Virus record (IMG/VR): IMGVR_UViG_3300009076_001661
Location: 1 to 26,406 of that record
Strand: one strand, 5' to 3'
Source of the DNA: a virus
Length of the DNA stretch: 26,406 nucleotides
Positions 1 through 26,406 of the stretch are shown here, piece after piece. The notes below the pieces were generated by a model. It did no database searches and was not told the origin of the DNA. It saw nothing but the letters and a program-made list of their open reading frames with translations. The position numbers and the translations under genes were made by a program. The first letter of the stretch is position 1. Each line of letters begins with the position of its first letter.

Positions 1-573
1 CATTTCATTACTTAAATGAGCAATTACATCATCAACGTAAAATGGTTCATCATCTAATAAATCATAAATTAAATCTTCAAATGCATTTAAAAATTTCGCT
101 TTCATTGGTATGTTTAAAAAACCTTCAATACGTTCAGCTACTTCTCTATCAACAGAAGCATATGTTCTTGCTTCTTTAATACCTGCTTTTTCTTGAGATG
201 CTTCAATTGCTAAATCAACTGCTTCTTCACCTTCTTCTATTTTAGAAGCCATAAATTTACCTAACGTTGGTTCAATATCCATCCCAAATTGTTCCATAGT
301 TGCTTTAATTGCAGCATGGAAATCCCCAAAAAACATACTTGCTTCTTTTATGGCACCTTCTTCTAATGCATCAATAGCATAAGATAAATGTTCTGCTTCT
401 CTATGATAATTTACATCAGTAAAATCTTCAAATATTGCTTTTAAAATCTTAATATCAGTATCAACTCCTGTTTCTAATCCTGCTTTTAACATTCCTTCAT
501 AGTCAAAATCTGTAGTAAAGCCTGATCCAATTCTATATTGTTCTAAAATGTCTGTTAAATTATATTTACTCAT
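1..573 (-). CDS. Hypothetical protein, 3' end cut by window edge
   Basis: An open frame starts with ATG at 573 (MSKYNLTDILEQYR...) and stays open to base 1, giving 191 residues with no stop, so the C-terminus lies outside the window. I do not recognise the family. The translation is acidic and mostly helical-looking, with a run around residues 55-85 rich in Ala, Glu and Phe (EAEHLSYAIDALEEG, then EASMFFGDFHAAIK). It shows no membrane segment, Cys/His cluster or nucleotide-binding motif. It follows the small membrane protein gene with a 4-base gap, so it is probably co-transcribed. A structural or scaffold role cannot be excluded. Coding status is well supported by length, uninterrupted frame and consistent codon use. 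Confidence 0.75.
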   Translation of the reverse strand, partial: MSKYNLTDILEQYRIGSGFTTDFDYEGMLKAGLETGVDTDIKILKAIFEDFTDVNYHREAEHLSYAIDALEEGAIKEASMFFGDFHAAIKATMEQFGMDIEPTLGKFMASKIEEGEEAVDLAIEASQEKAGIKEARTYASVDREVAERIEGFLNIPMKAKFLNAFEDLIYDLLDDEPFYVDDVIAHLSNEM

Positions 574-577
574 GTTT

Positions 578-862
578 TTATTTTTTTGATTTTGGTTTTC
601 TACCTCTACGTTTTTTTCCTTTTGCAGCATCAACTACATCACCTACTTGATCAACTACATCTTTAAGTTCTTTTTTTACTGCTTTAGCTCTACGCTTAGT
701 TTCTTTAACTACTTCTTTTACATCTTCAACTGCATCTTCGATTTCGTCAGGAATAAAATCACCATCACGATCATTTATTTTTCCTTTTTTATAAAAACCA
801 AAATAATAAACGGCAGCTCCGATTACTAGAATTACTACTATAAGACCTATAATTTTTAACAT
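578..862 (-). CDS. Small single-pass membrane protein with acidic DxDxD-type loop and basic tail
   Basis: 94 residues. Residues 4-23 form one hydrophobic membrane segment (IIGLIVVILVIGAAVYYFGF), followed by KKGK, which suggests the rest is cytoplasmic. Residues 31-43 (DRDGDFIPDEIED) resemble the Ca-binding loops of thrombospondin type-3 or dockerin-like repeats. Residues 44-80 are a charged amphipathic helix with Val/Asp/Lys periodicity, possibly a coiled coil. The last 14 residues are strongly basic and contain an AT-hook-like GRKP core. A promoter-like TATATTTATAA sequence lies in the 42-base gap upstream. Function is unknown; a membrane-tethered protein that contacts nucleic acid is an inference. 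It is clearly a gene rather than chance, given its ordered architecture. Confidence 0.75.
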   Translation of the reverse strand: MLKIIGLIVVILVIGAAVYYFGFYKKGKINDRDGDFIPDEIEDAVEDVKEVVKETKRRAKAVKKELKDVVDQVGDVVDAAKGKKRRGRKPKSKK

Positions 863-904
863 AATAAATTTATTAATTAATATTTTGTTATAAATATATA
901 AAGA

Positions 905-1318
905 CTAGGCTAAATTATATTTTTGCTTATATTTGTTAATAAATGAATTACCAACTCCTACTTCAAGCCACTCAGCAATAGCAGGTATACCTGGTATTTT
1001 TTTAGCTGATAGAACATAATCAATATTTTTATTAATCACCTTCATTTTAGTTTTAGCATTTGAACGATTTGATGTTTTAAATACTACTACTGTACACATA
1101 CCTTTAGAATATAAACGTTGGTCAATTTGAGGTTTTGCTTGTTTGGTTCCTTTAGCTTCCCAATTTTCTACTTTCCAAGGTCCATTTGCAAATTTACTTC
1201 TATCATAATGCCAAACTGATCTACTACCTAATTCAGGTTTAGTTGGTACCTCAAGAAATTCTTGAGTGTATTTTTGCCATGGAATTGCTTCTTGTTCTTT
1301 TGGTCTTCCTCTACTCAT
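905..1318 (-). CDS. Hypothetical basic protein
   Basis: 137 residues beginning MSRGRPKEQEAIPWQKY, with the GRP tripeptide of an AT-hook-like start. It is rich in Lys and Trp and has no membrane segment, signal peptide or Cys/His metal site. The middle (about residues 70-110: TVVVFKTSNRSNAKTKMKV, VLSAKKIPGIPAIAEWL) alternates strand- and helix-like stretches and could be a small alpha/beta fold. The start codon is one base from the stop of the upstream PD-(D/E)XK-like gene, so the two are probably translated together. I do not recognise the family. DNA binding is only suggested by the charge and the N-terminal GRP. Confidence 0.7.
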   Translation of the reverse strand: MSRGRPKEQEAIPWQKYTQEFLEVPTKPELGSRSVWHYDRSKFANGPWKVENWEAKGTKQAKPQIDQRLYSKGMCTVVVFKTSNRSNAKTKMKVINKNIDYVLSAKKIPGIPAIAEWLEVGVGNSFINKYKQKYNLA

Positions 1319-1319
1319 A

Positions 1320-1814
1320 TTAAAATGTAAATTGTTTATCTTCGTATTTTAAAAATAATGCTAAAAATAATGATTTTTTTCTTGGTTTCCCAAGTTTAGT
1401 TAAAATAGGATCAGTAAAACATAAACGTAATGATTTAGTTTTTCTACCTGGTAGTTTATTTTCTTCAATAAATTTATTTATTTCTTCTCTAGGAATATGT
1501 GCTACCCTTTTTTCATTAAAATGAAGAATACTTAAATAGTCATATTTATCTATTTTTGAAGAATGTTTATAGGCAACATAGTGTGTTTTTGTTTCATAAG
1601 ACATACCTTTTATTTCATGTTTATTACCATCTTTATCTGTGGCATCATATCCTTTTTCGTTTCCTATATCTCCATTTTTTAACCAACCATAATGATTCAT
1701 TAAAATAAATTCAGCCACAGCACCTACTCTAGTTGCTACTTGATTTACATCTAATGATGCTAAAATCAAATCTGAATATGGTCTAAGCATTTCTCTTGTT
1801 GGTGATAATTTCAT
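1320..1814 (-). CDS. PD-(D/E)XK-like nuclease-fold protein
   Basis: 164 residues. A Glu in a helix (E35, GAVAEFILMN), then GYDAT with D57, then HEIKG with E67-x-K69, match the order E...D...ExK of PD-(D/E)XK (restriction-endonuclease-like) nucleases. The stretch after it (THYVAYKHSSKIDKYDYLSIL) fits a further core strand and helix. The length is within the range of small type II-like or phage nucleases. It sits between two small unknown genes, with a 1-base gap to the gene below and 3 bases to the gene above. It could degrade host DNA, process phage DNA, or be a defence-type nuclease. No methyltransferase partner is adjacent, so a complete restriction-modification system is not supported. Family call by motif only. 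Confidence 0.5.
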   Translation of the reverse strand: MKLSPTREMLRPYSDLILASLDVNQVATRVGAVAEFILMNHYGWLKNGDIGNEKGYDATDKDGNKHEIKGMSYETKTHYVAYKHSSKIDKYDYLSILHFNEKRVAHIPREEINKFIEENKLPGRKTKSLRLCFTDPILTKLGKPRKKSLFLALFLKYEDKQFTF

Positions 1815-1817
1815 ATC

Positions 1818-2123
1818 TTATAATCCAGCTCTTTGTGCAAATTGTTTTCCACGAGTATTCATTCTACCGTCTAACTCTTTGTACTTGTTAGTAACTAACT
1901 CATCTCTTAATTGTTCAAATTTACAATCGTTAACAATCCATCCTCTAGATTTAATTTCTTTTAATCCAGCAGACATTGTTTGAACTCTAAATTGATTGTT
2001 TCTTTTCTTTGCTGTGTTTTTAACTTGAATATACATAACTCTTATTGGTTTTAACGTTGTGCTTAACTGCTCAACATGGTGAATATACGAACCCTTACTG
2101 CGGTAACCACATTTCCTGCGCAT
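1818..2123 (-). CDS. Hypothetical basic protein
   Basis: 101 residues, very rich in Lys and Arg throughout (KNTAKKRNNQFR, KEIKSRGWIV, GRMNTRGKQFAQRAG), with one Cys near the N-terminus and one mid-protein. There is no membrane segment or recognisable metal site. The ATG shares one base with the stop of the SWIM-finger gene (TAATG), which supports this start. The segment GLKEIKSRGWIVNDCKFEQL looks like a small helix-strand unit. Charge suggests nucleic-acid binding, but I do not recognise the family. A copy of the recurrent TTCGTATATTCACC motif lies inside its 5' coding region (2078-2091). Confidence 0.65.
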   Translation of the reverse strand: MRRKCGYRSKGSYIHHVEQLSTTLKPIRVMYIQVKNTAKKRNNQFRVQTMSAGLKEIKSRGWIVNDCKFEQLRDELVTNKYKELDGRMNTRGKQFAQRAGL

Positions 2124-2563
2124 TACTTTACTTTTTTTTCTAATTCTTTTATGTGTTTACAACGGTTATCAAACGCTCTCCATCTACCTGGACAATCGCA
2201 ATGGAATTTACCTGATTCTGGATAATACATTGTTTTATACGTTTTATTTGCGTTGCTACTACTAGTATGGGTTTCAATAATTGGTTCTTGTTTAACCTTT
2301 GGTTTTGGTTTGACCCATTTTATATCACTCAATTCAGTTTCAGGTAATACTTCTTGCCAAGTTGGAAGTAAATATTTTTTTCCACCTATATTAGCTAAAC
2401 TTGGTGGGTTGAGTTCATGATGGTATTCATATTTGAATACTTTTACAGCAATAAAACTACCAAAACCATTTGGATTGATTCCAAATGCTTTGCCTTTAGG
2501 CCAAGATATTATTCTTGATCTAATATTACCGTGTTTGTTGAGATTTGAAAATTCGTATAGCAT
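2123..2563 (-). CDS. SWIM-type zinc-finger protein
   Basis: 146 residues. The C-terminus carries a textbook SWIM signature, CxC-x10-CxH, with C122, C124, C135 and H137 in the context FHCDCPGRWRAFDNRCKHIKELEKK. SWIM fingers bind one zinc ion and act in DNA binding or protein contacts; bacterial examples sit on SWI2/SNF2 helicases and MuDR-type transposases. Here the finger stands alone behind about 90 residues of unfamiliar sequence with many Gly, Trp and Pro, joined by a Pro/Lys-rich linker (KPKPKVKQEP) and a Ser-rich stretch. There is no helicase or transposase domain. A promoter-like motif lies 16-29 bases upstream of the ATG, so it may head a small transcription unit. The metal site is seen directly; the role is unknown. 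Confidence 0.7.
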   Translation of the reverse strand: MLYEFSNLNKHGNIRSRIISWPKGKAFGINPNGFGSFIAVKVFKYEYHHELNPPSLANIGGKKYLLPTWQEVLPETELSDIKWVKPKPKVKQEPIIETHTSSSNANKTYKTMYYPESGKFHCDCPGRWRAFDNRCKHIKELEKKVK

Positions 2564-2578
2564 AACCTTTATTTTATA

Positions 2579-2592
2579 CGTGAATATACGAA
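2579..2592 (-). promoter_or_regulatory. Recurrent promoter-like motif upstream of SWIM-finger gene
   Basis: On the minus strand this reads TTCGTATATTCACG and ends 16 bases before the ATG at 2563. The same sequence stands before the 105-residue gene at 21291 and nearly the same before the polymerase gene. TATATTCA is close to the Bacteroidota -7 element TAnnTTTG, but no clear -33 element is visible. Confidence 0.5.
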
Positions 2593-2612
2593 ATATTATT
2601 GTGGATTCCTAG

Positions 2613-2765
2613 TTATGCTTCATAAGTTTTAAGTTTCTTATCTTTAAGAGATTGCATATCTAAACTTAAAGCTAAACACATATTTTTTAATTGACCGGCA
2701 TTATGAACAGCTAAAAAATCTTCATCAGTCATATGATTAAATAAAGATAAAGTACTTAAATCCAT
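2613..2765 (-). CDS. Very small hypothetical acidic/helical protein
   Basis: 50 residues starting at ATG 2765: MDLSTLSLFNHMTDEDFLAVHNAGQL... The frame is open further upstream, but a start there would overlap the better-supported 44-residue gene. ATG 2765 lies one base beyond that gene's TAG (2767-2769), the tight spacing usual here. The residues TDEDFLAVHNAGQLKNMCLALSL predict two helices; no family is recognised. The reading frame then ends 49 bases before the SWIM-finger gene, whose own promoter-like motif lies in that gap. Confidence 0.5.
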   Translation of the reverse strand: MDLSTLSLFNHMTDEDFLAVHNAGQLKNMCLALSLDMQSLKDKKLKTYEA

Positions 2766-2766
2766 A

Positions 2767-2901
2767 CTATCTTCCTTGTCCCCTATAAGCTTTAACATAA
2801 TTTTTACTGTTTTTACTACTGCTAGTATTATTCTTTGAATGTATACCTGGTCGTTTTTTTCTACTATTGGATTTATAATCACCAACAACTATTTTAGCCA
2901 T
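2767..2901 (-). CDS. 44-residue basic phage protein of the RPGxHSK...YRGQG type
   Basis: An ATG at 2901 opens a 44-residue frame ending in TAG at 2767: MAKIVVGDYKSNSRKKRPG, then IHSKNNTSSSKNSKNY, then VKAYRGQGR. The RPG-x-HSK-x(n)-SKNY-x(n)-YRGQG pattern is one I associate with tiny basic proteins in phages and related metagenomic sequences; no function is known to me. The protein is 30-40% Lys/Arg/Ser, lacks hydrophobic core residues and is probably disordered, so nucleic-acid contact is plausible. It lies 13 bases below the lysozyme gene and one base above the next start. Its patterned composition makes it a better call than the longer overlapping frame on the same strand. Confidence 0.65.
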   Translation of the reverse strand: MAKIVVGDYKSNSRKKRPGIHSKNNTSSSKNSKNYVKAYRGQGR

Positions 2902-2914
2902 AATCTATTTTTGT

Positions 2915-3496
2915 TTATAAATATAAATCATAACCAGAAAATCGCTCCATATAAGTAGTTATTTTTACACCATTACCATCTTTTCTTACTTTACCAGTTC
3001 TAAACCATTTTTTAACACTTCCTGCTCCACCTAAATGGGCAGCAGCCAATAATCCTGATTCTGTTACTAATACTCCGTGTACATACTTGCCTTCATATTT
3101 AGCAATATACTTTTTAAGATATCTTTTATTAGTTTGAAGTAACTTGTACATTGCTTCCTCTTGTATTTTAGGTGAATTAAGAAATTCTTCTCTACTTATT
3201 TTAAACCCTAAACCCCTAAGTGTTCTTTTACCAAATTGATATCTACCCATATACCCAAAACGGTTTACAATATCATATCTGTTACCTGATTCTTTAAACC
3301 CAATTGCGTTTAAAAAATCACTGTGTGAATTAGTTTTTAACTCAATTTTGGGTGTTGTTAAAGGTGCAATTTCAATATGAGTTATACCTTTAACTGGTAA
3401 TTTAACTATTGGGTTTACAATTTTAGCTCTATAAGTTTTAAATGCTAATAAAAAAACTGATAAAGTTAATACACCAATTTTAAATAGATTTTTCAT
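2915..3496 (-). CDS. Membrane-anchored or secreted lysozyme/transglycosylase-like muralytic enzyme
   Basis: 193 residues. Residues 1-20 (MKNLFKIGVLTLSVFLLAFK) form a signal peptide or signal anchor with no obvious cleavage site, and residues 21-55 are a linker. The catalytic region begins with FLNAIGFKESGNRY (E69 as candidate catalytic acid) and GYMGRYQFGKRTL (residues 81-93), the ES...G-x-x-G-x-YQF pattern of lysozyme-like and SLT (GH23-type) folds. It is followed by GLLAAAHLGGAGSVKKWF, the conserved helix near the cleft. Such enzymes cut the MurNAc-GlcNAc backbone of peptidoglycan. The N-terminal anchor suggests export through the host Sec system, as in SAR-type endolysins. No holin is evident next to it. 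A virion-associated lysin is less likely given the signal. Confidence 0.7.
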   Translation of the reverse strand: MKNLFKIGVLTLSVFLLAFKTYRAKIVNPIVKLPVKGITHIEIAPLTTPKIELKTNSHSDFLNAIGFKESGNRYDIVNRFGYMGRYQFGKRTLRGLGFKISREEFLNSPKIQEEAMYKLLQTNKRYLKKYIAKYEGKYVHGVLVTESGLLAAAHLGGAGSVKKWFRTGKVRKDGNGVKITTYMERFSGYDLYL

Positions 3497-3497
3497 A

Positions 3498-3671
3498 TTA
3501 AAAATTTTTTAAGAAATCACCCTTGATTTTCTTATCCTTCAATTTACGAAAGGTTTCATCATTATCCAAACTTTTTGACGCAAGTTTTTCTAAATGGCGT
3601 TCTTTTTGTTTATCATAATCTTTAGTTATTTTATGATATTTTTTATTTAGTAATTTAATTTTTTTAGCCAT
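3498..3671 (-). CDS. Small highly charged hypothetical protein
   Basis: 57 residues, ATG at 3671 overlapping the TAA of the upstream HNH gene by one base (TAATG), stop at 3498 one base before the lysozyme start. The sequence MAKKIKLLNKKYHKITKDYDKQKERHLEKL continues in the same style to DFLKNF. Nearly half its residues are Lys, Asp, Glu or Arg in a heptad-like pattern that predicts one long charged helix. There is no recognisable family. Tight fit between two genes and consistent codon use support it as real. Confidence 0.6.
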   Translation of the reverse strand: MAKKIKLLNKKYHKITKDYDKQKERHLEKLASKSLDNDETFRKLKDKKIKGDFLKNF

Positions 3672-4288
3672 TATACTCTACTTACATATTGATTAGGGTC
3701 ATCATTATCTTCACCATCTAAGCCTAATTCTTTTAAACGTTGTAAATGATAATCATCTACTTCCCATTCTACTTTTTCACTAGTACCAAAATGTTCTTGT
3801 TTAGATTCTATTTGTTTTACATCTTTCTCATTAAAAACATCTCCTACATTTAGAAAATAATGGTTATAACATAACAATTGAACATTATCTAAACTATAAT
3901 TGTTACTATTACCATCTTGGAAGTGTAGTAATAAAGGCATTTTATAATCTAGCACCCTTCTTTCTTTAAAAGCACACACTGCACATTCTTCTGATAGGTA
4001 TCCTTGTTCTATTAAGGCGTATTTGAGTTTATTAGGATCAAATGATGAAGCTGCTATTCTACCTTCAATTATTTCCAACATATGAGGCATTTTTTTAGGG
4101 CCTCTTAGGAATTTAGGTATTCCTTTACCACTTTGGTTTTTATGATTATCAAATAATTTATATAATTTAGCCCATTTCTTATAGTGTTGATAAGATACAT
4201 GAAGATATCTAGCTGCGGCCATATTTGATTTAGTTTTTGCCTGCGCAGCTAATATTTGTTCTTTTGATAATGGTTTTGCCTTAGGCAT
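3671..4288 (-). CDS. HNH endonuclease with N-terminal helix-turn-helix
   Basis: 205 residues. Residues 8-45 (SKEQILAAQAKTKSNMAAARYL, then HVSYQHYKKWAKLY) form a helix-turn-helix of the kind that reads a DNA site. The nuclease domain spans about 95-155: CAVC (C102, C105) and LLLHFQDGNSNN with H122 as the likely general base. It continues with LDNVQLLCYNHY, giving N135, C140 and H143 as the remaining HNH and zinc-site residues. The first of the usual two His is replaced (LHF rather than HH), which is tolerated in many phage HNH proteins. An acidic C-terminal tail follows. Free-standing HNH enzymes in phages act as homing endonucleases or in genome handling; no intron is visible nearby. It overlaps its upstream neighbour by one base. 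Confidence 0.75.
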   Translation of the reverse strand: MPKAKPLSKEQILAAQAKTKSNMAAARYLHVSYQHYKKWAKLYKLFDNHKNQSGKGIPKFLRGPKKMPHMLEIIEGRIAASSFDPNKLKYALIEQGYLSEECAVCAFKERRVLDYKMPLLLHFQDGNSNNYSLDNVQLLCYNHYFLNVGDVFNEKDVKQIESKQEHFGTSEKVEWEVDDYHLQRLKELGLDGEDNDDPNQYVSRV

Positions 4289-4545
4289 TAATTTAATTTA
4301 AAAGTTACAGTATCACCACTACTACCTCTTTCTTTAGCAGTTGAGTTTACAAAAGATTCATATTGGTCTTCTTCCATTATTACAGTTTCAGTCCAAGTAT
4401 GATCACCTGAACCTTTTGTTACTGGTACACCACGTTTAGTACTTACGGTAGAACAATTAACACATACTTTATAACCATATTGAGTTAATCTTAACTCAGG
4501 CATATCCTCTCCACATTTAATACAAGAAATCATTTTTAACTTCAT
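4288..4545 (-). CDS. DksA/TraR-like zinc-ribbon protein
   Basis: 85 residues. CIKCGEDMPELRL...YKVCVNCS places C8, C11, C28 and C31 as a C4 zinc ribbon. The CG-D-P-RL spacing inside it is typical of the DksA/TraR zinc finger, which in that family sits near the RNA-polymerase secondary channel. The long N-terminal coiled coil of DksA is absent, so any effect on host RNA polymerase would have to work differently; TraR-type phage proteins are also short but keep a helix. The remaining 50 residues are Thr/Ser/Glu rich and unfamiliar. It starts a cluster after a 59-base gap holding a promoter-like motif. Regulatory role is an inference. Confidence 0.55.
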   Translation of the reverse strand: MKLKMISCIKCGEDMPELRLTQYGYKVCVNCSTVSTKRGVPVTKGSGDHTWTETVIMEEDQYESFVNSTAKERGSSGDTVTFKLN

Positions 4546-4570
4546 ATTTTTTATTTTTTATTCTTACAGC

Positions 4571-4586
4571 ATATAAATATATGAAA
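4571..4586 (-). promoter_or_regulatory. Promoter-like motif after the sugar cassette
   Basis: The minus strand reads TTTCATATATTTATAT, a variant of the TTTCGTATATTCACG motif, inside the 59-base gap between the dehydrogenase stop and the zinc-ribbon ATG at 4545. It would restart transcription of the accessory genes downstream. Confidence 0.4.
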
Positions 4587-4604
4587 GAAATATATAGTAA
4601 CCAA

Positions 4605-5333
4605 TTATATTACGGCTCTTCCTTTCATTCCTTCCCAATCCCTATTTTTTCGAACCACATTGTTTTTCTTATCGGTGGTTCTTAACATAGTTGGATACAA
4701 TTCCAATTCTTCTGCTAAATGAATTAATGCTTTAACATCTTTTGGTAAACAATGCCCACCATAACCAAAATCACCATCTGGACCTGGTACTTGCCAGTGT
4801 GATTTACCTAATCTTTTATCTAATGTAGCATATTCTATAACTTTATCATAATCGATATCTAAACCTTCACATATTTGATGTATTTCATTAGCAAAGGATA
4901 CTTTAGTAGCTAAAAAAGCATTAGTTACATACTTTACCATTTCGGCGTGTGTAGATCCTGTTTTTACTATATGGGCATAAGCAAATACTTTACTATATAT
5001 TCGTTTTAATGTTGTAGTTGCTTTACGTGGACCTCCTAATATAATTCTAGTTGTGTTATTAAAATCCTCTACAGCGTTAATTTCAGTTAAAAATTCAGGA
5101 TTAAATACAATTTCTAATGATGGGTATTTCTCATTGAGTGTTTTTGTTGTACCAGGTGGTACTGTGGATTTTATTACCACAATTTTAGTTACACCAAATT
5201 TAAATATTCTATCAATCGTTTCATCTACTATACTAACATTACAACTACCATCTGGGTTCATAGGTGTTGGTAAACATACAAATACAATCTCATTATCCAT
5301 TGCTCTTTGGATAGATGAGTTACACTTACTCAC
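4605..5333 (-). CDS. UDP-glucose/GDP-mannose 6-dehydrogenase-like protein, N-terminally truncated
   Basis: 242 residues if the GTG at 5333 is used. The family oxidises the C6 of a nucleotide sugar to a carboxylate with NAD+. Visible motifs: FVCLPTPMNPDGS (18-30), KSTVPPGTT (55-63), FNPEFLTE (77-84), EMVKYVTNAFLATKVSFANE (131-150, with the conserved Lys and Asn) and YGGHCLPKD (191-199, catalytic C195). The C-terminal UDP-binding domain is short, as in phage-type members. The N-terminal Rossmann GxGxxG strand is missing. The frame continues upstream with homologous-looking FKNYYDIFTYDLD until TGA at 5373-5375, with no ATG in that stretch. This suggests a 5' deletion joined in the -1 frame to the upstream glycosyltransferase. 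As written, NAD binding is doubtful, so it may be a decaying gene or be made by frameshifting. Confidence 0.8.
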   Translation of the reverse strand: MSKCNSSIQRAMDNEIVFVCLPTPMNPDGSCNVSIVDETIDRIFKFGVTKIVVIKSTVPPGTTKTLNEKYPSLEIVFNPEFLTEINAVEDFNNTTRIILGGPRKATTTLKRIYSKVFAYAHIVKTGSTHAEMVKYVTNAFLATKVSFANEIHQICEGLDIDYDKVIEYATLDKRLGKSHWQVPGPDGDFGYGGHCLPKDVKALIHLAEELELYPTMLRTTDKKNNVVRKNRDWEGMKGRAVI

Positions 5334-5335
5334 AT

Positions 5336-6535
5336 CTAAATCGTAAGTAAAAATATCATAGTAATTTTTAAATCAATTAAAGTATTTTGATATTCATTCA
5401 TTTGAATTATTTCTATTATAATATTATTTAATTGAAATCTTCCTATACTTCCACTATCCTTAATTATTTCTGATAGTTGCATTAATATTTTCCAATCTTC
5501 TTCATTAAATGTTTTACCATCTATTTCAACTAGTATCTCATTTAGTTTTTCATTGTCGTAAGGTTTAATCTTATAGTTTAAAATATATTCTGTATTTTTC
5601 TGTTCTTTATCTATATAATGTGATTTAATAACCTCCATATCGTCTTCGATGTATATATTACTACACCAAGGTTCTAAAGCGTGTAGTAAAGAAGCATTAC
5701 AGGTCTTAACAATAAATCCAATATCGTATTTAGGGGGCACAATAGGTTTCATTAAGGGGTCATGTTTAATAAAGCACCCCCATTTTCGAATAAAATTCCT
5801 TCCGTTTTTAGTAGTAGTTTGAATCCATTCATCACTATTTTTACCTGCTGATCCACCTGAGTGTTTATTAAATCTAGAACCACGTGATGTAAAATGATAT
5901 ACAAGAGCATCCCAAGGTTGTATAAACTTATAACCATTTAAATGAAATCTATTAAATAAATCAGAATCTTCTTTAGATTGAGGGGCAAATAATTCATCAT
6001 GTCCCCCAATAGATAAAAAATCATCTTTATACATACACCAAGGAGCAAATATACCTTCTGTTATTCTTTCATTTTTTAGTAAATCACTTTTTTCATACCA
6101 TTCTTCCATACTAAATTCATCAACTTCAATACCAAAGTTTCTTAATATTTTTTCAGGACCATCTGGATGTAGAGGTGGTTCTACTCTTGTTCCTGTTACT
6201 ACTGTACCTTTTTTTAGATGTTTTAGGATGTTAATATCAAAATCTTTACAAGCAACCATATCTGCATGAAAAGCTATAATAATATCAGTACGAGCCATTT
6301 CAATACCTTTATCAAACATTCCTACAATCCCAATTCTTTCTGGTCCTGGGTTATGGTGTACTATTAGATCTTTATCATTTTGAGAATTAATCCATTCTTC
6401 AGTACCATCTGTACTAGCATCATTTAATACTAATATTTCATGTGTAGTATTTAAATTACGAATTGACTCATAGGCTAGTTGTAAAAATTCTAAATTATTT
6501 CTACTAGGTATTACAAAAGTTATCTTATCTGTCAT
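5336..6535 (-). CDS. Family 2 (GT-A) glycosyltransferase
   Basis: 399 residues. The N-terminal GT-A domain shows FVIPSRNN (7-14), LVLNDASTDGTEEW (35-48), FHADMV (89-94, the DxD-like metal/nucleotide site) and, near residue 190, the acceptor-side acidic motif KEDSDLFNRFHLNGY followed by DALVYHF. These are hallmarks of inverting GT2 enzymes using UDP- or dTDP-sugars. A second region from about 270 (KYDIGFIVKTCNASLL, then EPWCSNIYIEDD) is a separate C-terminal domain seen also in phage-type glycosyltransferases; its function is unknown to me. The last residues (ITMIFLLTI) look like an out-of-frame read of dehydrogenase sequence, so the native C-terminus was probably lost at the junction described for the next gene. 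It lies 2 bases below the methyltransferase. Confidence 0.85.
   Translation of the reverse strand: MTDKITFVIPSRNNLEFLQLAYESIRNLNTTHEILVLNDASTDGTEEWINSQNDKDLIVHHNPGPERIGIVGMFDKGIEMARTDIIIAFHADMVACKDFDINILKHLKKGTVVTGTRVEPPLHPDGPEKILRNFGIEVDEFSMEEWYEKSDLLKNERITEGIFAPWCMYKDDFLSIGGHDELFAPQSKEDSDLFNRFHLNGYKFIQPWDALVYHFTSRGSRFNKHSGGSAGKNSDEWIQTTTKNGRNFIRKWGCFIKHDPLMKPIVPPKYDIGFIVKTCNASLLHALEPWCSNIYIEDDMEVIKSHYIDKEQKNTEYILNYKIKPYDNEKLNEILVEIDGKTFNEEDWKILMQLSEIIKDSGSIGRFQLNNIIIEIIQMNEYQNTLIDLKITMIFLLTI
5366..5372 (-). other. Slippery heptamer T TTA AAA at glycosyltransferase/dehydrogenase junction
   Basis: Read in the glycosyltransferase frame the minus strand is GAT TTA AAA ATT, giving the X XXY YYZ heptamer T TTA AAA. 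A -1 slip here continues as AAT TAC TAT GAT, exactly the dehydrogenase frame, one base after that frame's TGA. The heptamer is common by chance in AT-rich DNA, and I see no strong downstream stem, so programmed frameshifting is only a possibility. Confidence 0.3.
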
Positions 6536-6537
6536 AT

Positions 6538-7221
6538 TTATTTATTTAATGAAATTATTCCCACCATTACCCAAGCTCTACTTAAATTAGTAGTTATGGT
6601 TGATCCCCATTGATAATCAATGTTTGGGTAATCTGTTTTTAAAGGTGCTTCTATAATTCCAAACCCACCTATTTCATCATTAGGAAAATTTCTTTTTAAA
6701 GCTTCTAAAAATTCTTCAGCACTGTATTCATATAAATGTGTTCCCCCATCATATACCCATTCTTCAGTTTTTCTTTGAGGTGTTGATATAACTAAAGTTT
6801 CTGATGTTACTTTTCTTATAGACTGTAAATATTCATCTAATCTTTCAGGAGGTAAATGTTCAAAAGTTTCAAGAGAAACACATACTTCAAATTCATTTTC
6901 TTTAAAATCTTTTTCTAAGTCAAATATATCACATACTGAAAAATTTGCTTTTGGAGATTGAAGTAAATTATTTGCTACTTCTACTGCGTGTTCATCTGTA
7001 TCTATACCTACTACACTTTTAGCACCTAAAGATAATAATATCCCAGCCCCATAACCTTGTCCGGTTGCAGCATCTAATACTGTTTTACCTTTAGTCCAAG
7101 TATTAGCAAAGACATATCTATCAATAGAAGTAGAGGATGCAGGGTAAGTAAATCTATTAAAATCTTTAATGGCAGTATTATCTGATACTTTGACATTTTT
7201 TATTTGTTTATCTTGGCTCAT
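6538..7221 (-). CDS. SAM-dependent methyltransferase (class I)
   Basis: 227 residues from ATG 7221, chosen because it makes an ATGA overlap with the upstream epimerase gene; a frame extension to 7266 would run deep into that gene. Motif I is TVLDAATGQGYGAGIL (47-62), followed by GIDTDEHAVEVA (acidic residue that holds the SAM ribose) and FEVCVSLETFEHLPPERLDEYLQ (motif IV region with a downstream helix). This is the Methyltransf_11/23 pattern of small-molecule or sugar methyltransferases. In a sugar cassette it most likely methylates a glycan or nucleotide sugar. A DNA-methylase (D/N)PP(Y/F) motif is absent, so DNA methylation is unlikely. Confidence 0.8.
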   Translation of the reverse strand: MSQDKQIKNVKVSDNTAIKDFNRFTYPASSTSIDRYVFANTWTKGKTVLDAATGQGYGAGILLSLGAKSVVGIDTDEHAVEVANNLLQSPKANFSVCDIFDLEKDFKENEFEVCVSLETFEHLPPERLDEYLQSIRKVTSETLVISTPQRKTEEWVYDGGTHLYEYSAEEFLEALKRNFPNDEIGGFGIIEAPLKTDYPNIDYQWGSTITTNLSRAWVMVGIISLNK

Positions 7222-8063
7222 ATTTGTGTTTTTATGTAATCTAATAATTCTTTTTGGGGATTCCAACTTAATATTTCATTAGCTGTAGTATCTGTATTTA
7301 GAGTATGTCTTGCTTCTCCAGGTTTAGAAGGTTTGTATGTAGGTGTTATTTCCATCATTTTAGCTACTTCATTAACTGATATGTTTTTCCCACGACCCAA
7401 TTCAAAGTCATAACCATAATGATTACCCTCCATGATTGCAATTAGGGCATTAACAATATCATCAACATGAGTAAAATCTCTACGCTGTTCTCCATCACCA
7501 TAGATTTCACATTGTATGTTGTTTTTTATGTTGTTTAACCAACGACCTACCAATGTAGTATACCCACCCTCAGTTAATTGGTGAGGACCATATACATTGT
7601 AAAATCGAGTAGTTGTTGCTAATAAATTATAATGTTTAGTATATAACTCAATGATGTCCTCTCCTACATCCTTAGAAAAGGTATAAGGATTTTTAAATCT
7701 ACCACTATGTTTTGAAGATGAACCAGCATATATTAAAGGGATATTTGCCTTTGAACACATTTCAACTATATTTAAAGTACCCATAGCATTAGTATTAAAG
7801 TAATTTTTAGGGTTTTCAAATGAAGGTTGTATTCTGGCAATTGCCGCCATATGAAATACAACATCGAACTTTTCCCAATAACTACTATCATTTTGTGGGA
7901 AATTAGTTATATCTAAATCAACATAAATCGCTCCCCCAATATGGTTATTTTTTAACCCAGTGTTATAATTATCAAAGGATACAACATTATGTCCATCTTT
8001 TAATAAACGTTTGATTAGGTTTGTTCCTATAAATCCTGCTCCTCCTGTTACTAATGCTTTCAT
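7218..8063 (-). CDS. NAD-dependent nucleotide-sugar epimerase/dehydratase (extended SDR)
   Basis: 281 residues. GGAGFIG (7-13) binds NAD; FDNYNTG (30-36) and DLDITN (49-54) are adenine-ribose contacts. FHMAAIARIQPSFENP (70-85) and YAGSSSKHSG precede the catalytic YTFSK (Y127, K131). Further on are RFYNVYGPHQ, YGDGEQRRDFTHVDDIV and the C-terminal substrate lobe. This is the GalE/RmlB-like pattern; the YGDGxQxRDFxxVxD stretch is typical of UDP-glucose 4-epimerase-like enzymes. It is shorter than GalE (about 330-340), which is usual in phage and capsule gene sets. It overlaps its neighbours by ATGA on both sides. The exact sugar substrate cannot be read from sequence. Confidence 0.85.
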   Translation of the reverse strand: MKALVTGGAGFIGTNLIKRLLKDGHNVVSFDNYNTGLKNNHIGGAIYVDLDITNFPQNDSSYWEKFDVVFHMAAIARIQPSFENPKNYFNTNAMGTLNIVEMCSKANIPLIYAGSSSKHSGRFKNPYTFSKDVGEDIIELYTKHYNLLATTTRFYNVYGPHQLTEGGYTTLVGRWLNNIKNNIQCEIYGDGEQRRDFTHVDDIVNALIAIMEGNHYGYDFELGRGKNISVNEVAKMMEITPTYKPSKPGEARHTLNTDTTANEILSWNPQKELLDYIKTQI

Positions 8064-8950
8064 ATTTTAAAATTATTTTCGTGGTAGTAAATACTATAAT
8101 AATCTTTAGCTTGTTTACTACATTCACTATAAAATTCGCTATTATTATTAAGTTCTTTTATTAATTCTTTAGCATGCCCCAAATCACCAACATTAACTGT
8201 GAGTTCAGGGTGACATAGCTCTTGGGTATCTAATCCCTTATAACCTATACAAGGAATACCCAAATAAGCACAATTTAGAGCAAACGTACCAGCAGCATGG
8301 GTTCTCATTAAATGCACTCCAATCTTAAATTCATTAAGTTTATGAATCCATTCTTTCCAGTTCATATATGGAAGTAAAGTCAATAACTGTTCTTCCCCTT
8401 CTTGTTTTCTACCCATTGTTGGTGCTGATACAACATCAAATTGACTGTTTGCTACCATATATGAATCAAAACCTCCATACCAATTTACAAAATTACCCCC
8501 AATAATAACTCCTTTTCTATTAACTATTTTTGTTTCTCCAATAGCTTCTTCAATCATAAGGGATCTCATTACTCTAACATCCTTATGTCCTGTTAATCCC
8601 CTATAGTATATTTTATCGGCTTTATTATGAACAAATATTATATCGGCTGATGTTAAAGCATTAAAGTAATTAATTTGATCATTTAAATTATAATCTTGAA
8701 AATACCAGTGGGGGCCTTCTTGCATTACAGCTACCTTACCACAATATTGCTTTAATCTTTTAAGATCAAATTGGGGGTTATTTTTTGGTATAATAGTAAT
8801 TCCTAAATCATATTTTTTATCTGGAACATTATTAATGTTATAATGGTCGGCATTTAAAGCTACCATCCAGGCAAATTCAGTCCTCATATTATTATGATTA
8901 CTAGGAATTTTACCATTAAAACCCATTTCTGTAAAAAATGCTATAGACAT
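8060..8950 (-). CDS. Probable GT-B glycosyltransferase
   Basis: 296 residues. The C-terminal half contains FALNCAYLGIPCIGYKGLDT followed by ELCHPELTVNVGDLGHAKELIKEL, the nucleotide-sugar-binding pattern of GT-B enzymes (Gly/Ala-rich helix, 'GIPCIG' strand, then the 'elv..gd..~a~~ai~~l' tail). The N-terminal half (YDLGITIIPKNNPQ, KVAVMQEGPHWY, DIIFVHNKADKIYY) looks like the first Rossmann-like domain with a helix-bound acceptor. It is compact for a GT4 enzyme and lacks a clear E-x7-E motif, so a distant family is possible. Overlaps: 4 bases with the epimerase and 10 bases with the deacetylase gene. Confidence 0.6.
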   Translation of the reverse strand: MSIAFFTEMGFNGKIPSNHNNMRTEFAWMVALNADHYNINNVPDKKYDLGITIIPKNNPQFDLKRLKQYCGKVAVMQEGPHWYFQDYNLNDQINYFNALTSADIIFVHNKADKIYYRGLTGHKDVRVMRSLMIEEAIGETKIVNRKGVIIGGNFVNWYGGFDSYMVANSQFDVVSAPTMGRKQEGEEQLLTLLPYMNWKEWIHKLNEFKIGVHLMRTHAAGTFALNCAYLGIPCIGYKGLDTQELCHPELTVNVGDLGHAKELIKELNNNSEFYSECSKQAKDYYSIYYHENNFKI

Positions 8951-9618
8951 TCGTTTAATGTTTTAAATTTGAAATTCATTTTGCATAAATGTTCTAAAGA
9001 TATTCTCATTTGCTGGTAATTATTTTCATTCCAAACATTATCATTCCAATCCCCAGCTATATGAGATTGAAACATTATCATATTGTTATTATGAACTTTA
9101 ATATCTGTTATATCAATACCATCTGCTCCATAAAAGGTTTCACATAACCATTTATTATTACGATTATGTTCATAATGTACTGCCGAATATTTAAAATGTT
9201 TACCTAATTCCTTAATAGCAATAGGATTACCTAACCAACCAGGATTTCTCCACCCTTCTGGTTTATGTCCTACAGCTTCCCATTCTTTAAACATTAAATT
9301 AATTCTGTCCTTAGCTTTTTTTTCTGTATTTAACTCCCAAAATTCACATTCACCAATCCCTTCATTTTCACATTCATGGTAATGCCCATGAGCAGCTAAT
9401 TCAAAATATTTTTTTGATTTTAACCAATTAACCCAATCTTTATGCTTTGATAGTGGAGCTTGTTTGTGATAATTAGAAGGAATAAATAGTGTAAATTTAG
9501 CACCAAATTCTCTATGTAGGTCTTCTAAGTAAGACATCTGAATATCACCTTCAGCCCCCCAACCTTTTAATGGGTTAATATCATCAATTGATATAGTTAT
9601 GTTTAATTTATCCTTCAA
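8941..9618 (-). CDS. NodB-type polysaccharide deacetylase
   Basis: 225 residues. Motif 1 is ISIDDI (D12, D13: general base and metal Asp), then KFTLFIPSNY (41-50). Motif 2 is ELAAHGHYHE with H77 and H81, the metal-binding H-x3-H. Motif 3 is GWRNPGW (R124, P126). The final FQSHIAGDW supplies the distal His expected in motif 5. This is carbohydrate-esterase-family-4-like chemistry: removing acetyl groups from an N-acetylated sugar. No signal peptide is visible, so it acts in the cytoplasm, probably on a lipid- or nucleotide-linked sugar made by the cassette rather than on host peptidoglycan outside the cell. It overlaps both neighbours by about 10 bases. Confidence 0.75.
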   Translation of the reverse strand: MKDKLNITISIDDINPLKGWGAEGDIQMSYLEDLHREFGAKFTLFIPSNYHKQAPLSKHKDWVNWLKSKKYFELAAHGHYHECENEGIGECEFWELNTEKKAKDRINLMFKEWEAVGHKPEGWRNPGWLGNPIAIKELGKHFKYSAVHYEHNRNNKWLCETFYGADGIDITDIKVHNNNMIMFQSHIAGDWNDNVWNENNYQQMRISLEHLCKMNFKFKTLNECL

Positions 9619-10339
9619 TATTATTAAAGTATTGTAAATCTATTAGTTGTGATTTTAAATTAGGGGTTTTAATATTACCTTTTAAACATTTATCTATTAC
9701 AGGTTCATTAACTGGGTTAATATTAATATCATATCGACTATATACTTCTTTTAAGGTTAATAGTAATTTATATTTAGAAACCCGTTCACCTTCTAATATA
9801 GTTTCTATTTGTTGTGTACCCCAATTAGCCATTAAAAAGGTGCAATGTTTAGCCCACGTTAAAGTGGTATTTCCATTCCAATAACATTCTGAATAGCCAT
9901 TTATTGTTCCATTTTGAGATAAAAACCATTCCATTAAACTTGCTTTTGTGTTAAGTTCAGGACCTAAAATAGAAGTTTTAATTATTTTAGTATTTTTACT
10001 TGATGATTTAATCCATTCTGCTGCTATTCTTTTAGAATTACCATAATCATCATTATCTATTTCACAATCAGTACCAGGGTGTATAATTTTACAATCAGCA
10101 TTTTCATCTAACCATTGAGGTAACTCCCAATTAATATCAAATTGGTTTGTTCTTTGATGTATTGCTCCTATACAATTAATAATAAATTCTCCGTTAAATT
10201 CTTTAATAGATTCTTTAAATTTAGGTGAAGGCCACCTTTTATCTATTGTTACAAATTCACTATAAGGATTATTATATTTTAGATACTTTAGTACCATATG
10301 TCCTAACATCCCTTTATGTCCTAATACTAATACTTTCAT
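9608..10339 (-). CDS. RmlD-like sugar-nucleotide reductase (SDR)
   Basis: 243 residues. LVLGHKGMLGHMVLKYL (4-20) is the NAD(P)-binding loop in the GxxGMLG form typical of dTDP-4-dehydrorhamnose reductase and its relatives. INCIGAIHQR (54-63) and the catalytic YGNSK (Y99, K103, in DDYGNSKRIAAEWI) complete the SDR core. The segment KTSILGPEL corresponds to the usual RT..vYG..g strand. It is shorter than RmlD (about 290-300), so the substrate lobe is reduced and the sugar uncertain. Its stop overlaps the deacetylase start and its start overlaps the PseB-like stop (ATGA). Confidence 0.75.
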   Translation of the reverse strand: MKVLVLGHKGMLGHMVLKYLKYNNPYSEFVTIDKRWPSPKFKESIKEFNGEFIINCIGAIHQRTNQFDINWELPQWLDENADCKIIHPGTDCEIDNDDYGNSKRIAAEWIKSSSKNTKIIKTSILGPELNTKASLMEWFLSQNGTINGYSECYWNGNTTLTWAKHCTFLMANWGTQQIETILEGERVSKYKLLLTLKEVYSRYDININPVNEPVIDKCLKGNIKTPNLKSQLIDLQYFNNIEG

Positions 10340-11268
10340 GGTTTAAAATAATTATAGATTTTCAGTATATTTTTTAATTCATCTTTAGACATACATACAA
10401 CATCACTAGTAAATTCACGGCTATCCCATTTTTCCTGTATTTCTTTATAATGCATATAATAAGTGTTATCAGATGAGTTATAATATGTTCTTGGTAGTTC
10501 TTCTTTTGAAATCATCATTTCATGAAGTTTCTCTGATATACGGGGAGTTCCTAATATATACTCTAAATTAAATTCTTCATTATATATTTCAAATAAGTCT
10601 TTTATTTTAAATGATTTTAAATTAGGGATTACATTATATCCTGTAACTTTCAATCCCTGTTCAATTAAATTCATAGCTCCTTCTATATCAATTACAAAAC
10701 GTGTCATTTGTTCTGAATATAAAGTTAATGAGTATTTTTTATTAATTGAATCCCAAATTAATGGTATAATACTACCAGTAGAATTAATAACATTACCGTA
10801 TATCGCTGTAGATAAACGCACATTAGAATTTTCTGCATTCACTATAAATGACTCACCAGCTACAAATTTCATTGCGCCATATAATGTAGTTGCCGCTCTT
10901 GATTTATCTGAAGATATAAAGCATGCTGCTTCAAAATTATTATCTTCTGCTGCTCTTCTAGAATTAATGGCACCATCTACAAGAACTTTAACTGATTCTT
11001 CAACATTTTGATCCACAGCTTCTATTTGTTTTAAAGAAGCGGCAAATATTCCTATATCATGTCCAAAAGCAGAACGGGTTAATAAATCGTAATTACGAAT
11101 ATCTCCTATTATACATTTGATATTAGGAAATTCTTTTTTTAAATAATAATGTTTTGCTTCATCTCTGGAGTAGACAGTAATTTCATTATCATTATAATAA
11201 CGTTTAACTAAGTTTTTACCTAAATATCCTGCTCCACCAGTAATGAATATTTTTTTTCCTTTTATCAT
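10336..11268 (-). CDS. PseB/CapD-like UDP-GlcNAc 4,6-dehydratase (SDR)
   Basis: 310 residues. ITGGAGYLGKNLVKRY (9-24) binds NADP; VYSRDEAKHYY (32-42) and GDIRNYDLL (55-63) match the polysaccharide-biosynthesis SDR family. The catalytic region is SSDKSRAATTLYGAMKFVAGE. D121-K122 and Y130 keep the spacing of the Asp-Lys...Tyr set in PseB/FlaA1, with K134 as the SDR Lys. TRFVIDIEGAMNLIEQGL follows, as in the family. Such enzymes convert UDP-GlcNAc to a 4-keto-6-deoxy sugar, the first step to pseudaminic, bacillosamine-type or fucosamine-type sugars. No aminotransferase is present in the window, so the pathway may rely on the host or end at a deoxy sugar. ATGA overlaps on both sides. Confidence 0.85.
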   Translation of the reverse strand: MIKGKKIFITGGAGYLGKNLVKRYYNDNEITVYSRDEAKHYYLKKEFPNIKCIIGDIRNYDLLTRSAFGHDIGIFAASLKQIEAVDQNVEESVKVLVDGAINSRRAAEDNNFEAACFISSDKSRAATTLYGAMKFVAGESFIVNAENSNVRLSTAIYGNVINSTGSIIPLIWDSINKKYSLTLYSEQMTRFVIDIEGAMNLIEQGLKVTGYNVIPNLKSFKIKDLFEIYNEEFNLEYILGTPRISEKLHEMMISKEELPRTYYNSSDNTYYMHYKEIQEKWDSREFTSDVVCMSKDELKNILKIYNYFKP

Positions 11269-11891
11269 AATGTATTGTAGTAAGCGTTTTGTTTTTCTTG
11301 ACGATCAATTGTTTTAGGGTGATATAAAGATAGTTGCTCAGTTGAAGGGATAGGGGCATATGTTTTAAAACCCTCTAAAACCTCATGTACTTTATTTTTC
11401 CATTTAATTTCAGGTTTATTTTTCCATATACGCCATTGGTAATCAGGATAATTTACCCATCCTTTATCATTAACATTCCAACCCCATTTTTTAATATGTT
11501 CATCAGTTATTCCTTCAACTGTATTTATTCTAGGAACTAAATATACTTCGTTATCAGGATTATTACCTAATATCTCTGGGAGGTAACCTAATAATACTTG
11601 ATGAGGAATTTCATCAGCATCTATTTGGAATATGTAATCTCCTGAACAATATTCTGTTAACTGGTTTTTCCAGTCAGCAAAATGACCATTAAAATCAAAT
11701 CCTCTCCATGTTTGTACATTAGGCAATTTATTAAATTTTAATAAATAACTTAATACTTCAGGATCACCATTTTTACTATCATACAAAATAACTATTTCGT
11801 CCTTTATTCTTTTATTTTCTAACAGAAAGGGAATAAGTTTCTGTATTTCAAGAAACTCATTACATACTGTTATCGCATAACTTATCTTCAT
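11265..11891 (-). CDS. Family 2 (GT-A) glycosyltransferase
   Basis: 208 residues. YAITVCNEFLEIQKLI (5-20), IVILYDSKNG, and FQIDADEIPHQ with the DAD metal motif at 91-93 identify a GT-A fold. The C-terminal RIWKNKPEIKWKNKVHEVLEG resembles WaaE/KdtX-type members, which add sugars to LPS core. It is at the short end of the family but complete, ending just past the HEVLEG/YHP segment. Two bases separate it from the upstream 147-residue gene. A copy of the recurrent motif (CTTTCGTATATTG at 11911-11923) lies 20 bases before its ATG, within the preceding coding region. Confidence 0.8.
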   Translation of the reverse strand: MKISYAITVCNEFLEIQKLIPFLLENKRIKDEIVILYDSKNGDPEVLSYLLKFNKLPNVQTWRGFDFNGHFADWKNQLTEYCSGDYIFQIDADEIPHQVLLGYLPEILGNNPDNEVYLVPRINTVEGITDEHIKKWGWNVNDKGWVNYPDYQWRIWKNKPEIKWKNKVHEVLEGFKTYAPIPSTEQLSLYHPKTIDRQEKQNAYYNTL

Positions 11892-11893
11892 AT

Positions 11894-12337
11894 CTATTCT
11901 GGTAATAACCCAATATACGAAAGAGCATCCATAAAATCACGTTCTTTAAAATATTTTATAGTAGTCATATCGGCTCTATATTTTTCACCTTTATATTTTT
12001 CTTGTTCTTCTTTTGGTATTTCAATAGCTTTTACTGCACCCCAACTCCAATTTTCTATATCAGCCCCTGAGGCAAATACCATTCCATTTTCTTTAACATT
12101 AACAATATTGGGTAACCATATTAATTTAGTTTCAGGGTCAACCCATGCTAAATCCTTATAGATTTCAGGTAAAACACTTACTTGCTCTTCATAAAATTCA
12201 GAACCTTCTAACATTAAAGTATTAGTATGAAACCCACATGATAAACTATAATAATTAGTAATATCTTTATTTATTTCCGTTTTATAACATAAATCACCAC
12301 CGGATTTAGGGCAATCTATTATTTTATCAAAATTCAT
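11894..12337 (-). CDS. Hypothetical protein of the sugar cassette
   Basis: 147 residues. It begins with a short Cys-containing region (C9, C17 and C34 in IDCPKSGGDLCY and SLSCGFHTNTL), possibly a zinc site together with a His. A middle domain with strand-like segments follows (KLIWLPNIVNV, GMVFASGADIENWSWGAVKAIEI). It closes with a helical end (FKERDFMDALSYIGLLPE). I do not recognise the family and see no glycosyltransferase or SDR motif. Its position between two glycosyltransferase genes, 1-2 bases from each, suggests a role in the same process or in binding their product. A virion protein remains possible. Confidence 0.7.
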   Translation of the reverse strand: MNFDKIIDCPKSGGDLCYKTEINKDITNYYSLSCGFHTNTLMLEGSEFYEEQVSVLPEIYKDLAWVDPETKLIWLPNIVNVKENGMVFASGADIENWSWGAVKAIEIPKEEQEKYKGEKYRADMTTIKYFKERDFMDALSYIGLLPE

Positions 12338-12338
12338 A

Positions 12339-13637
12339 TTAATTTAATTTTTTCATTTTAGGTAAATTTAATTTAGGAAGAGATAGTTCTACTTGTTTTG
12401 GTAAACCAGATGTTGCCTTATCAAGACTAATATCAACTAATTTATACATTTCTTCCCAACTAAAGTTAGTTTTAACATAATGTTTTTGTTGTTTTCCTTT
12501 AACACTAAATGATTTATATTTTTTAAATACGTCTTTAAAAGAAGATCTTAAATGACTACCACTAACTTGAAACCATTGACTTTCTTGTATTAACCAATTA
12601 TTTGCGGCACTAGGGTGAACATTTTCTAAGGATCCAGGGAGTAAAGTAACATATTGAGGATTTAAAAAATCTAAATGACCTGACCACCCAGAGGCAATTA
12701 TTGGTTTACCAATAGCTGAAAATTCTAGTAGAGGTCGACCAAATCCTTCACCTTTAGTAGTAGTTACCATTCCCTTAACTTTAGGATTATTATACAACTC
12801 ATTCATTTCATAGTCACTAAACTCCCCATTTATTAGATATATATTAGGTAAATCTTTAGAATTGATTGTTTTTTTAATATTCCTAATTCTATCCAAGATT
12901 TCTTCTCTACTCATATAAGAGGAAGTACCAACAGAGGCTTTTAGAATTAATGCTGGTTTTTGTTTTTGATTTTTAAAGGTATCAAAAAATTCTTTAACTA
13001 AAACCCCTACATTTTTTCTATCATGACCATGTTCGCCATTCATCCAATGTCCTACAAATAAATAACAAAATGATTCTTTTATATCTGATAAATCGAATGT
13101 TTTTAATTCATTAGTTTTTAATGGTTTGTATATATCTAAATTAACTCCTTCAAATATGACTTCTATAGGTTTATTTAATACTATACTTTGACCCGTACTT
13201 TTATTTGTTCTCTTATCTATTTTATCAAAACGAGAAGATTCAAATACCTTTTTAGCATGATTTGATGAAACCCAATTCATATCCATTCTATTTAAACCTT
13301 CAACCCACTCCCCTTTACAGGCTGTTGATTCAATTCCTGCAGTACATCCTATATTAAATTTTCCTATAGGTTGAAATTCATTAGGTATAGTTATTTGCAT
13401 CCAAATATCAGGTTTTTCTACTTGGTTCCAATCTGGTTTTGCTAAATGTTGTATCAAAAAAGCCCATTCAGGGTTTTCTTTACAAAAACCCCATGAAGTT
13501 TCCCCCCATTTTTGGGATAATAATTCAACTTTATATTTATTAGTTTTAATAATAGCTTTTACTATATCTCTACTACGTGCTCCATAACCCGAATAGGTAT
13601 CAAATGGGCAACTTATTACAAAACGTGGCTTATTCAT
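12339..13637 (-). CDS. Family 4-like (GT-B) glycosyltransferase
   Basis: 432 residues. The N-terminal domain opens with FVISCPFDTYSGYGARSRDI, where the Gly-rich loop lies near the acceptor site. The C-terminal domain begins at FCYLFVGHWMNGEHGHDRKN. GEGFGRPLLEFSAIGKPIIASGWSGH contains the retaining GT4 E-x7-E motif, followed by the 'GxP.ia..wsG..d' nucleotide-sugar pocket. The tail SFSVKGKQQKHYVKTNFSWEEMYKLV is the usual closing helix. Length is normal for GT4. It shares one base with the other GT4 gene upstream (TAATG), so the two are very likely translated as a pair acting in sequence on one glycan. Confidence 0.85.
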   Translation of the reverse strand: MNKPRFVISCPFDTYSGYGARSRDIVKAIIKTNKYKVELLSQKWGETSWGFCKENPEWAFLIQHLAKPDWNQVEKPDIWMQITIPNEFQPIGKFNIGCTAGIESTACKGEWVEGLNRMDMNWVSSNHAKKVFESSRFDKIDKRTNKSTGQSIVLNKPIEVIFEGVNLDIYKPLKTNELKTFDLSDIKESFCYLFVGHWMNGEHGHDRKNVGVLVKEFFDTFKNQKQKPALILKASVGTSSYMSREEILDRIRNIKKTINSKDLPNIYLINGEFSDYEMNELYNNPKVKGMVTTTKGEGFGRPLLEFSAIGKPIIASGWSGHLDFLNPQYVTLLPGSLENVHPSAANNWLIQESQWFQVSGSHLRSSFKDVFKKYKSFSVKGKQQKHYVKTNFSWEEMYKLVDISLDKATSGLPKQVELSLPKLNLPKMKKLN

Positions 13638-15076
13638 TAATATATAATTTTATGGTTTAAAAATTTACCTTTATACTCTGTGGCATTAATTACTTCATAT
13701 TTTTCTCTAGGTTCCCAAATTTCAAATAATTCATCAAAAGCATTAATTACTTTTTCTCCTTGATGTTCAGAAGTAAACCCGGCTTCATCACTTATAGCCC
13801 ATTCTCTACCCTTCAATCCTCTTTGTTTTAGATTTTCTCTACCTAATTCATAACACTCAATAATTCTTTTAGTAGCATCTTCAAAATTACATCTATCATC
13901 ATAAATGTAAGGAGTAGGAGGAGAACCCTGAATTGATCTAGAGGTTGGATAAACTGGAAAAGCCCACTCACCATGATTTTTGTATGTACCTCTATGGTTA
14001 GAAGGAACATCAGCATCGGGTTCAAACCATTTTCCTTTATCATCAGTAAATCTCATTTGATCTTGCATTCCACCTGTAGTATTAGCTATAATTGGTGTAC
14101 CTGCTAATATTGCTTCTGTAATTGTTAACCCCCAACCTTCATTGGATGTTAATAATATTTGTACATCAGCTATATTATATAGATAGTTTAATTGAGTTTC
14201 TGTGAATTTACGATCTAAAATTATATAACTATTTTCATAATCTTCACCTAATATATAATCACATACTTTGTGTAAATTAGTACCAGCATCTGTAATTTTT
14301 TCAGATTTTATTACAAAACGACATTTATCTGCCTTTTCTTTAGGTAAAGAATCTAAAAACAATCTATAAGCCATTATAGTATCAGGGATTTGCTTTCTCC
14401 TTATATTTCTTGAATTAAAATATAATACAAAATCTACTTGTTGATTAGGAAATAATTGTTTTCTAAACCCCATTAGATCAGGATTTGTATCTTCTACAGG
14501 GGTATATATATTTTGGTTTTTACCGTGTGGTAAATACTTGAATATTGTATTTTTTTCTGATCCTTTTAATACTAATTTATTGATATTAACTGTTTGTTTT
14601 GAAATACCCATTAATAAATCACAAGCTTCATAATAAGGTTTATTATACATTGGAGCAGGATAATCATCCCAAATATTTAGGTAAGTAATAGGAATTTTCT
14701 TTCTAATTTCTTGTTCCATATTCCAAATATGCATAAAATATCTTGGATCAGTAAACAACATTACAGCATCAGGGTTTTCACGTGCTATAATTTCTCTAAC
14801 AGCGGTTGAATCTCCATACCCATCTACTGGGTATAATATAGTACTTGCGTCTGTTAGACCTACAGCTTCATTAGTTGACTTAGATAAATCTAAAATTTTT
14901 CCTTTATCTGGGTGTTTTATTGATCCAGCTATTTGTACCCAATTAAAATGTTGGGAAGTATGGAGCACTATTTCTTTTGCTATAGTTGCTACACCGGAAT
15001 GGACTCTAATATCATCACATATTAGAAGTATTTTTTTTCTTTTATCCTTAGGAAGATACTTAAAGTCTTTATTCAT
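13637..15076 (-). CDS. Family 4-like (GT-B) glycosyltransferase
   Basis: 479 residues. ILLICDDIRVHSGVATIAKE is the first GT-B strand and Gly loop. FVLYFNSRNIRRKQIPDTIMAYRL is the start of the C-terminal Rossmann domain with Arg/Lys diphosphate contacts. NEGWGLTITEAILAGTPIIANTTGGMQDQM carries the E-x7-E motif and the 'GTPiIa...GG' loop. A region between about 355 and 400 (FEPDADVPSNHRGTYKNHGEW, then SIQGSPPTPYIYDD) is an insertion not typical of GT4 enzymes and may shape the acceptor site. It is the first large enzyme after the ribbon-helix-helix gene, which it overlaps by 8 bases, and so opens the sugar cassette. Confidence 0.85.
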   Translation of the reverse strand: MNKDFKYLPKDKRKKILLICDDIRVHSGVATIAKEIVLHTSQHFNWVQIAGSIKHPDKGKILDLSKSTNEAVGLTDASTILYPVDGYGDSTAVREIIARENPDAVMLFTDPRYFMHIWNMEQEIRKKIPITYLNIWDDYPAPMYNKPYYEACDLLMGISKQTVNINKLVLKGSEKNTIFKYLPHGKNQNIYTPVEDTNPDLMGFRKQLFPNQQVDFVLYFNSRNIRRKQIPDTIMAYRLFLDSLPKEKADKCRFVIKSEKITDAGTNLHKVCDYILGEDYENSYIILDRKFTETQLNYLYNIADVQILLTSNEGWGLTITEAILAGTPIIANTTGGMQDQMRFTDDKGKWFEPDADVPSNHRGTYKNHGEWAFPVYPTSRSIQGSPPTPYIYDDRCNFEDATKRIIECYELGRENLKQRGLKGREWAISDEAGFTSEHQGEKVINAFDELFEIWEPREKYEVINATEYKGKFLNHKIIY

Positions 15077-15269
15077 TGTCTTTTATTTCGAGATTAATTT
15101 GATTAGTAATTTGTTTACGGAAACTTTCATCTGTGAGATACAAAAACAAAGCACGGTCTGCAAGTTTTTGGAAAGAAAATTTACGTTTTACACATTCAAT
15201 TTTAAAATTCTCGAATAAATCGCTTTTGACTTTAACACTAGTTAGTGTCATTTGTTTTTTATTTGTCAT
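15069..15269 (-). CDS. Ribbon-helix-helix-like DNA-binding protein
   Basis: 66 residues. LTSVKVKSDLFENFKIECVKRKFSFQKLADRALFLYL has the strand-helix-helix layout of CopG/Arc-type (MetJ/Arc superfamily) dimers: a basic strand (SVKV), then two amphipathic helices ending in a hydrophobic 'LFLYLTDESF'. Such proteins usually repress their own operon. It is the first gene downstream of the 15270-15319 control region and overlaps the first glycosyltransferase by 8 bases, so it may regulate the sugar cassette. Similar short proteins are common in phages I associate with Bacteroidota. DNA-binding role inferred from fold pattern. Confidence 0.65.
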   Translation of the reverse strand: MTNKKQMTLTSVKVKSDLFENFKIECVKRKFSFQKLADRALFLYLTDESFRKQITNQINLEIKDNE

Positions 15270-15290
15270 AGTCTTTATTTATTAAAACAT

Positions 15291-15298
15291 TATTTATA
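15291..15298 (-). promoter_or_regulatory. T4-late-type TATAAATA promoter candidate
   Basis: The minus strand reads TATAAATAATGTTTT, with the TATAAATA box ending 21 bases before the ATG at 15269. This is the exact core of T4 late promoters, recognised by the phage sigma gp55. It stands alone in a 50-base gap before a 10.7 kb same-strand run of glycan genes. Chance occurrence in AT-rich DNA is possible, but placement is right. Confidence 0.45.
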
Positions 15299-15314
15299 TA
15301 TATATACGTATGTG

Positions 15315-15329
15315 TGAACTTACGAAAAA
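15315..15329 (-). promoter_or_regulatory. Variant of the TTTCGTATATTCAC motif spanning the nuclease stop codon
   Basis: The minus strand reads TTTCGTAAGTTCACA, two to three changes from the recurrent motif, and overlaps the stop codon of the PD-(D/E)XK nuclease. With the TATAAATA box 20 bases on, this gap may carry both an early/middle and a late promoter. Confidence 0.3.
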
Positions 15330-16294
15330 TGTTCTTTGGCTCCACATAATTCTTTATCTTCTCCATAAGGGCAAAAATTACAATTCCATTTAGAGGGAGA
15401 TTTTGGGTAATCTGATTCTTTTATTTTACCGCTTGAATTAAAACATTCATTAATAAAATCATTAATAGCATTTTTTGCTCTACCTAGTTTAATTTTACCA
15501 CTAGGTGGAGAAAATTGTTGTACCCTATAAGCTTGATAGGGTGACATAAGTTTTTCATCATCCGGATCTAATACTTTTCTTTTAAGAATGAAAAATTCAA
15601 TCTCAATTTTATCTAAAGGTATCCCATATTGCTCTGAGAAATATTGTTTGTATAGTAGTAATTGGAATTGTTTATTTTCATCCTTTTTAGCATAATCATT
15701 CCAACCACCAGTACTTGTTTTTATGTCAATTATTTTGAATGTCTCTGTTGCTTCATGGTATGTGACAACATCAAGATACCCCATGTATAATACGTTATTT
15801 AACATTTTATTTGGTGCTACTACAATAGGTATTTCACAACCAACTAAATAGGTACCTTTTTTGCTAAAATATCTGCTACGTTTTTTCTTAAACCATTCTA
15901 AAATAGCAACCCCATCTTCAAAAAACTCTCTCATTTCAACAGCATCAGAAAAATGAGAACCATTATTCTTTTTATACTGTACTTCGTATTCACTTATATA
16001 CCTACCTTGAAAATCTTCTTTTAAATCTATATTTCTATCGGCTGCAGCAAATGATTTTTCATAAGCATAATCTAAATAATATTGCATTGATTCATGCATA
16101 GCGGTTCCAAATACAGTATGGATAGAAGACGTAAATCGTTTAATTTTATCTTTGTACTGAAGTTTCCATCTATGAGGACATCCTCTAAATATGGACATCT
16201 GAGAATATGATATATTCTTTTGATATGCATAATTAATAAGTGGTGGGGGATTATTTCTAATCTCTTTTACTATTTTAGGTAATTTTTTTGCCAA
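15320..16294 (-). CDS. PD-(D/E)XK nuclease of the Cas4/RecB type with probable iron-sulfur cysteines
   Basis: 324 residues. SYSQMSIFRGCPHRWKLQY (29-47) supplies the first Cys (C39). FGTAMHESMQYYL has the motif I His (H67). GYLDVVTYHE (D175), IIDIKTSTGGW (D190-x-K192) and NKQFQLLLYKQYF (Q209/Q211...Y215) complete the RecB-family active site. The C-terminal CNFCPYGEDKELCG gives three more Cys, so C39 plus these form the four-Cys iron-sulfur arrangement of Cas4/AddB-like nucleases. Family members resect single-stranded DNA ends. In a T4-type replication block it is likely to serve recombination or DNA processing, or host-DNA degradation. No CRISPR array or cas1/cas2 is in the window. One base separates it from the Nmad1-like gene. 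Confidence 0.85.
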   Translation of the reverse strand: MAKKLPKIVKEIRNNPPPLINYAYQKNISYSQMSIFRGCPHRWKLQYKDKIKRFTSSIHTVFGTAMHESMQYYLDYAYEKSFAAADRNIDLKEDFQGRYISEYEVQYKKNNGSHFSDAVEMREFFEDGVAILEWFKKKRSRYFSKKGTYLVGCEIPIVVAPNKMLNNVLYMGYLDVVTYHEATETFKIIDIKTSTGGWNDYAKKDENKQFQLLLYKQYFSEQYGIPLDKIEIEFFILKRKVLDPDDEKLMSPYQAYRVQQFSPPSGKIKLGRAKNAINDFINECFNSSGKIKESDYPKSPSKWNCNFCPYGEDKELCGAKEHFS

Positions 16295-16295
16295 A

Positions 16296-16772
16296 CTATT
16301 TTTTCCATTTATTTCGACCTACTAAAAGACCGATTATTCCATAATTGGCTATATCAATAAATGTATCTTGCATACCTTCACCTTCAACAAATGATCTACC
16401 ATTAATCAATAAATTTTTTAAACGTGATATTTTGTCAGTTAATCTAATACATAACCCAGTTAGTGAAAATTGTTTATCATCGCTGTTATTAACGATATCT
16501 CCACCTAAAGCAATATTATTTAACCCATAGTCCATATGTTTAGCCGCAAACATTTCATACATTTCTTTTTGAATTTGTTTAAATTCTTTAGATAATTCTG
16601 GGTATTCTTTTTCAAATACTTTTATTGTTAATTTTGATGAATTACCTGATTTAGCACTCATAATTTCTCTATCACTCATAACTTTTTCTATTTCTTGGGC
16701 ATTACTTTGGAAATGTCCTGTACCAATTTTATTTTCTAGCTTATCCATATAAGCTTTAATGGAATCACCCAT
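16296..16772 (-). CDS. DUF1599/Nmad1-like (nucleotide modification associated) protein
   Basis: 158 residues from ATG 16772 (MGDSIKAYMDKL...), chosen because an upstream extension would overlap the preceding gene by 47 bases instead of 8. MYEMFAAKHMDYGLNNIALGG, CIRLTDKISRLKNLL and the closing DTFIDIANYGIIGLLV match my memory of PF07659: a 'K..dYG' helix, a 'R..dKi.Rl.nL' helix and a 'D...DianYaii' helix. The fold is all-alpha and related to MazG-type nucleotide pyrophosphohydrolases. The family was named from its association with phage base-modification genes, but the reaction is not established to my knowledge. The first 60 residues are a separate Lys/Glu-rich region. Confidence 0.65.
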   Translation of the reverse strand: MGDSIKAYMDKLENKIGTGHFQSNAQEIEKVMSDREIMSAKSGNSSKLTIKVFEKEYPELSKEFKQIQKEMYEMFAAKHMDYGLNNIALGGDIVNNSDDKQFSLTGLCIRLTDKISRLKNLLINGRSFVEGEGMQDTFIDIANYGIIGLLVGRNKWKK

Positions 16773-16992
16773 TGATTTGTGCTTTAGGATCAAAATATTG
16801 CCCCAATGCATTCAATTTATCATCTGCATCTACTAGCATGATAAGTGCTTCTTCGGCATTTTTATAAAAATCTTCTGTGGAATGGTCTCCAATTCCTACT
16901 GCTTTATTACCTAATAATTCAAGTGATAATAATGCTTTAGCTTTATCTGCTTCAGCAGATGTTTTTAACATATTGTATAATTCTTTTGTCAT
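16765..16992 (-). CDS. Small hypothetical helical protein
   Basis: 75 residues, MTKELYNMLKTSAEADKAKALLSLELL..., predicted to be mostly helical: Ala/Leu/Glu/Lys rich, with DFYKNAEEALIMLVDADDKLNALGQYF forming a helical pair. There is no metal site, membrane segment or nucleotide motif. Its ATG overlaps the stop of the gp62-like gene by 4 bases (ATGA) and its stop overlaps the Nmad1-like start by 8 bases. Family not recognised. Being locked between replication genes suggests an accessory role in DNA metabolism, but that is context only. Confidence 0.65.
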   Translation of the reverse strand: MTKELYNMLKTSAEADKAKALLSLELLGNKAVGIGDHSTEDFYKNAEEALIMLVDADDKLNALGQYFDPKAQING

Positions 16993-17402
16993 TTTAATAA
17001 AGGTTTTATTTCTTTTTTATTTAATCCTCTGTTGGTTAATATACGACTAATTTCTGTGGTAGCCAATATATTTATATATTCTTTTGCTTCTTTACTTGAA
17101 CATTGAAAATAATCTTTAATATGGTCTGTTAAATCTTTATTAGGTTGTTTTACCTTAGATTTAACATATTTACTCCATTTATTATTTTTAGGGATAAACT
17201 CTCTATATATATTATAAATCATTCTTTTTTCCTGTGGAGGAAAATCTTGAACATAATTTACAATTTCTAGATAATCAGGATTCATAGATAAAAACCTATG
17301 TATCATATAACTATTCCAAACCTCCCAGTCTTTATCTGTAAAAGATTCAACTGGGGGTTTGGTGTTATTAATTGCTTTTAACCAATCAAAGATGTTTTTC
17401 AT
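16989..17402 (-). CDS. 62: Clamp-loader small subunit, T4 gp62-like
   Basis: 137 residues. FDWLKAINNTKPPVE opens like gp62 of cyanophage and other T4-type phages. DWEVWNSYMIHRFLSMNPDYLEIVNYVQD, then 'IPKNNKWSKYVK', then a C-terminal helical domain (CSSKEAKEYINILATTEI...LNKKEIKPLLK), follow the layout of that family. It is the non-ATPase subunit that, with four gp44 copies, opens and loads the gp45 clamp. T4 gp62 is 187 residues, so this is a short version. Position two genes downstream of the gp44-like ATPase supports the call. Sequence similarity in this family is low, so this rests on pattern and context. It shares one base with the upstream gene. Confidence 0.65.
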   Translation of the reverse strand: MKNIFDWLKAINNTKPPVESFTDKDWEVWNSYMIHRFLSMNPDYLEIVNYVQDFPPQEKRMIYNIYREFIPKNNKWSKYVKSKVKQPNKDLTDHIKDYFQCSSKEAKEYINILATTEISRILTNRGLNKKEIKPLLK

Positions 17403-17644
17403 TAAAGGATATAATCTTTATATTCTTCTCTTAGTTCTTTTGGAACCGAGGATTCTAAAATTTTCTTAGTTGAAGGATCATAAAAAACTGGAATTGGGAG
17501 TAAAGCATCCTCATCTGTACCCATTACAAATTTAGACACTGTTCTTAATAGTACTCCTTGTTTAAATAAAATACCCCCATCAAAATTTTCAATGGATGTT
17601 GTGTTTTTTAAATCAATAGGTGGACCTTGTTGTTGCTGTTGCAT
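17402..17644 (-). CDS. Small hypothetical protein between clamp-loader genes
   Basis: 80 residues beginning with a Gln run (MQQQQQGPPIDLKNT). The rest has strand-like segments (GGILFKQGVLLRTVSKFVMG, LLPIPVFYDPSTKKIL) and a charged tail (KELREEYKDYIL). The Gln-rich start may be a disordered tether. It lies 2 bases after the gp44-like stop and overlaps gp62-like by one base, so it is translated with the clamp loader and could be a loader accessory. No family recognised. Confidence 0.65.
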   Translation of the reverse strand: MQQQQQGPPIDLKNTTSIENFDGGILFKQGVLLRTVSKFVMGTDEDALLPIPVFYDPSTKKILESSVPKELREEYKDYIL

Positions 17645-17646
17645 AA

Positions 17647-18567
17647 TTATTTATATTTTATTAAAGTTTGAATTAATGACATTATATTTATTTCCTTGTC
17701 AATACGGAAATTTGCTTTATATTGGTGTTCGTTTATTGCTAGTACTGCTGTACCTTCTTTATCTTTATAATATTCAGATGAACGATCATAAAGTGCTCTA
17801 AATAATTCATCGAAATCATCTACATTAGCATCTGCTATTATTTGGCGTATATTATTAAATGATGATACTTTATTACCTTTAGATAATTCAGTAATTACTT
17901 TATCTATATAATTAGATGATACTAATATTGAATGGTCTAATTTTAATGTATTATCTTGTGTAGATAACTGTATAGTATTAATACATTTACGTAAATCGGG
18001 ATAATATTGATTAACTAAAGGTACTAAATCATTTATATCATGTTCAATAGACTCTTGTTGTAGTATCCAATTTAAATGTTTAGCAACATCTTTTTTAGTT
18101 GGAGGTACAATTTTAAGTACTTGACATCTAGATTGTAAAGGATCAATGATACGCTCTACAAAATTACAAGTCATAATAAAACGCGTCGTACGAGAGAAAG
18201 TTTCGATGATATTACGGAGTGAAGCTTGCGCTTGGATAGTAAGAAAATCAGCTTCATCCAAAATGACCACTTTAAGTGGTTTAAAAGAAGCAACGCTTGC
18301 AAATCCTTGCACTTTATCACGAATCGTTTCAATACCTCTTTCATCCGAGGCGTTAATATAAAGATGATCGCAATCAAGATTTTGAACACAAAGTTTTGCC
18401 AAAGTAGTTTTTCCTGTACCAGCTGGTCCATAAAATATTAAGTTTTGAATATCATTTTGTTCTAAATATTTAGAAATTGATTTTTTAATATTTTCATTCC
18501 CAACATAAGTTTCTAACTTAGATGGTCTATATTTTTCTACTAATAAACTATTCTCCGTATTCACCAT
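17647..18567 (-). CDS. 44: Clamp-loader ATPase large subunit, T4 gp44-like
   Basis: 306 residues, close to T4 gp44 (319). EKYRPSKLETYVGN (11-24) is the clamp-loader box II/III start, GPAGTGKT (47-54) Walker A, VILDEAD (101-107) Walker B, TCN (133-135) sensor 1, and QSRCQV (145-150) the SRC arginine-finger motif; a helical collar domain follows. It hydrolyses ATP to place the gp45 clamp on primer-template DNA, in a 4:1 complex with gp62. It overlaps the upstream 89-residue gene by 20 bases. In T4 the order is 45-44-62-regA-43; here transcription runs 43-45-...-44-62, a rearranged layout. Confidence 0.93.
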   Translation of the reverse strand: MVNTENSLLVEKYRPSKLETYVGNENIKKSISKYLEQNDIQNLIFYGPAGTGKTTLAKLCVQNLDCDHLYINASDERGIETIRDKVQGFASVASFKPLKVVILDEADFLTIQAQASLRNIIETFSRTTRFIMTCNFVERIIDPLQSRCQVLKIVPPTKKDVAKHLNWILQQESIEHDINDLVPLVNQYYPDLRKCINTIQLSTQDNTLKLDHSILVSSNYIDKVITELSKGNKVSSFNNIRQIIADANVDDFDELFRALYDRSSEYYKDKEGTAVLAINEHQYKANFRIDKEINIMSLIQTLIKYK

Positions 18568-18817
18568 ATATTGAATATTTCTTTTCTGGTTCAGGTATTA
18601 CTTCTGTTTCTGTTGAATCAATTGCATATAAACTACTTTTTAATGGTTCTAATCTGTAATGACCTTTAAATCCTGTTTTAATCATGTAGGCTTCTAAAGT
18701 ATCAGTTAATGTTTTGTGTGTAGGACCATCAGGTTCATTTGCAACTAATCTCCATTTATCGCCCGGAGGTACTCTCCGAGCGATTAGGATATTTTTTTCT
18801 TCAATCTTTGTAGCCAT
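18548..18817 (-). CDS. Small hypothetical protein
   Basis: 89 residues. ILIARRVPPGDKWRLVANEPDGPTHKTLTD suggests a small beta structure, followed by a helix (LEAYMIKTG) and an acidic, Tyr-rich tail (EPEKKYSIYGEYGE). No family recognised. The ATG at 18817 is preceded immediately by TTTCGTATATT, a copy of the recurrent motif that lies too close to the start to be an ordinary promoter for this gene. Its 3' end overlaps gp44-like by 20 bases. Confidence 0.65.
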   Translation of the reverse strand: MATKIEEKNILIARRVPPGDKWRLVANEPDGPTHKTLTDTLEAYMIKTGFKGHYRLEPLKSSLYAIDSTETEVIPEPEKKYSIYGEYGE

Positions 18818-18828
18818 AATATACGAAA

Positions 18829-18996
18829 CTATTTTGACTCAGCCACAGATGCTTTTTTATAATCTGTAATTACTCGTTTAATAGCTTGTGCTGCTTTTCT
18901 AGCTCGTGCTTGACTTGCTTTAGTTGTCCCATCGTTGTTTTCTGCTAAGGTATTAAAGTTTTCTTCAATTACCTCAAAAATTTCTTGTTTTGTCAT
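18829..18996 (-). CDS. Hc1/histone H1-like small basic protein (candidate)
   Basis: 55 residues, ATG 18996, TAG at 18829. The N-terminal half is an acidic helix (MTKQEIFEVIEENFNTLAEN). The C-terminal half, TTKASQARARKAAQAIKRVI then TDYKKASVAESK, is a basic helix in the style of the Hc1 family, where 'GTRARKALQELKKL' is followed by a Lys-rich tail. Hc1-like proteins are common in Bacteroidota and some of their phages and bind DNA. The signature KGNKAAGTR of cellular Hc1 is reduced to TTKASQAR here, so the match is partial. It stands 25 bases after the GroEL stop and 11 bases before the next gene. DNA compaction or binding is an inference. Confidence 0.55.
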   Translation of the reverse strand: MTKQEIFEVIEENFNTLAENNDGTTKASQARARKAAQAIKRVITDYKKASVAESK

Positions 18997-19021
18997 TTTT
19001 TATTATTTATTAATTATTAAT

Positions 19022-20638
19022 TTACATCATACCCATCATTGGGTCCATTTGTTGTTGTTTATTATCATCACTGGGTTCATCAACTACAGTACATTCTGTT
19101 AATAAAACAGTACCTGCTACTGATGCTGCATTTTGTAGTGCTGTTCTAGCTACTTTAGTTGGGTCGATAATACCTGCTGTTTTCATATTAACAGTTTGTT
19201 CTGTTTTAATATCATACCCAGCCCAAAAATCATCTCCGGAATTAACTAAATTATCAGCTAAAATTTGCCCTTTAACTTCATCAAATCCAGCATTAACAAG
19301 AATTTGGTTAAATGGTTTAGCACATGCTGATATTACAATTTGTGCGCCTGTTGTTTTAGCTTCTAAACCAGAGGAAGCATATAGTAATGCAGTTCCACCT
19401 CCAGGTACTATTCCTTCCTCAATAGCTGCTTTTGTTGCATGTAAAGCATCATCAACTCTATCTTTCTTTTCCCTCATTTCAGTTTCAGTGTTTCCACCTA
19501 CATGAATGATAGCTACTCCTCCTGTGAATTTCGCCAACCTTTCTTGAAGTTTTTCGATTTCGAACGGTGTTGTTGCTTTATCGATTTGTTGTTGTAATTC
19601 TTCAATACGTGCTTCAATTTGTTCAATTCCTCCTTTTCCATCTACAATTGTTGTTTGTTCTTTTTCTACAGTTACAGTACGAGCTTCACCAAACCATTCC
19701 CATGAAAATTTATCAAGCTTCATTCCTTTTTGTTTATCAAAAACAATTCCACCTGTTGTAACTGCTATATCTTCTAAAGCTAATTTACGTCTATCTCCAA
19801 AATCCGGGGCTTTAACCGCACATACACTTAATGTTCCTCTCATTTTATTAACTATCAAAGTAGCTAAAGCTTCATTATCTATATCTTCAGCAATAATTAA
19901 TAAAGATCTTGCCTGAGCTCCTACTGCTTCTAAAATGGGCAATAATTCCTTTACCTGTGTTAATTTTTGATCAGCAATTAGAATAAGTGGGTTATCTAAG
20001 GTTGATGTCATACTGTTGTTATCTGTAACAAAATATGGAGATTTAAAACCTCTATCAAATTGCAATCCTTCAACAGTTTCAAGATAAGTTTCACCCGTAC
20101 GAGATTCTTCAATATGAACTACTCCTTCCATTCCTACTTTATCAATAGCAGTTGCTATTAATTTTCCAGTTTCTGGGTCATTATTTGCAGAAATGGATGC
20201 GATTTGTTCTAATTGTTCTTCACCTGAGATTTCTTCAGATATTTTATTTTTTAAATTAGAAATTACTAATTTTACTGTAGCGTCAATATCTCTTTTAATT
20301 TGTACCGCATTTTCACTATTATTTAAAGCATTTAATCCTGCTTTTACCATTTCACGTGCTAGTAAAGTAGAAGTTGTAGTACCATCTCCTGCTTTTTCTG
20401 CGGTTTGAATTGCTGCTTGCTTTACTAATTGTACTCCTAATTCTTGTTCTGGTTCTGATAATGTAATTGATTTTGCAACTGTAACACCATCTTTTGTTGA
20501 TTGTGGTGAGCCATTATTTGCAATAACTACATTTCTTCCATTTGGTCCTAAAGTTGATACTACAGCATCAGCTAATATATCTATACCTTTTACTAAATTT
20601 TCTCTAGCTGTTTTTCCTAATGTAACTTGTTTACTCAT
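19022..20638 (-). CDS. groL: GroEL-type chaperonin (Hsp60)
   Basis: 538 residues, full length (E. coli GroEL 548). STLGPNGRNVVI (28-39), TKDGVTVAK (48-56) and AGDGTTT (83-89, with catalytic-site D85) form the equatorial ATP site. FDRGFKSPYF is the intermediate/apical hinge motif (usually GYxSPYF). NKMRGTLSVCAVKAPDFGDRRK and VDDALHATKAAIEEGIVPGGG (D near 395, ATP hydrolysis) are intact. The C-terminus is a short Met/Gly tail (MDPMMGMM), like bacterial GGM tails. It forms 14-mers that fold proteins with a GroES lid. It overlaps groES by 8 bases and lies in the replisome block. Several DnaA-style conserved positions are unusual (DFGDRRK for GFGDRRK; FSWEWFG), consistent with long residence in a phage lineage. 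Confidence 0.97.
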   Translation of the reverse strand: MSKQVTLGKTARENLVKGIDILADAVVSTLGPNGRNVVIANNGSPQSTKDGVTVAKSITLSEPEQELGVQLVKQAAIQTAEKAGDGTTTSTLLAREMVKAGLNALNNSENAVQIKRDIDATVKLVISNLKNKISEEISGEEQLEQIASISANNDPETGKLIATAIDKVGMEGVVHIEESRTGETYLETVEGLQFDRGFKSPYFVTDNNSMTSTLDNPLILIADQKLTQVKELLPILEAVGAQARSLLIIAEDIDNEALATLIVNKMRGTLSVCAVKAPDFGDRRKLALEDIAVTTGGIVFDKQKGMKLDKFSWEWFGEARTVTVEKEQTTIVDGKGGIEQIEARIEELQQQIDKATTPFEIEKLQERLAKFTGGVAIIHVGGNTETEMREKKDRVDDALHATKAAIEEGIVPGGGTALLYASSGLEAKTTGAQIVISACAKPFNQILVNAGFDEVKGQILADNLVNSGDDFWAGYDIKTEQTVNMKTAGIIDPTKVARTALQNAASVAGTVLLTECTVVDEPSDDNKQQQMDPMMGMM

Positions 20639-20996
20639 TTGATAAATCTGTTAAGTGGTTAATTTCTTCTTTTGTGACTTGTGTTTGTGCTAATACTTCT
20701 TCTATAGGAGTATTTACTTTAGCTAAAATTTGGTTTTCAGGACCTACATAATACTCATCCCCATTATAAGGTAATTTTGTAAATCCTTGGGTAGGTAAGA
20801 CAACAATATCTCCTACTTTACTAATAGTAGGAACAAATTCCCCCATTAATGTTTTTTGACCCGGGCCAACGGATACAACTTTACCTGTTTGGTTTTTTTC
20901 ACTTCCCAAATCAGGTACAATAATTGAACCATAAGTACTTTCTTCGGCTTCAATTGGTTTTACAATGACTGCATTAAATAACGCTTCTAATTCCAT
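20631..20996 (-). CDS. groS: GroES-type co-chaperonin
   Basis: 121 residues. NAVIVKPIEAEESTYGSIIVPDLGSEKNQTGKVVSVGPG holds the first strand, the mobile loop that docks on GroEL (YGSIIVPD) and the 'GxVvavGpG' strand. VGDIVVLPTQGFTKLPYNGDEYYV gives the roof-proximal strand and the conserved 'GDxV...' motif. Bacterial GroES is about 97 residues; the extra 22-25 residues at the C-terminus (EEVLAQTQVTKEEINHLTDL) are phage-like and could adjust the cage, as in T4 gp31. It starts inside the end of the upstream 105-residue gene (23-base overlap) and runs 8 bases into groEL. Confidence 0.9.
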   Translation of the reverse strand: MELEALFNAVIVKPIEAEESTYGSIIVPDLGSEKNQTGKVVSVGPGQKTLMGEFVPTISKVGDIVVLPTQGFTKLPYNGDEYYVGPENQILAKVNTPIEEVLAQTQVTKEEINHLTDLSNE

Positions 20997-21291
20997 CTGT
21001 ATAATTTTTAATTTGATTACTAATTGATTTATAATTGTTAATATATTCTTCTAAATTATCAAAATTTTCTACATCTGCCTTTAAATTAGCTATTTTTTGT
21101 AAAGCTTGTTCAAAATTAGCATAGTAATATAATGATTTTTCATAGGTTTTTGCCTTACCTTTAGCCCTGAAATGGGAAGCATCAGATGTCACATTTTGTT
21201 TTACAGTATAGCTGTATTCATCTTTAGTAATAAAGAAGGGTTCAAGCAAAGGGTCGGTAATAGTCTGAATAGACTTTCTTTTTGTTGTCAT
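20974..21291 (-). CDS. Small hypothetical protein, first gene of the groES-groEL unit
   Basis: 105 residues. TDPLLEPFFITKDEYSYTVKQNV, then KSLYYYANFEQALQKIANLK, resembles widespread small phage proteins in which a short beta sheet is followed by the 'yy..leqaL..i' helix (DUF5405-like in pattern, low confidence). The C-terminal half is helical. It stands directly below the best copy of the recurrent promoter-like motif (21310-21323) and overlaps groES by 23 bases. It is therefore probably transcribed and perhaps translated with the chaperonin genes. Function unknown. Confidence 0.65.
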   Translation of the reverse strand: MTTKRKSIQTITDPLLEPFFITKDEYSYTVKQNVTSDASHFRAKGKAKTYEKSLYYYANFEQALQKIANLKADVENFDNLEEYINNYKSISNQIKNYTDGIRSVI

Positions 21292-21309
21292 ATAACTTAT
21301 TTATTTAGA

Positions 21310-21323
21310 CGTGAATATACGAA
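21310..21323 (-). promoter_or_regulatory. Recurrent promoter-like motif before the chaperonin unit
   Basis: The minus strand reads TTCGTATATTCACG, identical to the copy at 2579-2592, and ends 18 bases before the ATG at 21291. It sits next to one arm of the inverted repeat flanking hsp20 and would drive the 105-residue gene, groES and groEL. Confidence 0.5.
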
Positions 21324-21350
21324 TAATATTGCGCTAGGACACGCGTTTTT
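21323..21350. repeat. Inverted-repeat arm downstream of hsp20
   Basis: Minus strand AACGCGTGTCCTAGC followed by GCAATATTAT. It aligns, with small gaps, to the plus strand at 21831-21858 (AACGCGCCCTAGCTGCAATTTTAT). This GC-rich, CTAG-containing block stands out from its AT-rich surroundings. Confidence 0.45.
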
Positions 21351-21360
21351 GGTAAAACTT

Positions 21361-21780
21361 TTATTTTATTTTAATTGTTTTTGCTTTTTTAGATTCCGCA
21401 ATTGGAATAAATAGGTGAAGCAAACCATCTTTCATTTCTGCTTCTAATTTCTCTAGTTCGAATTTAGCTGCTACTTTATAACCTAAGTTAAAAGATCGTT
21501 TAGCTAATCCTTTATAGATGTAGCCACTATAATCAAATTCTTCTTCATTAGGTTTATCATAGATAATCTTTAAAAGATCTCCATCAATTTCTAGTTGAAT
21601 ATCTTTTTTAGTTAGACCAGTACAAGCAACTTCAAAATGAAGTCCTTCATCGTCATAAAAAATATCTAGTGGGTGGGGTTGTTTGTTTTCAAACGTTGTT
21701 GGTTGAAAAACTCCGTCTGCCTTAAATAGGTTACGGAATAGTAAGTCGAACTTTGATTGTTCGTTGAATAATGTACTCAT
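21361..21780 (-). CDS. Hsp20/alpha-crystallin small heat-shock protein
   Basis: 139 residues, typical length. The N-terminal arm (MSTLFNEQSKFDLLFRNLF) is hydrophobic and variable, as in the family. The alpha-crystallin domain runs from about 36 to 135: HFEVACTGLTKKDIQLEIDGDLLKI, then RSFNLGYKVAAKFELEKLEAEMKDGLLHLFIPI with the conserved 'a.~~nGlL.i.iP' signature, ending KKAKTIKIK. Such proteins hold unfolding clients in oligomers without ATP. Hsp20 genes are a well-known feature of cyanophage T4-type phages. Here it sits between the sliding clamp and the groES/groEL unit, in its own 97-base-leader transcription context, flanked on both sides by the arms of an inverted repeat. Confidence 0.92.
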   Translation of the reverse strand: MSTLFNEQSKFDLLFRNLFKADGVFQPTTFENKQPHPLDIFYDDEGLHFEVACTGLTKKDIQLEIDGDLLKIIYDKPNEEEFDYSGYIYKGLAKRSFNLGYKVAAKFELEKLEAEMKDGLLHLFIPIAESKKAKTIKIK

Positions 21781-21877
21781 ATCATTTGGTTTTGTGAGGC
21801 CGAAGCTCTCGGTTAATTTAATTTAAACATAACAACGCGCCCTAGCTGCAATTTTATGTTCCATTATACATATGTGA
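21781..21877 (-). promoter_or_regulatory. 97-base leader of hsp20 with short hairpin
   Basis: This is one of the longest gene-free gaps in the window. On the minus strand it contains the GC-rich repeat arm and then CCGAGAGCTTCGG, a 4-base-pair stem with a 5-base loop, about 18 bases before the ATG at 21780. A 13-codon ATG frame also fits inside it. There is no clear Shine-Dalgarno sequence. Structure before a small heat-shock gene could act on translation, but the stem is short and this is unproven. Confidence 0.3.
21831..21858. repeat. Inverted-repeat arm upstream of hsp20
   Basis: Plus strand AACAACGCGCCCTAGCTGCA followed by ATTTTATG. It matches the minus strand at 21323-21350 at AACGCG, CCTAGC, GCAAT and TTAT with one or two short gaps. 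Both arms lie outside genes, on either side of hsp20. Confidence 0.45.
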
Positions 21878-22600
21878 TTATTCATTTCTAGCGATGAAAT
21901 ATTCACTTTCTGTTTCTGATGTTTTAAAATTTGCTTTTAACATTCCTACTTCTGATATTTTTAGTGTACCACTTTCCATATCTTTATTAGCATTTAATAT
22001 ATCTTTAAATATATCTGAGTCGAATGGGATTTGAATATCTCCTTTAGTAATATTACCTCTAAGTTGATAAGTAATTTTATTTGAAAAGCCAGTATTATCA
22101 CCAAATATAATTTCACATATATTCTCACCATCAAAATCTGTTGTTGTAGTAATTAACATATTGTTCACATCAGCTAAAGCACTTTTTGCTTTAATTAAAT
22201 GTGTAATATCTTCACTAGTTAAATCAATCTGTATTTCAAATTCTTCAGGATCCTCATAATAAGTATTTTTACCTAAAATTAGAATATCAGCTAATGAATA
22301 TGTTAAATCAAAATTTAAATCAGCTATATTCATTTTAGTATAAACTGCTTTAATTTTTTCAAGTGAAATACTTAATTCACCGTTAGTAATAGAAAGTAAT
22401 TTACTAAGTTTATGAGTATCAAATACACCTAATTCTGCATCTTCAAGGTTAAAGTTATTATGTACTACTTTACATACTCTACCATTATCTCCAGCATAAA
22501 CCGTTAGTTGATTATCTTTAATACGCCATTTTACTTGATTATTTAATCCGTTTAAATAATATTTTGAAATAACTGATGTTAGTGTTGCTTTATTTACCAT
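21878..22600 (-). CDS. 45: DNA polymerase sliding clamp, T4 gp45-like
   Basis: 240 residues (T4 gp45 is 228). It opens MVNKATLTSVISKYYLNGLNNQVKW, then DNQLTVYAGDNGRVCKVVHNNF. The two-domain beta-rich layout includes LGVFDTHKLSKLLSI, ISLEKIKAVYTKM, and the repeat-like second half (IQIPFDSDIFKDILNANKDM...LKANFKTSETESEYFIAR). This matches phage gp45, a trimeric ring that tethers the polymerase; in T4 it also links to late transcription with gp33/gp55. Its place directly below the polymerase C-terminal half supports the call. A promoter-like motif TTTCATATATTAC lies 5-17 bases before the ATG. Confidence 0.88.
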   Translation of the reverse strand: MVNKATLTSVISKYYLNGLNNQVKWRIKDNQLTVYAGDNGRVCKVVHNNFNLEDAELGVFDTHKLSKLLSITNGELSISLEKIKAVYTKMNIADLNFDLTYSLADILILGKNTYYEDPEEFEIQIDLTSEDITHLIKAKSALADVNNMLITTTTDFDGENICEIIFGDNTGFSNKITYQLRGNITKGDIQIPFDSDIFKDILNANKDMESGTLKISEVGMLKANFKTSETESEYFIARNE

Positions 22601-22604
22601 AGTT

Positions 22605-22617
22605 GTAATATATGAAA
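22605..22617 (-). promoter_or_regulatory. Recurrent promoter-like motif before the sliding clamp
   Basis: The minus strand reads TTTCATATATTAC and ends 5 bases before the ATG at 22600, in the 23-base gap after the polymerase C-terminal half. It is close to the start, so a leaderless or very short-leader transcript would result. Confidence 0.35.
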
Positions 22618-22623
22618 TTTATT

Positions 22624-23559
22624 TTATATCTCAAAGGATGCTAATGCATTTGTGTAAGGGTTTAAATCTAATGACCATTGGAGATCCGAGAAAAATCCTT
22701 CTAATTTATTTAATAATATTGAATCGAATACTTTTTGTCTGTCAGCATAAGCATTTAAAAAGTCATTAATTTTTTCTGGTACATCAAAGTCCTGAAACGC
22801 TAATGCTTCTATTTTATAAGGATTATCTTTACAATAAATCCATTTTACTTTATCTGCTTGGGTAATTAAATTATGTTTTTTATCTAATTGCCATAATCTT
22901 AACAGATCATTATAACGAATTGTAGCACGTACAGGTGCAGGGGCTCCTTTAAGTATTTCTGTAAACATTTCTCCTGCTCTAGTATTTTTACCTGAATACT
23001 TTTCTAGTTTTTTAATTGCTGAAGGGTTACCTAATTTAGTAAGTGGTATTGTACCATCTAGTATTTGTTTTTTAAATACTTTAATTTGATCTAAAATACT
23101 AGCTTTTTCTTCACCCTTTAATACTTGTTGTAAAATATCATTAAAAAATGATCCTAAAATAGGTGGAAAATTTGCTTTCATAAATTCTAAACCCTTAATA
23201 TCCAAAGATTCTTTAGCAATTCCTTCTTGTTTAGTGATCCATTGAGCATAACGACGAGTTGCTCTAAAATAAGCTGAACGAATAACACACTCAGTTTTCA
23301 TTTCAAGTCTATGTTCTGTTACATTGAAACATTCTTTAGCTAATCTATCATAATCCTCATTAATTACGTCCTGATACTTCATTGCTACTTTTTCTAAAAT
23401 ATCATCTTTTTCTTCTGCTGATAGTTCTTCGAAATTAGGATGTAATTTGAGAAGTAAGGGTTCAGCATTAAAGTAATTAGAGTCTGTATCTACATAAGCA
23501 CAATAATTCTCATCCCCTTCATCACAAATCCACCAAGGTGTTTCTTCTAAATGTTTCAT
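22624..23559 (-). CDS. 43B: Family-B DNA polymerase, C-terminal half (motif C and thumb), gp43B
   Basis: 311 residues. The N-terminus gives AYVDTDSNYF (21-30): motif C with D24-T25-D26, the second metal-binding Asp pair of the palm. The rest is palm remainder and thumb: CVIRSAYFRATRRYAQWITK, and DIKGLEFMKANFPPILGSFF, matching the 'KG~e~~r~~~p' motif region of T4-type polymerases. A C-terminal tail then matches the part that contacts the clamp in T4 (final LNPYTNALASFEI). By itself it lacks exonuclease, motif A and motif B, which lie on the other half (24214-25965). The two halves sum to 894 residues, near T4 gp43's 898. It must pair with the other half to work. It starts one base into the stop of the DUF6165 gene. 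Confidence 0.93.
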   Translation of the reverse strand: MKHLEETPWWICDEGDENYCAYVDTDSNYFNAEPLLLKLHPNFEELSAEEKDDILEKVAMKYQDVINEDYDRLAKECFNVTEHRLEMKTECVIRSAYFRATRRYAQWITKQEGIAKESLDIKGLEFMKANFPPILGSFFNDILQQVLKGEEKASILDQIKVFKKQILDGTIPLTKLGNPSAIKKLEKYSGKNTRAGEMFTEILKGAPAPVRATIRYNDLLRLWQLDKKHNLITQADKVKWIYCKDNPYKIEALAFQDFDVPEKINDFLNAYADRQKVFDSILLNKLEGFFSDLQWSLDLNPYTNALASFEI

Positions 23560-23942
23560 TAATATTCTTTATACGATTTTTCCTCTACTAAACCTGATGA
23601 TGTCATTAAATTAATAATTTTTTTAACTTCACATCTTTTATCATTGGTAATATAAACAGAACGAGCCAACTCTACAAACTCCTTATCAAATCTCTTTTCA
23701 CGTTCACAATCTCTAATCCAATCTTCTATATTCCAAAGTTCACCATTAATTTTTGCTAATTCAAGATAATGATTTTGTAATTGACCATCATACTTTTCAA
23801 ATAATTCTACAACTAAAGGGTTTAGTGTGTCAAATTCTTTTTGAATGTTTACTAACTTTTCTTCATCCTCAATTTTAAGTAATTTTAACTCTAAAATTGA
23901 AATTTTGTCTAATAATTCTCCATTTGATACTTCTACTAACAT
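23559..23942 (-). CDS. DUF6165-like protein inserted between polymerase halves
   Basis: 127 residues. The run VSNGELLDKISILELKLLKI, then NGELWNIEDWIRDCE, FVELARSVYITNDKRCEVKK and a final EEKSYKEY is the pattern I recall for DUF6165: 'SnGElvDKltILeiK', 'LW.iED.iR..E', 'eLAR.VY.tND.Ra.iK', 'EEKSY.~Y'. The family is all-helical, of unknown function, found in bacteria and phages, often near glycan genes. It has no nuclease motif, so the intervening gene is not a homing endonuclease, unlike some split T4-type polymerases. It lies 11 bases after the 87-residue gene and overlaps 43B by one base. Confidence 0.65.
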   Translation of the reverse strand: MLVEVSNGELLDKISILELKLLKIEDEEKLVNIQKEFDTLNPLVVELFEKYDGQLQNHYLELAKINGELWNIEDWIRDCEREKRFDKEFVELARSVYITNDKRCEVKKIINLMTSSGLVEEKSYKEY

Positions 23943-23953
23943 ATATTTATTTT

Positions 23954-24217
23954 TTAAAATGTTCTTTCACCTGGTAAGGGTGGTACTGTTATTGGTTTGT
24001 TTCCATTAGAATCTAAATCACTTCTTTCGATTAGTTCTACTTTATATTTTATTCCTGCTACTTTAAAAGTTCCTCCTTGTTTAAGCATTTTTCTAAAAAA
24101 GTTTTCTTGGATTTCACTCCATTCTTTACTTCTAGTTATAAGCTCATCTTTAGAAATGGGTTCTCCATTTACCGTGATTACTTGGTTTTTCCTAATAGAT
24201 TGTTTTTTTAATGTCAT
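23954..24217 (-). CDS. Small hypothetical protein between polymerase halves
   Basis: 87 residues. It has a basic start (MTLKKQSIRKNQVI), then 'VNGEPISKDEL', a helix (WSEIQENFFRKMLKQG), a strand pair (TFKVAGIKYKVELIERSDL) and a Pro-rich end (ITVPPLPGERTF). No family recognised and no nuclease motif. Its ATG overlaps the 43A stop by 4 bases (ATGA). The polymerase N-terminal half and this protein are therefore translationally coupled, which argues for an established gene rather than a recent insertion. Confidence 0.65.
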   Translation of the reverse strand: MTLKKQSIRKNQVITVNGEPISKDELITRSKEWSEIQENFFRKMLKQGGTFKVAGIKYKVELIERSDLDSNGNKPITVPPLPGERTF

Positions 24218-25965
24218 ATTTCTAATTTTATTTCTTCACGCATAACTTTATTCATATGGCGGTTTGCACATAAAGCCGATTCTTGTATTATTCTGTGTCC
24301 ACTTAAGGTGATTGCTTCACTTAAGGTTTGAAAGTTCATACCATATCTAAATGAAGGTAATGCTGTAGCCCCATATAAACTGTTAAGTAGAATTTTCATT
24401 GTGTATTGCATTAAATAGTTATATTCACCTAATTCCTTATCTCCTGCCTTATAAGCCTTTTTCATGCGGTTTTTATAAACAACTCGTTCTTCAAACCATT
24501 TCTTTAGAATAGTAGATAAAACTGATTCTTTATCTGTTCTAAACATTGAACCATTAGCTGCTACTGCCAAGTTATTTTGTTCAATCATAGCTATTAATCT
24601 ACCAACATTTACACTAGTTTGTTGTCGTTTTTTATTTTCAACTAGTAATTCTTCTTCAGGATCACGTTCTTTTAAATCGTTAAGACCCAGTCTATTATTA
24701 CGGTCATCAGCATCTACAATACGCCCCACAAATGTTTCCTTACCTATGTTTATAGACATTATTATAGATGGATATAGCGAAGTTAAATCTTCATCAAACA
24801 TATACTTATATAACCCTGCTTTAGGGCAAAAAAGATACCCTCCTGCATAACTATCTTTCTTTTGGGGGAATGGTTCTTTTGGGGGTGGTACTATGTCTTG
24901 GGAGAGTAAATAGGCTGAAATAGCACCATCTTGGGATATACTATTAGCATATACTTCACTATAATTATGTTTTCCCTTATGAGATAAATTTTTAGTTAAA
25001 GCTAAATATTGTAATTTTTCATCTAATTTTTGTAAGATTTCAACATCAACAAAGTTATACTGAATGAATTTATGGATATCTGTTTCAAATAATTGATCTA
25101 GGTTTCCTTCATATTCAACTTTATTCATACCTACATATTTGGCTCCAATTGCATCTAATTTCCAACTAGGTTCATCTTTCCAACTATATTTTTTATGTAA
25201 ACGAATGTAATCTAAAGATTCAATACCTACAATATCTACATATTGGTTTTGTTTAAAGAAGTATTTGTTGTTTTTCTTAGAAACTACTTTACCAATAGGA
25301 GATAAATGATCAGCCCAATCTTTACCTATGGTTCTACACATTCTGTAATATAAATAAGGTATATCAAAATAATCTGAATTGTATCCTACTAAAATATCAG
25401 GATCCATTTCTCTTATTGCTTCAACAAACTTAGCTAATAATTCATTTTCTGTAGTACAAGGGATAATTTCTTTATTTTTATTTTTGCCTGTTTTAGTGTG
25501 TGCTAATTGACTTTTTTTATCTAAAATAAGAATAGACCAATAGTCTTTTTGTTTGTCCCACCAAGCAATAGAAGTAATGGGCATAGGAGCATCTTCAATA
25601 TATTCTTCAGTTAATGCTCCTCCTATTTCACACTCAATATCAAAAAAAACTTCTCTATGTCCCTTAGAAGGAACATCATTTACACCATAACGCTCAACTA
25701 AAAACTTTTGGTGGGGTTTCATATCATGAAAATGTAAATTAGGAGTATTTTTAGCACTATAATCAGGGTTTTTAGAATAAAACCACTTAGATATAGGTTT
25801 TAGGAATTCACCATTTAACCCCTTATGTGTATGTTCTTCTTCAGTACACTCCTGGTATACTACATTTCTATAGGGTACTATTTGATGACCACCATCTTCT
25901 TCCCATAGATGCATTTCAAAATAATTATCTCCTAATTTTTTACCTTGATAACACTTTTTATACAT
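24214..25965 (-). CDS. 43A: Family-B DNA polymerase, N-terminal half (exonuclease, motifs A and B), gp43A
   Basis: 583 residues from ATG 25965; a TTG 30 bases upstream is possible but the ATG is the simpler start. The 3'-5' exonuclease is intact: Exo I FFDIE (D109, E111), Exo II GYNSDYFDIP (N196, D201), Exo III YNFVD (Y303, D307). Palm motif A is DLTSLYPSII (D393); motif B is KILLNSLYGA (K524, N528, Y531). The frame ends at LSGHRIIQESALCANRHMNKV followed by REEIKLEI, just before motif C, which is on the separate gene at 22624-23559. It therefore cannot polymerise alone. A strong hairpin and a promoter-like motif lie upstream, and an ATGA overlap links it to the next gene. Confidence 0.95.
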   Translation of the reverse strand: MYKKCYQGKKLGDNYFEMHLWEEDGGHQIVPYRNVVYQECTEEEHTHKGLNGEFLKPISKWFYSKNPDYSAKNTPNLHFHDMKPHQKFLVERYGVNDVPSKGHREVFFDIECEIGGALTEEYIEDAPMPITSIAWWDKQKDYWSILILDKKSQLAHTKTGKNKNKEIIPCTTENELLAKFVEAIREMDPDILVGYNSDYFDIPYLYYRMCRTIGKDWADHLSPIGKVVSKKNNKYFFKQNQYVDIVGIESLDYIRLHKKYSWKDEPSWKLDAIGAKYVGMNKVEYEGNLDQLFETDIHKFIQYNFVDVEILQKLDEKLQYLALTKNLSHKGKHNYSEVYANSISQDGAISAYLLSQDIVPPPKEPFPQKKDSYAGGYLFCPKAGLYKYMFDEDLTSLYPSIIMSINIGKETFVGRIVDADDRNNRLGLNDLKERDPEEELLVENKKRQQTSVNVGRLIAMIEQNNLAVAANGSMFRTDKESVLSTILKKWFEERVVYKNRMKKAYKAGDKELGEYNYLMQYTMKILLNSLYGATALPSFRYGMNFQTLSEAITLSGHRIIQESALCANRHMNKVMREEIKLEI

Positions 25966-25982
25966 TATATAACTTTTATTTG

Positions 25983-25996
25983 GGTGAATATACAAA
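25983..25996 (-). promoter_or_regulatory. Recurrent promoter-like motif before the polymerase
   Basis: The minus strand reads TTTGTATATTCACC, one of the clearest copies of the motif, placed 17 bases before the ATG at 25965 and directly below the hairpin at 25996-26014. Confidence 0.5.
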
Positions 25997-26014
25997 GGCT
26001 CCCTACGGGAGCCT
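25996..26014 (-). terminator. Intrinsic-terminator-like hairpin
   Basis: AGGCTCCC, loop TAC, GGGAGCCT: a perfect 8-base-pair GC-rich stem 7 bases past the MazG-like stop. On the minus strand it is followed by TTGTATATT, a moderate T-rich tail. On the plus strand it is followed by AAGTTTTTT, so it could also stop transcripts from the other side. It separates the MazG unit from the polymerase unit. Confidence 0.65.
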
Positions 26015-26021
26015 AAGTTTT

Positions 26022-26406
26022 TTACAGATATTCTTTCTTTAATTCTTCTTGTGTAAAGAATTGTTTTAAATCAGGTCTATAGTAATTAATAGACTTCATT
26101 ACTTTACGATCACGTGTTCTATATACTACGAATCGGTCTTCGATCTGTTCAAAGTGACATGGCTCAGCTTGTTCTTTAGAGCGGATGGTGACAGTCTCCA
26201 TGGCTTCTTCTTTAGTGCTACAAGACTTCGACATATTGCTTCCTTGTACTTCTTGATATGCAGGCCATATCTTATCTTTAAGGCCGTGTAACATAGTACC
26301 GTTCCCAAGGGAAACATAAGCAATATCACACAAAGCATCCAAAACTTCCACGATGTCTCCGTTTTCGCAAGCCTGTCTATATTCTTCCAATTCTTCAAGT
26401 ACAAAG
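26022..26406 (-). CDS. MazG-like nucleotide pyrophosphohydrolase, 5' end cut by window edge
   Basis: At least 128 residues; the frame stays open at base 26406 (FVLEELEEYRQACENGD...), so the N-terminus is outside. EELEEY, then DIVEVLDALCDIAYVSLG, give the E-x-x-E and E-x-x-D metal-binding helices of the all-alpha NTP-pyrophosphatase/phosphoribosyl-ATP pyrophosphohydrolase superfamily. IWPAYQEVQGSNMSK is a further conserved segment. The tail VVYRTRDRKVMKSINYYRPDL is one I associate with phage forms. Such enzymes cleave (d)NTPs to (d)NMPs or act on (p)ppGpp, and phage MazG is thought to adjust the nucleotide pool. It ends at a terminator-like hairpin just before the polymerase unit. Confidence 0.75.
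   Translation of the reverse strand, partial: FVLEELEEYRQACENGDIVEVLDALCDIAYVSLGNGTMLHGLKDKIWPAYQEVQGSNMSKSCSTKEEAMETVTIRSKEQAEPCHFEQIEDRFVVYRTRDRKVMKSINYYRPDLKQFFTQEELKKEYL

Follow-up and report, generated by a model that had tools for sequence, protein, structure and literature searches.

The analysed stretch of viral DNA (26,406 nucleotides; hereafter, the window) carries a gp43-like family-B DNA polymerase (PolB) encoded by two separate genes on the minus strand. The first gene (24214–25965) encodes a protein of 583 aa, designated here as the N-half, with the 3'-5' exonuclease, motif A, the fingers, and motif B. The second gene (22624–23559) encodes the C-half, a protein of 311 aa with motif C, the rest of the palm, and the thumb. 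Motif A (DLTSLYPS, 24766–24789, minus strand) contains the catalytic Asp393 of the N-half, and motif B (KILLNSLYG, 24370–24396, minus strand) spans Lys524 to Gly532 of the same protein. Motif C (YVDTDS, 23479–23496, minus strand) corresponds to Tyr22 to Ser27 of the C-half. Two further genes, also on the minus strand, separate the halves. The first of them, S (23954–24217), encodes a conserved orphan protein of 87 aa for which family and fold searches gave no match; the second, 11 bp further on, encodes a protein of 127 aa assigned by Pfam to DUF6165 (23559–23942) and is variable cargo between the halves. The stop codon of the N-half gene overlaps the start codon of S by 4 bases (ATGA, 24214–24217, minus strand), and the DUF6165 gene overlaps the C-half gene by 1 base (TAATG, 23559, minus strand).

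The lengths of the halves sum to 894 aa (898 aa in T4 gp43). The matches to phrog_262 were complementary, positions 25–569 of 856 for the N-half and 565–842 for the C-half, and the core was complete. Both halves also matched the sequence of RB69 gp43, the N-half with an E value of 2e-40 and the C-half, at residues 608–885, with an E value of 2e-4. An AF2 model of the C-half, for which one row from the annotated phage collection was left out of the input, had a pLDDT of 83 and was matched by Foldseek to the RB69 and T4 structures (E 7e-12, query TM about 0.7–0.77). The exonuclease domain, motifs A, B, and C, and the catalytic residues of a gp43-like PolB are all present, spread over two proteins. 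A Pfam search with the C-half at 1e-3 gave zero matches, so this half is easily missed during annotation.

Alignment to T4 gp43 placed the break at approximately residues 603–608, in the loop preceding the motif C strand. The N-half was collinear with T4 gp43 to approximately residue 603, and the C-half resumed at approximately residue 608, ten residues ahead of DTDS (618); NSLYG lies at 561. The distance between motifs B and C was 56–57 residues in 120 of 122 fused relatives (57 in T4) vs. a sum of 79 (56 + 23) in split pairs of the window type and 71 (48 + 23) in those of the L375 type. By this spacing, the new ends of both halves carry about 20 extra residues compared to the fused enzymes, plausibly as added interface. 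A first-pass annotation of the window had proposed a family-B polymerase broken between motifs B and C in this loop, with the exonuclease and motifs A and B on one gene and motif C and the thumb on the other, all catalytic residues across the pair, a sum of 894 residues, and overlaps of 4 and 1 bases. Our analysis agrees with this description, and the lengths and overlaps are exact. In four contigs (L024, L035, L058, and L059), the N-half had a tail of approximately 28 aa ending in QPRPMW, followed by 3–4 kb of cargo.

The polymerase genes of the window are located in a replication cluster on the minus strand. The large (gp44-like, 17647–18567) and small (gp62-like, 16989–17402) subunits of the clamp loader were identified by PHROG, and the probable sliding clamp of 240 aa (21878–22600) was recognized by position and length only, its PHROG and Pfam searches being without a match. 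Phage-encoded GroEL, GroES, and Hsp20 (19022–21780) are located beside the replication genes, and the gene order in contig L536 is identical.

The first-pass annotation considered the split to be a stable arrangement and not a sequencing error, and suggested a metagenomic search for the same break point. Scanning of IMG/VR with the C-half yielded 308 relatives, of which 80 were kept; among these, the upstream half was always a separate ORF wherever it was visible. With further scans, the split at the same break was found in 179 distinct junctions from IMG/VR and MAG contigs. The usual single-polypeptide form of a gp43-like PolB is replaced by two ORFs in all of them, and this recurrence rules out a sequencing error as the cause of the split. 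The catalytic motifs were kept in nearly all split pairs. Motif A varied from DLTSLYPS to DLVSLYPC in one sub-clade and to DYTSLYPS in another (L237, L243, L236, and L250), and in two contigs (L253 and L260) the C-half itself was found in two ORFs, owing to a sequencing error or a pseudogene. Median dN/dS values, calculated from pairs with dS up to 1.2, were 0.195 for the N-half, 0.139 for the C-half, and 0.41 for S, which indicates purifying selection. The stable arrangement is thereby supported: the two-gene replicase is real, fixed, and old.

The split PolB is carried by a large clade of T4-like phages that are uncultured and mostly marine. The window itself had zero structural genes; seven of the clade's long contigs carried a gp23-type major capsid gene (PF07068). 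Exactly one N-half and one C-half were found in eight contigs of 45–119 kb and in six of 82–164 kb. No second PolB was present in these long contigs as recovered (45–164 kb), and no PolA match was obtained in six contigs of 113–164 kb. The phage group has a gene set in common with Far-T4 clade 1 (PMC4360716), including queuosine-type genes, a heat-shock protein, and GTP cyclohydrolase near the polymerase in L536, and this gene set is a lead toward a relationship with that clade. The MAGs into which split contigs L375, L378, and L377 were binned are Flavobacteriales/Flavobacteriaceae (two) and Pelagibacter (one); as a hint of the host, this binning is weak and conflicting.

The content of the junction was variable. 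S was located between the halves in 116 of the 179 junctions, and in 54 the halves abutted without S, mostly with an ATGA (−4) overlap (41/54) or a −1 overlap (8/54). The gap ranged from the ATGA overlap to 4 kb, with the stop and start codons kept throughout. Across 100 loci with S, the halves were separated by another 133 ORFs in total, which fell into 19 clusters. The most common products were DUF6165 proteins (58), cytidylyltransferase-like proteins (20), and mannose-6-phosphate-isomerase-type cupins (18); DegT aminotransferase, GNAT, formyltransferase, epimerase, glycosyltransferase, and FkbM methyltransferase were encoded in few or single cases. The window has a large glycan-type cluster at 4605–15076 with UDP-glucose dehydrogenase, epimerases, glycosyltransferases, a methyltransferase, and DUF2334, i.e., the same kinds of genes, so the junction cargo resembles genes which these phages already carry. 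Neither the window nor the other 18 cargo clusters searched gave a match to a homing endonuclease; ten of these 18 were without any Pfam match and could hide one. An Rfam search at the junction gave no match, introns included.

S belongs to the phage group. Searches of Pfam, PHROGs, PDB sequences, and fold libraries revealed no relatives, which ruled out a homing endonuclease or a known fold, and the structure model reached a pLDDT of only 71. We initially considered S to accompany the split always, which proved wrong: the scans had favoured close relatives, and one scan had used S itself. S was not found in contig G002 (113 kb), where the two halves share an ATGA overlap, or in six records with a fused polymerase, and in contigs of 158–164 kb it was located approximately 7 kb upstream of the abutting halves. 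In L536, the S homologue (3258–3482, 74 aa), approximately 7 kb upstream of the polymerase, directly preceded the queuosine-type genes.

In family-B polymerases, the aspartates of motifs A and C are both needed for polymerisation. Since the N-half supplies the motif A aspartate and the C-half the motif C aspartates, polymerisation should need both proteins. The replicase of these phages is very probably an obligate two-subunit family-B polymerase made by coupled translation, as judged from the gene sequences. The N-half and C-half would fold independently and come together across the palm, and the two-metal site would exist only in the heterodimer, while exonuclease activity might persist in the N-half by itself. 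The ATGA and TAATG overlaps could allow termination-reinitiation and thereby matched amounts of the halves, with coupling running either directly from the N-half to the C-half or along the N-half, S, cargo, and C-half. The split would be an old state of the phage clade, and S and the glycan-type genes may have entered or left the junction. The association, activity, coupling, and order of these events are what we infer.

According to the phylogenetic reconstruction, the split rows formed one clade with 100/100 support, distinct from Microcystis phage Mel-JY01, T4, and other fused PolBs. Two contigs, L376 (3797–6463) and L379 (3324–5990), encode a fused PolB of 889 aa, in which the distance between motifs B and C is 73 residues and the loop is 16 residues longer. 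These fused enzymes branched with the split L387 inside the split clade (97/90), and on either side of this fork there are split pairs with S between the two genes. The long loop could be explained either by re-fusion or by loop growth before two fissions. It is quite possible, although we do not favour it, that L376 and L379 retain the state before the split, with the loop already enlarged, and that fission occurred twice. Their distance of 73 about matches the split sum of 71, the tree with fewer rows placed L376 outside the split clade until L379 and L387 were added, and a single split clade without L376/L379 was not rejected by the AU test (p 0.0725). One fission followed by re-fusion agrees better with the grouping with L387 and with S on both sides of the fork. 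Motif B of L376 and L379 is unusual (NSLCM), so L376 may be a diverged enzyme. A broader reading, which we put forward tentatively and regard as rather doubtful, is that the junction serves as a docking site used repeatedly by S and surface-glycan-type genes, which enter and leave between the two genes of an essential replicase. The polymerase would meanwhile remain split, and re-fusion in at least one lineage (L376/L379) would have left a scar loop of 16 residues.

For the two-subunit replicase itself, the conservation of S and its position between the halves in most junctions could point to an obligate third subunit bridging the halves. This is very improbable, since S is absent or located elsewhere in some contigs, including those with abutting halves described above, and is therefore neither an obligate linker nor required by the split. 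It is still less probable that the split gene is decaying or inactive and that another enzyme replicates the phage. The activity of the split enzyme is predicted from sequence, and an unrelated polymerase might act instead; nevertheless, the strong purifying selection, the conserved motifs, the long contigs without a second PolB or PolA, and the position of the split genes in the clamp and clamp-loader cluster all argue against decay. Least probable of all is that the halves are joined once expressed, through a split intein or through RNA splicing over the gap: other phage PolBs have inteins or split inteins close to this position (L084, L122, and phage MIJ3; PMC6892783), but here intein motifs are missing at the ends (the N-half stops at most about 25 residues past the motif B helix, and only 23 residues precede DTD in the C-half), the junction is without an Rfam match, and the stop and start codons persist from the widest gap down to the ATGA overlap.

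The two-subunit polymerase appears to be a natural replicase with the catalytic aspartate motifs A and C on different proteins, fixed across a large phage clade, and the split is not tied to an intein, a matched intron, or a recognised endonuclease. The abutting, insert-bearing, and fused longer-loop states open gene fission, coupling, and possible re-fusion in an essential enzyme to direct tests.

We found no description of a split at this break point in the open-licence literature. Two precedents named in the first-pass annotation are indeed known. In Methanothermobacter thermautotrophicus, PolB consists of two polypeptides (PMC7776575); it is an archaeal cellular enzyme, likened to the phage enzyme by its two-polypeptide form only. 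In Aeromonas phage 25 (and 44RR), the T4-type gp43 is likewise encoded by two genes, 43A and 43B, in the replication cluster, and in phage 25 these two products co-purify and are active as a polymerase (PMC2988022). However, the phage 25 break falls within the fingers, after motif A and before motif B (43A ends at approximately T4 residues 505–510), about 95 residues earlier than in the window; a homing endonuclease gene is located between the parts and an intron in 43B, whereas a recognised endonuclease and an Rfam-matched intron are absent here. PHROGs 2062 and 1918, by their lengths and match ranges only, look like the Aeromonas type. In the T4-related Rhodothermus phage RM378, the polymerase part is encoded by a gene of its own; its product, p092 (522 aa), starts just upstream of motif A, and another ORF annotated as DNA polymerase, p024 (313 aa), is 57 kb away.

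Other divided phage polymerases are associated with inteins. In Pseudomonas phage MIJ3, PolB is encoded by two ORFs with an ORF between them, and intein ends suggest protein trans-splicing (PMC6892783). In L122 (7001–11081), the PolB break is at motif C, where the N and C ends are intein-like and a free-standing ORF separates them, unlike the window, which is without intein ends. PolB of jumbo phage LR756508 (L084, 913–8849) carries intein-like inserts at both motif B and motif C, and its ORF is interrupted in the loop that is also broken in the window. Several ORFs, one of them cytidine deaminase-like, are located between its PolB parts. Its C-part matched L085 at 44% and the window's side of the alignment at 30%, grouping with fused relatives, so the LR756508 break looks independent. 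The closest PolB in the phage collection was that of Mel-JY01 (34% for the N-half and 31% for the C-half), which is a single chain of 848 aa; the gene order in this phage, PolB, a gene for a protein of 250 aa, gp44, and gp62, is the same as in the window.
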